NCBI RefSeq assembly: GCF_018141525.1
Contig: NZ_CP064655.1
Coordinates: 1,116,001 to 1,180,000 of the forward strand
Direction: 5' to 3'
Source: Miltoncostaea marina
GTDB taxonomy: Bacteria > Actinomycetota > Thermoleophilia > Miltoncostaeales > Miltoncostaeaceae
Length of the DNA stretch: 64,000 nt
This document shows, one piece after another, positions 1 to 64,000 of the stretch. The position numbers were made by a program, and so were the translations under genes. Position 1 is the first letter of the stretch, and each line of letters starts with the position of its first letter. A model generated the notes under the pieces. That model saw only the letters and a program-made list of their open reading frames with translations, had not been told where the DNA came from and ran no database searches.

Positions 1-188
1 GCCGGCCCGCGCCCCGCCCGCCGGGCCATGGCCAGCGCGCCCGTCACCCCGACCGCCGGGATCAGCAGCGCCTTCACCCACCAGGCCGACAGCGCCACCA
101 CCACCGGCGTCACCGCGTCGGCCCGCAGGGCCACGACGGCCTCGAGCACGGCCCGGTCGATCGCGACGAGGAGCTCGGCGGCGGCCAC
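1..188 (-). CDS. N-terminal fragment of a PAP2-like membrane phosphatase
   Basis: Only the first 62 codons lie in the window; the rest runs off the left edge. The reading frame starts at GTG (186-188) and gives an acidic amphipathic start (ELLVAIDRAVLEAVVALR) followed by a hydrophobic stretch (VVVALSAWWVKALLIPAVG). The pattern of a short lead, an 'IDRAV..' helix and a first membrane span resembles the start of PAP2/undecaprenyl-diphosphatase family proteins. The catalytic motifs are not in view, so the family is a guess. The start is supported by a TACCCT box 7 nt upstream. Confidence 0.45.
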   Translation of the reverse strand, partial: MAAAELLVAIDRAVLEAVVALRADAVTPVVVALSAWWVKALLIPAVGVTGALAMARRAGRGP

Positions 189-195
189 CCGGCGC

Positions 196-201
196 AGGGT
201 A
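196..201 (-). promoter_or_regulatory. -10 box TACCCT, leaderless-type
   Basis: TACCCT on the minus strand lies 7 nt before the GTG start at 188. The same TANNNT-to-start distance recurs at many genes in the window, so transcription probably begins at or beside the start codon. Confidence 0.45.
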
Positions 202-277
202 GCGCCGCCGTCCCGCCCGCCCCGGCACGCCGATCGACTTCGGCGCGCCTCACTTGGGGTGTAGGGTGCGGCTCGGC

Positions 278-394
278 GTGGCGAAGAAGTCGAAGAAGAA
301 GATCAAGATCAAGAAGCGCTGCTGCGAGTCGAAGCGGATGTGCGCCGGCTGCCCGCTGCGCCCCGAGAACCGGAGTCAGCGCAAGCGCGACTGA
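278..394 (+). CDS. 38-aa Lys/Arg/Cys-rich small protein
   Basis: GTG start at 278, TGA at 392-394. The product is a Lys-rich head (AKKSKKKIKIKKR) followed by a four-cysteine cluster (CCESKRMCAGCPL) and a basic tail. A paired Cys, then C-x2-C, then 'CPL' is the layout of small actinobacterial proteins of unknown function with a KCC...CxxCP signature; I recall the pattern but cannot search it. It probably binds a metal and perhaps nucleic acid, which is inference. A TAGGGT box (262-267) ends 10 nt before the start. An alternative in-frame GTG at 266 would overlap that box and is less likely. Confidence 0.6.
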   Translation: MAKKSKKKIKIKKRCCESKRMCAGCPLRPENRSQRKRD

Positions 395-436
395 CGCCCC
401 GGGGCCGGGCGGCCGCCCGCGCCCGGCGCCCGCCGG

Positions 437-960
437 CGTCCGAATGGACCTCGCGCGCGCCCGAGTGGACCGCTGCGGAACGGGCGCGGCGGCGACCGCT
501 GTGAGGCGCCCCCGCTCAGGCGGCGACCGCTGCGCCGCCGGGTCGCGGGCTCGTCGATGCCAAGTGGACCTCGGGCTCGCGGACAAGTGGACCCCACGTC
601 CGGAACGCTTCCTGCGGACCGGCGCCAGGCGCGCTGCTCAAGGCCCCCGGCGCCTCGTGCCCCGGGCCGCGGGACGGTCGATGCCAAGTGGACCTCGGGG
701 TCGCGGCCAAGTGGCACCCTCGTCCGGACGGGCCCGTGCGGCCGGTGTCAGGCGACGCTGCGCAGGGCCGCGATACGCCCCGGCCACGGCCCCTCCGCGG
801 TGCGTCCAAGTGGACCTCGGGCCCGCGGCCAAGTGGCCCCCTCGTCCGGACGCCCCCCCGGCTTGAGGCGAGCGACGCTGCTCAGGGGCCCCCGACCCCT
901 CCGCCGCCGCCCGCCCGCGCCGTACGCCGGAGTGGACCGCGGGCCCGGGTCCGATCGGCT
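437..960. repeat. Five degenerate ~122-bp tandem repeats with paired CAAGTGG boxes
   Basis: No gene is supported between 395 and 1000. Instead, units recur with starts near 441, 561, 685, 807 and 929 (periods 120, 124, 122, 122). In the three best units CAAGTGGACCTCGG is followed exactly 23 bp later by a second CAAGTGG (561/584, 685/708, 807/830), and the unit continues with CGTCCGGA and a GC-rich tail containing variants of GACGCTGCnCAGGG. The first unit is more degenerate (441/462) and the last keeps only one box. All six frames are open because of GC content. The regular paired boxes look like protein-binding or structured-RNA elements rather than coding sequence. Confidence 0.7.
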
Positions 961-1000
961 CCGGTGCCGCCAGGCCACCCGTCGGCGGCGAGGGCGGCCC

Positions 1001-1417
1001 TCAGGCCGGCGGGGCGTACCGGTGGTGGAGGTCGAGGGCGTTGCCGGACGGGTCGAGGAAGATCGCCTGGTGGCAGACGCCGCTGTCGATCGTCTCGCTG
1101 ACGAACACGACGCCCGTCGCCTCGAGCTCCTCGCGCGCCGCGGCGACGTCGTCGACGTGGAAGGCGATCGGGACGACGTGGGGGCGGAACTCCTGGCCGA
1201 AGGCCGTGGGGTCCATCACGGCGATGGTGAGCTGGCCGGCCTGGAACTCCTGGGCGGGCATGTCGCCCCAGCGCTTGCCGGCGGGCAGGCCGAGGACGGT
1301 TCCGTAGAAGCGCGCCGACTCCTCGAAGTCCCGGGCGGGGATCGTGACGAAGTCGACGCCGGAGATGCGGCTGGAGGCGCCGGCGGCGCCGGCGCCCGTG
1401 TCCGCGCTCGTGGTCAT
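1001..1417 (-). CDS. VOC (glyoxalase/bleomycin-resistance) family protein
   Basis: 138 aa, a single beta-alpha-beta-beta-beta pair module of the vicinal-oxygen-chelate fold. The first half contains 'VDFVTIPARDFEESARFYGT' followed by 'LGLPAGKRWG', and the second half has 'PIAFHVDDVAAAREELEA' and the terminal 'FLDPSGNALDLHHR' motif. VOC proteins act as metal-dependent lyases, dioxygenases or resistance proteins; the substrate here cannot be read from sequence. A GGGAG ribosome site lies 9 nt before the ATG. The gene stands alone, downstream of the tandem-repeat region and divergent from nothing obvious. Confidence 0.85.
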   Translation of the reverse strand: MTTSADTGAGAAGASSRISGVDFVTIPARDFEESARFYGTVLGLPAGKRWGDMPAQEFQAGQLTIAVMDPTAFGQEFRPHVVPIAFHVDDVAAAREELEATGVVFVSETIDSGVCHQAIFLDPSGNALDLHHRYAPPA

Positions 1418-1486
1418 TGACGTGTGCTCCCGGTCGCGTGGGTCTGGGCGCCGATCGTCCCACGCCCGGCGGCCGGCGCGCGCGGC

Positions 1487-1663
1487 TCAGGCGCGGCCGG
1501 CGCCGCGGCCCGCGCAGAGGCGCTCGCCCAGGCCCATGCAGGCCGGGCAGGTGCGCGGGGTGAGGCGGCCGCCGCGGACGAGCGCGACGTAGAGGCGCCG
1601 CTGCCCCCAGCAGGTGCCGCAGGGCGCCCAGACCGACTCGGGTGGTGCGGAGGGGATGCGCAT
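1487..1663 (-). CDS. Small zinc-ribbon-like protein (58 aa)
   Basis: ATG at 1661-1663, TGA at 1487-1489. The product carries two CxxC knuckles, CGTCWGQRRLY and, about 20 residues later, CPACMGLGERLC. This is the spacing of a single zinc ribbon and resembles DnaJ-like or 'tryptophan RNA-binding attenuator inhibitor'-like CxxCxG knuckles. Nothing else can be said about function. It lies between the VOC gene and the divergent oxidoreductase and is too short to be picked out by size. Confidence 0.6.
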   Translation of the reverse strand: MRIPSAPPESVWAPCGTCWGQRRLYVALVRGGRLTPRTCPACMGLGERLCAGRGAGRA

Positions 1664-1750
1664 GGGGCGAGTGTGGCGGCGTCGGGCACCGCGGCCCTTG
1701 GCCGCCGGGCCGATCTTCGCCGGGGCGGTCCTCGACCGGTGGGCGGGGTG

Positions 1751-1756
1751 TAGCGT
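1751..1756 (+). promoter_or_regulatory. -10 box TAGCGT before the oxidoreductase gene
   Basis: TAGCGT ends 8 nt before the ATG at 1765, with no Shine-Dalgarno sequence between. This fits a leaderless transcript and supports the chosen start over the longer open frame upstream. Confidence 0.5.
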
Positions 1757-1764
1757 CCCCGGCC

Positions 1765-2715
1765 ATGCGTGGCGTGAGCATCGGCGCGTGGGGAGCGCCG
1801 CCCGAGGTCGGCGAGCGGCCGGAGCCGGGCCGGGTCGCGGGGCGTGCGCTCGTGCGGGTGTCGCGGACCTCGGTCAACCCGCTCGACCTGGCGATCGGCG
1901 CCGGCCGCTTCTACGGGCCGCTGCCGGACCTGCCGTACACGCCGGGCGCGGAGGCGGTGGGGGAGGTGCTCGCCTCCGAGGCCCACGCGCCGGGCACGCG
2001 GGTGTGGTGCCTGCCGGTGGTCGGCGCGATGGCCGAGGTCGTGAGCGTGCCCGAGGAGTGGATGGTGCCGGTGCCGGAGGGGGTGCCGGACGACCTCGCC
2101 GTGGGCCTCGGCATCGCCGGCATGGCGGGGTGGATGTCGGTGCTCGACCGCGCCGCCCTCGTGCCGGGCGAGACGGCCGTGGTGCTGGGCGCCGGCGGCG
2201 TGGTGGGCCAGGTCGCGATCCAGGCGGCGCGATCGGCGGGCGCGGCGAGCGTCGTCGCCGTCTCGCGCGCCGCCGCGGGCCGCGAGCGGGCGCTGGCGCT
2301 GGGCGCCGACGTGGTGGTCGACGGCGGCGTGGAGGACCTGGCGGGCGCCATCGCCGAGGCCTGCCCGGACGGCGCCGACGTGGTGATCGACCCGGTCTGG
2401 GGGCCGCCGGCGATCGCGGCGATCCGCGCGCTGCGGCGCCGTGGGCGGCTGGTGCAGGTCGGCAACGCCGCCGCGCCGACCGCGGAGGTGCCGGCCGGCG
2501 CACTGCGCGGCGGGCTGCTCGACCTGCGCGGCTTCTCGCTGCTGATCGAGGACCCCGAGCGCGTCCGCGCCGCCTACTCGGAGATCGCCGCGGCGGCGCT
2601 GGCGGGCGAGGTCACGATGGACGTCGAGGTGGTTCCGCTGGACGCGCTGCCCGAGGCGTGGGCGCGCCAGTCGCGGGGAACGGGGGGTCGCAAGACCGTC
2701 GTCGCGGTGGGGTGA
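1765..2715 (+). CDS. Zinc-less alcohol dehydrogenase / quinone oxidoreductase-like protein
   Basis: 316 aa medium-chain dehydrogenase. An N-terminal GroES-like domain (residues ~1-120, with 'SVNPLDLAIGAG' and 'PYTPGAEAVGEV') precedes a Rossmann domain with the NAD(P) motif 'VVLGAGGVVGQVAIQAARSAGA' (around residues 135-155). The zinc-ligand Cys/His set of true alcohol dehydrogenases is missing, so a quinone-oxidoreductase or enoyl-reductase type activity with NADPH is likelier. The stop overlaps the GTG of the next gene by 4 nt, so the two are probably translated together, although their functions are not obviously linked. Confidence 0.85.
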   Translation: MRGVSIGAWGAPPEVGERPEPGRVAGRALVRVSRTSVNPLDLAIGAGRFYGPLPDLPYTPGAEAVGEVLASEAHAPGTRVWCLPVVGAMAEVVSVPEEWMVPVPEGVPDDLAVGLGIAGMAGWMSVLDRAALVPGETAVVLGAGGVVGQVAIQAARSAGAASVVAVSRAAAGRERALALGADVVVDGGVEDLAGAIAEACPDGADVVIDPVWGPPAIAAIRALRRRGRLVQVGNAAAPTAEVPAGALRGGLLDLRGFSLLIEDPERVRAAYSEIAAAALAGEVTMDVEVVPLDALPEAWARQSRGTGGRKTVVAVG

Positions 2716-4250
2716 GCTTCCGCGACGACATGGCCGCCGGGTACGCCGCCGCGGGGGCGACCCTGCCGCTCGGGCGCCCGTTCCCGCCGGGCGAGGCGCC
2801 GGACACGGCCGTGGAGGTGGGCATCCCGCTGGCCCTGGCCAACCGCCACGGGCTCATCGCCGGCGCCACCGGCACCGGCAAGACGCGGACCCTGCAGCTG
2901 CTGGCCGAAGGCCTCTCCGCCGCAGGCGTCCCGGTCTTCGCCGCCGACATGAAGGGCGACCTCGCGGGCCTCGGCGCGCCCGGGGACGCGGGCGAGCGCG
3001 TCACGGCGCGCGCCCGCGAGCTGGCGGTGGACTGGTCCCCCGCCGCCGTGCCGGTGGAGCTGCTCTCGCTGACCGGCGAGGGCGGCGCGGCGGTGCGGGC
3101 CACGGTGAGCGAGTTCGGCCCGACGCTGCTGGCGAAGGTGCTCGGCTGCAACGAGACCCAGGAGGCGAGCCTCTCGCTGGTGTTCCGCCACTGCGACGCG
3201 GCGGGGCTGCCGCTGGTCGACCTCGAGGACCTGCGCGCCGCGCTGGCCTGGCTGACCGGCCCCGGCAAGGCCGAGCTGACGGCGATCGGCGGCATCCCGA
3301 CCGCCACGGCGGGGGTGCTGCTGCGCAAGGTCGCCCAGCTCGAGGGCGAGGGCGGGGACCTGTTCTTCGGCGAGCCGGCCTTCGAGGTGGCCGACCTCGT
3401 GCGGACGAGCCCCGACGGGCGCGGCGTGGTGTCGGTGCTCGACCTGGTGACCGTCGCGCGGCGGCCGGCCCTCTTCTCGACGTTCCTGATGTGGCTGCTC
3501 GCCGAGCTGTTCGAGCGGCTGCCCGAGGTGGGCGACCCGGAGCGCCCGGTGCTGGTGTTCGTGTTCGACGAGGCGCACCTGCTGTTCGACGACGCCTCGG
3601 ACGCCTTCCTCGACGCCGTGGCCCAGACCGTGCGGCTGATCCGCTCGAAGGGGGTGGGCGTCTACTTCGTCACCCAGCTGCCGACCGACATCCCCGACGA
3701 GGTGCTCGCCCAGCTCGGCCACCGGGTGCAGCACGCCGTGCGCGCCTTCACCCCGCGCGACGCGCGGGCGCTGTCGGCGGTCGTCGAGACCTTCCCCGCC
3801 ACGGCGCGCTACGACCTGGCGGAGACGCTGCGCTCGATGGGCACCGGGGAGGCGGTCGTGACCGTCCTCGACGAGCGCGGCGTGCCGACGCCGGTGGCGG
3901 CGACGCGGCTCTTCCCGCCGCGCTCGCGCATGGCGCCGCTGTCGCCGGAGGAACGCGCCGCGGCGCTGGCGGCGTCGCCGCTGCCGGCCCGCTACGGCGA
4001 GCGCCTCGACCGCGAGAGCGCCGCCGAGCTGCTGGAGGCGCGCATGGCGGGCGACGCGGCCCGCGCCGAGCGGGTGCGCGAGTCGGCCCGGCGCACCCCG
4101 CCGGCGGGCGGAGGGGGGCGCCGCCGGGCGCCCGCCCCCAGCGACCCGTCGCCGCTCGGCCGCGTGGAGGAGGTGCTCGGCTCGCCGCTCGGCCGCCGGG
4201 TCACCCGCGAGGTGGTGCGCGGGATCTTCGGGATGCTGCTCCGCCGGTAG
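2712..4250 (+). CDS. HerA-like helicase / DUF853 P-loop ATPase
   Basis: 512 aa from a GTG (2712) that overlaps the previous stop (GTGA). Walker A is GATGTGKT near residue 50 and Walker B is VLVFVFDEAHLLF near residue 280, followed by the 'GVGVYFVTQLPTDIPDEVLAQLGHR' region that is typical of the HerA/FtsK-related DUF853 (YjgR-type) ATPases. The C-terminus is a low-complexity Pro/Arg linker and a short helix ending in 'IFGMLLRR'. Family members form hexameric DNA translocases or have unknown roles. It is cytoplasmic, with no signal or membrane segment. Confidence 0.88.
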   Translation: MSFRDDMAAGYAAAGATLPLGRPFPPGEAPDTAVEVGIPLALANRHGLIAGATGTGKTRTLQLLAEGLSAAGVPVFAADMKGDLAGLGAPGDAGERVTARARELAVDWSPAAVPVELLSLTGEGGAAVRATVSEFGPTLLAKVLGCNETQEASLSLVFRHCDAAGLPLVDLEDLRAALAWLTGPGKAELTAIGGIPTATAGVLLRKVAQLEGEGGDLFFGEPAFEVADLVRTSPDGRGVVSVLDLVTVARRPALFSTFLMWLLAELFERLPEVGDPERPVLVFVFDEAHLLFDDASDAFLDAVAQTVRLIRSKGVGVYFVTQLPTDIPDEVLAQLGHRVQHAVRAFTPRDARALSAVVETFPATARYDLAETLRSMGTGEAVVTVLDERGVPTPVAATRLFPPRSRMAPLSPEERAAALAASPLPARYGERLDRESAAELLEARMAGDAARAERVRESARRTPPAGGGGRRRAPAPSDPSPLGRVEEVLGSPLGRRVTREVVRGIFGMLLRR

Positions 4251-4262
4251 GGCCGGGGGCGC

Positions 4263-4550
4263 TCAGCCCCGCACGTCGACCGCGACCTCGTAGACCTCGA
4301 CCGGTCCCCGGGTGCCCATGTCCCCGGGCGGGCTCATCGCCCCGAGGGCGGCGTCGCCGGTCCGCAGGTCCTCCTCGGAGGCGAACAGCACGATCGCGAT
4401 CGCGCTGCCGTCGTCGCCCACGAGCAGCGTGAAGCCCTGCGCGGGCACTCCCTCGGGCGGACCGCCGTCCGCCCGGGCCGCGATCTCCCGCGCCGCGGCC
4501 CGGACGGCATCGGGGTCGCCTCCCTGCCATCGTGCGACTCGAGCCAGCAT
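4263..4550 (-). CDS. Conserved hypothetical protein (95 aa)
   Basis: Starts at ATG 4548-4550 behind GGGAGGT, a good ribosome site. The product (MLARVARWQGGDPDAVRAA...) has the shape of a small ferredoxin-like/dimeric alpha-beta barrel protein: a 'GFTLLVGDDGSAIAIVLFASEEDLRTGDAAL' strand-helix unit and a final 'GPVEVYEVAVDV' strand. Such proteins are often annotated as antibiotic-biosynthesis-monooxygenase-like or of unknown function. It is convergent with the HerA-like gene and divergent from the lyase gene. Confidence 0.7.
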   Translation of the reverse strand: MLARVARWQGGDPDAVRAAAREIAARADGGPPEGVPAQGFTLLVGDDGSAIAIVLFASEEDLRTGDAALGAMSPPGDMGTRGPVEVYEVAVDVRG

Positions 4551-4625
4551 CACGCACCTCCCGGCTGACGGTGGTCCGCCCACCGTACGACCGCGCCGCC
4601 GCTGCCGGCAACGCCGCGATCGCCG

Positions 4626-4631
4626 TAGCAT
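4626..4631 (+). promoter_or_regulatory. -10 box TAGCAT before the CitE-like lyase
   Basis: TAGCAT is 6 nt before the GTG at 4638. It lies in the divergent gap with the small gene at 4263-4550. Confidence 0.5.
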
Positions 4632-4637
4632 CGGGGG

Positions 4638-5576
4638 GTGCGCACCTCCCCCCGCCCGCCCCGCGCCCGCCGCAGCTGCCACGTCGTGCCGGGCTCGAGC
4701 TCGCGGATGCTCGCGAAGGCCGCCGGGCTGGCGGCCGACGAGGTGATCATCGACCTGGAGGACTCGGTCGCCGCGGGCGCGAAGGGCGACGAGGCGCGCG
4801 CGGCGGTCGCGGCCGCGCTCGTCGGCGGGCTGGCGGCGCGCACCCGCGCCGTGCGCGTGAACGCGGTCGACACGCCGTTCTGCCACCGCGACCTCGTGGG
4901 CGTCGTCGAGCGGGCCGGCGCGGCGGTCGACGTGGTGGTGCTGCCGAAGGTCGACGAGCCCGGCCACGTGGGGTTCGCCCACCACCTGCTGTCGGCGCTC
5001 GAGGCGGAGCTCGGGCTGGCGCCGTGCGCGATCGGCCTGGAGGCGCAGATCGAGACCGCCGCCGGCCTCGCCGCCGCGGAGGCGATCGCCGCGGCCTGCC
5101 CGGAGCGCCTGGAGGCCCTGGTGCTGGGCCCCGGCGACCTCGCCGCCTCGCTCGGCATGCCCGGCACCTCGATCGGCGCGCCCGTGCCCGGCTACCCCGG
5201 GGACGGCTGGCACTACGCGCTCGCCCGGGTGCTCGTGGCCGCGCGGGCCCACGGCCTGCAGGCGGTCGACGGCCCGTACGCGGCGATCGCCGACGGCGAG
5301 GGCCTCGAGGCGTCGGCCCGCCGCTCGCGGGCGCTCGGCTACGACGGCAAGTGGAGCATCCACCCGTCGCAGATCGCGGCCCTCGACGAGGTCTACGGCG
5401 TGCCCGCCGACGAGCTTGAGCGCGCCGAGCGGGTGCTCGCCGCGCACGCCGCGGCGGCCGCCCGCGGCGAGGGGGCCGCCTCGCTGGACGGCGAGATGAT
5501 CGACGAGGCCACCCGCGCCATGGCCGAGCGGCTGGTGGCGCGGGCGCGGCTCGTCCGGGGGACCGGCCCGGCCTGA
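4638..5576 (+). CDS. HpcH/HpaI aldolase / CitE-like CoA-ester lyase
   Basis: 312 aa TIM-barrel lyase. Conserved features are 'DEVIIDLEDSVAAGAK' near residue 40, 'LEAQIETAAGL' (Mg-binding Glu) near 135, 'LGPGDLAASLG' near 165, and 'KWSIHPSQIAALDEVY' near 240, all in the order typical of citrate-lyase beta/malyl-CoA lyase proteins. It likely cleaves or forms a (S)-malyl- or methylmalyl-type CoA ester; the exact substrate is open. It stands alone, so it is not part of a citDEF operon. Confidence 0.85.
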   Translation: MRTSPRPPRARRSCHVVPGSSSRMLAKAAGLAADEVIIDLEDSVAAGAKGDEARAAVAAALVGGLAARTRAVRVNAVDTPFCHRDLVGVVERAGAAVDVVVLPKVDEPGHVGFAHHLLSALEAELGLAPCAIGLEAQIETAAGLAAAEAIAAACPERLEALVLGPGDLAASLGMPGTSIGAPVPGYPGDGWHYALARVLVAARAHGLQAVDGPYAAIADGEGLEASARRSRALGYDGKWSIHPSQIAALDEVYGVPADELERAERVLAAHAAAAARGEGAASLDGEMIDEATRAMAERLVARARLVRGTGPA

Positions 5577-5694
5577 CGCCGCGCAGGTTCCGGCGGTTCG
5601 CACCGCCCGGACTGGACGTTCGGCGCTCCGATCTACCCCCTCGGGCGGCCTCGCCGGCTTGCGGATACAGGCGCCGGACGAAAGGCTTTCGCAA

Positions 5695-8600
5695 GTGATT
5701 GGTCTCGAACAAGCGCGCATCCTCGTCGCCGAGGACCGCGAGGCCCTGGCGGACGCCGCCGTGCGGGTGCTCGCCGCCGCCGGCCTGCCGGTGGCCGCGC
5801 GGTGCTCGGGCGGCGCCGAGGGGGTGGCCCGCGAGCTGGACGCCGCCCCGGCCGACCTGGTCGTGCTCGCGAGCGTCGCGCCGCTCGCGACGGCGCAGCG
5901 GGTGCTGGAGGACGTCCGCCGCCGCCGCCTCGACGTGCCGTGCGTCGTGGTGTCGGCGGACGACGCCACCGACACGGCGGTCGAGCTCATCCGCGCCGGC
6001 GCCGTGAACTACGTGCTGGCCGACCGCGTGGCGCGGCTGCCCGCGATCGTCGAGCGCGAGCTGCGCGACCGCGCCGAGCGCGAGCGCCGGCGCCGGGCCG
6101 AGCAGGCGGCCGCGGGCCTCAACGACCGCCTGACCGGGCTCATGCGCGCCGCCCGCGGCATGGCCGTCATCATCGCCGACGCGCGCGGCCGGATCACCGA
6201 CTGGGGCGAGGGCGCCGAGCGCCTGCTCGGCCACCCGGCCGCGGCGGTGGTGGGCGCCGCCGACCTGACGATCGCCCACCCGCCCGAGGAGCTCGCCCAC
6301 CTGATGGCCGAGCTCGGCGCGGACGGCCCGCTCGACGCGCTGCTGCGCAGCGCCCGCGAAGGGCGGTCGGCGTCGGGCGAGTCGGCCATGGTGCGCGCCG
6401 ACGGCAGCCGCGTGCCGGTGTCGCGCACGATCGTGCCGATCGAGTCGGCCGCGGGGCGGCCGACCGGCTACGTGGTGCTCGCCCGCGACATCACCCGCAA
6501 GCGCCGGCGCGAGGAGGAGGAGGCCGCGCTGCAGCGGGTCGCCACGACGGTCGCCGCCGAGATGGACGCGCAGGCGATCTTCGACTGCATCGCCCGCGAG
6601 GCGGCCGCGCTGCTGGGCGCCGAGAGCGCCGGCGTGACCCGGTTCGACGGCGACACCGCCGTGGAGGTCGCCGCCTGGGCGGCGCCGGGGGTGGCCACGA
6701 TCGCGCTGGGGCAGACGACCCCGCTCGACGGCGACTCGCCGATCGCCCGGGTGGCCCGCAGCGGCCGCAGCGAGCGCATCGAGGACGTCGCGGCCCACAT
6801 CGACGACGGCACCGCCGAGGCGTGGGGCGGCGCGCCCGACGTGCAGGGCGTGCTGGTGTGCCCCGTGCGGGCGCGCGGACGGCTGTGGGGCGCGCTGCGC
6901 GTGGGCTCCTCCCGCCGCGCGGCCTTCGGCCCGGAGGACGAGCGGCGGCTGGGCCGCTTCTGCGAGATCACCGGCCTGGCGATCGCCAACGCCGAGGCGC
7001 GCGAGCGCATCGTGGCCGAGACGGTCGCGGGCGTCTTCCGCGGCGAGCACGACGCCGGCGAGACGCTCGACATGATCGTCGCCTCGGCCCGGCGCGCCCT
7101 CAACCCGGACCGGGTGACCTGCTACGTGCACCGCGGCGGCAGCCCCGAGGTGACCGGCGTCCACACCACCGAGGCCGACCCGGTGCGGCGGGCGTACCTG
7201 CGCGAGGCCGTCGGGATGCCTCTCGAGCGGATGCCCGTGTGGCGGCTGCTGCAGGAGTCGGAGTCGCCGACGCTCGTGCTGGGCGACGTGCGCGCCCATC
7301 CCCAGATCCCCGACGCGGTCGCCCGCGCGCTCGGCGCCGGCGCCCTGGTGGGCATGCGCCTCGAGCACCCCTCGGTGGGCGCGGACGGCGGCCGCGAGCT
7401 GCTCGGCACCCTGTTCCTCACCTACCGGCGGCCGCGCGAGTTCACGCCGGGCGAGCGGGCGGTGATGGAGAGCCTCGCCGGCCTGGCGGCGATCGCGCTC
7501 GCCAACGCCCGCCTGAGCGAGGCGACGGCCCGCACGCGCGCCGAGGTCGAGGCGCGCTCGGCCACCGACCCGCTCACCGGGCTGGCCAACCACCGCGCCT
7601 TCCAGGAGCGGCTCTCTCAGGAGGCGACGCGGGCCCACCGCCACGAGCGCAGCCTCTCGCTGGCGCTCATCGACATCGACCGCTTCCGACGGGTCAACGA
7701 GGAGCACGGCCACGAGGTGGGCGACGAGGTGCTGGTCGGGATCGCCCGCCTGCTCACCGCGGCCGCCCGCGAGACCGACGTCATCGCCCGCGTCGGCGGG
7801 GAGGAGATCGCCTGGCTGATGCCCGAGACCGAGGCGATGGAGGCCTGGCAGGCGGTCGACCGCGCCCGCGAGGCGATCGCCCGCACCACCCTCCCCGGGG
7901 TGGGGCGCGTGACCGTGTCGGCCGGCGTCTGCGACCTCACCCAGTCCGGCTCGTCGGGCGAGCTGCTGCGGCTGGCCGAGGGGGCGCTCTACTGGGCCAA
8001 GCAGCACGGCCGCGACGTGGCCTTCCTCTACTCGCCCGAGGTGGTCGAGGAGCTGTCGGCCGAGGAGCGCGCCGAGCGGCTCCAGCGCATGCAGGCGCTC
8101 CAGAGCATCCGCGTGCTGGCCCGCGCCGTGGACGCGAAGGACACCTCGACGCGCGAGCACTCCGAGCGGGTCGCCGACCTGGCCGTGGCGCTGGCCGCCG
8201 AGCTCGGCTGGGACGGCGAGCGCCTGGTGCGGCTGCGCGAGGCGGGCCTGGTGCACGACGTCGGCAAGATCGGCGTGCCCGACCGCATCCTCTTCAAGCC
8301 CGACCGGCTCACCCCGGAGGAGTACGCCGACATCAAGCGCCACGCCGAGATCGGCGCCGAGATGGTGGCCGACGTGCTCACCGAGGAGCAGGTCGCCTGG
8401 GTGCGCGGCCACCACGAGCGCTGGGACGGGCGCGGCTACCCCGACGGGCTCGCCGGCGAGGACATCCCCGACGGCGCCCAGGTGCTCGCCCTGGCCGACG
8501 CCTGGGACGTCATGACCTCAGCGCGGCCGTATCACGTGCCGCTGGGGATGGCCGACGCCGAGGCGGAGATCCGCCGTTGCCGTGGCGCCCAGTTCGCCGA

Positions 8601-8730
8601 CGCCGTGGTCGACGCGATGCTGCGCCTCACGTCGAGCGGTGCGGCGGCCGGCGCGGCGGCGGCGGTCCGCGCCTCCACCGCCGCGACCGAGGTGTCGGGC
8701 AGCCCCAGCGCGGCCCGCGCGCGGCGGTAG
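5695..8730 (+). CDS. Degenerate REC-PAS-GAF-GAF-GGDEF-HD-GYP cyclic-di-GMP protein
   Basis: About 1,011 aa. I chose GTG 5695 (GAAAGG upstream) over an in-frame TTG at 5659. In order: a receiver-like domain (1-120), PAS (~150-265), two GAF domains (~275-440, ~445-620), GGDEF (~620-775) and HD-GYP (~795-960). GGDEF reads GGEEI, with an RETD inhibitory-site motif five residues before it. HD-GYP has HDVGKIGVPD and HHERWDGRGYPDG, the active phosphodiesterase signature. The receiver domain lacks the phospho-acceptor Asp (VVLAS where DL..D is expected) and the late Lys, so it is probably a pseudo-receiver. The protein may both make and break c-di-GMP in response to a small ligand. It is predicted to be cytoplasmic. 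Confidence 0.9.
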   Translation: MIGLEQARILVAEDREALADAAVRVLAAAGLPVAARCSGGAEGVARELDAAPADLVVLASVAPLATAQRVLEDVRRRRLDVPCVVVSADDATDTAVELIRAGAVNYVLADRVARLPAIVERELRDRAERERRRRAEQAAAGLNDRLTGLMRAARGMAVIIADARGRITDWGEGAERLLGHPAAAVVGAADLTIAHPPEELAHLMAELGADGPLDALLRSAREGRSASGESAMVRADGSRVPVSRTIVPIESAAGRPTGYVVLARDITRKRRREEEEAALQRVATTVAAEMDAQAIFDCIAREAAALLGAESAGVTRFDGDTAVEVAAWAAPGVATIALGQTTPLDGDSPIARVARSGRSERIEDVAAHIDDGTAEAWGGAPDVQGVLVCPVRARGRLWGALRVGSSRRAAFGPEDERRLGRFCEITGLAIANAEARERIVAETVAGVFRGEHDAGETLDMIVASARRALNPDRVTCYVHRGGSPEVTGVHTTEADPVRRAYLREAVGMPLERMPVWRLLQESESPTLVLGDVRAHPQIPDAVARALGAGALVGMRLEHPSVGADGGRELLGTLFLTYRRPREFTPGERAVMESLAGLAAIALANARLSEATARTRAEVEARSATDPLTGLANHRAFQERLSQEATRAHRHERSLSLALIDIDRFRRVNEEHGHEVGDEVLVGIARLLTAAARETDVIARVGGEEIAWLMPETEAMEAWQAVDRAREAIARTTLPGVGRVTVSAGVCDLTQSGSSGELLRLAEGALYWAKQHGRDVAFLYSPEVVEELSAEERAERLQRMQALQSIRVLARAVDAKDTSTREHSERVADLAVALAAELGWDGERLVRLREAGLVHDVGKIGVPDRILFKPDRLTPEEYADIKRHAEIGAEMVADVLTEEQVAWVRGHHERWDGRGYPDGLAGEDIPDGAQVLALADAWDVMTSARPYHVPLGMADAEAEIRRCRGAQFADAVVDAMLRLTSSGAAAGAAAAVRASTAATEVSGSPSAARARR

Positions 8731-8810
8731 CCCGCGTAGAGGATCGGGCCGCCGATGAGCGTGGCGGCCTGCAGGCTCGTCGCGACGCCGCCGGCGCAGG
8801 TGATGCACAC
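8532..8810 (-). CDS. Possible small Cys-start membrane protein, antisense overlap
   Basis: From GTG 8808-8810 the frame reads CITCAGGVATSLQAA then TLIGGPILYAGYRRAR, that is a CxxC pair, a short hydrophobic segment and a basic turn, which looks like a real small membrane protein. The only stop in frame is 8532, so its C-terminus would overlap ~200 bp of the HD-GYP gene on the other strand, including the conserved end of that protein. The true gene may end differently in relatives. I rate it tentative. Confidence 0.35.
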   Translation of the reverse strand: MCITCAGGVATSLQAATLIGGPILYAGYRRARAALGLPDTSVAAVEARTAAAAPAAAPLDVRRSIASTTASANWAPRQRRISASASAIPSGT

Positions 8811-8874
8811 GGGAGGGACCTCCGGGTCGGTGGGGCGGGGCGGGCGCGACCCTAGCGCCCGGCGCGGCCGGCGG

Positions 8875-10230
8875 TCACGCCGACGGCAGCCGCACCACGA
8901 AGCGGCCGCCGTCCCCGCCGTCGGCAGCCTGCACGTCGCCGCCCGCGGCGCGGGCGAGCCGCCGGGCCAGCGACAGGCCGAGGCCGGCGCCGTCGCCGTC
9001 CGCCGGCGCGGTGGAGCCGCGCACGCCCGGCTCGAAGATGAGCTCGCGCTCGTCCTCGGGCACCCCGGGCCCGTCGTCGCGCACCTCCACCAGCACGTCC
9101 CGGCCCTCGCGGCGCACCAGCACCCGCACCCGCCGCGCCGCGTGGCGGCAGGCGTTCTCGACCACGGGCGCCAGGATGCGCTCCAGCACCGGCTCCTCGA
9201 CGCCGGCGCGCGGCCCGTCCGGCACGTCGTCGATGGCCAGGTCGACGCCGCGCACGCCCGCCAGCGGCGCGCAGGCCTCGACCACCCGGCCGGCGGCCAG
9301 CGCCGGGTCGCCGGTGCCGCGCGGGCCGGACGTCTCGTGGCGCGCCGTGGCCATGAGGGTCTCGATGGTGGCCTCGATGCGCTGCGCGCCGGCCCGCACC
9401 CGCTCGAGGGCGGCACGGTACTCGGCCGGCTCGCGGTCGCGCCGCAGCGCCAGGTCGATCTCGGCGCCGATCTGGGCGAGCGGCGTGCGCAGCTCGTGGG
9501 AGACCTCCGCGGTGAGGCGGCGCTCGCGGCGCATGCCGGCCGCCAGGCGGTCGAGCAGGCCATCGAGGGTGGCGGCCAGGCGGGTGATCTCGTCGTGGGG
9601 CGGCCCCACGGCGAAGCGCTTGTCCAGGTCGCTCTCGCTCCACGCGCTCGCGTCGGCGGTCATGCGCGCCACCGGCCGCAGGGCGGCCCGCAGGATCACC
9701 GCCGAGGCGAGCGCCACGGCGCTCAGCACGACCAGGGCCAGCGCGACGGAGCCGATCAGCGCGATGACGCGGGTGCGGTTGTAGGGCGCCAGCGAGATGC
9801 CCGCCACCACGGTGCCGATGCGCCGGCCGCCCGCGGTGACGGGCAGGGCGTGGAGCAGGGCGTCGCCGTCCACCTCGTGCGAGCGCTCCGGCCCGCCGGC
9901 CATCGCGATCGCCTCGTTGCCCAGGCCGGCGTCGCCGACCGGGGCGGCGATCGCCCGCCGGCCCTCGAAGATCCAGACCCGGGTGTCGATGTCCGGGGCC
10001 ACCGGGCCGTCCGGCACCGAGATGTGCCCGTCCTCGATCACCAGGCCGGCCAGCTCGCCCTGCGCGCGGGCCTGCACGACCTCGTCGGCGTCGTTGGCCA
10101 GCCCGCGCCCGAGCGCGACGTTGAAGGCCGCCACCAGCAGCGCCAGCGCCACCCCCACGGCGACCACCACCGTCACCAGCAGCCGGGTGCGCAGCGCGCG
10201 CCGCGAGCGCGGCGGCCCCGGCGCGCTCAC
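8875..10230 (-). CDS. Two-component sensor histidine kinase
   Basis: 451 aa with one membrane span at ~14-40, an extracytoplasmic domain of ~110 aa, a second span at ~155-180, a HAMP linker, a dimerisation/phospho-acceptor helix with 'SHELRTPL' (His near residue 244), and an ATPase domain with the N box 'PVVENACRHA', 'DDGPGVPED' and 'GLGLSLARRLA'. It overlaps the upstream regulator gene by 4 nt (ATGA), so the pair is one operon. The external domain gives no clue to the signal. Confidence 0.92.
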   Translation of the reverse strand: MSAPGPPRSRRALRTRLLVTVVVAVGVALALLVAAFNVALGRGLANDADEVVQARAQGELAGLVIEDGHISVPDGPVAPDIDTRVWIFEGRRAIAAPVGDAGLGNEAIAMAGGPERSHEVDGDALLHALPVTAGGRRIGTVVAGISLAPYNRTRVIALIGSVALALVVLSAVALASAVILRAALRPVARMTADASAWSESDLDKRFAVGPPHDEITRLAATLDGLLDRLAAGMRRERRLTAEVSHELRTPLAQIGAEIDLALRRDREPAEYRAALERVRAGAQRIEATIETLMATARHETSGPRGTGDPALAAGRVVEACAPLAGVRGVDLAIDDVPDGPRAGVEEPVLERILAPVVENACRHAARRVRVLVRREGRDVLVEVRDDGPGVPEDERELIFEPGVRGSTAPADGDGAGLGLSLARRLARAAGGDVQAADGGDGGRFVVRLPSA

Positions 10231-10895
10231 CGGATGGTGTACCCCACGCCGTGGACGGTCTCGAGCCCCGGGGCGCCCGGCAGGCCGCGTAGCTTGCGGC
10301 GCAGGCGGGCGATGTAGGCGTCGAGCGTGTTGTCGTTGACGATCGCCCCGTGCGGCCAGCCGGCCCGCACCAGCTCGCGACGGCGCACCGCCTCACCCGG
10401 CCGCGCGAGCAGCGCCGCCAGGATGCGGAACTCCGTCGGCGTGAGGCGCTGCTGCACGCCGCCGCAGCGGAGGGCGTGGGCGGCGGGGTCGAGCTCCAGC
10501 TCGCCCACCCGCGCGACCGGCGCCGTGCCGGCGCGGCGCACGAGCGCGCGCAGGCGCGCCACCAGCTCGTCCAGCGAGAAGGGCTTGGCCAGGTAGTCGT
10601 CGCCGCCCGCGTCGAACCCGGCGAGCCGGTCGACCAGCGCGTCGCGGGCGGTGAGGAAGATGACCGGGGTCGTGTCGCCCCGCGCGCGCAGCGCCTGGCA
10701 CACGTCGCGGCCGTCGCAGTCGGGCAGGCCCACGTCCACCACCAGCGCGTCGGGGCGGGCGTCCGGCATGCGCGCCAGCAGCTCGCCGCCGGTGGCGACC
10801 GCCTCGCACCGGAAGCCCTCCTCGCCCAGGCCGCGCGTCAGCACCGAGCGCAGGGCCGCGTCGTCCTCGACGATCATGACCAGGGGCGCGAGCAT
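10227..10895 (-). CDS. OmpR-family response regulator
   Basis: 222 aa. The receiver domain (1-118) has 'MIVEDDAALRSVL', phospho-acceptor Asp in 'ALVVDVGLPDCDG' and Lys in 'YLAKPFSLDEL'. The C-terminal winged helix (~130-222) carries 'LTPTEFRILAALLARPGEAV' and 'LDAYIARLRRKL'. It is the partner of the histidine kinase that follows. The start at ATG 10893-10895 is favoured by a GATACT box 6 nt upstream (10902-10907). Confidence 0.93.
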   Translation of the reverse strand: MLAPLVMIVEDDAALRSVLTRGLGEEGFRCEAVATGGELLARMPDARPDALVVDVGLPDCDGRDVCQALRARGDTTPVIFLTARDALVDRLAGFDAGGDDYLAKPFSLDELVARLRALVRRAGTAPVARVGELELDPAAHALRCGGVQQRLTPTEFRILAALLARPGEAVRRRELVRAGWPHGAIVNDNTLDAYIARLRRKLRGLPGAPGLETVHGVGYTIR

Positions 10896-10901
10896 GGCCC
10901 C

Positions 10902-10907
10902 AGTATC
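10902..10907 (-). promoter_or_regulatory. -10 box GATACT of the two-component operon
   Basis: GATACT on the minus strand, 6 nt before the response-regulator ATG. It serves the regulator-kinase operon and is divergent from the ligase gene. Confidence 0.4.
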
Positions 10908-10977
10908 GCTCGGCCGCGCCGTGGGTATGGCACCCCCGGCGCCGCCGGGACCCCGGCGGGCCGGCGCGGAGGGGCGC

Positions 10978-12459
10978 ATGGGCGAGGAGATCGGCAGCGA
11001 GGCCTTCACCGAGCGGGACCACCGCCGCTTCGCGGAGCGCTGCCGCGAGGGCGTGGAGGCCCTCGGCGAGCTCGTGCGCCGGCCCGGCTTCGGGGCCGGG
11101 CCGCCGTCGGTGGGGCTGGAGCTGGAGGTGGGCCTCGTCGACGCGGCCGCGCGGCCGGCCCCGCGCAACGACGCCGTCATGGCGGCCGCCGCCGACGGGC
11201 GGCTGGAGCTCGAGCTGGACCGCTTCAACCTCGAGCTCAACTCCAGCCCGGCGCCGCTCGCAGGCCGGCCCTGGAGCGCCCTGCGCGCCGACCTCGCCGA
11301 CGGCCTGGAGCGGCTGGCGGCGGCGGCCGCCCCGCTCGGCGTGCGCCCGGTGACGGTGGGGATCCTGCCGACCCTGGCGACCGGCGACCTCGGGGAGCAG
11401 GCGATGAGCGACTCGGCCCGCTTCCGCGCCCTGGGGCGGGCGCTGCGCGGCCTGCGCGGGGGGCCGTTCCGCATCACCATCGACGGCCCGGAGCCGCTCG
11501 ACGTCGAGTGGGACGACCTCACCCTCGAGGGCGCCGCCACCGGCCTGCACGTGCAGCTGCGCGTGCCCCCGTCGGCCTTCCCGGCGGTCTTCAACGCCGC
11601 GCAGGCGGCGATCGCCCCGGTGCTCGCCGCGGCCGGCAACTCGCCGATCCTGCTGGGCCGGCTGCTGTGGGACGAGACCCGCATCGCCCTGTTCGGCCAG
11701 GCGATCGACGACCGCACGCCGATCAGCGAGTCGTGGCGGCCCTCGCGGGCCTCGTTCGGCCACGGCTGGATCGCCGCGCCCGACGAGCCCTTCGCCGAGA
11801 GCGTGGCGCTGCACGTGCCGGTGCTGCCGGTGGTGGGCGACGAGGACCCGCTGGCGGTCGTGCGCGCGGGCGGCGTCCCCGCCCTGGACGAGCTGCGCCT
11901 GCACCACGGCACGGTCTGGCGCTGGAGCCGGGCGGTCGTCCACCCCGGCGACGACCCCCACATGCGCATCGAGATGCGCGCCCTACCGGCCGGCCCGACG
12001 CTGCTCGACATGGCCGCCAACGCGGCGTTCCTCGTGGGCCTGACCATGGCGATGGCGCCCCAGATGGGCTGGATCGCCCGCTCGCTGCCGTTCGACCTGG
12101 CCCGCCGCAACTTCTACGCGGCGGCCCGCTCCGGCCCGGGCGCGATGCTGCTGTGGCCCTCCAAGGAGGCCCCCTCGCCGCGTCCCTGGCGGGCGGCCGA
12201 GCTGGTCGCCCGGCTGCTGCCGGTGGCCCGCGTGGGCCTCACCGGCTGCGGCGTCGACCCGGTCGAGGCCGACGAGCTGCTCGCGGTGGTGGGGGAGCGG
12301 GCGGCCTCGGGGGGCACCGGCGCCGCCTGGCAGCGCCGCGCGCTGGAGCGGCTGGGGCGCGGCCGCTCGCGGGCCGACGCCCTCGCCGCCATGACCGAGG
12401 CCTACCAGGAGCGCTCGCTCGCGGGCGCCCCGGTGCACGCCTGGGATCTGCCCGGCTGA
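10978..12459 (+). CDS. Glutamate-cysteine ligase family 2 / carboxylate-amine ligase
   Basis: 493 aa of the GCS2 (YbdK-type) fold. Conserved segments are 'SVGLELEVGLVDAAARP' near residue 45, 'LELDRFNLELNSSP' near 80, 'LHVQLRVPPSAF' near 190, and 'HMRIEMRALPAGPTLLDMAAN' near 330, the substrate and Mg-ATP-binding region. Members join an amino acid (often cysteine or another amine) to the gamma-carboxylate of glutamate. Whether this one makes gamma-glutamylcysteine, ergothioneine precursors or another amide is not clear from sequence. The start at ATG 10978 follows GCGGAGGGG. Confidence 0.82.
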   Translation: MGEEIGSEAFTERDHRRFAERCREGVEALGELVRRPGFGAGPPSVGLELEVGLVDAAARPAPRNDAVMAAAADGRLELELDRFNLELNSSPAPLAGRPWSALRADLADGLERLAAAAAPLGVRPVTVGILPTLATGDLGEQAMSDSARFRALGRALRGLRGGPFRITIDGPEPLDVEWDDLTLEGAATGLHVQLRVPPSAFPAVFNAAQAAIAPVLAAAGNSPILLGRLLWDETRIALFGQAIDDRTPISESWRPSRASFGHGWIAAPDEPFAESVALHVPVLPVVGDEDPLAVVRAGGVPALDELRLHHGTVWRWSRAVVHPGDDPHMRIEMRALPAGPTLLDMAANAAFLVGLTMAMAPQMGWIARSLPFDLARRNFYAAARSGPGAMLLWPSKEAPSPRPWRAAELVARLLPVARVGLTGCGVDPVEADELLAVVGERAASGGTGAAWQRRALERLGRGRSRADALAAMTEAYQERSLAGAPVHAWDLPG

Positions 12460-12512
12460 CGCGCGCGGGGGTCCGGGCCCGCCCGTGGCGGCCGGGGAGG
12501 CCGCCCCGCGGC

Positions 12513-12893
12513 TCAGGCCGCGGGGGCCGCCTCGTCCGGCGGCACGGGGATCGGCCGGCGGTCCTCGCCGATCGCCACCATCGTGAAGTGGCCGACGTTG
12601 CACAGCTCGCGCGTGCCCTCGATCGCGTTCTCGCGGTGCACCTCCACGCGTACGCGCAGGCTGGTGCGGCCCACCTCGACCACGCGGGCGTGGATCTCCA
12701 CCAGGTCGCCCTGGACGATGGGCACCGTGAAGGCGATCTCCTCGATCGCCGCGGTCACCACCACCGAGCGGGCGCGCCGCATCGCGGCGATGCCGGCCGC
12801 GGTGTCCATCCAGGCCACCAGCGTGCCGCCGAACAGGTTGCCCCGCGGGTTGGTGTCGGCGGGGAACACGGACTCGAGCAGGCGGGCCTCCAT
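12513..12893 (-). CDS. Hotdog-fold acyl-CoA thioesterase
   Basis: 126 aa. 'NPRGNLFGGTLVAWMDTAAG' near residue 15-34 is the hallmark of the YciA/BFIT-type acyl-CoA hydrolases, with 'TAAIEEIAFTVPIVQGDLVE' forming the substrate strand. It hydrolyses acyl-CoAs in the cytoplasm and acts as a hexamer in its family. ATG 12893 is preferred over an upstream GTG (12914) because a TAGGGT box sits 8 nt before the ATG. Confidence 0.88.
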   Translation of the reverse strand: MEARLLESVFPADTNPRGNLFGGTLVAWMDTAAGIAAMRRARSVVVTAAIEEIAFTVPIVQGDLVEIHARVVEVGRTSLRVRVEVHRENAIEGTRELCNVGHFTMVAIGEDRRPIPVPPDEAAPAA

Positions 12894-12901
12894 GCCCGCG
12901 G

Positions 12902-12907
12902 ACCCTA
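12902..12907 (-). promoter_or_regulatory. -10 box TAGGGT of the thioesterase gene
   Basis: TAGGGT on the minus strand ends 8 nt before ATG 12893. A divergent TACCGT (12925-12930) on the plus strand may serve the ABC transporter operon, giving that operon a short leader with a ribosome site. Confidence 0.45.
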
Positions 12908-12957
12908 CCGTCACGGGCGGCCGCTACCGTGGCGGTCGGCGACGAGGGGAGCGGCGG

Positions 12958-13926
12958 GTGGCGGACGGCGGCCTGGCGATCGAGACGCGGGGGCTGGAGA
13001 AGCGGTTCGGCGAGGTGCGCGCCCTGCGCGGCGTCGACCTGGCCGTGCCCGCGGGCACCGTGCTCGGCCTGCTCGGGCCGAACGGCGCCGGCAAGACCAC
13101 CGCCGTGCGGATCCTCGCCACCGTGCTCGACCGCGACGGCGGCTCGGCGCGGGTGCTTGGCGTGGACGTGGCCGAGCGCCCCGACCTGGTGCGGCGCCGG
13201 ATCGGCCTGGCGGGCCAGTTCGCGGCGGTCGACGGCAACCTCACCGGCCGCGAGAACCTGCTGCTCATCGGCCTGCTGGCCCACCTGCCGCGCCGCGAGG
13301 TCGGCCCGCGCGCCGACGAGCTGCTCGAGCGCTTCGGCCTGGCCGGCGCGGCGGGGCGCACGGTGCGCACCTACTCGGGCGGCATGCGCCGGCGCCTCGA
13401 CCTGGCGGCCGCGCTGGTGCACCGGCCGCCGGTGCTGTTCCTCGACGAGCCCACGACCGGCCTCGACCCCGCCAGCCGCAGCGACCTGTGGGACACGGTG
13501 CGCGAGCTGGTGGCCGAGGGCACCACGGTGCTGCTCACCACCCAGTACCTGGAGGAGGCCGACCTGCTGGCCCACCGGATCGTGGTGATCGACCACGGCC
13601 GGGTGGTGGTGGAGGGCAGCTCGTCCGAGCTGAAGCGCCGGCTGGGCGCGACCGTGGTGGAGCTGACGATGGCCGACGAGGCCGCCGCGGCCGCCGCCGA
13701 GCCCGCCCTGGCGCGGCTGGGGACGGGCGAGGCGGCGCGCGAGGGCGCGGTGGTGCGCGTCAGCGCGCCCGACGGCGGCCCGGCGCTCGTGGCGGCCGTG
13801 CGGGCGCTCGACGCCCTCGGCCTCGAGCCCCGCGAGGCCGCCGTGCGCGAGCCCTCGCTCGACGACGTCTTCCTGCGCCTCACCGGCCACCGCGCCGAGG
13901 AGCCGCCCGCCGGCGAGGCCGCCTGA
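12958..13926 (+). CDS. ABC exporter ATP-binding protein (DrrA type)
   Basis: 322 aa. Walker A is GPNGAGKTT near residue 42, the signature motif is 'YSGGMRRRLDLAAALV' near 140, and Walker B is 'VLFLDEPTTGLDP' near 160. A C-terminal ~90-aa extension ('LGATVVELTMADEA...EPSLDDVFLRLTGH') matches DrrA-type drug or lipid exporters. It starts at GTG 12958 behind GAGGGGAG, and TGATG joins it to the permease gene. It energises export by the following membrane protein. Confidence 0.92.
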   Translation: MADGGLAIETRGLEKRFGEVRALRGVDLAVPAGTVLGLLGPNGAGKTTAVRILATVLDRDGGSARVLGVDVAERPDLVRRRIGLAGQFAAVDGNLTGRENLLLIGLLAHLPRREVGPRADELLERFGLAGAAGRTVRTYSGGMRRRLDLAAALVHRPPVLFLDEPTTGLDPASRSDLWDTVRELVAEGTTVLLTTQYLEEADLLAHRIVVIDHGRVVVEGSSSELKRRLGATVVELTMADEAAAAAAEPALARLGTGEAAREGAVVRVSAPDGGPALVAAVRALDALGLEPREAAVREPSLDDVFLRLTGHRAEEPPAGEAA

Positions 13927-14693
13927 TGGGCTACGCGGTCCGCGACGTGCTGGCGATGACCTGGCGCAACCTGCTGACGATCCGGCGCCTGCCGCAGCTG
14001 CTCGTGTTCGCCACCATCCAGCCGCTGCTGTTCGTGCTGATGTTCCGCTACGTGTTCGGCGGCTCGATCCGGGTGCCGGGCGTCGACTACGTCAACTACC
14101 TGATGCCCGGCATCTTCGCGCAGGTGGTGGCGTTCGGCGCGGTCAACACCGCGGTCGGGCTGGCCGAGGACCGCCACACGGGCCTCATCGAGCGGCTGCG
14201 CTCGCTGCCGATGGCCCGCCCGGCGGTGCTCGCCGGGCGCACCCTGGCCGACCTCGCGCGCAACGTGCTGGTGGTGGCCCTGATGCTGGCGGTGGGCTTC
14301 GCGGTGGGCTTCCGCATCGAGACCAACGCGGCGAAGCTGCTGCTCGGCATCGCGGTGCTGCTGCTGTTCGGCTTCGCCCTGTCGTGGATCTTCGCCTTCG
14401 TCGGGCTGTCGGTGCCGAACGCCGAGTCGGCCCAGGCGGCCGCCTTCCCGATCATGCTGCCGCTGGTCTTCGCGTCGAGCGCCTTCGTCTCGACCGACGC
14501 CATGCCCGACTGGCTCGAGGTCTTCGCCGAGCACCAGCCGGTGACCGCGGCGGTCGACGCGGTGCGCTCGCTGGCCCTCGGCGGGCCGTGGCTCGGCGAC
14601 GTCGCCGTCAGCCTGGCCTGGACGGCCGGCGTGCTGGCCGTGTTCGTGCCGCTGTCGGTGCGCCGCTACCGGCGCGGGGCGGCCGCGGGGTGA
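13926..14693 (+). CDS. ABC-2 type exporter permease (DrrB type)
   Basis: 255 aa with about six membrane spans, starting with 'VRDVLAMTWRNLLTIRR', the cytoplasmic helix of ABC-2 permeases, and containing 'MPGIFAQVVAFGAVNTAVGLAEDR' and 'MPDWLEVFAEHQPVTAAVDA', both diagnostic of the DrrB group. The start shares bases with the stop of the ATPase gene (TGATG). Together they form an exporter for a drug, glycolipid or other lipophilic substrate; which one cannot be told. Confidence 0.92.
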   Translation: MGYAVRDVLAMTWRNLLTIRRLPQLLVFATIQPLLFVLMFRYVFGGSIRVPGVDYVNYLMPGIFAQVVAFGAVNTAVGLAEDRHTGLIERLRSLPMARPAVLAGRTLADLARNVLVVALMLAVGFAVGFRIETNAAKLLLGIAVLLLFGFALSWIFAFVGLSVPNAESAQAAAFPIMLPLVFASSAFVSTDAMPDWLEVFAEHQPVTAAVDAVRSLALGGPWLGDVAVSLAWTAGVLAVFVPLSVRRYRRGAAAG

Positions 14694-15340
14694 ACCCGGC
14701 GGTCGTCTTCGACATGGACGGCGTCCTGATCTCATCGGAGGAGCTCTGGGACGCCGTGCGGGCCGACCTGGTGCGCGAGGCCGGCGGGCGGTGGCTGCCC
14801 GGCGCGCACGAGGCCATGATGGGCATGAGCACGCCCGAGTGGACCGGCTACATGCACCAGGAGCTGGCCGTGCCGCTGCGCCCGCCCGAGATCGAGCGGG
14901 CGGTGGTGGCGCGCCTCATCGCCCGCTACCGCGAGGCGCCGCCGTTCATCCCCGGCGCGCCCGAGGCGGTGCGCGAGCTGGCCGCCCGCGGCGTGCCGCT
15001 GGCGGTGGCCAGCTCGTCGACCCGCGGGCTGATCGCGGCGGTGCTCGAGCAGGCGGGCATCGCGGACGCCTTCCGGGCGACGGTCTCGAGCGAGGAGGTG
15101 GCCCGCGGCAAGCCGGCGCCCGACGTCTACCTGGAGGCGCTGCGGCGCCTCGGCGCGCCGGCGGCCGGGGCGCTGGCGGTGGAGGACTCGGGGCCCGGCA
15201 TCCGCTCGGCGGCGGCCGCCGGGATGCGCGTCGTGGTGGTCCCCAACCCGCACTACCCGCCGCCGCAGGACGACCTCGCGCTGGCCTGGCGGGTGCTGGA
15301 GTCGATCGAGGCCCTGCCGGGTCTGGTGGCCGGCGCTTGA
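14690..15340 (+). CDS. HAD hydrolase, beta-phosphoglucomutase-like
   Basis: 216 aa. Nucleophile motif 'VVFDMDGVLISSEELW' at the N-terminus, motif II in 'PLAVASSSTRGLI', Lys in 'GKPAPDVYLEALRRLG', and the acidic motif 'ALAVEDSGPGI'. The helical cap between motifs I and II is the subfamily I type of beta-phosphoglucomutase and phosphoglycolate phosphatases. It overlaps the permease stop by 4 nt (GTGA), so it is co-transcribed with the exporter, but no functional link is evident. Confidence 0.88.
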   Translation: MNPAVVFDMDGVLISSEELWDAVRADLVREAGGRWLPGAHEAMMGMSTPEWTGYMHQELAVPLRPPEIERAVVARLIARYREAPPFIPGAPEAVRELAARGVPLAVASSSTRGLIAAVLEQAGIADAFRATVSSEEVARGKPAPDVYLEALRRLGAPAAGALAVEDSGPGIRSAAAAGMRVVVVPNPHYPPPQDDLALAWRVLESIEALPGLVAGA

Positions 15341-15372
15341 CCGGCCACGCGGCGCACGGATAGAGAGCGCCG

Positions 15373-16974
15373 GTGAGCGCGCATCCCGTCCACCTCACCC
15401 CGCTCACGCCGCTGGCGTTCCTCGAGCGCTCGGCCGACGTGTTCGCCGGGGCGACCGCCGTGGTGCACGGCGCCGAGCGGCTGACCTACGCCGGGCTGGC
15501 CGCCCGGGTGACCCGGCTGGCCAACGCGCTGCGCGCGAGCGGCGTGCGTCCCGGCGACCGGATCGCCTACTTCTGCCCGAACACGCCGGCGCTGCTGGTG
15601 GCGCACTTCGCCGTGCCGCTGGCGGGCGCGGTGCTGGTCGCGATCAACACCCGGCTGGCGCCGGCGGAGATCCGCGCCATCTGCCTCCACTCCGGCTCGC
15701 GGATGCTCGTGGCCGACACGGCGCTGGCGGGCAGCGTGGCGCCCGTGGCGGGCGGGCTCGGGGTGGATGAGCTCGTGTGGGACGACGACGCCGGGACGGG
15801 GACGGAGGTGCCCGGCACGCCGATGGCGGAGCTGCTCGCCCGGGGCTGCGACGACCCGCTGCCGTGGACGGTCGCCGACGAGGACGCCACGATCTCGATC
15901 AACTACACCTCGGGCACCACCGGCTCGCCGAAGGGCGTGATGTACACCCACCGCGGCGCCTACCTCAACGCGCTCGGCGAGAACCTGACCGCGGGCCACG
16001 GACCGGAGACGGTCTACCTGTGGACGCTGCCGATGTTCCACTGCAACGGCTGGTGCCACCCGTGGGCGATCGTGGCCGCCGGCGGCGCGCAGGTGTGCAT
16101 GCGGGCGGTGCGCGGGCCGGAGGTCTGGCGGCTGATCGACCAGGAGCGCGTCACCCACCTCAACGGCGCGCCGGCCGTGCTCTCGGTGCTCGTCAACGCC
16201 GAGGAGGCCCACGCGCTCGGCCAGCCGCTCACGGTCATGACCGCCGCGGCCCCGCCGAGCCCGACGATCCTCGCCCAGACCGAGGCCCTCGGCGCCCGGG
16301 TCGTGCACGTCTACGGTCTCACCGAGACCTACGGCCCCTACACCGTCTGCCAGCCGCAGACGGTGTGGGCCGGCGCCGACGGGGCCGCGCGCGCCCGCCT
16401 GCTGGCCCGCCAGGGCGTGGCGATGGTGGTCTCCGACCCGATCCGGGTGGTCGACGAGGCCGGCCGCGACGTGCCGCGCGACGGCGCCACCGTGGGCGAG
16501 GTGGTGATGCGCGGCAACAACGTGATGAAGGGCTACCACGACGACCCCGAGGCCACCGCCGAGGCCTTCCGGGGCGGCGTCTTCCACTCCGGCGACCTCG
16601 GCGTCTGGCACCCCGACGGCTACGTGGAGCTGCGCGACCGGGCCAAGGACGTGGTGATCTCCGGCGGCGAGAACATCTCGACGATCGAGGTCGAGCAGGC
16701 CGTCGTGAGCCACCCCGCGGTGCTCGAGGCGGCGGTGATCGGCGTGCCGGACGAGCGCTGGGGCGAGCGGCCCAAGGCGTTCGTGGTGCTGCGCCCCGGC
16801 GCCGCGGCGGGCCACGACGAGCTCGCCGCCCACGTGCGCGCGCGGCTCGCGGCGTACAAGTGCCCCGACGCCTTCGAGGTGGTCGAGGCGCTCCCGCGCA
16901 CCTCCACCGGCAAGGTCCGCAAGTTCGAGCTCCGCGAGTCGGCCTGGGCGGGCCGCGAGCGGCGCATCAACTGA
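15373..16974 (+). CDS. Acyl-CoA synthetase (AMP-binding, fatty-acid type)
   Basis: 533 aa adenylating enzyme. P-loop 'YTSGTTGSPKGVMYTHRG' near residue 178, 'YGLTETYGPYTVC' near 315, 'GDLGVWHPDGYVELRDRAKDVVISGGENIS' split over 400-435, and the catalytic Lys in 'RTSTGKVRKFELRE' near 515. The 'MFHCNGWCHPW' segment is shared with medium/short-chain acyl-CoA synthetases (FadD-like). It activates a carboxylic acid to its CoA thioester in the cytoplasm. The start at GTG 15373 is not preceded by a strong ribosome site. Confidence 0.9.
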   Translation: MSAHPVHLTPLTPLAFLERSADVFAGATAVVHGAERLTYAGLAARVTRLANALRASGVRPGDRIAYFCPNTPALLVAHFAVPLAGAVLVAINTRLAPAEIRAICLHSGSRMLVADTALAGSVAPVAGGLGVDELVWDDDAGTGTEVPGTPMAELLARGCDDPLPWTVADEDATISINYTSGTTGSPKGVMYTHRGAYLNALGENLTAGHGPETVYLWTLPMFHCNGWCHPWAIVAAGGAQVCMRAVRGPEVWRLIDQERVTHLNGAPAVLSVLVNAEEAHALGQPLTVMTAAAPPSPTILAQTEALGARVVHVYGLTETYGPYTVCQPQTVWAGADGAARARLLARQGVAMVVSDPIRVVDEAGRDVPRDGATVGEVVMRGNNVMKGYHDDPEATAEAFRGGVFHSGDLGVWHPDGYVELRDRAKDVVISGGENISTIEVEQAVVSHPAVLEAAVIGVPDERWGERPKAFVVLRPGAAAGHDELAAHVRARLAAYKCPDAFEVVEALPRTSTGKVRKFELRESAWAGRERRIN

Positions 16975-16985
16975 CCCGCGCCGGG

Positions 16986-16991
16986 TAGCGT
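16986..16991 (+). promoter_or_regulatory. -10 box TAGCGT fixing the start at 16999
   Basis: TAGCGT overlaps a candidate GTG at 16990 and ends 7 nt before GTG 16999, so the second GTG is the likely leaderless start. Confidence 0.5.
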
Positions 16992-16998
16992 GCCCGGC

Positions 16999-17310
16999 GT
17001 GACCGATCCGCCGCAGGTCGAGCGCGTGCCCGACGACGACGAGACGCCGCGCCGCTCCGTGCTCTCGCACCGGCGCGAGTCCGGGCGGGCCACCGCGGCG
17101 CTCGTGCTGGGCGTGGCCGGGCTGTTCCTGCTGCCGCTGGTCTGCTCGGTGATGGCGATCCGGGTGGGCGGCCAGGCGCTGCGCGAGATCGAGGCGCACC
17201 CGGACCTGGGCGGCGCCGAGCGCGCCCGCGCCGGCCGCGCGCTCGGTTGGATCGGCATCGTCGCCTGGCTTGCGGCCGTCGTGCTGGCGATCGTCATCCT
17301 GGCGAGCTGA
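16999..17310 (+). CDS. DUF4190-like two-span membrane protein
   Basis: 103 aa. An acidic N-terminal ~30 aa leads to 'SGRATAALVLGVAGLFLLPLVCSV', a loop with 'GGQALREIEAHP', and a second span 'LGWIGIVAWLAAVVLAIVIL'. The AxxLG...G pattern and the spacing of the two helices match DUF4190 proteins of unknown function, common in actinobacteria. It precedes mscL on the same strand with a 71-nt gap. Confidence 0.75.
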   Translation: MTDPPQVERVPDDDETPRRSVLSHRRESGRATAALVLGVAGLFLLPLVCSVMAIRVGGQALREIEAHPDLGGAERARAGRALGWIGIVAWLAAVVLAIVILAS

Positions 17311-17381
17311 GGGGCCGTCACGCGACCGGTCACGTCCACGCCGGCGGCGCCCCGCCGCCCGGCAGACACAGGGAGAGGCAC

Positions 17382-17855
17382 ATGAAGGACGCGTTGCGGG
17401 ACTTCAAGGAGTTCGTCCTCAAGGGTGACGTGGTCTCGTTGGCCGTCGCGGTGGTCATCGCGGCCGCGTTCGGCGCGGTCGTGACCGCCTTCGTCGCCAA
17501 CATCCTCACGCCGCTCCTCGCGGCGATCGGCGGCCAGCCCGACTTCGCCGAGCTGGACTTCACGGTCAACGGCAGTCGCTTCCAGTACGGCCTGCTGATC
17601 AACGCGATCATCAGCTTCCTGATCATCGCCGCCGTGATCTTCTTCCTGGTGGTGCGGCCCTACAACTCGATGCGCAAGCGCTTCGAGAAGGGCGACGACC
17701 CCGACGTGGAGCAGCCCGAGTACGCGGTGGAGACCGGCAGCGCGTCGGCCCTGCCCGAGCGCCTCACCGCCCGCGCCGCCGACGGCTGGCGGGTGGTCTC
17801 GGTGAGCGAGAACGGCGACGGCCTGACGGCGGTGCTCGTGCGCAACGAGGGGTAA
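17382..17855 (+). CDS. mscL: Large-conductance mechanosensitive channel MscL with C-terminal extension
   Basis: 157 aa. Residues 1-105 are standard MscL: 'FKEFVLKGDVVSLAVAVVI' with the first span, 'FGAVVTAFVANILTPLL', a periplasmic loop and a second span 'IISFLIIAAVIFFLVVRP', then a charged helix. Beyond the usual end, residues ~115-157 read 'ALPERLTARAADGWRVVSVS' plus 'GLTAVLVRNEG', a pattern like the DUF4177 strand-helix-strand unit. It releases solutes on hypo-osmotic shock. The extension is unusual for the family. GGGAGAGG precedes the ATG. Confidence 0.93.
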   Translation: MKDALRDFKEFVLKGDVVSLAVAVVIAAAFGAVVTAFVANILTPLLAAIGGQPDFAELDFTVNGSRFQYGLLINAIISFLIIAAVIFFLVVRPYNSMRKRFEKGDDPDVEQPEYAVETGSASALPERLTARAADGWRVVSVSENGDGLTAVLVRNEG

Positions 17856-17864
17856 CCACCGGGC

Positions 17865-18329
17865 ATGCCGCCCCTGCCCGCCCCGTCCGACGACCCCACC
17901 GGCGGCCGCCGCCTCACCCGCCGCCTGGCCCGGCTGATCCCGGTCTGCCTGGCGGCGGGGCTGGTGGTGGGCGTGCCGCTGTCGTTGTGGGCCGACGACT
18001 GGCGCCCGGCGGTCGCGGTGCCGCTGGCGCTGGCCGCCCTGGCCGGCACGGTGGCGGCCGCCATCGAGGACGGCCGCGTGCAGCGGGGCGTCGACGCCTC
18101 CACCGGCCCCAGCACCGCGGCGGGCCTGCGCATCGCCCACGACGCCGCGCACGCGGGCGACGTGCAGGCCGCCAGCGCCGAGGTGGAGCGGGCGCTGCTG
18201 CGCGGCGCGACCCCCGGCCGCGTGGTGGCCGCGCTCGACCACCCCGACTGGACCTACGAGCGCGTCTCGGCGATGGCCCGGGCGCTGGGCGTGACCGACC
18301 CGGGCGGCAACGGGCGCGCCTCCGTCTGA
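17865..18329 (+). CDS. Hypothetical membrane protein
   Basis: 154 aa following mscL by 9 nt. After a short Pro-rich head there are two hydrophobic helices ('LIPVCLAAGLVVGVPLSLW' and 'AVAVPLALAALAGTVAAAI'), then a cytoplasmic tail of ~85 aa with 'AAGLRIAHDAAHAGDVQAASAEVERALL' that is helical and Ala-rich. I do not recognise the family. Its position suggests co-transcription with mscL. Confidence 0.7.
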   Translation: MPPLPAPSDDPTGGRRLTRRLARLIPVCLAAGLVVGVPLSLWADDWRPAVAVPLALAALAGTVAAAIEDGRVQRGVDASTGPSTAAGLRIAHDAAHAGDVQAASAEVERALLRGATPGRVVAALDHPDWTYERVSAMARALGVTDPGGNGRASV

Positions 18330-18639
18330 CGTCTGTGTATGGACTCCGGCTCCGCCGCGAGCTCAGACGCAGCGGCGTTCTCCGCCCTGCCCGCGAGCGG
18401 GCCTCCCGTGCGGTCGCCGGGGCGGGCAAGGACGCCGGCGGCGCTCCTGTCCGTACTCCCCGCGCGCGAGCGTTTCGCGTCTCCCGGCACCTCCGGGCGA
18501 CGGTCCTCGAGTTCGGCATCCAGGGCGATCCGGCCGTCCGCCCAGGCGGCCGGCGCCCCGGCCGTGTCCGTGTCGCGGTCCGCGCTGTCCCCGCGGCCGG
18601 CGCAGGTGAAGGTCCGCTCGGAGCGCGGCACCGCAGGGC
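18330..18639. other. Gap with no recognised gene, downstream flank of a dead IS
   Basis: No reading frame here has coding character apart from shadows. It lies between the membrane-protein stop and the C-terminus of the degraded transposase and is probably the decayed end of that insertion. I could not find a matching terminal inverted repeat. Confidence 0.3.
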
Positions 18640-19462
18640 CGGCCTCGCAGGCGGCGATCTCCATCCAGGCCCGCGCGCTCGCGGCCGAGCCCTCGTAGGA
18701 GCGCGAGAGCCTGCGCCGGCGGCCGAGGCGGACGAAGGCGTCCCCGATGCGCCAGAGCGGGCGCAGCGGCGTGAGGCGAGAGGCGCCCTTCGGCGGCACC
18801 GTGGTGTCCGGCTGCAGACCTCGACGCCGACAGAGCGCCGCCAGGCCGCGGGAGCCGCGGTCGGCGACGATCGCGCGCACCGCCGGCATCGCATCGATCA
18901 CGGTCCCGAGTAGCTCGCGCGCGACGCGCACGTCGTGCGGCCGGGCCGGGTCGACCCGCACGGCGACCGGCGAGCCGGTGATGTCGAGCGGCAGCGTCCG
19001 TCTCACGCCGTTGGTGCCGCCGCCGCGACCGCCCGGCTCGTGGGACGACGGGCCGGCGCGGCCACCGCGGGGGACCCGGGCGTCGACCATCGGCATCGAG
19101 GGGTCGAGCGTGCGGCCCTTCCTCAGCCCGGGCGATCTGGCCAGGCGGGTGAGCAGCTCGGCCCACACGCCTGCGTCGCGTCAGCGGCGGAACTGCTGCC
19201 AGACCCTGCCCCAGGCCGGATACTCCGAGGGCAGGTAGCGCCACGGCGAGCCCGGTGCGGGCGAGGTGGAGGATCGCGTCGGCGATCGCGCGGCGCGAGA
19301 TGGCAGGCGGACGCCCCCCCGCCGGCCCGGTGCGTGCTCCGGCAGGTCGCAGACCAGCCACCACTCGTCGTCGGTGAGGTCGCTCGGGGTGGGCCATAGC
19401 GCACCGTTTCCATCGGTGCGGTGGCCGAGATCCCTGATCGGTACCGGGATCAGCTCATCCAC
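18640..19462 (-). pseudogene. Degraded IS5-family DDE transposase
   Basis: Fragments in order match an IS5-type transposase: 'LTDDEWWLVCDLPEHAPG' (N-terminal DUF4096-like), 'PPAISRRAIADAILHLARTG' and 'RYLPSEYPAWGRVWQQFRR', then 'VWAELLTRLAR', 'VRRTLPLDITGSPVAVRVD', 'AIVADRGSRGLAALCRRRGL' and 'RLGRRRRLSRSYEGSAASAR'. Three lesions are visible: a one-base loss in a G-run near 19314-19320, a compensating one-base gain near 19250, and a TGA (19181-19183) where TGG is expected after QQFRR. It is not expressible as one protein. The element ends were not recognised. Confidence 0.85.
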
Positions 19463-19490
19463 AGGCCCTGAGCCGCCCCCCGCCAGACCG

Positions 19491-20045
19491 TCAGACCAAG
19501 CCGAGCCCGCGGGCGGCCGCCACGGCCTCGCGCTGCGAGTGGCTGCGCAGCTCGATCAGGATCCGCCGGACGTAGTTGCGCACCGTCGCCTCGCTCAGCC
19601 CGAGGCGCGCGGCCACCGAGCGCACGGTGAGCCCCTCGGCCATCAGCATCAGCACCTCGTGCTGGCGGGGCGTCAGTCGCACGTCCCCGGGGTCGCCGGC
19701 CGGCCGGGCGGGCGCGTCGAGCGGCTGGATGAGCACCGCGAACCGCGCGGGGATCGCATCGTCCAGCGAGAGCATCGCCAGCCGCACGGCGCGGCGGGGC
19801 CCCTCGGCGGTTCGCACCCAGGCCTCCTGCGCCGGGGGAGGGCACCCGGTGCACGCCAGCCGCCCGCGCTCGCAGCCCGGTCGGCAGAACCGCGTCCCGT
19901 CGGCGCAGATCGCGTCGAGCGCCGTCCAGCAGGGCGACCCGGTGACGTCGTGTTCGGCGAGCCCCGTGAGGGCCGCCGCCGCGGCGTTCCAGAGGACGAC
20001 GCGCGATCGCCCGTCGCACGCGACGAGCGGATCCGTGCAGTTCAC
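19491..20045 (-). CDS. PAS-LuxR transcription regulator
   Basis: 184 aa. A short PAS-like sensor (1-90) contains 'RVVLWNAAAAALTG' and a Cys cluster 'FCRPGCERGRLACTGCPPP', a feature of a subgroup of LuxR-type PAS regulators that may bind a metal or sense redox state (inference). The C-terminal HTH (115-180) reads 'LTPRQHEVLMLMAEGLTVRSVAARLGLSEATVRNYVRRI' across two segments, a GerE/LuxR DNA-binding domain. It is a single gene with a GTG start and no partner kinase nearby. Confidence 0.85.
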   Translation of the reverse strand: MNCTDPLVACDGRSRVVLWNAAAAALTGLAEHDVTGSPCWTALDAICADGTRFCRPGCERGRLACTGCPPPAQEAWVRTAEGPRRAVRLAMLSLDDAIPARFAVLIQPLDAPARPAGDPGDVRLTPRQHEVLMLMAEGLTVRSVAARLGLSEATVRNYVRRILIELRSHSQREAVAAARGLGLV

Positions 20046-20227
20046 GACGGCGCCGGGGTGACGGGCATCGCCCGATGATGCGGCGCCTGCGCGGCCGGGT
20101 CAGCCGTAATACCCCGCAAGCCCGGAGCGGACGACTACCGGATCAAGATCGCCCCGGTCGGCGGTGAGCGGCGGACCCTCCCTCCGCGGGGCGCGCGCCG
20201 GGGCGGCGGGGCGCCAGGCTCCCGGTC

Positions 20228-21620
20228 ATGACCACTCACCTCGCACGACTCAGATCATCCGTCGGACCGCTCGCCTGCGTCGCGGTCCTCGGCGCGGCGG
20301 GCGCGGCCGCGGCCGCCCCCGGCCCCGGCCTCATGCCCGACCTGGTCGCCGATCCACCGGTCGGCCCGGTCACCAGCGTCGAGCCGGTGCACGGCCGGCC
20401 CGGTCACCGCCTGCTGCTGCGCTTCGACGGCCACGTGCACAACATCGGCCCCGGCAGGCTCGAGATCGTGGGGCAGCGCCCGGCCGGCTCGTACGGCGAC
20501 GACACGCTCCGCATGACCGACGTCCGCCAGCGGATCTACGACGCGTCCGGCGCCCTGGTGGACGAGCTCCCGTCGCCCGCGGTGGTCCCCCACGCGGGCC
20601 CCCACGCGTCCGACCGTCACAGGCACTGGCACACCGACCGGGCCACCGCCTACTGGCTGGTGGAGGGCGAGGGCCTCGCCGACGTCGTCGAGAGCGACAA
20701 GGTCGGGTTCTGCCTGGCCGATTCAACGCCGATCGAGGCGCCGGACGACGAGCCGCCGCGGTACTGGGCGAGCCACTGCCGGGGGCTCGACGCCGCCGGC
20801 CGGTCACTGGACTACGCCCAGTCGATGGACGCGGCCACGGTCGTCATGGGTATCTCGCCCGGCTTCCGGGACCTCTATGCCGCCCGCTACTTCACCCAGT
20901 GGGTGGACCTGACCGGGCGGGTCGCGCCCGGTCGCTATCGGCTGAAGGCCGTCGCCGACCCCACCGGCGCGATCGCCGAGGCGGACGAGGACAACGCGCC
21001 GGCGTACTCGACCCCGTTCGCCCTGCGGGGCTGGCTGGCCCAGCCGGTCGCCGCCGCGCCGGCCCCGTCCGGCGCCCCGCAGCGCATCGCACTGACGGCG
21101 CGCGCGGTGGTCGGAGCGGGCCTGCCCGCGGGCGATCCCTATCTCGGGGAGCCGGACCCGGCGATGTTCGTGCTCGCCACCCCGCCCGCCCACGGGACCG
21201 TGACGATCTCGGGCGACGTCGCCACCTACACCCCCGCGCCGGGCCACGCCGGACCGGACCGCTTCGCGGTGGCCGCGCTCGAGGAGGAGAGCGCCCTGGC
21301 CGCGCCGCCGGCGACGGTCGACGTCGGCGTCCTGCCCGGCCCCGCGGCGGCGGCGCCGCCCGCGCCGCCCGCGCCGCCGGTCGCGCGCCCGCAGGGCCGC
21401 CCCGGGCCGGCCGGCCGCCCGGGCGGCGCCCGCTTCAGGCTCAGCGCCGCGCAGCTGCTGATCAACCAGCGCATCGGGCAGGCGGCCATCCGACGGCTGG
21501 CCGCGGTCGCGGCGGCGCTACACGGTGCGGCTGACCGTGGGCCAGCTGCGGATCAACCAGCGCATCGGCCAGGCGGCGGTGCGGCGGGCGAACGCCCTGG
21601 CGGAGCGGGTCGCCGGCTGA
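20228..21620 (+). CDS. Secreted lysyl-oxidase-like protein with INQRI repeats, frameshifted near C-terminus
   Basis: Signal peptide (~1-28) then 'PDLVADPPVGPV', 'LLLRFDGHVHNIGPGRLEI' and the copper-site motif 'RHRHWHTDRATAYWL' near residue 137, 'KVGFCLADS', and 'FTQWVDLTGRVAPGRYRLK'. This is the bacterial lysyl-oxidase (copper amine oxidase-like) fold. A cadherin/Ig-like linker follows, then one INQRI repeat (QLLINQRIGQAAIRRL at 21452). A second repeat (QLRINQRIGQAAVRR at 21543) is in the +1 frame and leads to TGA 21618-21620. The frame shift lies near 21490-21520. An assembly error or a real lesion is possible. It is extracellular. Confidence 0.8.
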
Positions 21621-21675
21621 CCGCCCGGGGGCTGCGCTACGGTGGGCGCTCGTCGGCCGGCGAAGCGGGGGACGT

Positions 21676-21993
21676 ATGCCCATCGTGCGCGCGGAGTACG
21701 AGCTCCAGCCCGAGCTGATCGCCCAGCGCGGGCGCCTTGCCGCGCACCTGGGCGACGCGGCCCGCGTGGCGCCGCTGGCCTCGGCCGGCGGCGGCGCGCC
21801 GCCCGACGGCCTGCTGGTGGAGCTCGACGTGGAGGGCGACGACCCGCTGGCGGCGATCGGCGTCGCCGCCAGCCGGCTGGCGGCGGCCTTCGACGCCCTC
21901 GGCCTGCCGGTGCGCGCCGTGGCCCTCGAGTGCGAGGGCCTGCCGCCGGTGCGCATCGAGACGCGGCCCGACGTGCACCCGTTCACCGGCTGA
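21676..21993 (+). CDS. Hypothetical protein (105 aa)
   Basis: Starts ATG 21676. A GGGGGA ribosome site precedes it and a TACGGT box is at 21638-21643. Product 'MPIVRAEYELQPELIAQRG' then a Gly/Ala-rich middle and 'ASRLAAAFDALGLPVRAVAL', ending 'RPDVHPFTG'. An alpha-beta shape is likely, but I do not recognise a family. It is convergent with the SCO gene, with a 15-nt gap. Confidence 0.7.
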   Translation: MPIVRAEYELQPELIAQRGRLAAHLGDAARVAPLASAGGGAPPDGLLVELDVEGDDPLAAIGVAASRLAAAFDALGLPVRAVALECEGLPPVRIETRPDVHPFTG

Positions 21994-22008
21994 CGCCGGC
22001 GGGCGCCG

Positions 22009-22668
22009 CTACGCGGTCAGCAGGCGGATCTCCCGCGCCAGGTCGGCCGGGGAGTACGGCGCCCCGGCGGCGTAGCGCGCCACCTGGCGCCCGTCGCCGT
22101 CGATGAACACGATCGGCGCCGAGTGCACCGACTCGCGGTGGCCGCCCGAGCGGTCGTCGGTCTGGGCGGCGACGCCCCAGGCCCTCCAGACCGGCTCCAG
22201 CTCGGCCCGGCTGCCGACCATGTAGCGCATGCGGCCCCGCAGGCCGTGACGATCGAGGAACGCCCGCACCGCCGCCGGCGTGTCGCCGGGCGGGTCGACG
22301 CTGATCGCCACCACGTCGATGCCCCCGGCCGCCGGCCCGGCCGCGTCGAGCGCGGCGGCGATGCGGCTCGCCACCAGCGGGCAGACGTCGGGGCACTCGG
22401 TGAACAGGAACGTGACCATCGCGGGGCGCCCGTCCGGGGAGGGCAGGCGCACCGGCGCGCCGTCGGCGTCGCGGCCCGCGGTGGCGGGCGCGTGCAGCAC
22501 CGGCCCGGCCCCCGTCCGCGCCGGGTCGCTCCCGCCGTCGCCCGCGCGGGCGAGCGCCAGGGCGCCGGCCAGGCCGCTCGCCACCACGAGCGCGAGCAGC
22601 GGCAGCAGCACGCGCATCGGCGGCCTGCCGCCCCGCGAGGGGCGCCGCGCCGGCTGTCCGGAGGTCAT
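22009..22668 (-). CDS. SCO1/SenC copper chaperone
   Basis: 219 aa. An N-terminal signal-anchor ('VLLPLLALVVASGLAGALAL') tethers a thioredoxin-like domain with the SCO signature 'TECPDVCPLVASRIAAAL' (CxxxC copper ligands) and the later His in 'ESVHSAPIVFIDGDG'. SCO proteins deliver copper to cytochrome oxidase CuA; in Streptomyces a Sco protein also matures the radical copper oxidase GlxA. The latter role is of interest because a GlxA-like gene lies at 36862. ATG 22668 has a TATGGT box 7 nt upstream (22676-22681). Confidence 0.9.
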   Translation of the reverse strand: MTSGQPARRPSRGGRPPMRVLLPLLALVVASGLAGALALARAGDGGSDPARTGAGPVLHAPATAGRDADGAPVRLPSPDGRPAMVTFLFTECPDVCPLVASRIAAALDAAGPAAGGIDVVAISVDPPGDTPAAVRAFLDRHGLRGRMRYMVGSRAELEPVWRAWGVAAQTDDRSGGHRESVHSAPIVFIDGDGRQVARYAAGAPYSPADLAREIRLLTA

Positions 22669-22675
22669 GGGTCCG

Positions 22676-22681
22676 ACCATA
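22676..22681 (-). promoter_or_regulatory. -10 box TATGGT of the SCO gene
   Basis: TATGGT on the minus strand is 7 nt before ATG 22668, the usual distance for leaderless genes in this window. Confidence 0.45.
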
Positions 22682-22762
22682 GCGAGGGGGCTCCGCGGCC
22701 GATGATCCCCGGGCGGCCGATCCGTCATGTAGGGAGCAACGACACCACGACGAGGAGGCGGC

Positions 22763-23329
22763 ATGGCGAGGCTGACGTACGCGATGGGCGTGTCGCTCGA
22801 CGGCTACATCACGGACGCCGACGGCGACTTCGGCTGGGGCGCGCCCGACGAGGCCCTGCACCGCTACTACAACGAACAGACCCGCGGGCTGCGGGGGTTC
22901 GTCTTCGGCCGTCGCGTGTACGAGCTGATGGAGCCCCACTGGCCGCGGCTGGCCCGGGACGAGGCCGCCGGCGGGGCCGAGGCCGAGTTCGCCCGCATCT
23001 ACGTCGGCATCCCGCGGCTGGTGGTCTCGGACACCCTGGCGGACGTCCCGGACGGCGTCACGCTGGTGCGCCGGGCCGACGCCGCCGCGCAGGTGCGCCG
23101 GCTAAAGGAGGCCGGCGAGGGCCGGCTGGGCATCGGCGGGGCGACGCTCGCGGCGGCGCTGTTCGACCTCATCGACGAGTTCGAGCTGCGCGTCCACCCC
23201 GTCCTGGTGGGCGGCGGCACGCCCTACTTCCCGCCCCTCGGCGACCGGGCGGAGCTGCGCCTGGTGGGGTCGCGCACGCTGTCCGGCGTCGTGATCCTGC
23301 GCTACGAGCGGGCGGGCGCCGGATCGTGA
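22763..23329 (+). CDS. Dihydrofolate-reductase-like / RibD C-terminal domain protein
   Basis: 188 aa. N-terminal 'LTYAMGVSLDGYITDADGD', middle 'GLRGFVFGRRVYELMEPHW', and 'LGIGGATLAAALFDLIDEFELRVHPVLVGGG' are the conserved blocks of the RibD_C/YyaP-YwjB family. Such proteins bind NADPH; most have no assigned substrate. GAGGAGGC before the ATG is a strong ribosome site. Single gene, with tRNA-Gly downstream. Confidence 0.88.
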   Translation: MARLTYAMGVSLDGYITDADGDFGWGAPDEALHRYYNEQTRGLRGFVFGRRVYELMEPHWPRLARDEAAGGAEAEFARIYVGIPRLVVSDTLADVPDGVTLVRRADAAAQVRRLKEAGEGRLGIGGATLAAALFDLIDEFELRVHPVLVGGGTPYFPPLGDRAELRLVGSRTLSGVVILRYERAGAGS

Positions 23330-23347
23330 ACGGCGCCGTCGGAGAGG

Positions 23348-23418
23348 AGCGGGTGAGGGGAGTCGAACCCCCGTCAACGGCTTGGAAGGCCGTCGCTCTA
23401 CCGTTGAGCTACACCCGC
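23348..23418 (-). tRNA. tRNA-Gly (anticodon TCC)
   Basis: The minus strand folds as a 71-nt cloverleaf: acceptor arms GCGGGTG / CACCCGC, D-arm with AGCTCAACGGTAGAGC, anticodon loop CTTCCAA (TCC), T-arm GGGGGTTCGACTCCCC. No CCA is encoded. An ACTGTA (reverse TACAGT) at 23444-23449 could be its -10 box. Confidence 0.93.
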
Positions 23419-23441
23419 GCGGCGGGCGGCGGCCCGCCGGG

Positions 23442-24983
23442 TCACTGTACCAACGCGTCCTCCAGCTCCTGCCCGGCGGGCGGGGGCGCCGCGGCGCGCG
23501 GCAGGCTGGCGACCGCGTTGCGGCCGGCGCCCTTGGCCAGGTAGAGCGCCCGGTCGGCGCGGCGCAGCAGGCCCTCGGTGTCGCGCGCGTCGCCGGGCAG
23601 GGTCGCCACGCCCAGCGAAGCCGTCACCGCGATCTCGGGCACGGTGGCCGCCGCGGTGCGCTGCACCCGGGCGCGCACGCGCTCGGCGATGACGAGCGCC
23701 TCGTCGCGGTCGGCCTCCTGGCAGAGCAGGATGAACTCGTCGCCGCCGATGCGGCACAGCAGGTCGCCCAGGCGCATGTCCTCGGCGACCGCCGCCGCGA
23801 TGGCGCGCAGCAGCTCGTCGCCCGTGCCGTGGCCCAGGCGGTCGTTGACCTCCTTGAAGTGGTCGAGGTCGAGCGCGACCACCGACAGCGCGTGGCCGCC
23901 CCGCAGGGCGCGGGCCACGGCGCGGTCGGCCTCCTCGGACAGGAAGCGCCGGTTGTAGGCGCCGGTCAGGGGGTCGGTCACCAGCAGGCGGTCGCGCTCG
24001 GCGATCAGCCCGCGCGCCACCTTCAGGGTCTCCATCGCGCGGGCGGCCATCAGCACCGCCGCCGCGCCGGCCGCGGCCCGCGCCTCCGGCGTGCTGACGG
24101 TGACGCCCGCGGCCACGACGGCGGTGCCGAGCAGGAAGGGGATCGTCTGGCTCCAGGCCGGGGGGGCGTCGTGCACGCCCGCGCCCCAGGCGCGCTCGGG
24201 CGCGCGGCGGCGGGCCACGCCGGCCGCGATCCAGCACCAGGCGGCCGCCACGTAGGTCGCGGCGGCGGCGAGCCGCATCGGCTCGCCGACGACGGTCTCC
24301 AGCAGGTAGAGCAGGCCCGCGGCCGCCTGCAGGGCGAAGGCGGCGACGAGGTGGCGCAGCCAGCCGGGGGCGTCGTCGCGGTGGCGCAGCACGATCCAGC
24401 CGAGCGTGGCCAGGCACACCAGATCGAGGGTGGGGTAGAGCGAGCCGACCGCCGCGTCGGCGAGCCCGTCGCCCGAGCGCTCGGCGGCCGGGGCGATGGC
24501 GGTCATCCAGGCCAGCGCGGCGAGCGCCACGGTGGCCAGCAGGCCGTCGAGCGCGCCCTGCCAGCCGCGCTCGGGGCGCAGGCGGCGGTAGAGCAGCACC
24601 ACGGCGGTCAGCACCGGCACGTAGAAGCCGAGCCAGCCCGCGTCGAGCGGCCCCACCTCCGGCACCTCGATCCCGGCGCCGAGCAGGCCGGCGTAGAGGC
24701 CGTCGGTGAGCGCCCACAGCGACTGGCCGGCGGCGAACAGGGCCCACACCAGGCGGGCCCGCCCGCGGGTGTGCGCCGCGGCGGCGGCGCAGGCCGCCGC
24801 CGCGCCCGCCTGGGCCAGCGACTGGGCCCAGTGCCCCAGCGCGGCGGCCTCCACCAGCCGGGGGGCGACCAGGCCCGCCGTGACCAGCGCGGCGACGGAC
24901 GCGATCGCCCAGGCGACGAGGATGCGCGGGGGCCTCATGCAGAGGGGATCGGCGCCGGCGGGCATTTCCTTACTGGCGCTCAA
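23442..24983 (-). CDS. Membrane diguanylate cyclase (GGDEF)
   Basis: 513 aa. The first ~330 residues hold about nine hydrophobic spans, as in MHYT/MASE-like sensor regions, with no soluble sensor domain. The GGDEF domain (~345-495) has 'DPLTGAYNRRFLSEEADR', 'VVALDLDHFKEVNDRLGHGTGDELL' split across the substrate loops, the product-inhibition motif RLGD five residues before IGGDEF, and 'LLRRADRALYLAKGAGRN'. It should make c-di-GMP and be feedback-inhibited. ATG 24983 is the first start; an ATG at 24965 is also possible. Confidence 0.92.
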   Translation of the reverse strand: MSASKEMPAGADPLCMRPPRILVAWAIASVAALVTAGLVAPRLVEAAALGHWAQSLAQAGAAAACAAAAAHTRGRARLVWALFAAGQSLWALTDGLYAGLLGAGIEVPEVGPLDAGWLGFYVPVLTAVVLLYRRLRPERGWQGALDGLLATVALAALAWMTAIAPAAERSGDGLADAAVGSLYPTLDLVCLATLGWIVLRHRDDAPGWLRHLVAAFALQAAAGLLYLLETVVGEPMRLAAAATYVAAAWCWIAAGVARRRAPERAWGAGVHDAPPAWSQTIPFLLGTAVVAAGVTVSTPEARAAAGAAAVLMAARAMETLKVARGLIAERDRLLVTDPLTGAYNRRFLSEEADRAVARALRGGHALSVVALDLDHFKEVNDRLGHGTGDELLRAIAAAVAEDMRLGDLLCRIGGDEFILLCQEADRDEALVIAERVRARVQRTAAATVPEIAVTASLGVATLPGDARDTEGLLRRADRALYLAKGAGRNAVASLPRAAAPPPAGQELEDALVQ

Positions 24984-25004
24984 CTATCTGCCGACGTCAG
25001 GAAA

Positions 25005-25910
25005 TCAACGCGCGGCGAGGCCCTCGGCGTGCAGCCGGCGCACGCGGGCCATGTTCTCGGGGTCCGGGCCCGTGCCGTCCATGCCCGGCACCTCGAGGAT
25101 CACCGGCAGCCCCTGCAGCTCGGGGCAGCCCAGGATGCGGCGCATGCCGTCCTCGCCGATCTCGCCGTCCCCGATGTTCTCGTGGCGGTCGCGGTTGGAG
25201 GCGAAGCCCACCTTCGAGTCGTTGAGGTGCAGGCAGCGCAGGCGCTCCAGGCCCAGGGTGCGGTCGAAGTCCTCCAGCACCCGGTCGATGCCGCCCTCCT
25301 CGTGCACGGGGTAGCCCGAGGCGAACAGGTGCTGGGTGTCCAGGCAGAAGCCCAGGCGGTCGTGGTGGCCGGCCGCCTCGTAGACCCGCCGCAGCTGCTC
25401 GAAGCTGCGCCCGATGGTGTCGCCGGCGCCGGCCGTGTTCTCGAGGAGGACGTGGCAGTCGCCGGGCGCGGTGTCGAAGGCCTCGGCGATGCCCGCCCCG
25501 ATGCGCGCGATGGCCTCGTCCTCGGTGGAGCCCTTGCACGAGCCCACGTGCAGCACCACGCCGGCCAGACCGAGCCGGTCGCCGATCGTCAGGTGCTGCA
25601 CCAGGCTCTCCACCGAGGCGCGGTAGATGTTGCGGGTGGTGGTGGCCGGCTTGCCCGGCGGGCCCGAGGGCACCTCGCGGTCGGGCGCGCCCAGGTTGAT
25701 CAGGTAGAGGCCGTGGCTCACCAGCGGCGCCAGCCCGGCCTCCTCGGCGCCCGCGCGGAAGGCGGCGATCTCCTCGGCCGTGTGGTCGATCGGCCGCCAG
25801 GTGCGCGGGTTGTGGGTGAACACCTGCAGGCTCTCGCACCCGAGCGCCGTGCCCCGGCCGATCGCCTTGGAGATGCCGCCGGAGGATGAGACGTGGGCGC
25901 CCAATCGCAC
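25005..25910 (-). CDS. nfo: Endonuclease IV (deoxyribonuclease IV)
   Basis: 301 aa TIM-barrel AP endonuclease. Metal ligands sit in 'MRLGAHVSSSGGISKAI', 'PLVSHGLYLINLG', 'GVVLHVGSCKGS', 'VLLENTAGAGDTIG', 'GFCLDTQHLFASGY', 'RCLHLNDSKVGFASNRDRHENIGDG' and 'PVILEVPGMDG', the full set of the family in order. It cleaves DNA 5' of abasic sites in base-excision repair. ATG 25910 lies just before the divergent gltX promoter, so the two genes share a short intergenic region. Confidence 0.95.
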   Translation of the reverse strand: MRLGAHVSSSGGISKAIGRGTALGCESLQVFTHNPRTWRPIDHTAEEIAAFRAGAEEAGLAPLVSHGLYLINLGAPDREVPSGPPGKPATTTRNIYRASVESLVQHLTIGDRLGLAGVVLHVGSCKGSTEDEAIARIGAGIAEAFDTAPGDCHVLLENTAGAGDTIGRSFEQLRRVYEAAGHHDRLGFCLDTQHLFASGYPVHEEGGIDRVLEDFDRTLGLERLRCLHLNDSKVGFASNRDRHENIGDGEIGEDGMRRILGCPELQGLPVILEVPGMDGTGPDPENMARVRRLHAEGLAAR

Positions 25911-25915
25911 ATGGC

Positions 25916-25921
25916 TATCCT
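25916..25921 (+). promoter_or_regulatory. -10 box TATCCT before gltX
   Basis: TATCCT ends 6 nt before GTG 25928. This supports that start rather than an upstream ATG that would run back into nfo. Confidence 0.5.
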
Positions 25922-25927
25922 ACGGAC

Positions 25928-27400
25928 GTGGCACGCAACCGACCCGACATCACCGCCCCCGCCCGGGTGCGCTTCGCGCCCAGCCCGACGGGGAGCCTCC
26001 ACGTGGGCGGCGCGCGCACCGCCCTCTTCAACTGGCTCATCGCCCGCAACACCGGCGGGACCTTCGTGCTGCGGCTGGAGGACACCGACCGGGAGCGCTC
26101 GACCCCCGAGAGCGAGGCCGAAATCCTGCGCTGCCTCGCCTGGCTGGGGCTCGACTGGGACGAGGGCCCGTTCCGCCAGAGCGAGCGCGACGACGTCTAC
26201 GCCGCGGCCGTGGAGCGCCTCAAGGCCGCCGGGGCGATCTACCCGGCCTACGAGACCGACGAGGAGCTCGAGGCCCAGCGCGCCGCCGCGCGCGCCGACA
26301 AGCGCGCCCCGGTGGTGCGCGGCCGCCGCGACCGCGACCCGGCCGAGATCGCCGAGCTCGAGGCGGCCGGCCGCCGGCCGGTGTGGCGCTTCGCGGTCGA
26401 CCCCGGGGGCGAGACGACCATCGAGGACTACGTGCGCGGCACCGTGCGCTTCGGCCACGGGGCGATCGAGGACTTCGTGGTCGCCCGCTCCGACGGCACG
26501 CCGACCTACAACCTGGCCGCCGCGGTCGACGACCTCGAGATGGGCATCACCCACGTGGTCCGCGGCGAGGACCACATCTCCAACACGCCCAAGCAGATGA
26601 TGGTCATCCGGGCGCTGGGCGGCCAGACGCCCGACTACGCCCACATCCCGCTCATCCTGGGGGAGGACAAGAAGCGCCTCTCCAAGCGCCACGGCGCGGC
26701 CTCGGTGGAGGACCTCGAGGCCGCCGGGTTCCTGCCGCGCGCCGCGATCAACGCGCTGGCGCTGCTCGGCTGGAGCTTCGACGACAAGACCACGATGTTC
26801 ACGGTCGACGAGCTGGTCGAGAAGTTCTCGATCACCCGGGTCTCGAAGAGCCCGGCGATCTTCGACATGAAGAAGCTGAAGGTCATCAACGGCCGCCACC
26901 TGCGGCTGATGGCCAACGACGAGTTCACCGATGCGCTCGCCGGCTGGCTGCGCTCGACCGGCTACCTGGACGGCAAGGGCCCCGAGGCCGAGGAGCTGGT
27001 CCGCGCCAGCGCGCCGCTCGTGAAGCGCAAGATCTCCACCTTCGCCGAGTACGACGACCTGGCCGGCTGGCTCTTCCGGCCGCTCGAGATCGAGCCCGAG
27101 GCCTGGGAGACGCTCACCCGCGACGTGCGCCACTCGATCCAGGTGATCGGCGGCGGCCTCGGCCGGCTGGAGCAGCTGCCCGAGTGGACCGTCGAGGCGA
27201 TCAAGGAGGCGCTCCAGGACCAGCTCCACATCATGGGCGAGGCCGCCCGCGACTTCCTGGAGCCCCAGCGCATCGCCATCACCGGCCGCACCGTGTCGAC
27301 CGGCACCTACGAGAGCCTGGCCCTGCTCGGGCGCGAGGAGTCGTTCCGCCGCTACCGCGAGACCCTCGCCAAGCTCGCCGAGCTGTGGGCCGCGGCCTGA
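25928..27400 (+). CDS. gltX: Glutamyl-tRNA synthetase
   Basis: 490 aa class I synthetase. The HIGH motif is in 'FAPSPTGSLHVGGARTALF' near residue 15-33, the 'LRLEDTDRERSTPE' block follows, 'GEDHISNTPKQ' and the KMSKS-type loop 'KKRLSKRHGAASVEDL' lie near 240-260, and the anticodon-binding helical bundle fills 330-490. The length is normal. It charges tRNA-Glu, or both tRNA-Glu and tRNA-Gln where GatCAB is used. The GTG start follows the TATCCT box. A small membrane-protein gene comes next. Confidence 0.96.
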   Translation: MARNRPDITAPARVRFAPSPTGSLHVGGARTALFNWLIARNTGGTFVLRLEDTDRERSTPESEAEILRCLAWLGLDWDEGPFRQSERDDVYAAAVERLKAAGAIYPAYETDEELEAQRAAARADKRAPVVRGRRDRDPAEIAELEAAGRRPVWRFAVDPGGETTIEDYVRGTVRFGHGAIEDFVVARSDGTPTYNLAAAVDDLEMGITHVVRGEDHISNTPKQMMVIRALGGQTPDYAHIPLILGEDKKRLSKRHGAASVEDLEAAGFLPRAAINALALLGWSFDDKTTMFTVDELVEKFSITRVSKSPAIFDMKKLKVINGRHLRLMANDEFTDALAGWLRSTGYLDGKGPEAEELVRASAPLVKRKISTFAEYDDLAGWLFRPLEIEPEAWETLTRDVRHSIQVIGGGLGRLEQLPEWTVEAIKEALQDQLHIMGEAARDFLEPQRIAITGRTVSTGTYESLALLGREESFRRYRETLAKLAELWAAA

Positions 27401-27417
27401 GCGGGCACGTGACGCGC

Positions 27418-27909
27418 ATGAACTTCGGCCCCGGCACCTACCGCTCGCTGATGATCGCGGCGGCCTGGATCTTCGGCGTCTTCCTCGTCGTGGCCTTCGT
27501 CTGGCGGCGCGCCGACGCCGATCAGGACACGCTCGGCATCGTCGCCGGCGTCGCCGCCTACCTCTTCCTGGCCGTCGCCGCGGTGATCCTGGTGCGCGGC
27601 TGGCGCCGGCGCGGCGCCGACGCCCTCGGCGCGGCCGCCCGCTACGTCGACGGCCACCCCGAGATCCTGCGGGCGGTGGGCCGGCCGATGGCCATCGGCG
27701 AGCCCGAGGGCGAGGTGCCCGGGGGCGAGGGCGCCGCACAGGCCAACCTGGTGGTGCCGGTGCAGGGCCCGGCCGAGGAGGGCGCGGTCGAGCTGGTGAT
27801 GGCGCGCATCAGCCGCGACTGGGAGGTGCTGTCGGCGACCCTCGTGATCGACGGCGACCGCGTGCGCCTCTCCGAGGGCCGCGCGGGCTCCCCGGTGGAC
27901 GACGACTGA
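27418..27909 (+). CDS. Membrane protein with Coa1-like domain
   Basis: 163 aa. Two membrane spans (residues ~10-30 and ~40-60) are followed by 'ARYVDGHPEILRAVGRPMAIGEPEGEV' and a beta-rich tail 'ANLVVPVQGPAEEGAVELVM' then 'WEVLSATLVIDGDRVRL'. The tail has the pattern of the cytochrome-oxidase assembly factor Coa1 and of related bacterial membrane proteins of unknown function. A start at GTG 27409 is equally possible. It follows gltX by 17 nt. Confidence 0.72.
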   Translation: MNFGPGTYRSLMIAAAWIFGVFLVVAFVWRRADADQDTLGIVAGVAAYLFLAVAAVILVRGWRRRGADALGAAARYVDGHPEILRAVGRPMAIGEPEGEVPGGEGAAQANLVVPVQGPAEEGAVELVMARISRDWEVLSATLVIDGDRVRLSEGRAGSPVDDD

Positions 27910-28020
27910 CCCGGGCGGCGATCCTGGGCGGGGGCGCGAGGCCCACGCACGCGTAGCACCACCTCGGGGCGGGCACTCCCGGGGTGGCACCACAGGGCGA
28001 CGGACGACCGGGAGGCGGGC

Positions 28021-28416
28021 ATGGCGGAGTCGAGCGCGGGGCTGCACGAGGCCAGGGAGGACATCCGGCCGGAGACCCTCGACCGCCACCGGGGGATCGT
28101 CTCGCTCATGGAGGAGCTCGAGGCGATGGACTGGTACGACCAGCGCATCGACGCCACCGGCGACGGCGAGCTCAAGGCGGTCCTCGCCCACAACCGCGCC
28201 GAGGAGACCGAGCACGCCGCGATGAGCCTCGAGTGGCTGCGCCGCCACGACCCCGAGCTCGACACCCACCTGCGCCAGTACCTGTTCGCCGACGGGGACA
28301 TCGTCGCCGTGGAGGAGGCGATCGAGGGGGGCGGTGCCGACGCCGGCGCGCCCGGCGCCGGCGCGCCCGACGGCAGCCTCGGCATCGGCGACCTGCGCGG
28401 GACGGTGCGGCCGTGA
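28021..28416 (+). CDS. Encapsulated ferritin-like cargo protein
   Basis: 131 aa. The N-terminal ~95 aa is the short two-helix EncFtn ferroxidase: 'VSLMEELEAMDWYDQRIDAT' and 'AEETEHAAMSLEWLRRHDPELD' carry the Glu/His iron ligands (ExxxxH-type). A Gly/Ala-rich linker then leads to the cargo-loading peptide 'DGSLGIGDLRGTV', matching the SLxIGxLRG targeting tail. It oxidises Fe(II) inside the encapsulin shell. Its stop overlaps the shell gene start by 4 nt. 'GGGAGGCGGGC' precedes the ATG. Confidence 0.93.
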   Translation: MAESSAGLHEAREDIRPETLDRHRGIVSLMEELEAMDWYDQRIDATGDGELKAVLAHNRAEETEHAAMSLEWLRRHDPELDTHLRQYLFADGDIVAVEEAIEGGGADAGAPGAGAPDGSLGIGDLRGTVRP

Positions 28417-29225
28417 ACCACCTCCACCGCGAGCTCGCCCCGATCGGCGAGCGGGCCTGGGACGAGATCACCGAGGAGGCCGGCCGCTCGCTGCGCCACT
28501 TCCTCACCGCCCGCAAGCTGGTCGAGTTCGACGGCCCCCACGGCTGGGACCGCGACGCGCTCGGCCTCGGCCGCGTCACCCACGAGCCCCTCGAGTCCGA
28601 CGTCGAGGGCGTGGAGCCGCGCGTGCGGCTCGTCCAGCCGCTCACCGAGCTGCGCACGCCGTTCACCCTCAGCCGCGACGAGATCGACGCGGCCGAGCGC
28701 GGCGCCCCCGACGCCGACTGGGACCCCGTCATCGACGCCGCCCGGCGCGCCGCGCTGGCCGAGGACCACCTCGTCTTCCGCGGCTCCGCCGCCGCCGGCG
28801 TGCGGGGCATCGTGCAGACCTCGCCGCACGAGCCGATCATCATCGGCCACGACTACGACGACTACCCCAAGCACGTCGCCCTCGCCATCGAGCGCCTGAA
28901 GCGCGCCGGCGTCTCCGGGCCCTACGCCATCGCCCTCGGCCCCCGCTGCTACACCGGCGTGATCGAGAGCACCCAGCACGGCGGCTACCCGGTGCTCTCC
29001 CACCTGCGCCTGATCGCCGAGGGCCCCGTCCTCTGGGCCCCCGCCGTGGAGGGCGCCATCGTGATGAGCCAGCGCGGCGGCGACTTCGAGCTGGTCGTGG
29101 GCCAGGACCTCTCCATCGGCTACCTCGACCACGACGCGACCAGCGTGCGGCTCTACCTGGAGGAGTCGCTCACCTTCCGCGCCGCCGGCCCGGAGGCCGC
29201 GATCGCGCTGAGGTACGAGGACTGA
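28413..29225 (+). CDS. Family 1 encapsulin shell protein
   Basis: 270 aa of the HK97-fold linocin-M18/encapsulin family. Recognised blocks: 'LHRELAPIGERAWDEITEEA', 'LRHFLTARKLVEFDGPHGW', 'LTELRTPFTLSRDEIDAAERG', 'GPYAIALGPRCYTGVIES', and the final 'GQDLSIGYLDHDATSVRLYLEES'. It self-assembles into a protein nanocompartment, here with the ferritin-like cargo encoded directly upstream. The GTG start overlaps the cargo stop (GTGA), ensuring coupled synthesis. Confidence 0.95.
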   Translation: MNHLHRELAPIGERAWDEITEEAGRSLRHFLTARKLVEFDGPHGWDRDALGLGRVTHEPLESDVEGVEPRVRLVQPLTELRTPFTLSRDEIDAAERGAPDADWDPVIDAARRAALAEDHLVFRGSAAAGVRGIVQTSPHEPIIIGHDYDDYPKHVALAIERLKRAGVSGPYAIALGPRCYTGVIESTQHGGYPVLSHLRLIAEGPVLWAPAVEGAIVMSQRGGDFELVVGQDLSIGYLDHDATSVRLYLEESLTFRAAGPEAAIALRYED

Positions 29226-29232
29226 CCGGGCG

Positions 29233-29523
29233 TCAGAGGTCTGTCAGGAGAACCATGAACGCTGCCGCCGCGCCGGAGACGGCGAGCACGGTGACCGGCC
29301 AGAGCGCGGACCTGATCGCCCTGCGCAGCCGGCCGCGCTGTCCGGGCATGCCCGGTGCGTGGCGGGCGGCTGCGCGGGTGGGCGCCTCGCGAAGCTCGCC
29401 CGGGATGTCCGACAGGTCGCGGGCGAGCGCCTGCAGCGTCCGGAGCGACTCAGCCAGGGAGCCCCACCGCCCGTTTCCTCGGCGATCGGCCGTCTCGGGC
29501 AGCCCCGAGGTGTCTCGACTCAT
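29233..29523 (-). CDS. Small membrane-anchored hypothetical protein
   Basis: 96 aa. The N-terminal 60 aa is soluble and charged ('SLAESLRTLQALARDLSDIPGE'), and the C-terminus has a single span 'LWPVTVLAVSGAAAAFMVLL'. It is the second gene of the minus-strand pair with the glycosyltransferase, overlapping it by 4 nt (ATGA at 29520-29523). I recognise no family. It may be a membrane adaptor for glycan assembly, which is inference from context. Confidence 0.65.
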   Translation of the reverse strand: MSRDTSGLPETADRRGNGRWGSLAESLRTLQALARDLSDIPGELREAPTRAAARHAPGMPGQRGRLRRAIRSALWPVTVLAVSGAAAAFMVLLTDL

Positions 29524-31244
29524 GACGGAGCCCGGGCGGTCAGGAGCAGGTTCATCGGCAGCGTCCGGCCCGAGCGGGCCGTGCGCTCGTCGAGAAGGGT
29601 CATCGCCGCGCAGGCGCCGTTGAGGGCGACGTACACGGCCGCGAACGTCGCGCGGATCACGGCCCGCGCCGGCCCGCGGGCGAGGATCGTCTCGAGCCCG
29701 CTGAGCATCTCGCCGGTGAGCGTCGCCCAGGCCACGGTGCGCCCACCGTTCTCCACGATCGTGACGTCGTCCCAGGCTCGGAAAAGGGCGGCCAGCGAGG
29801 GCCCGGTCCAGCGGTGCTCCAAGACCGCGCGGTCGTACTCCCACACCAGCGGGACGGCGATCACCGCGTGGCCGCCCGGCCGCAGCACCCGGGCGATCTC
29901 AGTGACCGCATGCGGCGGGTCGGGGGCGTAGTGGAACGCTTCGATGCACATCACGACGTCGAACGAATCGTCGCCGAACGGCAGGAACTCGCTGCTCACA
30001 ACGTCCGCCCGGCCGTATCGGTCCTCGATGTCCATCCCGGTGATGCGGGAGCCGGCCGGCAGGAGGTCGTCGTAGGGCCGGCTGCCGCAGAAGACGTCGA
30101 GGACGTCCAATCCCCCCGGCCGGGGTGGCAGGGCGCCGAGCGCGCCGCTGAGATCGCGTACGAGCCGCCGGATGTGGAGGTAGTCGAACTGCGTCGGGCG
30201 TGGTCGCCGCCGGCTGCGGCGAATCCGCTCGACCTCGTCCAGCGCGATGCGGCGGCGTGACGCCTCCCTGGCGCTCCCGTCCTCCCGGAGCCAGTCCGGC
30301 GGGGCGGTGTCGTCCGCCGGCTCGCCGCCACCATGCCGTCGATCGAGCGTCCCGATCAGGGCGTCGCCGGGACCGCCGAGCAGCGATGCGCCCGCGCGCA
30401 GGAGGTTTCCAGGGCTCCGGCCGGCCCACGCGGCGCGCAGGTACTCGCGCGCCGCGGCGCGCCGACGGCGTCCGCGTCGGAACGCGGTCGCCGTCCACCC
30501 GTGGAAGCGCACCGAGTCGATCACCACGCCACGCGCCGCGGCCAGATCGCGATGCTTCGAGCGAACGTGGCGAAATTCCTCGATGACATCATTCGGATCG
30601 GTGAGCACCATGTTGGTCGGATGGAGGACGTATCCGACGAGGATCTCGGGGCAGGCGACGGCTTGGCCTGCGGCGGCCAGCCGGATCCACATGTCCCAGT
30701 CGGCGCACTGGAACAACCGCTCGTCGAAGCCGCCGAGCTCGCGGACGAGGCTGGTCCTCGCCATGACGGTGGATGCCCCCGCATGCACGACGTTCCCGGC
30801 GAGCAGCTGCTCGAGGATCGCCTCGTCGGACGGCGCGGCGTGCCGGGCGAGCGGGCGTCCGGCGGGGTCGACGTCGACGACGCCGCAGTACGACCACTGC
30901 GCCCCGGCCCGTCGCAGGGCGCCGAGCTGGGTGCTGAGCTTGTGAGGCGCCCAGATATCGTCGTCGTCGAGGAAGGACACCCACTCCCCGCGTGCGTGCG
31001 CGATGCCGAGGTTCCGGGCGCGCGCCACGCCGTTGCCGTCCGCGCGGAGCGTCCGGACGCGCGAATCCGTCTGCTCCTCGAGCCAGCGGGGCGTGTCGTC
31101 GATCGAACCGTCATCCACGACGACGACCTCGAGCGAGACGTCCTCCTGTCGCAGCACCCGGTCGAGCGTCGTGGCGAGCATCGCGCGTCGGTCGCGGGTG
31201 GGGAGCACGACGCTGATGAGCGGCGGCGCGGCTGAGGTGCCCAT
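29520..31244 (-). CDS. GT2 glycosyltransferase fused to SAM methyltransferase
   Basis: 574 aa. Residues ~5-230 are a GT-A glycosyltransferase: 'ISVVLPTRDRRAMLATTLDR', 'VVVVDDGSIDDTPRWL', 'WVSFLDDDDIWAPHKL', and 'RLFQCADWDMWIRLAAAG'. Residues ~370-574 are a class I SAM methyltransferase: 'LDVLDVFCGSRPYDDLLPAG', 'RADVVSSEFLPFGDDSFDVVMCIEAF' split across motif II-III, and 'RVLRPGGHAVIAVPLVWE'. The linker is basic. It probably builds or modifies a surface glycan. The upstream ATG at 31244 is chosen as the start because the sequence before it is not conserved-looking. It is divergent from the phosphotransferase gene. Confidence 0.87.
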   Translation of the reverse strand: MGTSAAPPLISVVLPTRDRRAMLATTLDRVLRQEDVSLEVVVVDDGSIDDTPRWLEEQTDSRVRTLRADGNGVARARNLGIAHARGEWVSFLDDDDIWAPHKLSTQLGALRRAGAQWSYCGVVDVDPAGRPLARHAAPSDEAILEQLLAGNVVHAGASTVMARTSLVRELGGFDERLFQCADWDMWIRLAAAGQAVACPEILVGYVLHPTNMVLTDPNDVIEEFRHVRSKHRDLAAARGVVIDSVRFHGWTATAFRRGRRRRAAAREYLRAAWAGRSPGNLLRAGASLLGGPGDALIGTLDRRHGGGEPADDTAPPDWLREDGSAREASRRRIALDEVERIRRSRRRPRPTQFDYLHIRRLVRDLSGALGALPPRPGGLDVLDVFCGSRPYDDLLPAGSRITGMDIEDRYGRADVVSSEFLPFGDDSFDVVMCIEAFHYAPDPPHAVTEIARVLRPGGHAVIAVPLVWEYDRAVLEHRWTGPSLAALFRAWDDVTIVENGGRTVAWATLTGEMLSGLETILARGPARAVIRATFAAVYVALNGACAAMTLLDERTARSGRTLPMNLLLTARAPS

Positions 31245-31291
31245 GCGGCTCCAGGGTATCTCAGGCAGGCGTGGCGCTCCGGCACCCGAGG

Positions 31292-31297
31292 TAGGTT
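31292..31297 (+). promoter_or_regulatory. -10 box TAGGTT before the phosphotransferase-like gene
   Basis: TAGGTT ends 8 nt before GTG 31306, in the 61-nt gap between divergent glycan genes. Confidence 0.4.
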
Positions 31298-31305
31298 TCG
31301 CCGAC

Positions 31306-32628
31306 GTGGTGCGCGTCATGCCGGGGCACGACGGGCGCGTCGCCGTCATCGGTCCCGATCTCGGGGCCTTCGGGACGGCGCTGACGCGCACGGGTGCGCA
31401 CGTCGTGCTCGCCGCCGATCAGCGGGCCGCGCCGGGCGGCGAGGCGTTCGACCTGGTCGTCTGCGACGCCCGCTCCGTCGAACCCGACGTCCTCGCAGGG
31501 CTGCTGCGGCCGCACGGCGCGGCGCTGATCAGGATGCCGGGGCCGCTGCCCGTCGCCGGTGCGCGCCGCGGCCGTCCGCGTCGCCGGTACCCGTCGGCGC
31601 TCGACGCGCTCGGGATGCCCCATCGCCTACTCATCCCGCTGCCGACCGCGCTGCGCCCCCGCATCGTCATCGACGAGCGCGACTGGACGGTCGGCTTCCC
31701 GTTCTACATGCGCCATCTCTACCCGCTCAGCACGACGCCGCGGCGGGTGCTCGCCCGCGCGCTGACGCACGTGCCCCGCGCGGTGCTCTGGCGGCTCCTG
31801 CCCGACACGTGGCTGGTCGCCGGGCGCGCCCGCCAGCCCGGTCCCGTGCCGACGACGATCGTCGGCGCGCCGTCCCCCGAAGGCGAGCTCAAGCTCGTCG
31901 ATTGGGATCGGGGCACGGTCACCGGCAGCTTGCGGACCACCGGGGAGCAGGTCCGCGTCGAGCGACTCGTCGACGGATGGAGCGCCGAGCGCTGGACGAC
32001 CTGGCCGCTGCGGTCCGCCGGGCGCGACGAGCGGCGCACGCGGCTGATGGCGTCGCTCGGCGCGTACCTGAGGTCCCTGCATCTGCCCGAGCGCGAGCCC
32101 GAGGTGCACGAGCGCTCGCTCGCCGACGCGCGCCGCGGCCTCGCCTCGGTGGGGTCGCCGCTCGCCCGCGCCTGGTGCACCGACCTGCTCGGGCGATTCG
32201 CGGCCTCGCCGCCCGTGCCGCAGGCGCGCGAGCACGGCGACCTCCAGCTGCGGAACCTCGTCGTCAGGCCGGACGGGCGCCTCGAGGCCATCGACCGACC
32301 CTACGACGAGCAACGTGCGATCGCGGGGACTGACGCCACGACGGCCCTCGCCGACCTGCTCTCCCGCTGGAGGGGCGAGGAGTGGCTCGACCTCGGCGCC
32401 GCGACGGACGCGCTCGACCGCGTCCCTGACCCGCTGCGAACGGCGGTCGGGCGGTTCCTCGTCACGGCGCTCGCCACCGCGGACGCCGATGCGCTGGCCG
32501 ACGCACTGGCGTTCGCGGTGCTGCGCAGCGCGCGGCATCATGCGGCGTACGGGACCGACGCCTTCCTCGAGGCGGCTGCGCGCGGGCGACTGCACTCGGG
32601 GCTCGAGCGTGTCCTGGAGGGCGCGTGA
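31306..32628 (+). CDS. Methyltransferase-like/aminoglycoside-phosphotransferase-like protein
   Basis: 440 aa. The N-terminal ~100 residues look like a worn Rossmann methyltransferase half ('RVAVIGPDLGAFGTALTRTGA', 'FDLVVCDARSVEPDVLAGLL'). The rest resembles an APH/choline-kinase fold with the catalytic loop 'EHGDLQLRNLVVRPDGR' (HGDxxxxN) and 'LEAIDRPYDE' as the metal-site strand. It probably phosphorylates a sugar or lipid acceptor in glycan synthesis. GTG 31306 is the start; GTG 31309 and ATG 31318 are alternatives. Its stop overlaps the next gene's GTG. Confidence 0.7.
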   Translation: MVRVMPGHDGRVAVIGPDLGAFGTALTRTGAHVVLAADQRAAPGGEAFDLVVCDARSVEPDVLAGLLRPHGAALIRMPGPLPVAGARRGRPRRRYPSALDALGMPHRLLIPLPTALRPRIVIDERDWTVGFPFYMRHLYPLSTTPRRVLARALTHVPRAVLWRLLPDTWLVAGRARQPGPVPTTIVGAPSPEGELKLVDWDRGTVTGSLRTTGEQVRVERLVDGWSAERWTTWPLRSAGRDERRTRLMASLGAYLRSLHLPEREPEVHERSLADARRGLASVGSPLARAWCTDLLGRFAASPPVPQAREHGDLQLRNLVVRPDGRLEAIDRPYDEQRAIAGTDATTALADLLSRWRGEEWLDLGAATDALDRVPDPLRTAVGRFLVTALATADADALADALAFAVLRSARHHAAYGTDAFLEAAARGRLHSGLERVLEGA

Positions 32629-32822
32629 CGTCCGGGCCTGCGCCCGTCCTCTGGCTCGCGGACATGCCTGCGGGCTTCCACAACCCGGAGCCCTGGCGCA
32701 AGATCGCCGCGCTCCGTGAGGCCGGGCACCGTGTGCTGTTCATCGAGCCGATCGGCATCGCCAATCCCCGGCCGCGCAACGTCGGCAAGGTCGTCCGCTT
32801 CGCCGTCGGCATGGCGCGACGC
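32625..32822 (+). pseudogene. Truncated glycosyltransferase N-terminus
   Basis: From GTG 32625 the first ~65 residues are a convincing start of a GT4-type or WsaF-like glycosyltransferase ('VLWLADMPAGFHNPEPWRKIAALREAGHRVLFIEPIG' in two pieces, then 'RPRNVGKVVRFAVGMARR'). After about 32820 the frame turns into the antisense of the sugar-transferase gene on the other strand and ends at 32972 without family character. The gene is therefore cut off. GTGA overlap joins it to the upstream gene. Confidence 0.75.
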
Positions 32823-32844
32823 GCACCGGCCGCCGGCGGCGAGG

Positions 32845-33617
32845 TCGAACATGCGGGGGACGACGTCGACTCGCACGTCGTGGGCGTCCGACTGCCGGAG
32901 CGCGTCCGCGATCCGCTCGTCGCCGACGGCGGAGAAGCAGACGATGATGCGATCGATCTGGCCGCCGGCTAGGACAAGGGGGAGGTCATCGATCGAGCCG
33001 AGGAGCGGTGCTCGTCGCTCGCCGTCGGCGGCCGGGGGGTCGTCATCGAGCGTGCCGACGATGTCGAATCTGCATTCGGGGTGCCGCGAGACCAGCACGG
33101 TGAGGTGCGTCGCCACACGGCCGCTGCCGATGAGGAGGACGCGCTCGCGCCGCGGGCGATCGATCGCGACTCGGCCCATGGTCCAAGCGATAGGCAGTGC
33201 GAGCGAGACGGCGATGAGCTGGGCCGCCTCGGCCTCGAAGCCAGCGAGTAGACCGGCTGTGAGGGTCGTCCAGCCGGCGACGGCGGCGATCGCGCCCAGG
33301 CGGACGAGCGCCGACGCGTGGCCGCCCAGGCCGCTCTCGCGCCCCCGCACCATCGCGAGGCCGACGAGCGAGGCCACGAGGAAGACGAGGGCGGGCCACG
33401 AGAGCATGCCGGGAAGGGCGGCGGCGGCCTCGGAACGCGTTTCACCGGCGCCCGGGTGGAGCGCGTCGATCCTCGAGGTGAACGAGAAGGCCGCCGCGGT
33501 CACGACGACATCCCAGGCGAAGAGCAGGCGCGACCGCGGGAGTCGGAAGGGCAGCCGGACGGGGGCCGACGCGGGCTGTTCGACGATCCACTCGACCTCG
33601 GAGACCTTCGTTCCCAC
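32845..33617 (-). pseudogene. Truncated polyprenyl glycosylphosphotransferase (initiating enzyme)
   Basis: From GTG 33617 (GGGAG upstream) the protein shows four hydrophobic spans ('LLFAWDVVVTAAAFSF', 'WPALVFLVASLVGLAMV', 'LGAIAAVAGWTTLTAGLL', 'IAVSLALPIAWTMGRVAI') and the CoA-binding-like domain 'RVLLIGSGRVATHLTVLV' up to 'VRVDVVPRMFDL'. The catalytic bacterial sugar-transferase domain that must follow is missing: past ~32845 the frame is antisense to the glycosyltransferase fragment. The native enzyme would transfer a sugar phosphate to undecaprenyl phosphate to begin exopolysaccharide synthesis. Confidence 0.78.
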
Positions 33618-33748
33618 AATTTCTCCCAATAGACACCCGAGACATGACAAGGAAAAGCCATGGCCGCCACCGCGTCACTGACCTTCGGGGTAGGTTTCCG
33701 CGCCCGCCGATTGGTCGTAGGTCGGGTGTCGTCCGCCGGAACGGGGAG

Positions 33749-33754
33749 TAGCGT
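33749..33754 (+). promoter_or_regulatory. -10 box TAGCGT before the GH39-like gene
   Basis: TAGCGT ends 6 nt before GTG 33761. Confidence 0.5.
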
Positions 33755-33760
33755 CGGGGC

Positions 33761-35587
33761 GTGCGCTTGAGCGTGAGCATCGCGTTCGTCCTCCTTCTCG
33801 CGGCTCCCACCACCGGGGTAGCTGCGCTCGTCGTCCCGGATGCCGGCATCCGCGTTCTCGCGAGCGGGGATGACTACGAACGTGAGATGGACGCGGCGAA
33901 GGCCGCAGGCGTCCCGTGGATCACGCTCGCGACCGGCTGGGCGGCGGTGCAGCCGACCGCCGACGCCGTTCCGGGCCCCGATGGGGCGGGCGGTGCGGCG
34001 TGGCGTCAGCTCGAGCAGCGCCTGCGCTACGCGCACTCGATCGGCCTCAAGACGTTCGTCCAGTTCACCGGCGCGCCGGCCTGGGCGACCGACGGGCGGC
34101 CCGCGAACGCGAAGGGCAACGTGCCGCCGCGGCCCGACGCCCTGCCGGCCTACGCGGCCTTCTTCGATGCCGTCGCGCGCGGCCTCGGGCCCTGGATCGA
34201 CGCCTACTCGCCCTGGAACGAGGTCAACCAGCCGGACTTCTGGGACCGCGAGGACCCGGTGCTGTTCGCGCAGCTCCAGCGGGCGGTCTACCCGGCGATC
34301 AAGAACGCCGATCCGTCGGCCCTCGTCGTCTCGGGGACGGTCTACAGCAAGGACGGCTCGTTCGACTTCCTGCGGCGCGCCTACGCCGCCGGCCTGCGCG
34401 GTGGCTTCGACGTCGTCGGCTGGATGCTCTTCCCGGCCGTCGAGCCCGAGAGCCCGCCGCGGCCGGGGCAGGGCTTCCCGCAGCGCAACCTCTCGTCGAT
34501 CCTCGACCTGCAGGGCCTGCTGGCCGAGCTCGACCCCGGCCGGCGGATCTGGGTGGTCGAGTACAGCTACAGCACCTGCGAGCCGCGGCCGGGCCGGGCC
34601 TTCTGCGTGAGCGAGGCCCAGCAGGCCGACTACCTGACGCGGGCCTTCACCTACATGCGCCGCTACCTGGACGTCGAGCGACTGTTCTGGTTCTCCCTGC
34701 GCGACAAGGAGGTCCGCGACATCATCGAGGCCAACTACGGCCTGCTGCGCTTCGACTTCAGCGAGAAGCCCGCGTACTCGGCCCTGCGGGCGCTCCGCGT
34801 CGAGGTGCCCGGGGGGGCCGCCGGCCCGCCGCCGGGCGGGGTGCCGCCGCCCGCCCTGCCGGCGAGGGCGGCGCGCGCGCCCGACCCGGCGTCGTTCGCC
34901 GCCGGCGGCGCCCGCGTGGCGCTGGGCAGGCCCAAGCTGACGCTGCGGCGCGGCCGCGTCACGCTGGCGGTCGGCGTGACGGTGCGCGGCGGCCGGGTGC
35001 GCGTGGCCGTGCAGGGCTTCCGCGCCGGCCGCTGGCGGCCGATCGCGTCCGTCCGGCTGGCGCGCTCGAGCCGGCTCACCGTGCGGTTCCGCGATCGCGG
35101 CTACCTGGCCATCCGGCTGCGCGCGACCCGGCCCGGCACGTCGACGTGGGCCGTGTCCCGGGTCGTCCGGGCGCCGGGGGTGCGGGTGGCCCGCGCGCGG
35201 GCGGGCGCCGCCCGCGGTGCCGCCATCCGCCTCACCGCCGGGCAGCTGCGCATCAACCAGCGCATCGGGCAGGCGGCCGTCAGGCGGCTCAACGCGCTGC
35301 GGGCGCGGCTGGAGGGGCGGCCCGCGCCCGCCGGTCGCGCGGCCCGGCCGGGGACGGTCGCGCTGACGGCGCGGCAGCTGCGGATCAACCAGCGCATCTA
35401 CCAGGCCGCCGTGCGCCGGGCGAACGCGCTGGAGGCGCGGCTCGAGGGGCGGCGCCCGCCGGCGGCCGCGGGCGGCGGCAGCCGCGGCGCGGTCCGCCTG
35501 AGCGCCGGGCAGCTGCGCATCAACCAGCGCATCGCACAGGCGGCGGTGCGCCGCGCCGGCACGCTCGCCGCGCGCGTGCCGGCCTGA
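33761..35587 (+). CDS. Secreted GH39-like glycosidase with three C-terminal INQRI repeats
   Basis: 608 aa. Signal peptide at 1-22. A TIM-barrel glycosidase fills ~25-345, with the acid/base pair in 'IDAYSPWNEVNQPDFW' and the nucleophile in 'RRIWVVEYSYSTCEP'; the pattern fits GH39/GH5-like clan A enzymes. A beta-rich module (~390-470) follows, then three repeats of [I/V]RL[TS]xxQLRINQRIxQAAVRRxxxLxAR beginning at 35243, 35375 and 35510 (44-45-residue period). It is exported and probably acts on a cell-surface glycan. The substrate is not predictable. Confidence 0.85.
   Translation: MRLSVSIAFVLLLAAPTTGVAALVVPDAGIRVLASGDDYEREMDAAKAAGVPWITLATGWAAVQPTADAVPGPDGAGGAAWRQLEQRLRYAHSIGLKTFVQFTGAPAWATDGRPANAKGNVPPRPDALPAYAAFFDAVARGLGPWIDAYSPWNEVNQPDFWDREDPVLFAQLQRAVYPAIKNADPSALVVSGTVYSKDGSFDFLRRAYAAGLRGGFDVVGWMLFPAVEPESPPRPGQGFPQRNLSSILDLQGLLAELDPGRRIWVVEYSYSTCEPRPGRAFCVSEAQQADYLTRAFTYMRRYLDVERLFWFSLRDKEVRDIIEANYGLLRFDFSEKPAYSALRALRVEVPGGAAGPPPGGVPPPALPARAARAPDPASFAAGGARVALGRPKLTLRRGRVTLAVGVTVRGGRVRVAVQGFRAGRWRPIASVRLARSSRLTVRFRDRGYLAIRLRATRPGTSTWAVSRVVRAPGVRVARARAGAARGAAIRLTAGQLRINQRIGQAAVRRLNALRARLEGRPAPAGRAARPGTVALTARQLRINQRIYQAAVRRANALEARLEGRRPPAAAGGGSRGAVRLSAGQLRINQRIAQAAVRRAGTLAARVPA
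35243..35570 (+). repeat. Three INQRI protein repeats (encoded)
   Basis: Codons for QLRINQRIxQAAVRR recur at 35243, 35375 and 35510 (spacing 132 and 135 bp). Linkers are Gly/Pro/Ala-rich. Two related copies occur at 21452 and 21543 in the lysyl-oxidase-like gene. Confidence 0.85.
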
Positions 35588-35607
35588 CCCCGCGGCGGCC
35601 GCCGCGC

Positions 35608-35613
35608 TACCAT
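35608..35613 (+). promoter_or_regulatory. -10 box TACCAT before the riboswitch
   Basis: TACCAT precedes the riboswitch by about 8 nt, so transcription should begin near 35620 and include the whole element. Confidence 0.45.
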
Positions 35614-35620
35614 CCCGCCG

Positions 35621-35750
35621 ACCGTTGGGGAGTATCCCGGGACGGTCTCATCGTCAGTACGGCCCGCCCGCCCGGGCCCGGTGAGATCGGCCCCGCCGGC
35701 GTCGGCGGGGTGGGAGAGACCTTCGGCGCACGCCCGAAGCCCGCGTCGAA
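35621..35750 (+). promoter_or_regulatory. yybP-ykoY manganese riboswitch
   Basis: The leader contains the conserved blocks GGGGAGTATCCCGGGACGG, TCATCGTCAGTACGG, and, after a variable GC stem, GGTGGGAGAGACCTTCG ... CGAAG. These match the class of Mn2+-sensing RNA that precedes TerC/Alx and P-type manganese exporters. The 3' arm (GTCGAAGGAG) holds the ribosome site of the downstream gene, so control could act at translation. A covariance-model search would confirm it. Confidence 0.78.
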
Positions 35751-35765
35751 GGAGCCACCGCCCGC

Positions 35766-36731
35766 ATGGAGCCGCCCCTCTGGGCCTGGATCGCCCTCAT
35801 CGGCGCCGTTCCGGTGCTGGCCGCGATCGACATCCTGCTGTTCGGCCGCGGCGCCCACGAGGTGCCGGTCAGGAAGGCGGCGATCTGGAGCGCCGCCTGG
35901 ATCGCGGTGGGCCTGGCGTTCGCCGGCATCATGGGCGCCACCCAGGGCGGCACGGCGGCCGGCGAGTACCTCTCGGGCTACCTGATCGAGTGGAGCCTGT
36001 CGCTCGACAACCTGTTCGTGTTCGCGGTGATCTTCGGCTACTTCGCGGTGCCGAAGGACATCCAGCCGCGGGTGCTGCTGCTGGGCATCCTGGGGGCGCT
36101 GGTCTTCCGCGGCATCTTCATCGCGATCGGGGCGGTGGCGCTGTCGGCGGCCCACTGGGTGATCTACATCTTCGGCGCCTTCCTGGTGGTGACGGCCTAC
36201 CGGCTCGCCACCAGCTCGGGCGAGCAGGTCGACCCGAGCCGGAACAAGCTGCTGCTGCTGGTCAACCGCTTCGTGCCCTCGACGAACGCCTACCGCGGCA
36301 ACCGGGTGTTCGTGCACGAGGGCGGCCGCCGCCTGGCCACGCCGATCTTCGCCGTGCTGCTGGTGGTGGCGAGCACGGACGTGCTGTTCGCGATCGACTC
36401 GATCCCGGCGATCTTCGCCGTCACCGACGAGGCGTTCATCGTGCTGGCGGCCAACGTCTTCGCCCTGATGGGGCTGCGGGCGATGTACTTCGTGATCGTG
36501 GGGATGCTGACCCGGTTCCGTTACCTCAACTACGGGCTGGCGGTGGTGCTGGGGCTGGTGGGGGTCAAGATGCTGCTGTCGGACGTGTGGCACCCGCCGG
36601 TCTACGTGACGCTCGGCGCGGTGGTGGTGGTGCTGGGCACCGCGGTGCTCGCCTCGCTGTGGGCCACGCGCAACGACACGCCTGAGGACCTGGAGTTCGA
36701 TCCGCCGCCGGGGGTCACGCCGGGCGCCTGA
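35766..36731 (+). CDS. TerC-family membrane protein (probable Mn exporter)
   Basis: 321 aa with about nine spans. The family motifs 'WSLSLDNLFVFAVIFGYF' and 'ASTDVLFAIDSIPAIFAVT' carry the paired metal-binding Asp residues. Homologues (Alx, MeeF/MeeY) export manganese, help metalate exported enzymes, or give tellurite resistance. The yybP-ykoY riboswitch directly upstream strongly supports a manganese role. Starts at ATG 35766 with GGAG 12 nt upstream. Confidence 0.92.
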   Translation: MEPPLWAWIALIGAVPVLAAIDILLFGRGAHEVPVRKAAIWSAAWIAVGLAFAGIMGATQGGTAAGEYLSGYLIEWSLSLDNLFVFAVIFGYFAVPKDIQPRVLLLGILGALVFRGIFIAIGAVALSAAHWVIYIFGAFLVVTAYRLATSSGEQVDPSRNKLLLLVNRFVPSTNAYRGNRVFVHEGGRRLATPIFAVLLVVASTDVLFAIDSIPAIFAVTDEAFIVLAANVFALMGLRAMYFVIVGMLTRFRYLNYGLAVVLGLVGVKMLLSDVWHPPVYVTLGAVVVVLGTAVLASLWATRNDTPEDLEFDPPPGVTPGA

Positions 36732-36861
36732 CCCGCCGGGGCGGCGGGCACCCCCCGCCGGTCCAGCGCATTTCCTATCCGCACGCCCGTCGTCAGGGAT
36801 CACCTGCCTGGCGCACCATCGACGCCGATCGGTGGATCTGGCGGAATCGGCGGTGCGGAAC

Positions 36862-39226
36862 ATGCGGGTACGGCTGCGCGGCGGGGGACGGGGACGGCGG
36901 CGGGGCCTCGGGGCGCTGGCCGGCGCGGGGGTGGCGGCGGCGGCGCTGGCGGGCGCGCCGTTCGTGCTCGGCGGGGTGGAGGGCGGCAGCGACCCGGCCG
37001 ACCTGGCCCGCAACGAGGGGCGCGCCGGTCACGCCTACCACTCGGCCCAGTCCGACGAGGGCCGCCTGGCCCAGGAGCGCGCGCTCGCCCGCTGCGAGGA
37101 CGACGCCGCCTTCCGGGCCGCCAACTGGGAGGGGTGCCCGGCGTCGGCCGGCCCGCCGCCGCCACCGGCCCTCGGGGCGGCGGCGGGCGATGACCCGGCC
37201 CGCGACGGCCGCTGGGGGCCGCTGTTCGACGTGCCCTCCTCGGCCATCCACGCGACGGTGCTGCCCACGGGCAAGGTGCTGTGGTTCAGCCGCGTGCCGA
37301 AGCACAAGGGGGCCGACTCGCATCTGTTCGACCCGGTCACCGGGACGGTGCGCGAGGTGGCGATCCCGGACGTGGTCTACCCCGACGGCGTACGGCTGCC
37401 GGCCAACATCTGGTGCGCCGGGACGGTGGCGCTGCCCGACGGGCGCATCCTGGCCGCGGGCGGCAACCTGCGCTACACGGTCGGCGAGGGCGACCCGGCG
37501 ACGGGCGAGGGCTTCCAGGGCGCCGCCTGGGTGTTCGTCTTCGACCCCTGGACCGAGACCTGGTCGCGGCTGCGCCGGCCCGACGGCACGCCGTGGGACA
37601 TGGTCCACGGCCGCTGGTACCCGACGCTCGTCAGCCTCTCGGACGGGCGGGTGGTGATCGTGGGCGGCTGGGACGAGAGCGGCCACCACCGCGACGTGGC
37701 CGAGGTGGAGGTGTTCACCCCGCGCGCCACGCCGGACGGGCGCGATCGCCTCGAGACCGTGGGCACCCTGCCGGCCAGCCAGCCCTGGGTGAACATCTAC
37801 CCGCACATGTTCCTGCTGCCGGACACCACCGTGGCCGGCCGGGGGGCGGGCGACCGGGTGCTGCTGGCCGGGCCCGGCGTGCGCGACGCCTTCGTGCTGC
37901 ACACCGAGGACTGGAGCTGGCACGCCCTGCGCGGCGGCCCCGACCGCTCGCGCTTCTGGGGCACCGCGGTGCTCGAGCCGGGCGGCCCGGACGGGCCCAC
38001 CCGGGTGTCGCTGACCGGCGGCTGGGACGCCGACTGGGCGGCCGGGCCGCCCGACCGCACCGCCACCACCGAGTACCTCGACCTCGACGACCCCGGCTTC
38101 GCGGCCGCCCGGCCCAGCCCGGCCTGGCGCCCGGGCCCCTCGCTGGCCACCGCGCGGGCCCACTTCAACACCGTGCTGCTGCCGGACGGCGCCAAGCTCA
38201 CCAACGGCGGCGGCCTGGGCCAGGCGCCCGACGGCTCGCTCTACGAGGGGCCGGTCTACCAGGCCGAGCTGTCCGACCCGGCCACCGGCGCCTGGCGGCC
38301 GGTGGGCAAGGAGGACGACGAGCGCACCTACCACTCGACGTCCGTGCTGCTGCCGGACGGCCGGGTGCTGTCGGCCGGGGACGACCGCCCCGACCAGCTC
38401 CCCGAGCCCTACGGGGGCGGGCCGACCGCCCAGATCTGGTCGCCGCCCTACCTGTTCGCCGGCGCCCGCCCCCAGGTGACCGGCGCGCCCGCGGCCGTGC
38501 GCCACGGCGCGACCTTCCAGGTGGCGGTCGACCGGCCCGCCGGGGTGGCGCGCGTGGTGCTGATGCGGCCGGGGTCGGTGACCCACGCCACCGACATGGA
38601 CCAGCGCCTGGTGGAGCTGGCGATCGCCTCGCGGCCCGCGGCCGGCCCGGTCGTGCGGGCGCCCGCCAACGGCACGATCGCGCCGCCCGGCTGGTACATG
38701 ATGTTCGCGCTCGACGGCGCGGGTGTGCCCTCGCGCGCCCGCTGGATCCGCATCGACGACGACGCCCCCGCGCCGCCGCCGCCCGATACGACGCCGCCGC
38801 CTGGCACCACGCCGCCGCCCGGCACCACGCCGCCGGCCGCCCCCGCCCCAGGCGCCGCGCCCCGCGCCGGCGGCGCCGCGATCGGACGCCGCCCCGGGGA
38901 CGGCGGGCGAGCACGCCGCCCCCGCGCCGCGGCTGCGCGCCGGCCGGGCGCTGCTGCGCGGCCGGCGCCTCGTGGTGCGCCTGCGCATCGAGACCGCCGA
39001 GGCCCTGCGGGTCTCGGCCGCCCTGCGCCCGCCGGGCGCGCGCCGCCGGCTCTCCGGCGCGCGCCCGGTGGTGCGCGCCCTGCCCGCGGGCGGGCGGGCG
39101 ACGCTGACCCTGCGGGCCCGGGTGGCCGGCCGGGCGCCCGCGCGCGTGCTGGTGCGGGTGACGCTGCGGCGCGCCGGCGGCGCGCCGGCGGTGCGGACGA
39201 TCCCGGTGCGCGTGGCGCGGCGCTGA
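36862..39226 (+). CDS. GlxA-like radical copper oxidase (AA5, kelch), frameshifted tail
   Basis: A signal-anchor (~10-40) is followed by a kelch beta-propeller and a C-terminal Ig-like domain (DUF1929). The galactose/glyoxal oxidase active site is complete: Cys185 (NIWCAG), Tyr253 (GRWYPT; Cys-Tyr crosslink), Tyr490-His491 (ERTYHSTSVLLPDGR) and His575 (SVTHATD), numbered from ATG 36862. It should oxidise a primary alcohol or aldehyde with O2. A Thr/Pro linker (to ~38830) is followed by a +1 shift near 38870, after which another frame reads a basic beta-rich domain to TGA 39224-39226. GTG 36832 is a possible longer start. It is a neighbour of GH26, GH6 and a CslA-like gene. Confidence 0.85.
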
Positions 39227-39239
39227 GCCGCGCCGCCGC

Positions 39240-40372
39240 TCAGCCGGGCAGGCGGGTGTGGCGCAGGTTGCGCACCCAGCCGGTGCCGAGCGCGTTGGGC
39301 TGGGCCAGGGCGCCCTCGAGCGTGCCCCGCAGGCGGAAGTCGAGGCCGGCGGCGTCCACGTCGTCGTACCAGAGCACGGCGCGCAGCAGCGGGTAGGAGG
39401 TGCGCAGGGTGGCGAGCGTCTGGCGCACCCAGGTGCGCGCGTCGCCGCCCATGCCGGTCGTGCCCATCTCGGAGATCATGATCGGCTTGCCGAAGCGGGC
39501 GAGCGCCTCGTAGGTGTCGCGGTAGAGCTGGTCGGCCGTGCGCCAGGAGCTCCACTCGTAGGCCGTGCCCCAGTTGAAGCCGCTGGTGGAGACCCAGTCG
39601 ACCCAGCGGTCGCCCGGATACCAGGCCGCGATCGCGTGGTCGGCGCCGGGGATGCGCTCGAGGTTGTTGATCGACCACACCCAGCTCACGTTGTCCGCGC
39701 CGGCGGCGTCGAACACGCGGTGCACGTGGCGGTAGGCGCGCACGTAGTCCGCGGCGCTGTTGCCGTTGACCGACACGCCCCAGGGGTACCAGTCACCGTT
39801 CATCTCGTGCATGAGGCGGATCAGCACCGGCTGGCCGTACTCGGCCACGTCGCGCGCCCAGGCGCGCACCACGTCGTCGTGGGCGCCGTCGGCGATGCGG
39901 GCCAGGCTCACGTCGGGCTGCTCGGCCACGTGCAGCTCGCCGGCCGGGGCGTACCACGGCTCCCAGGTGATCATCGGCACGGCGCCCGCCTCGGCCACCC
40001 GCCGCGCCCAGTCGGCGCGGAAGCGGCGCTCGCCGCTCAGCCACTGCTGGAACCAGTTGACGATGCGCGGCCGGGGGCCGTTGGCGCGCGCCCACGCCTC
40101 GACGCCGCCGTCCCGCGCGGCCAGCTGGTGGTTGGAGACGCCGAGGTAGACGCCCCGCTCGGGCGGCGCCAGCCGCCGGCGCGGGGTGCCCGGCTCGGGG
40201 CCGGCGGGCGCAGCTCCTCGGGCCAGGTGAGGGGGCTCGCGGCCGCCTCGGCCCGCACCGGCTCGCGGTCGTCCACCAGCCAGGGGACGGCGAGCACGCC
40301 GGCGCCCGCGGCGGCGATCGCGACGCCCGCCAGCGTGCCCAGGATGCGTCTGCGCCAGCGCGAAGGGGCCAT
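39240..40372 (-). CDS. GH26 beta-mannanase-like glycosidase, frameshifted
   Basis: Catalytic domain (39240 to ~40190): 'GVYLGVSNHQLAARDGG', 'MITWEPWYAPAGELHV', acid/base Glu in 'LIRLMHEMNGDWYPWG', 'WVWSINNLERIPG' and nucleophile Glu in 'KPIMISEMGTTGMGG', all typical of GH26 (mannanase/lichenase-type). The signal peptide, starting ATG 40372 ('RRRILGTLAGVAIAAAG'), lies in a different frame; the two join near 40195-40215 in a run of C/G. Either a base is missing in the assembly or the gene is inactivated. It lies between the AA5 oxidase and the GH6 gene. Confidence 0.83.
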
Positions 40373-40466
40373 CGCCCCATCGTCGGCACGGCGGCGGGCC
40401 GATGTGAGCCGTCCGCACGCGACGTGCAGGATTCCATAGGCTCCAGGAATCGGGCGCCGTGCCGAT

Positions 40467-41609
40467 ATGGGCGCCACGTGGGCCACCTCGACATCCGTGA
40501 CGCCATCGCGCAAGCGCCCCACGCGGCGCCTCGCCCCGCTCGCGGCCGCGCTCGGCCTGGGCGCCGCCCTGCTCACGGCCGGCGCCGCCGGCGCCGCGGC
40601 TGAGGACGGCGTGGCGGCCGGGGCGACGAGCGCGACGCGCGGCGTCACCGCGGCGGCCGGCGCCGCCGTGGCCCCGCACGCGCGCCCGGCGGTGCGCCAG
40701 GTGCGGCGCTTCCGGGGGCGCACCGTCAACCCGCTGTCCGGGGGCTCACCGCTCTACGTGGAGCAGGCGGGCAACGCGGCCGCTCAGGCGGCCGAGTGGC
40801 GCGCGATGCGCCCGCAGGACGCCGAGCTGATGCGCCACATCGCCGAGCAGCCGCAGGGCTTCTGGATCGGCGACTGGGTGCGCGACGTGCGCGCGAGCGT
40901 CGCCCGCCGGGTGGCCGCGGCCCGGCGCGCCGGCACCGTGCCGGTGCTCGTGCTCTACAACGTCCCCGCCCGCGACTGCGGCCTGCACTCCTCGGGCGGG
41001 GCGGCGAGCGCCGCCGCCTACCGCCGCTGGGTGGACCGGGTGGCGAGCGGCATCGGCCGCGCCCCCGCCACGGTGATCGTCGAGCCGGACGCCCTGTCGG
41101 CGCTCGACTGCATGGGCCGCGCCGCGCGCGCCGAGCGGGTGCGGCTGCTGGCGTGGGCGGTGCAGCGGCTGTCGCGCCAGCCGGCCGCGGCGGTCTACCT
41201 CGACGCCGGCAACCCGGGCTGGAAGCCGGCCGGCGTGGTGGCCCGCCGCCTGCGCAGCGCCGGCGTGGCCCGGGCGCGCGGCTTCGCGGTCAACGTGTCC
41301 GGCTTCGAGACCACCGAGCGCGCGCGGGCCTACGGGCGGGCGATCTCCCGGCGCACCGGCCGGGCGCACTTCGTCATCGACACCAGCCGCAACGGCAACG
41401 GCCCGGCGCCGGGCGGCGAGTGGTGCAACCCGCCCGGGCGGGCGCTCGGCCCCGACCCCACCACCGACACCGGCGACCCGCTGATCGACGCCTTCCTGTG
41501 GGTCAAGCGGCCCGGCGAGTCCGACGGCGTCTGCAACGGCGGCCCGCCCGCCGGCCGCTGGTGGCCGGAGTACGCCCTGGCCCTGGCCCGGGAGGCCGCC
41601 GGGCGCTGA
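40467..41609 (+). CDS. Secreted GH6 cellulase-like glycosidase (CslZ-like)
   Basis: 380 aa. A signal peptide ends near residue 45. The GH6 domain holds 'VPVLVLYNVPARDCG', the acid Asp in 'ATVIVEPDALSALDCM', 'AVYLDAGNPGWKPAG', 'AVNVSGFETTERARAYG', 'HFVIDTSRNGNGPAP' and 'LWVKRPGESDGVC', the complete family set. It cuts beta-1,4-glucan. In Streptomyces a GH6 gene lies beside cslA and glxA; the same trio occurs here. GTG 40497 is an alternative start giving a more typical signal peptide. Confidence 0.9.
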   Translation: MGATWATSTSVTPSRKRPTRRLAPLAAALGLGAALLTAGAAGAAAEDGVAAGATSATRGVTAAAGAAVAPHARPAVRQVRRFRGRTVNPLSGGSPLYVEQAGNAAAQAAEWRAMRPQDAELMRHIAEQPQGFWIGDWVRDVRASVARRVAAARRAGTVPVLVLYNVPARDCGLHSSGGAASAAAYRRWVDRVASGIGRAPATVIVEPDALSALDCMGRAARAERVRLLAWAVQRLSRQPAAAVYLDAGNPGWKPAGVVARRLRSAGVARARGFAVNVSGFETTERARAYGRAISRRTGRAHFVIDTSRNGNGPAPGGEWCNPPGRALGPDPTTDTGDPLIDAFLWVKRPGESDGVCNGGPPAGRWWPEYALALAREAAGR

Positions 41610-41679
41610 GCGCCGCCGGGCCGGTTTCTCCCGGCCCGCGACGCGAAAGTTCCGGTGCGGAGCCGCCGATGAGGCGGCG

Positions 41680-43680
41680 ATGCACACCCTCGGCAGTGAG
41701 CGGACGGCCCCCGCCGTCCCGGCCCGGCGACCGCCCCTTGAGCCCGCCTCGCGCCTGGCGCAGGCGCTCGTGCTCATCGCGCTCCTCGCCGGCGCCGCCT
41801 ACCTCACCTGGCGCTGGGGCTTCACCCTTGACGGCGCGGCGACCTGGCTGGCCCTGCCCCTGGTGGTGGCCGAGACCTACGCCGTGGCGATGCTCGGGAT
41901 GCTGGCCTTGTCCGCCTGGCGGCTCGCCAGGCGACCGACCCCACCGCCGCTGCAGGGGCAGACGGTGGCCGTGCTGGTGGCGACCTTCGACGAGGACCCG
42001 GACGTGCTGCGTCCGACCGTCGTGGGCGCGCTGGCGATCCGCAACGACCCGCGGCCCGAGGTGTGGGTGCTGGACGACGGCGCGCGCGACTGGGTGCGCG
42101 AGATGTGCGACGAGCTGGGCGCGAGGTACCTGTCGCGGCCGCCGCCGCGGCGACATGCCAAGGCGGGGAACATCAACCACGCGCTGGAGCGCGTGGAGGC
42201 GCGGTTCCTCGTCACCCTGGACGCCGACCACGTGCCGCGGCCCGAGCTCCTCGAGCGGATGCTGGGTCACTTCGCCGACCCCTCGGTGGCGGTGGTGCAG
42301 GCGCCCCAGGCCTTCTACAACCGGGGCTTCGGCCATCCGCGCAGCGAGGACGACCCGCTGCGCAACGAGCAGAGCATCTTCTTCGACGTGGTCTGCCGCG
42401 GGAAGGACCGCAACGGCGCCGCCTTCTGGTGCGGCTGCCCGTCGGTCATCCGCCGGGCGGCGCTCGAGCGGGTGGGCGGCGTGGCCGTCGACACCGTGGT
42501 GGAGGACGCCCACACCAGCATGCGCCTGCACGCGGCCGGCTGGCGCACCGTCTACCACGACGAGGTGATGGCGCTCGGCCTGGCGCCCGAGGAGATCGGG
42601 GCCTTCGTCGTGCAGCGCGCGCGCTGGGCGCGCGGGTCGCTGCAGATGCTGCGCCTCGACCCGCCGCTCCTGCGGCGCGGCCTCACCTGGCGCCAGCGCC
42701 TGGAGTACACCGCGAGCTGCCTGCACTTCCTGGAGGGGCCGCAGCGGCTCGTCGCGCTGCTGGTGCCGGGCGCCGTGCTGGCCACGGGCGCGCTGCCGCT
42801 CGCCACCGACCCGCTGCTCTACGCGGCCGTGTTCGTGCCGCCCGCGGTGCTGACGCCGCTGGCCTCGATCGCCATGACCCGCGGCCGCTACCGGGTGCTG
42901 GAGGGCGAGCGCTACTCGATCGTGCGCATGGAGGCCTACCTGCGGGCGCTGGCGGCGCTGCCGCGGGGCCGCGGCGGCGGCTTCCGGGTGACCCCGAAGG
43001 GCGCCCGCGCGGGCGGCTCGCCGGTGGCCCGGGCGATGGCGGTGCCGCTCGCCGTGGCCGGGGTGACGCTCGCCGCGGTCGGCTACCAGACGGCCGCCCA
43101 GCTGCTCGACCTGCCCGGCCGCCTGCCGGCGGCCGCGTCCACCGTCACCACCCTCTGGGCGTTCCTCAACGTCGGCCTGATCGCTTACACCTACGCCTGG
43201 GCGCGCGGCGTGCAGCACCGCCGGCGCAGCCACCGCTTCCCGGTCGCCATGCACGCGGCCTACTCAGGCGACGACGGCGGACCCGCGATCGACAGCCGGG
43301 TGACCGACCTGTCGCGCCACGGCGCCCGCCTGGTCGTGCGCGAGCCCCGCGAGCCGGGCGAGCGGCTGCGCCTGGTGCTGCTGCTGGACGACGGGCCGGT
43401 GGAGGTGACCGGCGTCATCGCCACCGTCACCGCCGGGGTGCCTGGCGAGGGCTGGACGATCGGGCTCGACTTCGATCCCGTGGACGCCGCCACCGCCGAC
43501 GCCATCGTGCGCTGGTGCTTCCGGCACCCGTTCGGCCTGGAGCGGCCGGTCGGGCCGCCGCCGCCGCCGGTCGCGGCGCCGGCCGACCCGGCGCCCTACT
43601 TCGCCTCCATGCTCGCCGCGGCCCAGACGGCGGCGACCGAGGCGCCCGGCGAGCGGGGAAGGGGGCCGGCCGGCGGATAG
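41680..43680 (+). CDS. Cellulose-synthase-like GT2 with PilZ domain (CslA-like)
   Basis: 666 aa. Membrane helices at ~25-80 flank a GT2 domain with 'VAVLVATFDEDPDVLRPTV', 'VWVLDDGARDWVRE', 'FLVTLDADHVPRPELLERML', 'DTVVEDAHTSMRLHAAGW' (TED-like) and 'VVQRARWARGSLQML' (QxxRW), the processive beta-glucan synthase set. Further helices follow (~355-500), then PilZ (~510-610) with 'RRRSHR' (RxxxR) and 'DLSRHGARL' (DxSxxG), so it should bind c-di-GMP. It synthesises and exports a cellulose-like polymer through the plasma membrane. It stands in line with GH6. Confidence 0.92.
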   Translation: MHTLGSERTAPAVPARRPPLEPASRLAQALVLIALLAGAAYLTWRWGFTLDGAATWLALPLVVAETYAVAMLGMLALSAWRLARRPTPPPLQGQTVAVLVATFDEDPDVLRPTVVGALAIRNDPRPEVWVLDDGARDWVREMCDELGARYLSRPPPRRHAKAGNINHALERVEARFLVTLDADHVPRPELLERMLGHFADPSVAVVQAPQAFYNRGFGHPRSEDDPLRNEQSIFFDVVCRGKDRNGAAFWCGCPSVIRRAALERVGGVAVDTVVEDAHTSMRLHAAGWRTVYHDEVMALGLAPEEIGAFVVQRARWARGSLQMLRLDPPLLRRGLTWRQRLEYTASCLHFLEGPQRLVALLVPGAVLATGALPLATDPLLYAAVFVPPAVLTPLASIAMTRGRYRVLEGERYSIVRMEAYLRALAALPRGRGGGFRVTPKGARAGGSPVARAMAVPLAVAGVTLAAVGYQTAAQLLDLPGRLPAAASTVTTLWAFLNVGLIAYTYAWARGVQHRRRSHRFPVAMHAAYSGDDGGPAIDSRVTDLSRHGARLVVREPREPGERLRLVLLLDDGPVEVTGVIATVTAGVPGEGWTIGLDFDPVDAATADAIVRWCFRHPFGLERPVGPPPPPVAAPADPAPYFASMLAAAQTAATEAPGERGRGPAGG

Positions 43681-43697
43681 GCCCGCGCGCGGTGGGC

Positions 43698-43703
43698 TAC
43701 GCT
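43698..43703 (+). promoter_or_regulatory. -10 box TACGCT of tRNA-Pro
   Basis: TACGCT lies 11 nt before the mature 5' end of tRNA-Pro. It fits the TANNNT pattern. Confidence 0.45.
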
Positions 43704-43714
43704 GGCCCCGGACC

Positions 43715-43788
43715 CGGGACGTGGCGCAGCCTGGTAGCGCACCGCCTTTGGGTGGCGGGGGTCCCCGGTTCGAATCCGGGCGTCCCGA
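43715..43788 (+). tRNA. tRNA-Pro (anticodon TGG), integration target
   Basis: 74-nt cloverleaf: acceptor CGGGACG / CGTCCCG with discriminator A, D-arm GCGCAGCCTGGTAGCGC, anticodon stem-loop CCGCCTTTGGGTGGCGG (TGG), T-arm CCCCGGTTCGAATCCGGG. Its 3' half is the left copy of a 46-bp repeat that bounds the mobile element. Confidence 0.95.
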
Positions 43789-43789
43789 T
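43744..43789. other. attL core, 3' half of tRNA-Pro
   Basis: 46 bp from the anticodon loop to the base after the discriminator. An identical copy is at 55090-55135. It keeps the tRNA intact, as expected for a tyrosine-integrase site. Confidence 0.93.
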
Positions 43790-43807
43790 AGTGATTTGCA
43801 GGGGTTT

Positions 43808-44968
43808 CTAGTTCGCCGGCGCCGCTGCTTCCGCGCCGCACCTCCGTTCTACCTCCAACATGCGGGCGTCGAGCCGGGCGAGCATCTCGGCCCGCGGGCG
43901 CTCCAGCAGGTGGCCGTAACGGTCCATCGTGATCTGGATGGAGGAGTGCCCGAGCGTGTCGGCGATGAGCTTCGGGTGCGTGCCCAGCTCGATGAGGATG
44001 GCGGCGCAGGTGTGGCGCAGGTCGTGGAAGCGCAGGCGGTGCTTCTCTGCCGAGAGCGCGCGCCTGACCGCGGGCCGGAAGTCGCGCCGGGTGAAGTTGT
44101 GCCGGTCGAGCAGGGCGCCGCGCGCGCCGGTGAACACGACGCCGTCCGGCCCGGTGCCGCCCTCGGTGTAGCGCTCCCAGTGCCGCGTCAGTTCTTCGCG
44201 GAGGAAGGCGGGCAGGTCCACGGTGCGCGCCTTGCCGTTCTTCGGCGTGGTCCACTCGGCGGCGCGCCTGTCCACCTGCGAGAGCGACTCGGCCACGGTC
44301 AGCCGCCCGGCGAGCAGGTTCACGTTCCGCCGCCGCAGGCCCGCCAGCTCGCCGAACCGTAGCCCGGCGAAGGCGGCCGTCAGGATCATCGCCCGGTACC
44401 GCGGCGGCACGGCGCCGGCCAACGTCCAGACCTCCTCGGGCGAGAGATAGAGCTGCTCGCGCTCGCGCACCCGCGGCATCGGCACGCCCGCGGCGGGGTT
44501 CACCGGCAACCAGCCGAGGTACACGGCGTGGTTGAGCGCCTGGCGCCAGACGCCGTAGACCTTGCCCACGGTCGCCGGCGAGCGCCGCCCGCGGCTCAAC
44601 TCGACCACCCAGGCGTCCGCGTCGGCCCGGGTGATCCGGCTGAGCTGCACCTTCTCCCAGCGGGGCAGCACGTGGACGCGCAGCACCGTCGCATACCGCG
44701 CGGCTGTCGAGGGCTTAAGCCCCGCCCAGGCCTGCGACTGCTGCCACCGCTCGACCAGGGCGCCGAACGTGACGCGGCCGAGCATCGGGTCGCGCAGGGT
44801 GCCGAGGTCCGCCTCGTGCTCAACCTTGCGACGGAACTTCTTGGCGTCCCCCTCGCGGCGGAACGTCTTTGTCCTTTGCCGGCGCCGCCCGTACTCGTCG
44901 CGCACGTCGTAGCGGACCTCCCACCGCGACGGGTCTTCCTTCGGCACTCCCCGTATGTGGGCCATCAC
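43808..44968 (-). CDS. Tyrosine integrase
   Basis: 386 aa. AP2-like arm-binding N-terminus (1-55), SAM-like core-binding domain ('VTFGALVERWQQSQAWAGL' to ~165) and catalytic domain. The catalytic residues are Arg in 'AGLRFGELAGLRRR', His-x-x-Arg in 'RFHDLRHTCAAIL', His in 'DTLGHSSIQITMDRYGH' and the Tyr within that last motif. The gene ends 18 bp from attL and is read toward the tRNA, the standard layout. A CRP-type palindrome lies 14 bp upstream of the start. Confidence 0.96.
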   Translation of the reverse strand: MMAHIRGVPKEDPSRWEVRYDVRDEYGRRRQRTKTFRREGDAKKFRRKVEHEADLGTLRDPMLGRVTFGALVERWQQSQAWAGLKPSTAARYATVLRVHVLPRWEKVQLSRITRADADAWVVELSRGRRSPATVGKVYGVWRQALNHAVYLGWLPVNPAAGVPMPRVREREQLYLSPEEVWTLAGAVPPRYRAMILTAAFAGLRFGELAGLRRRNVNLLAGRLTVAESLSQVDRRAAEWTTPKNGKARTVDLPAFLREELTRHWERYTEGGTGPDGVVFTGARGALLDRHNFTRRDFRPAVRRALSAEKHRLRFHDLRHTCAAILIELGTHPKLIADTLGHSSIQITMDRYGHLLERPRAEMLARLDARMLEVERRCGAEAAAPAN

Positions 44969-44981
44969 CGCACCTCTCTTC

Positions 44982-44999
44982 TTGTGACAACTGTCACAA
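44982..44999. promoter_or_regulatory. Perfect palindrome TTGTGACA-AC-TGTCACAA upstream of the integrase
   Basis: An 8-bp perfect inverted repeat with a 2-bp centre. Its core TGTGA-N6-TCACA is the CRP/GlxR consensus. It sits 14 bp before the integrase ATG, in the right place to control excision or integration, either by a host CRP-family regulator or by an unidentified element repressor. Confidence 0.75.
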
Positions 45000-45162
45000 T
45001 TGAAAGGTACGCCAGCGGTGGGCCGCTGGAGGTAGCGATCGAGGTGGAGTAATCCATGTTCTTCGGTCCTCGCAGGGAAATCGACGTCTACGACCCGGGC
45101 CTGGCAGGAGCGGGGCCAGCCGCAGCCGACCCCGCTTCCGCCGGGCGCTCAGGTCGTCGGGC

Positions 45163-45402
45163 TCACCTCCGTTCCGGCTTGCGGTAGGGGTGCAGCTCGT
45201 CGTGGTAGACGCCGAGCGGCTGGCCCAGCACCTCAGCCTCAACCAGGTTCTGCAGGCTGTGCACGTTGGGCGGCTCTTCCTGCGCCTCGTCGTTCCAGAG
45301 GAAGTAGACGTCGCCGCTCTTGGTGTTCCAGGCGACGACAGGGAACGAGGTGCGGTCTTCCATGAGGACGTACCAGCCCGGGTACGCGGGGACCGCGCTC
45401 AT
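45163..45402 (-). CDS. Small acidic element protein (79 aa)
   Basis: ATG 45402 overlaps the previous stop by 4 nt (ATGA). Product 'AYPGWYVLMEDRTSFPVVAWN', 'GDVYFLWNDEAQEEPPNVHS', ending in a basic 'PYRKPERR'. It has a beta-strand-rich look with no known family. Its place next to the integrase in a two-gene operon suggests an accessory or anti-host role, unproven. Confidence 0.6.
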   Translation of the reverse strand: MSAVPAYPGWYVLMEDRTSFPVVAWNTKSGDVYFLWNDEAQEEPPNVHSLQNLVEAEVLGQPLGVYHDELHPYRKPERR

Positions 45403-45641
45403 GACGCCACCTGCTGTCCTCCGTCCGCCCACTTGCGGTGGTCGTCCCGGTAGATCACCGGGAAGATGATGGAGCCCCACGGAACGATGAGGGCGCCGGT
45501 GTCCTCAGGCAGGGGACCGGGCGTATCGAGCAACTGGGCCAGCTCCCAGAGCATCGACTCGGCTTCGCAGAGGGCGCCGAGGAACCAGTCCTCGGCCTCG
45601 TGCGAAAGGTCGTCCTGGATGTCAAGTGTCTGCTGTGCCAT
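45399..45641 (-). CDS. Small acidic element protein (80 aa)
   Basis: 'MAQQTLDIQDDLSHEAEDWF' then 'AESMLWELAQLLDTPGPLPED' and 'SIIFPVIYRDDHRKWADGG'. Strongly acidic in its first half and mostly helical. First gene of the overlapping pair with 45163-45402. A GGAAAGG site precedes its ATG. No family recognised. Confidence 0.62.
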   Translation of the reverse strand: MAQQTLDIQDDLSHEAEDWFLGALCEAESMLWELAQLLDTPGPLPEDTGALIVPWGSIIFPVIYRDDHRKWADGGQQVAS

Positions 45642-45815
45642 TGCGGAGCACCTTTCCCTCCCCGACGGGGAAGTTCGGATGCTCGACGGGCCGGCTCAGC
45701 TCGGCGCCCCTTGCAGGATGGGTGGCGGCGCCACCTCTGCGAGCGTTATTCGATGAGGCGACGCCTCTGACTAGGACGTCGCGCGCGCACTATCCCACAA
45801 ACCCGGCGGGGGCTG

Positions 45816-46112
45816 TCAAGCGTCGTCCGGTTCGGCCTCAATGCGCCCAACGCTGTTGAGCGGCGCCAACTCGATCAATGCCCGCCCGATGAGCTTGACG
45901 GCGTCGTCCGGATCGCTTTCGGCTCGTGCCAGCAGCATCGCCGCGGGCCGCGTGCGCCCGGGGTCGGGGCTCGCTTCGAGCTTGCCGCGCAGGAGCGCCA
46001 GCTCGCCCCGGACGTTGTCGCCCTCTGCCGCATGGCGCTGGACGGCCACGAGCGATTCGTAGAAGTCGCTGCCCTTGCCGTAGTCCGCGAACTCGTAGTG
46101 AATCTCTCCCAC
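45816..46112 (-). CDS. Hypothetical element protein (98 aa)
   Basis: I place the start at GTG 46112 because AAGGAG lies ~6 nt before it; a longer GTG start at 46130 is also open. 'IHYEFADYGKGSDFYESLVA' followed by 'GDNVRGELALLRGKLEASPD' and a helical tail 'DPDDAVKLIGRALIELAPL'. Unknown function. It follows the PD-(D/E)XK-like gene by 14 nt and is probably in its operon, a position where an immunity or partner protein could sit (speculative). Confidence 0.6.
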   Translation of the reverse strand: MGEIHYEFADYGKGSDFYESLVAVQRHAAEGDNVRGELALLRGKLEASPDPGRTRPAAMLLARAESDPDDAVKLIGRALIELAPLNSVGRIEAEPDDA

Positions 46113-46126
46113 GACGTCTCCTTCCC

Positions 46127-46618
46127 TCACTGAGCTTGCTCGCCGGGTAGCAGTACCGACGAGAGATCGATCGCCTCCACTTCCGGGTCAGCGCGCAGGC
46201 GGCGTGTGACTCGCACGATGCGACCGTTCACGTAGGGGTTGTGGTCGTAGAGCCGCTCGACGGTCGCTCGGGACAGCCGGAGGGCCTCGGTCACGTTGAA
46301 GTCCTCGTCGAAGATCACGATGAGCAGGTAGTCGTAATCGGCGTCCCGGATCGGACTGAGGTTCGTCCGCTTGCCGGTGCTGGTCGTGCGCAGCGCCTTG
46401 ACCTGGATGCGCTCGCCGGCGGGCGTGAGAACGTCCCACCCGGCCTGACTGAAGCTGCCGCGCGTGCCTCCGTAGTGCGTCGCCACGACCGCCTCGGCGA
46501 TGTCGCCAATCGGGCTGTTGTTGGTGCGGATGACGTCGCGGTGGCGCAGCGCGCGCATGATCGCCGCCCAGTCGGCCAGCAGTTCTCGGGTGGTCCGGCT
46601 CTCGGGGTTGTACGTCAT
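46127..46618 (-). CDS. DUF6998-like, putative PD-(D/E)XK nuclease
   Basis: 163 aa. 'NNSPIGDIAEAVVATHYGG', then 'AGWDVLTPAGERIQVKALRT', 'YDYLLIVIFDEDFNVTEALRL' and 'HNPYVNGRIVRVTRRL'. The E (GDIAE), D (GWDVL) and QVK arrangement is that of the PD-(D/E)XK nuclease core, and the whole matches my memory of the DUF6998 family, which has no established function. A near-copy with a frameshift is in the neighbouring element remnant (55320-55805), so it travels as cargo. It may be a defence or host-takeover nuclease (inference). Confidence 0.7.
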   Translation of the reverse strand: MTYNPESRTTRELLADWAAIMRALRHRDVIRTNNSPIGDIAEAVVATHYGGTRGSFSQAGWDVLTPAGERIQVKALRTTSTGKRTNLSPIRDADYDYLLIVIFDEDFNVTEALRLSRATVERLYDHNPYVNGRIVRVTRRLRADPEVEAIDLSSVLLPGEQAQ

Positions 46619-46987
46619 CGGCTCGATCCTGGTCGGAGGTGCCGCTGGAGGTGCGGCGACGCGTGCGAGCAAGTGTATGCGCGTCTCGGGCGGCATCCGG
46701 CGTAACCGACTCCCGCCTACGTCGGGCGGGACACCTTCTGGCCGGCCTCCCAGCGGGGGTCCGGGCGCCGCGCGCCGGCCAGCCCGCACGGGTGCTTTGC
46801 GGCCGAGGGAGGCCCGCACCCCTCGCACCCATATCAACGGGCCGCACAACCCGCGGGGAGCCCCACATATCGGCCCGTCGAGGCCTGACACGCCGCTATG
46901 GCCTGCCCCGCTGGAGGGCGGGGTCCTGAGGCCATGGCGCGCCCTTCTCCGGGTGCCGCTACCTGCCGCTACTCCGCTACCCACGGC
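46619..46987. other. Non-coding stretch with a long hairpin
   Basis: No gene seen. A strong stem-loop at about 46898-46936 pairs ATGGCCT with AGGCCAT and CCCCGC with GCGGGG, and may be a transcription end or structural part of the origin. Three CCGCTAC copies lie between 46956 and 46980. Confidence 0.5.
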
Positions 46988-47134
46988 CGTCGCTACGTCG
47001 CTAACGTCGCTAGATTTCGGCTAAACCCTACGCCCGTCGCAAGTGACCCATTTTCTCTGTTGCTTCCTAAGAAAGAAAAAAGGCAGCGCGTAGGGTTTAG
47101 CCGAAAGCTAGCGACGTAGCGACGGTTAGCGACG
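46988..47134. other. Putative replication origin with mirrored iterons
   Basis: Left side: CGTCGCTA at 46988, 46996 and 47005, ending in a 29-bp arm (47005-47033). Right side: the reverse, TAGCGACG at 47109, 47117 and 47127, with the matching 29-bp arm (47088-47116; one mismatch). Between them lies a ~54-bp stretch that is AT-rich by local standards (47034-47087). This is the form of an iteron origin with an unwinding element. It lies just past the end of the replication ATPase and primase genes. Confidence 0.78.
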
Positions 47135-48580
47135 TTACGGCGACACCGCTTTGAGCCGGCCGCGGGCGGCGGCCTTCGGCTGGTCTAACCACCGCAGCTG
47201 GATCTCGCGCCGCGTGCCGTGCTTGAAGCTGACCGCCAGCCGCCGCGCGCTGCGGAGCTGCGGCTGCATCCGGCGCAGCCGCATCGAGAGAGCGCGCGCG
47301 TTAGCCGGGTAGTTGCGGCCGTCGCTGTGGATCGGTTTCAACGCCGCGTGCAGCTCGCTGGACGTCCCTGTCCAGCGGGGCTGGCCGTGCATGAACGCCA
47401 GCAGCGTCGCCGTGAGTGGGTCGCTCTCAAGCACCATCTCCACGAGGTGCTCCTGCCCCGCGGTGTACGCGTCCAGCGAGTGCGAGCCGGTCGCCGCATC
47501 GACCGCCGCCATCACCTCTGCGGCGTCGGCCATGCGGGGCGGCTTGGGCAAGTGGACCGGCTCAGCGACCACCCGCGCCACGAGGTCCAGCAGCCCGCCC
47601 AGCATGGCCGGCAGCGCCGCGGCATAGGCCTGGTCCAGCGCGCGCTCGGTCATGCGCTTGCCGCGCAGCGGGCGCAGCTCGACGGGCATCAGGCGCTCGC
47701 CGAGGTCGCCGCGCAGGCTGCCGGGGTCGATAGACGTCAGCAGCAGAGCACGCCGGAACATCGTCACGACGAGGTCGCCGTCGGTGTAGAGCTGCCGCTT
47801 AGCCGAGCCTTCGCCGGTGACCGCCCGACAGAAGGCGTCCGAGAGCGGCTCGTCGATGCGCGAGATGTTGTCGAGGCCGACGACGCGGCTTGCCGAGGCC
47901 ACCGCCAGCCACTCGGCAAGGTCGCGCGGCGCGGAGCGCAACGCAGCCGGCGAGGGGTCCACGAGGTTGACCAGCGCCCGCCCCAGGAACGACTTACCGG
48001 CGCCCTGCGGCCCCGTGAGCGTCAGGATGGGCACCGGCACGTCCGCCAGCCATGCCATCGCGAGCCAGGCCTGCGCGAGGTCCCATGCCTCCTCGCTCAG
48101 GTTCACGAGCGTACGGAGCGTCGCGAGGCCGCCGCCGCGCTTCGGCTTCGGGAGCGGGGAGGTCAGGCGCGTGCGGCGGAACACGATGCCGTCCGGCGGC
48201 GCCTTGCGGATCGCCCAATGGCCGCCCTCGATGACGATGACCTGACCCGTTTCGTCGCCCAGGTCAACGACGACGCGATCCTGCTCGCGCACGCACCGGA
48301 GATGAACGGCGATGCGCTCCCGTCCGTCGGCCTGGGCCTGGAGAACCTCCATAGCGTTGGCGAGAGCGGTCTTCGATGGCGTGCTGCCGGTCCGCTCGAA
48401 GTACTCGCGGGTGAGATGGGCCGACAGCGACCCGCCCTTGCCGAGCACCGGCCGGGCGATGCGCGGCCCGCGCCGCGGGACGCCGTACACCGCGCCGGTG
48501 CCGTCGGGCGCGATCTCGTAGAGCTTCTCCGCCATCTCGACGAGGATGACCGCCTGGGGCTTCTTGCCCTTGCCGCTCAT
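47135..48580 (-). CDS. Phage/plasmid-type P-loop replication ATPase
   Basis: 481 aa. Walker A 'TLTGPQGAGKSFLGRALV' near residue 190, Walker B-like 'SRVVGLDNISRIDEPLSDAF' near 240, and sensor 'FRRALLLTSIDPGSLRGDLGERL'. An N-terminal ~150 aa domain is unassigned; the C-terminus ends in a winged-helix-like part ('DGRNYPANARALSMRLRRM'). This is the DUF927/primase-helicase-like group of mobile elements. It likely unwinds the adjacent iteron origin. The ATG overlaps the primase stop by 4 nt. Confidence 0.82.
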   Translation of the reverse strand: MSGKGKKPQAVILVEMAEKLYEIAPDGTGAVYGVPRRGPRIARPVLGKGGSLSAHLTREYFERTGSTPSKTALANAMEVLQAQADGRERIAVHLRCVREQDRVVVDLGDETGQVIVIEGGHWAIRKAPPDGIVFRRTRLTSPLPKPKRGGGLATLRTLVNLSEEAWDLAQAWLAMAWLADVPVPILTLTGPQGAGKSFLGRALVNLVDPSPAALRSAPRDLAEWLAVASASRVVGLDNISRIDEPLSDAFCRAVTGEGSAKRQLYTDGDLVVTMFRRALLLTSIDPGSLRGDLGERLMPVELRPLRGKRMTERALDQAYAAALPAMLGGLLDLVARVVAEPVHLPKPPRMADAAEVMAAVDAATGSHSLDAYTAGQEHLVEMVLESDPLTATLLAFMHGQPRWTGTSSELHAALKPIHSDGRNYPANARALSMRLRRMQPQLRSARRLAVSFKHGTRREIQLRWLDQPKAAARGRLKAVSP

Positions 48581-49446
48581 GTCGCCACCGCCCCGCTCCA
48601 GCGGAGCAACCGGCGCAGCTCGGCAGCCGTGCGCCCGGCGCGGAACCAGTCGGTCAGGTCGCCGCCGTGGGGCAGGGGCAGCCGCACGACGCGCACCTGG
48701 GCGCCGGCCGCGCGCAGCTTGCGCGCCGTCGCTGCGGCCTGGTCCTGCTCGCCGGCGTCGTACACCACGGCGATGCCCCGGCCCGCAGGCCGCAGCGCGG
48801 CGACCAGGGCGCCGGGCAGACTGGCGCCGCAGGTCGTCGTCACGGCGTGGATGCCGTGCTGCCGGGCGATGAGTGCGTCGAACTCGCCCGCGCAGAGGAC
48901 CACCCGGCGCCGCTGGGGCGGGGTCGGGTAGAGCTGCGACCCGCGCCCGCCGAGGCCGACCATCTTCGGGCCGGCTCCGGGATCGAGGAACCGGCGCCGC
49001 AGGTTGACCAGGCGCCCGTCGGCGTCGCGCACCGGGAGCGTGACGGCGCTGCCGTCGTAGCCGAGCTGGTGACGGTCGATCGTCGTCCAGTCCAGGCCGC
49101 GAGCGTGCGTGACGTACAGCCGCGCCGCCCGGCTGCGCTCCAGCGCCCGCTGCCACCGCGCGATCTGGCGCTCGCTCGGCAGGGGCGCCGGCTCACGGTC
49201 GGTCGCGCGGGCGGCCTGCGGGTCGCCCAGGTACGTGAGCGGGTCGTCCAGGAGCAGCCCGCCCGACCCAGGCGGCAGGTCGAGCGCCTCCGCAAGCAGC
49301 GCGAGGTACTCACCCCGCCCGGGACACGCCCAGCACCGCACCCACCAGCCGCCGGTCGGCTTCCGGTCCACACTTAACTTCTGCGGACCACTACACACCG
49401 GACACGTGTATAGGTAGCCACGCGCCGCGCTGTTAGCTATACTCAC
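48577..49446 (-). CDS. DnaG-like primase (zinc ribbon and TOPRIM)
   Basis: 289 aa. Starts at GTG 49446 behind GGAGGG. The zinc ribbon is 'YTCPVCSGPQKLSV' with 'WVRCWACPGRGEYLALLAE'; the catalytic TOPRIM part has 'RVVLCAGEFDALIARQHG' (the Glu) and 'GIAVVYDAGEQDQAAATA' (DxD-like). It would prime replication at the element origin with the overlapping ATPase. Shorter than host DnaG (about 600 aa), as expected for an element enzyme. Confidence 0.86.
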   Translation of the reverse strand: MSIANSAARGYLYTCPVCSGPQKLSVDRKPTGGWWVRCWACPGRGEYLALLAEALDLPPGSGGLLLDDPLTYLGDPQAARATDREPAPLPSERQIARWQRALERSRAARLYVTHARGLDWTTIDRHQLGYDGSAVTLPVRDADGRLVNLRRRFLDPGAGPKMVGLGGRGSQLYPTPPQRRRVVLCAGEFDALIARQHGIHAVTTTCGASLPGALVAALRPAGRGIAVVYDAGEQDQAAATARKLRAAGAQVRVVRLPLPHGGDLTDWFRAGRTAAELRRLLRWSGAVAT

Positions 49447-49539
49447 GGTGCCCTCCACTTCCTCTCGTGAGGGCTGGCGAGCATGGCGTTGTCTGCGCCC
49501 CCGAGGCCCTTCCCCTCGGGGGCGTCCTCTTTGTAGCCA

Positions 49540-49737
49540 TCAGTCCACCGCCTCGACCTTGTTCGCCTCGATGTAGGCGTCGAGGTCGTCGGGGTCGAAG
49601 GCGACGAACTTGCCCATCTTGAGGTAGGTCAGCCGGCGCTCGGCAACCGCGCGCCGCACCCACCGCTCCGAGCGACCGAGGTACTCGGCAGCGCCCTTGA
49701 AGTCGAGGGGCGGCCTGTGTGTCTTTGTGGTGCTCAA
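49540..49737 (-). CDS. AlpA/excisionase-like helix-turn-helix protein
   Basis: 65 aa from TTG 49737 (GGAGGG before it). 'LDFKGAAEYLGRSERWVRRAV' and 'LTYLKMGKFVAFDPDDLDAYI' are the MerR-like winged-helix blocks of the HTH_17/AlpA/Xis group. It should regulate or assist excision. Upstream (about 49750-49785) several CGAAC/GTTCG elements could be its own binding sites. It is divergent from no gene but heads the minus-strand replication operon. Confidence 0.85.
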   Translation of the reverse strand: MSTTKTHRPPLDFKGAAEYLGRSERWVRRAVAERRLTYLKMGKFVAFDPDDLDAYIEANKVEAVD

Positions 49738-49906
49738 CTCTCAACCCTCCGAACTAGCGAACGACGAAGTTCGTGTTCGAGTTCGGCTGCTGGGAGGAGC
49801 TATGCGGCGGAGTGCGCCACTGCCACCCGTAGGCGACGGCGGAAACTGTACGCCAAGCCGTACAAGCTGGCAACTCGCCCGCTATAAACCGTACGGCGCC
49901 TGGGAC

Positions 49907-50506
49907 CTACCCCTCGCCGAGGGCCATGCCGGACAGGTCGTCGCCCTCGTTGAAGCGCCCGAGGTGGTACCGCACGACGTCGGGTGCGCGCTGCATCTGG
50001 TCCTGGTCGAGGTCGAGGTCGTCGAGCACGGCCTTGATGAGCTCGCCCATCAGCCGGCCCCAGCGCTGCGCGAGCTGCACCTGGCCGGCGTCCACGCCCG
50101 CATCGAGCGCAGCCTTTGCCACCTGGGCCAGGCGGTCGCGCTCCTCGCCGTACAACGTGACGAGCATCGCAGTCTGCTCGGCCGTGAGGTCCTCGGCCGC
50201 GCCGACTTGCTCGTGCAACCACGCCACGTGCCCTGATGCCGCATGCACCAGCCAGATCAGCGCCTCGGCCGCAGTGACGTCCATCGGCATTCCCATCGTG
50301 ATCATACGCCGCTGCGTCTCGTGCCGAATAGCTGCCTTGATGTGGTTCGGTGTTGAGCCGCCGTGAAGCTTACATTTACCTATCCCGGGATGTGGAGTGC
50401 CCCAGCCCGCGTACAACTTGCAGGTTTCGCCCTGGCGGTTCCGGGCGCCGCACAAGGTCTTCCCGTGGCGCAGGTTCGTAAGTGGGTCGGTGGGGCGTGA
50501 GGGCAT
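49907..50506 (-). CDS. HGG-motif phage-type protein (possible small-terminase-like)
   Basis: 199 aa. The N-terminal zinc-binding motif is 'LCGARNRQGETCKLYAGWG' followed by 'GKCKLHGGSTPNH', the Cys-Cys-Cys-His 'HGGxxP' signature found in phage proteins usually near terminase genes. The helical rest ('LDAGVDAGQVQLAQRWGRLMGELIKAVLDDL') suits an oligomer. ATG 50506 is preferred over ATG 50533 because GGAGG precedes it. If it is a small terminase it could redirect helper-phage packaging (inference). Confidence 0.7.
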   Translation of the reverse strand: MPSRPTDPLTNLRHGKTLCGARNRQGETCKLYAGWGTPHPGIGKCKLHGGSTPNHIKAAIRHETQRRMITMGMPMDVTAAEALIWLVHAASGHVAWLHEQVGAAEDLTAEQTAMLVTLYGEERDRLAQVAKAALDAGVDAGQVQLAQRWGRLMGELIKAVLDDLDLDQDQMQRAPDVVRYHLGRFNEGDDLSGMALGEG

Positions 50507-50539
50507 GCTGACTTGCCTCCGATACGTCGCCATGTGTAG

Positions 50540-50632
50540 CCGGGCCGTGACGTATATTGTAGTGTAATGCGTGCATGCACAGGGGTACTGGGGCGGGATC
50601 CCAGTACCTAACTCATTTCCAGAGGTAACGCC
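50540..50632. promoter_or_regulatory. Divergent promoter region with leader hairpin
   Basis: Between the HGG-motif gene and the plus-strand operon lie an AT-rich TATATT (50553-50558), a perfect palindrome GTGCATGCAC (50571-50580) and a 9-bp stem-loop GGTACTGGG / CCCAGTACC (50584-50608, 7-nt loop) just before the ribosome site AGAGGTAA of the gene at 50633. Confidence 0.55.
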
Positions 50633-51238
50633 ATGAGCCTTGATATCGACGACGTGAGAACATCACGCAAAGCCGGGTGGTTGCCGGCGAGCACCGGGTG
50701 GCCCGAGGTGGAGGAGCTGCGCGAGCGCCACGTGGCAGCCGTTGCCATCCACCGCGAGGCGTCGGATGCCCTCAGCGCCATCCGCGCCAAGCACGACCAG
50801 GAGGACGCCGAGCGCAAGCACGCGCTCGCCAGCGCAGCCCGTGCCGGCAAGCGGCCGAAGCTCCGCCAGCCCGACCGCGCCGCCCGCGAGGCCGAGCTTG
50901 CCGGCGCCCAGGAGCGGCTCGACGCCGCGACCGAGGTCCTGGAGGAGGTGTACGCCGAGGTGCTGGCGGCCTTGCGCGAGCTGGCGCCCGAGGCCGCCGC
51001 GCGTTTGCAGAGCGCCCAGGCCGAGGCCGAGGAGGAGCGCCGCCGGGCGCGCGAGGCGGTGCTCGCGGCAGAGCGCGAGGTGCTCAGGGTGCGGCACCTG
51101 GCCCAGTGGTTCGACCGCACGGTCAACAAGAGCTCGTCCTGGCGGGCGGCATTCGACGAGCTGCCGGTGCCCGAGCCAGCCCCTGAGCCCGACTGGGCCG
51201 CCATCATCGGCACGGGCGGGGTGATCGCCAATGCCTAG
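50633..51238 (+). CDS. Coiled-coil element protein
   Basis: 201 aa, long charged helices: 'WPEVEELRERHVAAVAIHRE', 'AAREAELAGAQERLDAATEVL', 'EVYAEVLAALRELAPEAAARL' and 'AEEERRRAREAVLAAEREVL', with a Pro/Glu tail. Such proteins occur in many phages and satellites as scaffolds or structural helpers. No family assigned. It begins a five-gene overlapping run to 52558. Confidence 0.7.
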   Translation: MSLDIDDVRTSRKAGWLPASTGWPEVEELRERHVAAVAIHREASDALSAIRAKHDQEDAERKHALASAARAGKRPKLRQPDRAAREAELAGAQERLDAATEVLEEVYAEVLAALRELAPEAAARLQSAQAEAEEERRRAREAVLAAEREVLRVRHLAQWFDRTVNKSSSWRAAFDELPVPEPAPEPDWAAIIGTGGVIANA

Positions 51239-51542
51239 CCCCGAGCACGTCCGCATCAAGGCGAGCGACATGGGCCTTGCGCCCTCCGTGCGGGCGACGC
51301 GCACCGTCGCCACGCGGGTGATGGCAAAGGCGAGCGCCGCTGGGGCCGGGGAGGGGGCGTACCCGTCCGCGTGGCTGCCCGGCCTCGCGCCGGTGCCGAT
51401 CGCCAACGCCCCGGCCATCGCCGACCCTGCGCCCATCACCGCCGTGCGCACCGAGGCCGCGTCCCCAGCGGAGGGCCACTACCCGGCGGGCTGGCTGCCC
51501 GAGCTGCGGGTGCAGGCGGGCGCCGTGGTGGGGTTGTCATGA
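51231..51542 (+). CDS. Hypothetical element protein with two internal repeats (103 aa)
   Basis: Overlaps the previous gene by 8 nt. A short motif occurs twice, 'EGAYPSAWLPGL' and 'EGHYPAGWLPEL', separated by a Pro/Ala-rich 30-residue linker. The two copies suggest a peptide-binding or tail-like motif, but nothing is known. Confidence 0.6.
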   Translation: MPSPEHVRIKASDMGLAPSVRATRTVATRVMAKASAAGAGEGAYPSAWLPGLAPVPIANAPAIADPAPITAVRTEAASPAEGHYPAGWLPELRVQAGAVVGLS

Positions 51543-52024
51543 GGACGGCCGAGCGCATCGCCTTTCTGGCCCGGCGCTACCGCCTGCTGGCCGAGCGCGA
51601 GGGCCTGTGCAGCCTGCGCCGCAGCCGGGAGGCGCGCGCCGACTACCTCGACCACGCCGAGGCCCTCGGCTACCCACTGATGGACGCCGTGCAGGTGCTC
51701 GGCGCCGGCGAGCTGGACTTCATCTGCGCGGCGGCGGTGCGCGAGCTGGCCCGCCCGGGCGCCCGCACCGAGCACGTCCTGCGCCTGTTCTCCTGGCTCG
51801 ACCACGAGCGCCTGGTGGCGATCGCCTACGCGCTGCCGGAGGACAGGCGCCACGTCGTTCAGCGGCACGGCGTCTGGGCCTACGCCTACAACCACGCGCC
51901 GTCCGGCATGGCGGCGGCCGTGCGGCGCGTCGCCGAGGTGAACGCGATCGGCCGGGTGACGAGCGTCGGCCGCTGGTTGCTGAGCGAGGCGGAGACCGAC
52001 CTGACGACGGAGGTCCCGGCATGA
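51539..52024 (+). CDS. Helical element protein (161 aa)
   Basis: ATG 51539 overlaps the previous stop (ATGA). Mostly helix: 'RIAFLARRYRLLAEREGLC', 'HVLRLFSWLDHERLVAIAYAL' and 'AVRRVAEVNAIGRVTSVGRWLL'. Several Trp/Tyr residues in the middle ('HGVWAYAYNHAPSG'). I do not recognise it. Confidence 0.62.
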   Translation: MRTAERIAFLARRYRLLAEREGLCSLRRSREARADYLDHAEALGYPLMDAVQVLGAGELDFICAAAVRELARPGARTEHVLRLFSWLDHERLVAIAYALPEDRRHVVQRHGVWAYAYNHAPSGMAAAVRRVAEVNAIGRVTSVGRWLLSEAETDLTTEVPA

Positions 52025-52380
52025 GCGCCGACGAGGTCGCCCTGCGGGCCGAGCGCCTGCGGGTGCTCTACGTCGTCAACGGCGCCGAGGCCGAGCTCGA
52101 CGCGCGCGAGGCACCCCTGCCCGCGCTCAGCGAGCGCGAGCAGCGCCTGATGATGGAGGCGACCGAGGAGGACCTCGCCCTGGCCGCCGAGGTCATCGGG
52201 GCCGCGCGCTGGCAGCGCCGGGTGCAGTGGTACGCGCTGGAGATCCTTCTCGGCTATCTGCAGCCGGGCGAGCGGCCGTGGGAGGCCTTCGAGCGGCTGG
52301 AGAACGAGGAGCGCCGCTACTTCCTCAAGCTGCTGGCGGCCTCTGGATGGTGGAAGCCGGCGCCCGATGCAACCCTCTGA
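52021..52380 (+). CDS. Helical element protein (119 aa)
   Basis: ATG 52021 overlaps the previous stop by 4 nt. Acidic helices ('LSEREQRLMMEATEEDLALA') and a conserved-looking end 'AFERLENEERRYFLKLLAAS' then 'GWWKPAPD'. Unknown function; same operon as its neighbours. Confidence 0.62.
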   Translation: MSADEVALRAERLRVLYVVNGAEAELDAREAPLPALSEREQRLMMEATEEDLALAAEVIGAARWQRRVQWYALEILLGYLQPGERPWEAFERLENEERRYFLKLLAASGWWKPAPDATL

Positions 52381-52558
52381 GGACGACGAACAGCGCTGTC
52401 CGGCCTGCGGCGAGGTGATCCCCGAGGAGTGGTGGGTCTCGCACCTCGCCGGGGCGGACCGGCGCCGCATCGACTGCCCGGCGCAGGACCTGGTCGCGGT
52501 CGCCCGGCGCCAGCAGCCCGGTACCGCCTTCGCCCAGTTGGTGCAGGCGCCCTGGTAG
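52367..52558 (+). CDS. Small Cys/His zinc-binding protein (63 aa)
   Basis: Overlaps the previous gene by 14 nt. 'EDDEQRCPACGEVIPEEWWVSHLAGADRR' split as CPAC...H then 'IDCPAQDLVAVARR' gives a Cys2-His-Cys zinc-finger pattern. Last gene of the plus-strand run. Confidence 0.55.
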   Translation: MQPSEDDEQRCPACGEVIPEEWWVSHLAGADRRRIDCPAQDLVAVARRQQPGTAFAQLVQAPW

Positions 52559-52798
52559 CCCCGCCCCTGCGGCCCACGCTATGGGGCCTAGCGTGGGCTG
52601 TACGGGCGTTTGATCTGAGGAGAGGCTACAGGGGAAGGGCTAAGTCCCCGCAGCGGTCCAAGTCGGGGTGCAGTCCTCCGTACGAGTCGCTGCCCCGTAC
52701 AGGGCGCGGTACCGATTGTGTCGGCGGCGCTTGACGGCGTGTTCGTACCGTGCAAATCTCGGTGCGACATCTGGTGCGAACGGGACGAAGGAGGACCT
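52559..52798 (+). promoter_or_regulatory. 240-bp leader before the cargo genes
   Basis: No gene of conviction. GGGGAAGGGCTAAGTCCCC and CCAAGTCGGGGTGCAG can fold, and GTACGAGTCGCTGCCCCGTAC is an imperfect stem. A TTGACG near 52731 may be a -35 box. It separates the unknown operon from the cargo and ends with AAGGAGG just before ATG 52799. Confidence 0.4.
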
Positions 52799-53416
52799 AT
52801 GGCTGGTCAGATTGGTTCGGGGACCGCGGACGGGCTCATGGAGTTCTTGGACTACATGGTCAAGAGCGGGTATGCGCCGGTGGGCGCGATGAACGCGTGG
52901 AAGTCGGCGACGAAGCAGGTCTTCGTCAAGGTTGAGGGCGAGGACTTTGGGACCGTGGACGTTCGGTCGTTCGATCCAGACGAGTATCTGGATCGCTTCG
53001 AGACGATCGTGATGGGCCGGTACAAGCGAGAAAGCCTCGACGCGTATCGGGTTCGCTTCAGGAAGGCGATAGGCGCCTACCGCGAGTATCTCGCCGACCC
53101 GAAGAACTGGAAGCGACCGACCTTCAGGGCATCGTCTCGTCAGCGGCGAGTTGCGAACAGCGATTCGCCGGCGACTCCAGCGACGTCGGCGGCGACGCGC
53201 ACGAGCAATGGAACGTCCGCGAAGGTGGAGAGCGACCAGGGGCTCATCGACTATCCGTTCCCACTGCGGTCTGGGCAGATGGCTCAGCTGCGCCTACCCG
53301 CCCGGCTGGACAAGACGGACGCTGAACGGTTGGGCGCCTTCCTGCGAACGCTGTCGTTCGAGCCCCAGGGGCAGCTCCCGTCGTCTACGAGCGACGATGA
53401 GGGCTCCGATGAGTGA
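52799..53416 (+). CDS. Cargo protein with integrase-type SAM-like N-terminus
   Basis: 205 aa, AAGGAGG ribosome site. Residues ~8-105 ('GLMEFLDYMVKSGYAPVGAMN', 'FDPDEYLDRFETIVMGRYKR', 'YRVRFRKAIGAYREYLADP') resemble the core-binding SAM-like domain of tyrosine recombinases, but no catalytic domain follows. After a Ser/Thr linker the end reads 'IDYPFPLRSGQMAQLRLPAR' and 'AERLGAFLRTLSFEPQ'. The stop overlaps the next gene by 8 nt. The codon use is less GC-rich than the rest of the element. It may be a DNA-binding partner of the nuclease. Confidence 0.6.
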   Translation: MAGQIGSGTADGLMEFLDYMVKSGYAPVGAMNAWKSATKQVFVKVEGEDFGTVDVRSFDPDEYLDRFETIVMGRYKRESLDAYRVRFRKAIGAYREYLADPKNWKRPTFRASSRQRRVANSDSPATPATSAATRTSNGTSAKVESDQGLIDYPFPLRSGQMAQLRLPARLDKTDAERLGAFLRTLSFEPQGQLPSSTSDDEGSDE

Positions 53417-54209
53417 CGGCCCCGAGCAGTATGAGGTCGACGACAAGCTGACCGAGATGGTCCACGCGTGGGAGGACGTCGAGCGCGGCCTCGTCGCGCG
53501 CTATTCGCGGGGCATTGAGAAGAACGGCCTTCCCAACGCGATCAAGCTCGCGCACCGCGTCGAAGCGGAGTATTTCGAGGACAGCTGGGGCGAACCCGCG
53601 ACGCAGTACGTCCTCATGTTCGACGTCCACGATTCGGCAGCCCGGTTGGCCGCGAACAGCGTCAAAGCCTACGAACGCGTCCTCAGCGACGAGGTGCGCA
53701 GGCACGTCCAGACCTGGAAGACGCACCCACCCTTCCGTATTCAGAGGATCTCCCGCGATCGCAGCGGCGGCGGTCGCGCGTGTTCCCGGCACTTTTCGGC
53801 GCCAGCGACGCCCGAACTTGTCGATGCTCCAATCCCAAAGCCGATCGGCCGAGGCCCGTACATCGAGCGCGACGACTACTCGTTGACGCCGATCGAGGTT
53901 CCCATCTACGAGGCGCTCCTCGAGACCGGCCTGACGTTCTCGGTGCAGCCGTTCATCCAGGGCACCGACAGGCGGTATCGGCCCGACTTCTTGGTCTTCT
54001 ACGGAGGCAGCGCGGTCGCCGTTGAGTTGGACGGTCACGACGCCCACAAGACGAAGGAGCAGAGGTCGAAGGACGCGGAGCGAGATCGCTGGCTGAATGC
54101 TCGCGGCATCCGGACCCTCCGCTGGACAGGGAGCGACGTTCATCGGAACCCGCAGGCATGCGTCCGCGAGCTGATGGACATCGTTCGAGGGTCGGCGGCG
54201 CGCCCCTAA
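53409..54209 (+). CDS. Cargo PD-(D/E)XK nuclease, DUF559/Vsr-like
   Basis: 266 aa. The C-terminal ~130 residues are a nuclease of the VSR/DUF559 type: 'LTPIEVPIYEALLETGLTFS', 'DRRYRPDFLVFYGGSAVAVELDGHD' (PDFxx..xVELDG carrying the catalytic D and E), 'SKDAERDRWLNARGIRTLRW' and 'ACVRELMDIV'. The N-terminal ~130 aa is unassigned and helical. It overlaps the SAM-like partner by 8 nt, so the two are made together. It might act as an anti-phage defence enzyme, which is inference. Confidence 0.72.
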   Translation: MSDGPEQYEVDDKLTEMVHAWEDVERGLVARYSRGIEKNGLPNAIKLAHRVEAEYFEDSWGEPATQYVLMFDVHDSAARLAANSVKAYERVLSDEVRRHVQTWKTHPPFRIQRISRDRSGGGRACSRHFSAPATPELVDAPIPKPIGRGPYIERDDYSLTPIEVPIYEALLETGLTFSVQPFIQGTDRRYRPDFLVFYGGSAVAVELDGHDAHKTKEQRSKDAERDRWLNARGIRTLRWTGSDVHRNPQACVRELMDIVRGSAARP

Positions 54210-54290
54210 GTTCCCGGCCGAGCGGCGAACGGTTGTTCCGTCCGGGCGGTGTGCTTACGTCTCTCTATCGGCACGCGCAGGAGGTGGACA

Positions 54291-54539
54291 GTGGCTAGAG
54301 GCAACGACAACGATCGGTACGTCCAGCCGCGACCCGACGGCGGATGGGAGGTCGTCAAAGAGCACCACGAGCGCGCCAGCGCCGTGACCAGTACGCAGCG
54401 AGAGGCGATCGACCGCGCTCGACAGATCGTTCAGGGAGCCGGCGGCGGGGAGCTGCGAATCAAGGGCCGCGACGGGCGGTTCCGCGACTCGGACACCATT
54501 CCGCCTGGGCGCGAGTCACCGGCCCGGGACACCAAGTAG
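54291..54539 (+). CDS. DUF2188-like small protein
   Basis: 82 aa from GTG 54291 (GGAGG 7 nt upstream). 'RYVQPRPDGGWEVVKEHHERAS' and 'TQREAIDRARQIVQ' then 'GGELRIKGRDGRFRDSDTI' match the DUF2188 pattern (beta-beta-alpha-beta, 'V.p....gW.v...ga..a....tq.eAi..A'). Function unknown; often found beside stress or defence genes. Confidence 0.8.
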   Translation: MARGNDNDRYVQPRPDGGWEVVKEHHERASAVTSTQREAIDRARQIVQGAGGGELRIKGRDGRFRDSDTIPPGRESPARDTK

Positions 54540-54548
54540 AGGCAGCTC

Positions 54549-54929
54549 ATGGCAGCGCGGCGCCGCGCGATGCCGACACTTGGCGAGCATCGGCACGCGC
54601 TGCGGTGGCACGCGAAGATGCTGGACGAGTACGGGTGGAGCAATCCGGACGCCCAGGATCGCTGGCTGATCCCGCTCTACCACCTGGTCGACCTCCTTCC
54701 CGAGGGGCACGATGGCGTCATCGCTGACGACACAGGGATGACGCCCAGTGACGCGCGCCGACTCAAGCGAGCGGGCGCCTGGTACGTGCGTGGGGCCCAC
54801 CGGGAGCACTGGCCGTGGTGGAAGCGCCTTCTGCTCCCGCTCGGGCCCGCTCGGCGCACGCGGCGGAAGATCGCAGCCCAACGGGCGCACTGGAGCGAAG
54901 ACGACCAGGCCTTCAGGTGGCGATGGTAG
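54549..54929 (+). CDS. Hypothetical cargo protein (126 aa)
   Basis: Begins at ATG 54549, after a 9-nt gap from the DUF2188 gene. 'ALRWHAKMLDEYGWSNPDAQD', 'LVDLLPEGHDGVIADDTGM', and a basic end 'RKIAAQRAHWSEDDQAFRWRW'. Rich in Trp. No family recognised. Last gene before attR. Confidence 0.6.
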   Translation: MAARRRAMPTLGEHRHALRWHAKMLDEYGWSNPDAQDRWLIPLYHLVDLLPEGHDGVIADDTGMTPSDARRLKRAGAWYVRGAHREHWPWWKRLLLPLGPARRTRRKIAAQRAHWSEDDQAFRWRW

Positions 54930-55089
54930 GTGCGGGCGCGCACCTCCATTCGCACCTCCACCCAGCGGCTCAGAGCGGTCTGGAGCGGGCTAGAGCGGTC
55001 GCGCCGCTGGAGGTCGAGAACCCGCTAGCAGAGCGGCATCTGGGCCGGGAACGGCTCCCCTAAGCGGTTCCCCGGGGAGCCGGTCGGCG
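54930..55089. other. Element end without gene
   Basis: Only GC-rich repeats of GAGCGG-type words precede attR; no credible frame. Confidence 0.45.
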
Positions 55090-55135
55090 GCCTTTGGGTG
55101 GCGGGGGTCCCCGGTTCGAATCCGGGCGTCCCGAT
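55090..55135. other. attR core
   Basis: Identical over 46 bp to the tRNA-Pro 3' half at 43744-43789. No D-arm or acceptor 5' strand precedes it, so it is not a tRNA gene. Confidence 0.93.
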
Positions 55136-55319
55136 GGGGTTTCGCAGGGCCTTCAGTAACCGGGTGCCGCCGGATGCCGCACACTCCGGCTCGGTGCCGA
55201 GCAGTGCGGAGATCGCGACTGTCGGGGGTCTCGGGCGCGTCCTGCCTCGGTCTGCCGGGGAGTGCTCGGGTTGCCAGAACGGCTCGCTGCGCGGGGCTGC
55301 TCGCCGGTGCGCATCCTCA

Positions 55320-55805
55320 TCAAGCGTGCTCGCCGGGCAGCAGGACGGAGGACAGATCGACCGCCTCGACCTCGGGGTCAGCGCGCATGCGGCGCGTCAC
55401 CCGCACGATCCGGCCGTTGACGTAGGGATCGTGGTCGAAGAGCCGCTCGACGGCCGCCCGGGGCAGTCGGAGCCCCTCGGTCACGTTGAAGTCCTCGTCG
55501 AAGATGACGATGAGCAGCTGGTCGTACTCGGCGTCGCGGACCGGGCTGAGGTTCGTCCGCCTTCCCGTGCTCGTCCGCCGGAGCGACTTGACCTGGATGC
55601 GCTCGCCGGCGGGCGTCAGCACGTCCCAGCCCGCCTGGCTGACGCCGCCCCGCGTGCCTCCGCAGTGCGCCGCGACGACTGCCTCGGCGATGTCGCCGAT
55701 CGGGCTGTTGTTCGTCCGGTGACGTCGCGATGGCGGAGCGCGCGCATGATCGCCGCCCAGTCGGCCAGCAGTTCTCGGGTGGTCCGGCTCTCGGCGTCGT
55801 AGGTC
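55320..55805 (-). pseudogene. Frameshifted DUF6998-like gene copy
   Basis: Starts like its paralogue ('ESRTTRELLADWAAIMRALR') in one frame; after 'HRD' a single missing base near 55721 shifts to another frame, where 'NNSPIGDIAEAVVAAHCGG', 'AGWDVLTPAGERIQVKSLR', 'YDQLLIVIFDEDFNV' and 'VNGRIVRVTRRM' continue to the normal end (LLPGEHA). At the protein level it is closely similar to 46127-46618. Inactive unless the base loss is an assembly error. Confidence 0.85.
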
Positions 55806-55897
55806 ACTGGTTCGTTTCCGGGGTCGGGGCGCCGGTGGCTCTGCGGGGTGCCGGCCAGCGGGTGGGGCCGGCCGGCCGTCTCCGCTGACGGCCATCG

Positions 55898-55922
55898 CCG
55901 GTTGGAATCCGGGCGTCCCGAT
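55898..55922. other. Third att core copy
   Basis: CCGGTTGGAATCCGGGCGTCCCGAT differs at one base from the T-arm/acceptor part of tRNA-Pro. Outer boundary of the second element remnant. Confidence 0.8.
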
Positions 55923-55954
55923 CGATGCCGCAGGCGCCCGCGCGCCGCGGCGGG

Positions 55955-58900
55955 TCAGCCGATCAGCTCGATCCTGTCGATGTAGACGGCGTCGCCGGCG
56001 ACGGCGCTCTTCTGGCCGATGTAGATCTCGATGCGGTTGCCGCTGGCCCCGGCCACCAGCTGGGCGTCGACCAGCTGGAAGGTGTCGGTCAGCGTGACGG
56101 TGCCGCCGGCGACGGTGCGGATCAGCGCGTTGGCCGAGTTGCGCTCGCGCAGGAAGATCTCGACCGGCTTGCCGACCGCCGAGGGGCTGGCGGCCTTCAT
56201 CCAGGCCCGGCCCGTGTAGGTGGTGCCGCCGACCGCGTTCATCACCGAGGTCGGCGAGTCGTCGATCGTGAACGAGGTGCCGGCGGTGCGGGTGACCTTC
56301 ACCGCGCGCTGGCCGCTGGGGGCGTCGGCGAGCACGTCGCGCGACAGGCTCGCCTGCCAGGTGGTCCAGCCCGACACGTCCGACTCGAAGTCCCCGTTGG
56401 TGACGAAGTTGGTGCCCGAGCCGCCGCCGGTGGCGACGGTGAGCGCGCGGCTGGCCGTGGCGGTGGCGCCGTCGTCGTCGGTCACCCGCAGCCGCACGGT
56501 GACCGGGCCCGCCGCGGAGTAGGTGAAGGTCGGGTTGGCCGCCGTCGAGTCGTCGTACTGGCCGTCGCCGTCGAGGTCCCAGGCCCGGGCGGCGATCGTG
56601 CCGTCGGCGTCGCTGGAGCCGTCGGTGAAGCTGACCTGCTGGCCGACCGTCGGCGTCAGGGTGCTGGCGGTGAAGGCGGCGGTCGGGGGCTGGTTGACCG
56701 GCGCCGTGGAGCCGACGGTCAGGTCGCGGCTGGCCGTGCCGGTGGCGCCGTCGTCGTCGGTCACCCGCAGCCGCACGGTGACCGGGCCCGCCGCGGAGTA
56801 GGTGAAGGTCGGGTTGGCCGCCGTCGAGTCGTCGTACTGGCCGTCGCCGTCGAGGTCCCAGGCCCGGGCGGCGATCGTGCCGTCGGCGTCGCTGGAGCCG
56901 TCGGTGAAGCTGACCTGCTGGCCGACCGTCGGCGTCAGGGTGCTGGCGGTGAAGGCGGCGGTCGGGGGCTGGTTGACCGGCGGCGGCGGGGCGCCCGAGC
57001 CGTCGCTGAGCTCGATCCTGTCGATGTAGACGGCGTCGCCGGCGACGGCGCTCTTCTGGCCGATGTAGATCTCGATGCGGTTGCCGCTGGCCCCGGCCAC
57101 CAGCTGGGCGTCGACCAGCTGGAAGGTGTCGGTCAGCGTGACGGTGCCGCCGGCGACGGTGCGGATCAGCGCGTTGGCCGAGTTGCGCTCGCGCAGGAAG
57201 ATCTCGACCGGCTTGCCGACCGCCGAGGGGCTGGCGGCCTTCATCCAGGCCCGGCCCGTGTAGGTGGTGCCGCCGACCGCGTTCATCACCGAGGTCGGCG
57301 AGTCGTCGATCGTGAACGAGGTGCCGGCGGTGCGGGTGACCTTCACCGCGCGCTGGCCGCTGGGGGCGTCGGCGAGCACGTCGCGCGACAGGCTCGCCTG
57401 CCAGGTGGTCCAGCCCGACACGTCCGACTCGAAGTCCCCGTTGGTGACGAAGTTGGTGCCCGAGCCGCCGCCGGTGGCGACGGTGAGCGCGCGGCTGGCC
57501 GTGGCGGTGGCGCCGTCGTCGTCGGTCACCCGCAGCCGCACGGTGACCGGGCCCGCCGCGGAGTAGGTGAAGGTCGGGTTGGCCGCCGTCGAGTCGTCGT
57601 ACTGGCCGTCGCCGTCGAGGTCCCAGGCCCGGGCGGCGATCGTGCCGTCGGCGTCGCTGGAGCCGTCGGTGAAGCTGACCTGCTGGCCGACCGTCGGCGT
57701 CAGGGTGCTGGCGGTGAAGGCGGCGGTCGGGGGCTGGTTGACCGGCGCCGTGGAGCCGACGGTCAGGTCGCGGCTGGCCGTGCCGGTGGCGCCGTCGTCG
57801 TCGGTCACCCGCAGCCGCACGGTGACCGGGCCCGCCGCGGAGTAGGTGAAGGTCGGGTTGGCCGCCGTCGAGTCGTCGTACTGGCCGTCGCCGTCGAGGT
57901 CCCAGGCCCGGGCGGCGATCGTGCCGTCGGCGTCGCTGGAGCCGTCGGTGAAGCTGACCTGCTGGCCGACCGTCGGCGTCAGGGTGCTGGCGGTGAAGGC
58001 GGCGGTCGGGGGCTGGTTGACCGGCGCCGTGGAGCCGACGGTCAGGTCGCGGCTGGCCGTGCCGGTGGCGCCGTCGTCGTCGGTCACCCGCAGCCGCACG
58101 GTGACCGGGCCCGCCGCGGAGTAGGTGAAGGTCGGGTTGGCCGCCGTCGAGTCGTCGTACTGGCCGTCGCCGTCGAGGTCCCAGGCCCGGGCGGCGATCG
58201 TGCCGTCGGCGTCGCTGGAGCCGTCGGTGAAGCTGACCTGCTGGCCGACGGTCGGCGTCAGGGTGCTCGCCGTGAAGGCGGCCGTCGGCGGCTGGTTGAC
58301 CGGCGCCGTGGGGCCGACGGTCAGGTCGCGGCCGGCCGTGCCGGTGGCGCCGTCGTCGTCGGTCACCCGCAGCCGCACGGTGACCGGGCCCGCCGCGGAG
58401 TAGGTGAAGGTCGGGTTGGCCGCGGTCGAGTCGTCGTACTGGCCGTCGCCGTCGAGGTCCCAGGCGCGGGCGGCGATCGTGCCGTCGGCGTCGCTGGAGC
58501 CGTCGGTGAAGCTGACCTGCTGGCCGACCGTCGGCGTCAGGGTGCTGGCGGTGAAGGCGGCCGTCGGCGGCTGGTTGGGGTCGGGCTCGGTCACGACGAT
58601 CGAGCGGGTGGCGGTGTCGCTTGCGCCGTCGTCGTCGGTGACCCGCAGGCTGACGGTGACCGCGCCGGGGGTCGTGTAGGTGAAGGTCGGGTTGGCGGCC
58701 GTCGAGTCGTCGAACTGGCCGTCGCCGTCGAGGTCCCAGGCCCGGGCGGCGATCGTGCCGTCGGCGTCGGTGGAGGTGTCGGTGAACTGGACCTGGTGGC
58801 CGACGGACGGGATCTGCGTGGAGGCCTCGAAGTCGGCGTCGGGCGGCGTGTTGGTGGGCGGCGGCACGGCGCCGTCGGTGAGCGTGATCTGGTCGACGTA

Positions 58901-60703
58901 GAAGGCGCTGCCGGTGCCCGCGGCGGTGTGGTCGAGGTAGAGGTCGATCCGGTTGGCCGCCGTCGCCGGCGTGTACTGCGCCGTGACCGTCTGCCAGCTG
59001 TCGGAGAGCGTGACCGGCGCGCTCGTCGTGGAGTCGACCCGGTCGCCGTCGGCCTCCTGCTCGCGCACGATCAGGCGCACGCTCTTGCCGACCGAGGCGG
59101 CGGAGGCGGCCTTCACGAAGGCGCGGCCGGTGTACGTCCTGCCGGCCACCGGCGCCGTCACCGAGGGCGGCGTGTCGTCGATGGTGAACGCGGTGCCGCC
59201 GGTGCGGGTGACCTTGGCGACCCAGACCCCGTTGGGGGCGTCGGCCATCTGCTCGCGCGACAGGCTGGCGTTCCAGGTGGTCCAGTTGGCCAGGCCGCTC
59301 TCGAAGTTGCCGTTGACCACGTGGTCGGTGCCGGGGTCGGGCGCCGGGTCGGGGTCGCCGGGGTCGGTGATCCCGATGACCACCTCGTCGAACGCGGTCG
59401 GCGTCGCCGTGCTGGTGGCGCGGATCGTCACCTGGCCGCCCGGCGGGACGGCGGCGGGCGCCCCGTAGAGGCCCGAGGCGGAGATCGTGCCGACGGTGGC
59501 GTTGCCGCCGGCGACCCCGTTGACCGACCAGCTGACGCCCGCCGGGCCGTTCGTGACGGTCGCGCTGAGCTGGGCGCTCGTGCCGAGGTCGAGGCTCGCC
59601 GGCGCGCCCGAGATGTCCACGCTCACCTGGCCCTGCCCCTGGCCGACGTTCATCGTGACCGCGGCGGCGGCCGGCGTGCGGGGGAACTGGCTGGCGGCGT
59701 CGCGGGCCGAGTAGGTGAACGAGTCGGGGCCGCTGTAGTTGCTCGCCGGGGTGTAGGTGAGCGAGGTGCTGGTGGTCTCGGAGCCGACCGCCAGCGCGGT
59801 GGTGCCGGCGCGCAGCGTGCCGTGGGCGGGGACGCTCTCGATGCGGAATCGCCGCTGGCCCAGCCCGCTGCCGAACTGGTCGGCCGCGAGGGTGACCGTC
59901 GAGGCCTGGTTGAGGGGGAGGGTCCCGGCGTTGACCGCCTTCGCCCGGTAGCCGCTGACGGTGGTCTGGGAGGTGGCGAACGTGACCTGGTTGTTGGCCT
60001 CGCTGACCTCCTCGATCACGTCGTCGGTGTCGATCTCGGCGGCGAGCCAGTAGGTGCCGGGCTGGACGTCGGACACGTCGACCCACTGCAGCGCCAGCTG
60101 GGCGCCGTAGCGGTCGCGCCAGCCGGCCGAGATGCCCATCTGGATCGAGCTGGCGTTGGGGTTGCCCTGCCAGCAGAAGTTGTTGTTGATGTAGACGGGC
60201 GTCGAGGGGCCGACGTTGGTCTCCCGGCGCTGGGTGTCCTCGAGGCAGAACCCGACCTTCTGCCCTGGCGCCACCTGGGCCGTCTTCGCCGAGTTCCACA
60301 GCGAGTAGCGCGCGATGCGCATGAGGTGGAAGTGGTTGTGGCCGTCGGCCGTCTCGAAGATGATCTGCGGCGGCCCGTTCGGCCGGGGCGTGGTCGCCTC
60401 CATGCCGTCGGGCGTGCGCACGTACTGGCGGACGGTGGTGAACTCGGCGCCCACGCGGTTGGAGCCGCGCACCTCGAACGGGCCGGGGCCGATGTTGTGC
60501 ACGTAGCCGTCGAAGCGCAGCAGCTTGGCCTGCGTCCCGTCCGGATACGTGTAGTCCTCGAAGACGGGGAAGGCCGGCGGGTCCGCCACCAGGTCGGGCA
60601 GGGTCGCGCCCGGCGGCGCGGAGAAGCCGACGATGGGCACCGCGGCGGCCAGCGCGGCCGCGATGATGAACAGGCCCATGACGAAGCGCCGACGTATGCC
60701 CAT
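55955..60703 (-). CDS. Giant secreted lysyl-oxidase-like protein with PKD and carbohydrate-binding-like repeats
   Basis: About 1,582 aa from ATG 60703 (GGGAGAG upstream; GTG 60721 possible). In order: signal peptide, lysyl-oxidase-like domain ('LPDLVADPPAFPVFEDYTY', copper-type 'DGHNHFHLMRIARYSLW', 'KVGFCLEDTQRRE'), two beta domains, a carbohydrate-binding-like jelly roll ('VNGNFESGLANWTTWN'), five PKD domains, a second jelly roll ('VTNGDFESDVSGWTTW'), two more PKD, and a third jelly roll ending 'VYIDRIELIG'. PKD units repeat every 93 aa. No wall anchor is visible. Probably an adhesive or matrix-crosslinking surface protein. Confidence 0.88.
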   Translation of the reverse strand: MGIRRRFVMGLFIIAAALAAAVPIVGFSAPPGATLPDLVADPPAFPVFEDYTYPDGTQAKLLRFDGYVHNIGPGPFEVRGSNRVGAEFTTVRQYVRTPDGMEATTPRPNGPPQIIFETADGHNHFHLMRIARYSLWNSAKTAQVAPGQKVGFCLEDTQRRETNVGPSTPVYINNNFCWQGNPNASSIQMGISAGWRDRYGAQLALQWVDVSDVQPGTYWLAAEIDTDDVIEEVSEANNQVTFATSQTTVSGYRAKAVNAGTLPLNQASTVTLAADQFGSGLGQRRFRIESVPAHGTLRAGTTALAVGSETTSTSLTYTPASNYSGPDSFTYSARDAASQFPRTPAAAAVTMNVGQGQGQVSVDISGAPASLDLGTSAQLSATVTNGPAGVSWSVNGVAGGNATVGTISASGLYGAPAAVPPGGQVTIRATSTATPTAFDEVVIGITDPGDPDPAPDPGTDHVVNGNFESGLANWTTWNASLSREQMADAPNGVWVAKVTRTGGTAFTIDDTPPSVTAPVAGRTYTGRAFVKAASAASVGKSVRLIVREQEADGDRVDSTTSAPVTLSDSWQTVTAQYTPATAANRIDLYLDHTAAGTGSAFYVDQITLTDGAVPPPTNTPPDADFEASTQIPSVGHQVQFTDTSTDADGTIAARAWDLDGDGQFDDSTAANPTFTYTTPGAVTVSLRVTDDDGASDTATRSIVVTEPDPNQPPTAAFTASTLTPTVGQQVSFTDGSSDADGTIAARAWDLDGDGQYDDSTAANPTFTYSAAGPVTVRLRVTDDDGATGTAGRDLTVGPTAPVNQPPTAAFTASTLTPTVGQQVSFTDGSSDADGTIAARAWDLDGDGQYDDSTAANPTFTYSAAGPVTVRLRVTDDDGATGTASRDLTVGSTAPVNQPPTAAFTASTLTPTVGQQVSFTDGSSDADGTIAARAWDLDGDGQYDDSTAANPTFTYSAAGPVTVRLRVTDDDGATGTASRDLTVGSTAPVNQPPTAAFTASTLTPTVGQQVSFTDGSSDADGTIAARAWDLDGDGQYDDSTAANPTFTYSAAGPVTVRLRVTDDDGATATASRALTVATGGGSGTNFVTNGDFESDVSGWTTWQASLSRDVLADAPSGQRAVKVTRTAGTSFTIDDSPTSVMNAVGGTTYTGRAWMKAASPSAVGKPVEIFLRERNSANALIRTVAGGTVTLTDTFQLVDAQLVAGASGNRIEIYIGQKSAVAGDAVYIDRIELSDGSGAPPPPVNQPPTAAFTASTLTPTVGQQVSFTDGSSDADGTIAARAWDLDGDGQYDDSTAANPTFTYSAAGPVTVRLRVTDDDGATGTASRDLTVGSTAPVNQPPTAAFTASTLTPTVGQQVSFTDGSSDADGTIAARAWDLDGDGQYDDSTAANPTFTYSAAGPVTVRLRVTDDDGATATASRALTVATGGGSGTNFVTNGDFESDVSGWTTWQASLSRDVLADAPSGQRAVKVTRTAGTSFTIDDSPTSVMNAVGGTTYTGRAWMKAASPSAVGKPVEIFLRERNSANALIRTVAGGTVTLTDTFQLVDAQLVAGASGNRIEIYIGQKSAVAGDAVYIDRIELIG
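55965..58700. repeat. 1,044-bp tandem duplication and 279-bp PKD repeats
   Basis: The block 55965-56984 recurs at 57009-58028 (offset exactly 1,044 bp) with no difference that I noticed; it encodes one jelly roll and two PKD domains. Inside and beyond it, PKD units repeat at 279-bp intervals (56523, 56802, 57567, 57846, 58125, 58404) with near-identical bases. Recent duplication or gene conversion is the simplest reading; such repeats are also prone to assembly error. Confidence 0.93.
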
Positions 60704-60816
60704 CGCGAGCGACTCTCCCACCTTCTGGCGGATGGGGTCACCTAGCCGAACGGGTGGGCGGCGACCTCGACCCGGCTGGGAGACATGAGCTTCAGCTTCG
60801 ACCTGACGGTGAGCAG

Positions 60817-61053
60817 ATGAGCGCCCGTCCCCCGCTCCGGGTGGGCGACGTGGTCGGCGTGCCGATCGGCGACGGCGTGGTGGCGGCGACGGTGATCGAG
60901 GACCGCGGCCCCCTCGGCCCCGGTGGCGAGCGGGTGGTGCGGCTGGCGCTCGGGGCGGGCGCCGGGCCTATGGCGCCGGGCTACCGCCTGGAGCTGCCCG
61001 TGGGCCGGCTGGTGGACCCGCCGCCGGACTGGGGCGCGCTCGTTGACAGGTGA
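60817..61053 (+). CDS. Small hypothetical protein (78 aa)
   Basis: Starts ATG 60817 after GGTGAGCAG. 'LRVGDVVGVPIGDGVVAATVI' and 'GERVVRLALGAGAGP' then 'YRLELPVGRLVDPPPDWG' describe a small beta-barrel (SH3- or CarD-like) fold. Its stop lies inside the operator of the next gene. Function unknown. Confidence 0.65.
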   Translation: MSARPPLRVGDVVGVPIGDGVVAATVIEDRGPLGPGGERVVRLALGAGAGPMAPGYRLELPVGRLVDPPPDWGALVDR

Positions 61054-61072
61054 CCTTTGGGTCACATAACGT
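61043..61072 (+). promoter_or_regulatory. Promoter with palindromic operator for the ArsR-SRPBCC gene
   Basis: -35 TTGACA (61043-61048), -10 TAACGT (61067-61072), spacer 18 bp, start codon 7 nt after the -10. The spacer holds a perfect inverted repeat GTGACC-TTTG-GGTCAC (61050-61065). An ArsR-type dimer bound here would block RNA polymerase, so autoregulation is likely. Confidence 0.75.
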
Positions 61073-61079
61073 CGCCGCC

Positions 61080-61832
61080 ATGGACGCGGTGTTCAGGGCG
61101 CTGGCCGACCCCACCCGGCGGGCCCTGCTCGATGAGCTCTTCCGCCAGGACGGCCAGGCGCTGGGGGCGCTGGAGGCGCGCTTCGCGATGTCGCGCTTCG
61201 GCGTGATGAAGCACCTGCGGGTGCTGGAGGAGGCCGGCCTCGTCGTCACCCGGCGGCGCGGCCGCGAGAAGCTGCACTTCCTGAACCCGGTCCCGATCCG
61301 GCTCGTCCACGACCGGTGGGTGAGCAAGTACGCCGAGCCCTGGGCCGCGGGGCTCAGCGACCTCAAGCAGCGACTGGAGACCGTCATGGAGAAGGTGTTC
61401 GAGATCTACATCCGCACCACCCCGGAGCGCCTCTGGGAGGCGATCACCGACGGCGAGACCCGGCGCAAGTACAACTTCGGCGTGGCGGTGGAGTCGGAGT
61501 GGACGCCGGGCGCGCCGATCACCACCACCCACCCGAAGGCCGGCGGGCCGCTCGGCGAGGGCGAGGTGCTCGAGGTCGATCCTCCGCGCCGCCTGGTGCA
61601 CACCATGCGGGCGCTGTGGAGCGACGAGGTGCGCGACGAGGGGTTCTCGCGGGTCACCTGGGAGATCGAGCCGGTGGGCGACTCGTGCCGGCTGCTGCTG
61701 ACCCACGACCGGCTGCGCGAGGGCGCCAGCGCGGAGCTCTACGGCGGCTGGCCGATGATCCTCTCTGGCCTGAAGACCTGGCTCGAGACCGGGGAGCTGC
61801 TGACCACCCCGGGCTCGCTGATGTACGCCTAG
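61080..61832 (+). CDS. ArsR-type regulator fused to SRPBCC (AHSA1-like) domain
   Basis: 250 aa. Residues 1-95: winged helix, 'VFRALADPTRRALLDELFRQ', 'LEARFAMSRFGVMKHLRVLEEAGLV', without Cys metal ligands. Residues ~110-250: START/SRPBCC barrel, 'FEIYIRTTPERLWEAITDGE', 'VLEVDPPRRLVHTMRALW', 'GWPMILSGLKTWLETGE'. The barrel probably binds a small hydrophobic ligand that controls DNA binding. Its stop codon (TAG 61830-61832) lies in the CTAG duplication of a small insertion. Confidence 0.88.
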   Translation: MDAVFRALADPTRRALLDELFRQDGQALGALEARFAMSRFGVMKHLRVLEEAGLVVTRRRGREKLHFLNPVPIRLVHDRWVSKYAEPWAAGLSDLKQRLETVMEKVFEIYIRTTPERLWEAITDGETRRKYNFGVAVESEWTPGAPITTTHPKAGGPLGEGEVLEVDPPRRLVHTMRALWSDEVRDEGFSRVTWEIEPVGDSCRLLLTHDRLREGASAELYGGWPMILSGLKTWLETGELLTTPGSLMYA

Positions 61833-61992
61833 GAGCCTGTCGAAGAAGTCGGCCACGCGCCCGCCGGCCGCACACCGTCGCCCTCCGGCGTCCGCGTCAA
61901 CGCCGATGCACCCGGCATCGGCCGCGGCCATCCGGATGGCCCGGTGTTCGCTCGGCGGATCGCGCGCCCTCTGTTCTCCGACGTGCTCCTAG
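61829..61992. mobile_element. MITE-like inverted-repeat insertion with CTAG duplication
   Basis: CTAG (61829-61832) and CTAG (61989-61992) flank 156 bp whose ends are imperfect inverted repeats: GGAGCCTGTCGAAGAA at the left and, read from the right, GGAGCACGTCGGAGAA (13 of 16). CTAG target duplications are typical of IS5-group elements. The insertion contains no gene. It gives stop codons to the ArsR gene on one side and to the phosphatase gene on the other. Confidence 0.78.
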
Positions 61993-63542
61993 CCCGCCTC
62001 GCCCCCGGCGGCCGGCTCGGCGCCCGCCCCGGTGGCCCTGAGCACCAGCAGGGCGCGGTCGTCGCGCTCGCCGCGGCGGTGGGTGAAGTCGGCGACCGCG
62101 CGCTCGAGGGCGTCGGCGAGCTCCTCGGCGGAGCCGCCGGCCGCCCCGGCCAGGGCGCCCAGCAGGCGTTCGTCGCCGAACAGCTCGCCGTCGTCGCCGC
62201 GCGCCTCGGTGTAGCCGTCGGTGTAGAGCACCAGCGCGTCGCCCGGGGCCAGCGTCACGTGGGCGTCGTGCACCCGCATCGGCGTGCCGGCCGCGAGAAG
62301 GGTCCCGATGCGCCCGACCGGCTGGGCGCCGCCGCGGCGGCGCACGAGCACCGGCTGCGGGTGGCCGCCGAGGGCCACACGGGCATCGGCGCCGGCCGGG
62401 CCCGGGCGCATCACGACGAGGGCCAGGGTGAGGAAGCGGTCGGTCTCGGGGTGGTGCTCGCGGATGATCCGGTCGAGCTCGGTGACGGCGGTCGCGGGCT
62501 CGCCGGGGTGGCGCTCGATGAGCGGCACGAGGGTGTAGCGGGCGAGCGCGGTGACCGCGGCGGCCTCGACGCCCCTGCCGCAGACGTCGCCCACGAACGC
62601 GGCGACCCCGAACGCGGGCCCCCACAGGACCTCGTAGAAGTCGCCGCCCACGTCGAGTGCGCCGCTGGCCGTGGCGTAGCGGGTGGCGATGTCGAGGCCC
62701 TCGACCGGCGGGATGCCCCGGGGCAGCAGGCTCTGCTGCAGCGCCATCACCAGCCGCTCGCGCTCGCCCTCGGCGGCGGTGCGGGCCGTGATGTCGACCA
62801 CGAAGACGCCGAGGCCGGCCACCCGCCCCGAGCGGTCGCGCAGGGGGTAGACGCGCTCCAGCCAGACGCCCGGCTCGCCGGTGCCGGTGATGCCGTGGAC
62901 GTGGAACTCGGTGGTGCGCCCGCGCAGCGCGTCGCGGAAGTAGGGCAGGTATGCCTGCGGCGGCAGCTGCGGCAGGAGCTCCATCGGCGTGCGGCCGATG
63001 TGCTCCTCCACCGTGAAGCCGTTCATCGCGGCCAGCTCGCGGTTGACGCGCACGAAGCGCATCTCGCGGTCGAACTGGGCGAACCCGACCGGGGCGTGCG
63101 TGATGATGCCCTCGAGCAGGTGCTCGACGTCGCGGCGCTCGGTGACGTCGACGCCGGAGGGCAGCAGCCGGGTGACGCGCCCGTCGGCGTCGCGCAGCGG
63201 CTCGATGCGGAAGTCGACCACCATGCGGCGGTCGTCGGACACGCGCACCTCGGCGTCGTAGCGCACGCCGTCGCCGGCGGCCGCGCGGGCGACGGCGGCG
63301 CGCAGGCGCTCCTGCTCCGGGCCGCTCCACGACCACCAGGGGGTCTCCCAGAGGGGCAGGCCGATGACGTCATCGGGGCGCAGGCCCGCGGTCTCGAGCG
63401 CGGCGGAGTTGGACTCGACCACGACGCCGTCGGGCCTGAGCAGCCCGGCGAAGGCGACCAGGCTGTCGAGCACGGCCACCACGAGGTCGCGCTCGGAGCC
63501 CGCGTCCGCCAGGTGCCCCGCCCCGGCTTCGTCCGTGACCAT
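61989..63542 (-). CDS. PAS-PAS-PP2C (SpoIIE/RsbU-type) phosphatase
   Basis: 517 aa from ATG 63542. Two PAS domains (~25-145, ~150-275; '[21 protein letters not shown]' between them) and a PP2C domain with '[21 protein letters not shown]', metal motifs '[13 protein letters not shown]' and '[18 protein letters not shown]', '[14 protein letters not shown]' and '[17 protein letters not shown]'. It probably dephosphorylates an anti-sigma-factor antagonist in a stress cascade. The stop (TAG) is in the CTAG copy of the inserted element, so the native C-terminus may have been altered. Confidence 0.9.
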
Positions 63543-63605
63543 CGCCCCCCGTCCGGTGTCGCGCTGCGGCGTCGATTGTACGGCGCGCCGTCCGGGCGGA
63601 CGCGC

Positions 63606-63611
63606 TACTCT
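63606..63611 (+). promoter_or_regulatory. -10 box TACTCT of the cold-shock gene
   Basis: TACTCT lies about 108 nt before the ATG at 63720, implying a ~100-nt leader, as is common for cold-shock genes whose leader RNA responds to temperature. Confidence 0.4.
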
Positions 63612-63719
63612 GCGCGCGGCGGGCCAACCGGGTCCGCCGGAATCGCGTGGATGATGGGACGTCGGTGGGCCTCGGCTCGGCGGGTCTTCAGTTTCCTCGC
63701 CGAGTACGAAGGATGTGCA

Positions 63720-63926
63720 ATGCCCGAAGGCGTCGTGAAGTGGTTCTCGCAGGAGAAGGGGTACGGGTTCATCACCCCGGACGACGGTGGCAAGGACCTC
63801 TTCGTCCACTTCTCCGAGATCCAGGGCAGCGGGTTCCGCAACCTGGACGACGGCCAGCGCGTCAGCTTCGAGGCCCAGGAGGGCCCGAAGGGCCCCCAGG
63901 CCGCGAACGTGTCGCCGCTCGCGTAG
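63720..63926 (+). CDS. Cold-shock domain protein
   Basis: 68 aa. '[20 protein letters not shown]' (RNP1), '[15 protein letters not shown]' (RNP2) and '[21 protein letters not shown]' are the complete CspA fold, a nucleic-acid-binding OB domain acting as an RNA chaperone. GAAGGA lies 8 nt before the ATG. A strong hairpin follows. Confidence 0.96.
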
Positions 63927-63949
63927 GACCACCTGCGATAGTGCGTGAC

Positions 63950-63979
63950 CGCGAGGCCGCCCCACGGGGCGGCCTCGCG
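63950..63979 (+). terminator. GC-rich hairpin after the cold-shock gene
   Basis: A 14-bp perfect stem CGCGAGGCCGCCCC / GGGGCGGCCTCGCG with only AC at the tip (effective loop 4 nt if the last pair opens). There is no T-run, as is usual in very GC-rich actinobacteria. Confidence 0.7.
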
Positions 63980-64000
63980 CGTTCCGGGGACCGGACGGGG

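What the first reader, a model, noticed from the sequence alone, without database searches (positions are those of the whole stretch)
43744..55135. Undescribed satellite-like self-replicating island in tRNA-Pro
The sequence shows 46-bp identical cores, a tyrosine integrase, an AlpA/Xis-like protein, primase, helicase-type ATPase and an iteron origin, an HGG-motif phage protein, but no capsid, portal, relaxase or transfer genes. From knowledge of phage-inducible chromosomal islands, this core set suggests a phage satellite; such elements are little described outside Proteobacteria and Firmicutes. Helper dependence is inference.
Basis: partly seen in the sequence, partly recalled or inferred. 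Interest (0 to 1): 0.85.

Follow-up and report, generated by a model that had tools for sequence, protein, structure and literature searches.

The report
Actinobacterial phage-satellite island with packaging gene
An 11.4-kb piece of mobile DNA inserted in a tRNA gene of a Thermoleophilia (Actinomycetota) genome carries its own integration and replication genes plus a phage DNA-packaging gene but no genes for making a virus particle, so it is most likely a parasite that rides in the particles of other phages, and it belongs to a little-explored set of such islands in this bacterial class.

Summary
Window 43744-55135 is an 11.35-kb island with identical 46-bp att cores in tRNA-Pro(TGG). It encodes a tyrosine integrase, an AlpA/HTH_17 protein, a Toprim primase, an AAA+ replication ATPase and an origin of two inverted sets of three iterons around an AT-rich spacer. 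A same-genus genome has the empty site. The key addition is the 'HGG-motif' protein: in 44 of 45 IMG/VR contigs examined, which span three unrelated large-terminase lineages, its homologue lies directly upstream of the large terminase gene (TerL). It is therefore very probably a small terminase (TerS), the gene SaPI-type satellites use to redirect packaging. The island has no TerL, portal, capsid, FtsK or relaxase. Independent islands in the same class (G127, G227, G299, G011) and in Actinomadura carry TerS, integrase and replication genes without a particle-forming set; in one, TerS-TerL is followed by a homologue of island gene r1. Best reading: a PICI-like phage satellite of a new actinobacterial lineage, whose replication ATPase is shared with actinomycete conjugative elements (AICEs). 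Helper dependence, packaging and the helper's identity are inferred, not shown. A prophage in the same chromosome is a possible helper, but its TerL belongs to another family.

The parts
43715..43788 (+). tRNA-Pro (TGG), integration target; stays intact at the left end
   Evidence: ARAGORN
43744..43789 (.). attL core, 46 bp
   Evidence: identical to 55090-55135
43808..44968 (-). tyrosine integrase
   Evidence: PF00589 2.5e-21; phrog_1 8e-75
45163..45402 (-). g2, small ORF, no family
   Evidence: no match
45399..45641 (-). g3, small ORF, no family
   Evidence: no match
45816..46130 (-). g4, small ORF, no family
   Evidence: no confident match
46127..46618 (-). accessory gene: DUF6998 / mREase_II, candidate methyl-directed restriction enzyme
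   Evidence: PF22522 2.7e-9; PADLOC PDLC03212 2.1e-27
46988..47134 (.). candidate replication origin: 3 + 3 inverted CGTCGCTA iterons, 30-bp 97% inverted repeat around an AT-rich 54-bp spacer, immediately 3' of the ATPase gene
   Evidence: fold z -9.28
47135..48580 (-). AAA+ replication ATPase/helicase, related to that of Streptomyces plasmids and AICE-type elements
48577..49458 (-). Toprim/zinc-finger primase, phage DNA-primase type
   Evidence: phrog_47 8e-21; Toprim_3 5e-5
49540..49737 (-). AlpA/Xis-like HTH_17 protein
   Evidence: PF12728 2.7e-8; excisionase phrogs
49907..50533 (-). HGG-motif protein, inferred small terminase subunit (TerS)
   Evidence: phrog_3678 3.8e-25; homologues directly upstream of TerL; AF2 model: Cys-rich N-terminus plus long helices, pLDDT 84
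50633..51238 (+). r1: helical-hairpin protein; homologue directly after TerL in the G011 island
51231..51542 (+). r2: small ORF with repeated Y-P-x-x-W-L-P motif, no family
51539..52024 (+). r3: unknown; homologue next to TerS and integrase in the G127 island
52021..52380 (+). r4: unknown
   Evidence: no match
52367..52558 (+). r5: small putative zinc-ribbon protein
   Evidence: weak Zn_ribbon match
52799..53416 (+). r6: accessory, unknown
   Evidence: searches scanned the longer ORF: no confident match
53409..54209 (+). r7: accessory, nuclease-like (DUF559/MTES_1575)
   Evidence: PF18741 2.3e-9 (just under cut-off), PF04480 2.9e-7
54249..54539 (+). r8: accessory, DUF2188; homologue at the tRNA-Pro site of G019
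   Evidence: PF09954 7.7e-20
54549..54929 (+). r9: unknown
   Evidence: no match
55090..55135 (.). attR core, 46 bp
55315..55821 (-). adjacent remnant: second, frameshifted copy of the mREase_II gene (85-89% nt identity in two blocks)
55886..55922 (.). third, degenerate att copy (84% of 37 nt)

Best explanation
This is a PICI-like phage satellite. The integrase inserts it into the 3' end of tRNA-Pro and, with AlpA as excision and/or regulatory factor, excises it. The ATPase and Toprim primase replicate it from the iteron origin. When a helper phage is active, the satellite's own TerS (HGG protein) recognises a packaging site on satellite DNA and recruits the helper's TerL, portal and capsids. 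r1 may act in packaging or head assembly. The mREase_II and r6/r7 genes are accessory genes, probably anti-phage defence. Shown: att sites, empty site, gene set, origin anatomy, the link of the HGG family to TerL, absence of particle and conjugation genes, recurrence in independent islands. Inferred: excision, replication, TerS activity, helper dependence, packaging, role of r1.
For: Perfect 46-bp att and empty site in G067. The HGG homologue is directly upstream of a TerL-size ORF in most of 69 IMG/VR loci; of 45 such ORFs, 44 fall into three BLAST clusters and PHROGs calls them terminase large subunit. No TerL, portal, capsid or FtsK in the island by profile or homology search; the genome's TerL candidates lie outside the window. 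Origin anatomy matches that described for PICIs (iteron sets flanking an AT-rich region, 3' of the replication gene: PMC6092414; here). Islands with TerS but without portal or capsid: G299, 9.8 kb between 36-bp repeats at tRNA-Met; G227, between 45-bp repeats at tRNA-Val; G011, 9.7 kb between 21-bp repeats at tRNA-Glu, with TerS-like/TerL/r1; G127 with r3 homologue 2e-17; Actinomadura L152 with Toprim-ATPase fusion, HGG TerS, AlpA, tape-measure-like gene; G113, ATPase relative plus a phrog_1496 TerS on one contig.
Against: No experiment and no virion reads. The HGG-TerS assignment rests on synteny, as fold searches were uninformative. No Stl-like repressor was recognised. The ATPase family is commoner in AICEs and plasmids. 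The resident prophage's TerL is not of a family seen next to HGG TerS, so the helper is unknown. Close relatives of the whole island were not found: r1 and r3 had no hit in IMG/VR.
Confidence: 0.68

Rival explanations
1. It is the lysogeny/replication end of a prophage that lost its structural genes by deletion; the TerS gene is a leftover without present function.
For: Integrase, AlpA, primase and TerS are all phage-type; a decayed second element sits next door; G171 and other loci hold isolated HGG fragments.
Against: Both att cores are perfect and the island's reading frames are intact. Replication genes and TerS without particle genes recur in bounded islands at tRNA-Met, tRNA-Val, tRNA-Glu and tRNA-Arg sites of other genomes with 30-40% identity. 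The order TerS-AlpA-primase-ATPase is not a phage late-region remnant.
Confidence: 0.15
2. It is an AICE derivative or integrated plasmid that lost, or is mobilised in trans for, conjugation; TerS was picked up incidentally.
For: The best relatives of the replication ATPase are on Streptomyces plasmids and next to FtsK, RRQRL and Prim-Pol genes in Streptomyces and Nocardiopsis. AICEs combine Int, Rep and FtsK and use tRNA sites (PMC3218068).
Against: No FtsK, relaxase or other transfer gene in the island. The Prim-Pol partner is replaced by a phage-type Toprim primase. TerS recurs in other islands of the class.
Confidence: 0.1
3. It is a self-replicating integrative element kept for its defence genes and moved only by generalised transduction or transformation, with no dedicated packaging.
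For: Restriction-type accessory genes; a second mREase copy in the neighbouring remnant suggests repeated arrival of the same accessory gene at this tRNA.
Against: A dedicated TerS gene, and an r1 homologue placed right after TerL in G011, would be unexplained.
Confidence: 0.07

Closest known systems
SaPI-type PICIs of Gram-positive cocci
   Same: Site-specific integrase, own primase plus replication ATPase, origin 3' of the replication gene with two iteron sets around an AT-rich region, terS, accessory genes, no particle genes, similar size (features from PMC6092414)
   Different: Proteins detected here are of actinophage/AICE families; no Stl/Rpr repressor recognised; TerS is of the Cys-rich HGG type; induction not tested
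Gram-negative PICIs (EcCI type)
   Same: AlpA-like regulator, primase/replication module, iteron origin
   Different: Those are transcribed in one direction and EcCICFT073 has no TerS (PMC6092414); here two divergent gene blocks and a TerS
AICEs (actinomycete integrative and conjugative elements), Prim-Pol/RepPP type
   Same: Tyrosine integrase in tRNA; ATPase of a family found in FtsK- and Prim-Pol-bearing elements
   Different: No FtsK transfer protein; Toprim primase instead of Prim-Pol; carries TerS
Streptomyces satellites MiniFlayer and MulchRoom
   Same: Satellites of actinobacterial phages
   Different: They encode encapsidation machinery and lack key replication genes (PMC10690885); this island is the reverse
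cfPICIs
   Same: Satellite with own packaging gene(s)
   Different: No capsid genes here; G011 has TerL but no portal or capsid in its 9.7 kb

Membership tests
PICI (phage-inducible chromosomal island) | Integrase and specific att site | tested here: met
   empty site in G067
PICI (phage-inducible chromosomal island) | No capsid, portal, tail or lysis genes | tested here: met
PICI (phage-inducible chromosomal island) | Primase/replication gene with 3' origin, two iteron sets flanking an AT-rich region | tested here: met
   against the description in PMC6092414
PICI (phage-inducible chromosomal island) | Packaging function: terS or helper cos/pac | tested here: met
   HGG TerS by synteny in 44 of 45 contigs; activity not tested
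PICI (phage-inducible chromosomal island) | Master repressor (Stl/Rpr) or AlpA regulator | tested here: inconclusive
   AlpA-like HTH_17 present; no repressor recognised
PICI (phage-inducible chromosomal island) | PICI-exclusive genes by sequence homology to known PICIs | not tested
   No direct comparison with SaPI/EcCI proteins was run
PICI (phage-inducible chromosomal island) | att site never used by prophages | tested here: inconclusive
   Other insertions at this tRNA-Pro in G119 and G019 were not classified
PICI (phage-inducible chromosomal island) | Phage-dependent induction, interference and packaging in particles | not testable with these tools
   needs a helper phage and cultures
AICE | Integrase | tested here: met
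AICE | Rep of RepSA, RepAM or Prim-Pol/RepPP type | tested here: inconclusive
   ATPase related to that of Prim-Pol/FtsK elements, but no Prim-Pol; RepPP assignment not formally tested
AICE | FtsK/SpoIIIE transfer protein | tested here: not met
Prophage or defective prophage | Large terminase, portal, capsid or tail genes | tested here: not met
cfPICI | Own capsid morphogenesis genes | tested here: not met

The most novel reading that the evidence does not exclude
The island belongs to a distinct, class-wide group of Actinomycetota phage satellites built on replication modules shared with AICEs and actinophages plus a captured HGG-type TerS. Its members take different amounts of phage packaging and tail machinery (TerS only; TerS+TerL+r1; TerS plus scaffold fragment, tail-collar or tape-measure genes), so it would form a bridge between conjugative-element replicons and phage satellites.
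Probability: 0.4. Interest if true: 0.75.

Novelty: new variant of a known kind. Interest (0 to 1): 0.62.

Why it matters
Phage satellites are well studied in Proteobacteria and Firmicutes; in the library searched no paper links Thermoleophilia with prophages and satellites. The TerS link gives this island a concrete, testable transfer route. It assigns a probable function to an unnamed, widespread phage protein family (HGG motif, phrog_3678, listed as unknown), and that family could serve as a marker to find satellites in actinobacterial genomes and to separate TerS-bearing islands from AICEs that share the same replication ATPase.

Tried and rejected
Fold searches with the HGG model against PDB and BFVD gave no significant match (best E 0.6 and 0.14), and VIA-align only helical-bundle levels; the TerS assignment therefore rests on synteny. 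The r1 model (long helical hairpin) had no informative viral match. Scans of IMG/VR with the ATPase, primase, r3 and r1 found no relative. The r1 likeness to a G227 protein next to TerS (hhalign P 0.01) is not significant; only the G283 and G011 homologues are counted. A shared SWRxAFD motif between r1 and the G227 scaffold-like protein was seen by eye first and is not used. A TerS tree placed the island proteins on long branches with weak support: single or multiple capture cannot be told. The ATPase alone was rejected as a satellite marker, since most relatives are AICE- or plasmid-like. The resident prophage was considered as helper: it shares no island protein and no DNA stretch with E below 0.009, and its TerL is unlike the HGG-linked ones, so it stays a candidate only. 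No sigma-70-like promoter was found between the TerS gene and r1.
Full report
Anatomy. The window lies in a 3.37-Mb single-contig genome. A genome of the same family, G113, is represented by a contig of the same length and match position whose public record is titled 'Thermoleophilia bacterium isolate Chersky_814', so the host class is Thermoleophilia. The island runs from the 3' part of tRNA-Pro(TGG) to an identical 46-bp copy at 55090-55135. Leftward genes, in order of transcription: HGG protein, AlpA-like HTH_17, Toprim primase, ATPase, then after the origin the mREase_II/DUF6998 gene, three small ORFs and the integrase. Rightward genes are r1 to r9. G+C drops from about 76-79% in the chromosomal part upstream to about 65-75% in the island.

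Origin. Immediately 3' of the ATPase gene there are three CGTCGCTA iterons, an AT-rich spacer, and three inverted copies; the octamer occurs nowhere else in the island. The 30-bp arms are 97% complementary, and the strand folds 9.3 standard deviations below shuffled sequence. Fillol-Salom et al. describe the same arrangement, two iteron sets flanking an AT-rich region 3' of the replication gene, for PICIs (PMC6092414).

The HGG protein is a small terminase by synteny. It matches phrog_3678 (3.8e-25, unknown function) and weakly the NCBIfam HGG_STG domain. In Arthrobacter phage TripleJ and Glutamicibacter phage BIM BV-113 its homologue lies at the end of the early region, close to a DNA-binding protein; in BV-113 the annotated terminase follows three genes later. 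A scan of IMG/VR gave 69 loci. In most, the next gene starts within about 20 bp and is 460-540 aa long; in most others the terminase lies 1-4 kb downstream. Of 45 such downstream proteins, up to 35 match one terminase-large-subunit PHROG and 22 another, and 44 fall into three BLAST clusters with no links between them at E 1e-10, the odd one being a tail-fibre-like ORF. A gene that keeps its place directly before three different TerL lineages is best explained as TerS. The AF2 model (pLDDT 84) shows a Cys-rich N-terminal part and long helices; structure searches were uninformative.

Absent genes. Pfam, PHROGs, NCBIfam and PADLOC scans of the island proteins, and searches with terminase, portal, capsid, tape measure, baseplate and FtsK queries, found none of these in the island. 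The genome's TerL candidates are elsewhere. The one at 2.264 Mb belongs to a prophage with TerL, portal, capsid, tape measure and Baseplate_J genes, a possible but untested helper whose TerL is not similar to the HGG-linked ones.

Relatives. The ATPase is found on Streptomyces plasmids and in many actinobacterial chromosomes, mostly beside FtsK, RRQRL or Prim-Pol genes, that is in AICE-like elements. By itself it does not mark a satellite. Combined with TerS it does recur: G113 has the ATPase (38% identical) and a phrog_1496 TerS on one 5.9-kb contig. Actinomadura flavalba has, at tRNA-Arg, an integrase, an Xre-like protein, a Toprim-ATPase fusion, an HGG TerS, an AlpA-like protein and a tape-measure-like NlpC/P60 protein.

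Other islands of the class with HGG TerS. G299: 9.8 kb between 36-bp repeats at tRNA-Met, with Collar protein, TerS, replication initiator, AlpA-like protein and integrase. G227: between 45-bp repeats at tRNA-Val, with DnaB-like helicase, TerS, a scaffold-domain fragment of a head maturation protease, Tail_P2_I, Collar and integrase, with another repeat-bounded segment next to it. G127: integrase (8e-60), TerS and an r3 homologue (2e-17), with an IS3-type insertion. In none of these is there a TerL next to TerS, in contrast with the viral contigs.

Gene r1. Its two best homologues in the class are in G283 and G011 (7e-7 and 1.4e-5). In G011, a 9.7-kb element between 21-bp repeats at tRNA-Glu holds a RepA-like ATPase, a TerS-like ORF (no family match), TerL (phrog_2 2e-34), r1 directly behind TerL, and an integrase, without portal or capsid. 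r1 is therefore probably tied to packaging or head assembly in satellites. It is predicted to be a long helical hairpin and was not found in IMG/VR.

Site history. In G067 (same genus) tRNA-Pro is followed within about 150 bp by a cold-shock gene whose homologue in the window lies near 63.6 kb, so the site is empty there. The window has the island, then a 0.8-kb remnant with a frameshifted second mREase_II copy and a degenerate att, then further inserted genes. G119 and G019 also carry att repeats at this tRNA. The tRNA is an insertion hot spot.

Conclusion. Membership in the PICI family in the strict sense is not claimed: induction, interference and packaging are untestable here, homology to known PICI proteins was not tested, and no repressor was recognised. 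It works, most probably, like a TerS-bearing PICI, and represents an actinobacterial lineage with a replication module shared with AICEs.

Noticed in passing
G000:C1 about 2259000-2299000 (L232, L233): Prophage with contractile-tail-type genes (TerL, portal, capsid, tape measure, Baseplate_J) in the host genome; the ORF before its TerL has a ribbon-helix-helix domain.
   Followed up: partly
L250 (G011), 4392-14113: 9.7-kb tRNA-Glu element with RepA-like ATPase, TerS-like ORF, TerL, r1 homologue and integrase but no portal or capsid: a terminase-bearing minimal satellite candidate.
   Followed up: partly
L127 and L220 (G227), genome about 992313-1013172: tRNA-Val island with TerS, a head-protease scaffold-domain fragment, Tail_P2_I and Collar genes, a 2.6-kb internal tandem duplication including the integrase gene, and a second repeat-bounded segment beside it.
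   Followed up: partly
L130 (G299), tRNA-Met island: 9.8-kb island that pairs TerS with a phage tail-collar protein; a satellite carrying tail-tip genes could alter helper host range.
   Followed up: partly
L152, 5700-18400 (Actinomadura flavalba): tRNA-Arg element with Toprim-ATPase fusion, HGG TerS, AlpA-like protein and a 1241-aa tape-measure/NlpC-P60 protein.
   Followed up: partly
window 55315-55922: Remnant of an earlier island: frameshifted mREase_II copy and degenerate att; the same accessory gene arrived twice at this tRNA.
   Followed up: partly
window 55955-60721: Large secreted-looking protein with near-identical repeated PKD-like and other domains, inside the extra DNA absent from the G067 site.
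   Followed up: no
window 52799-54209: Overlapping gene pair r6 + DUF559/MTES_1575 nuclease-like r7: candidate defence pair.
   Followed up: no
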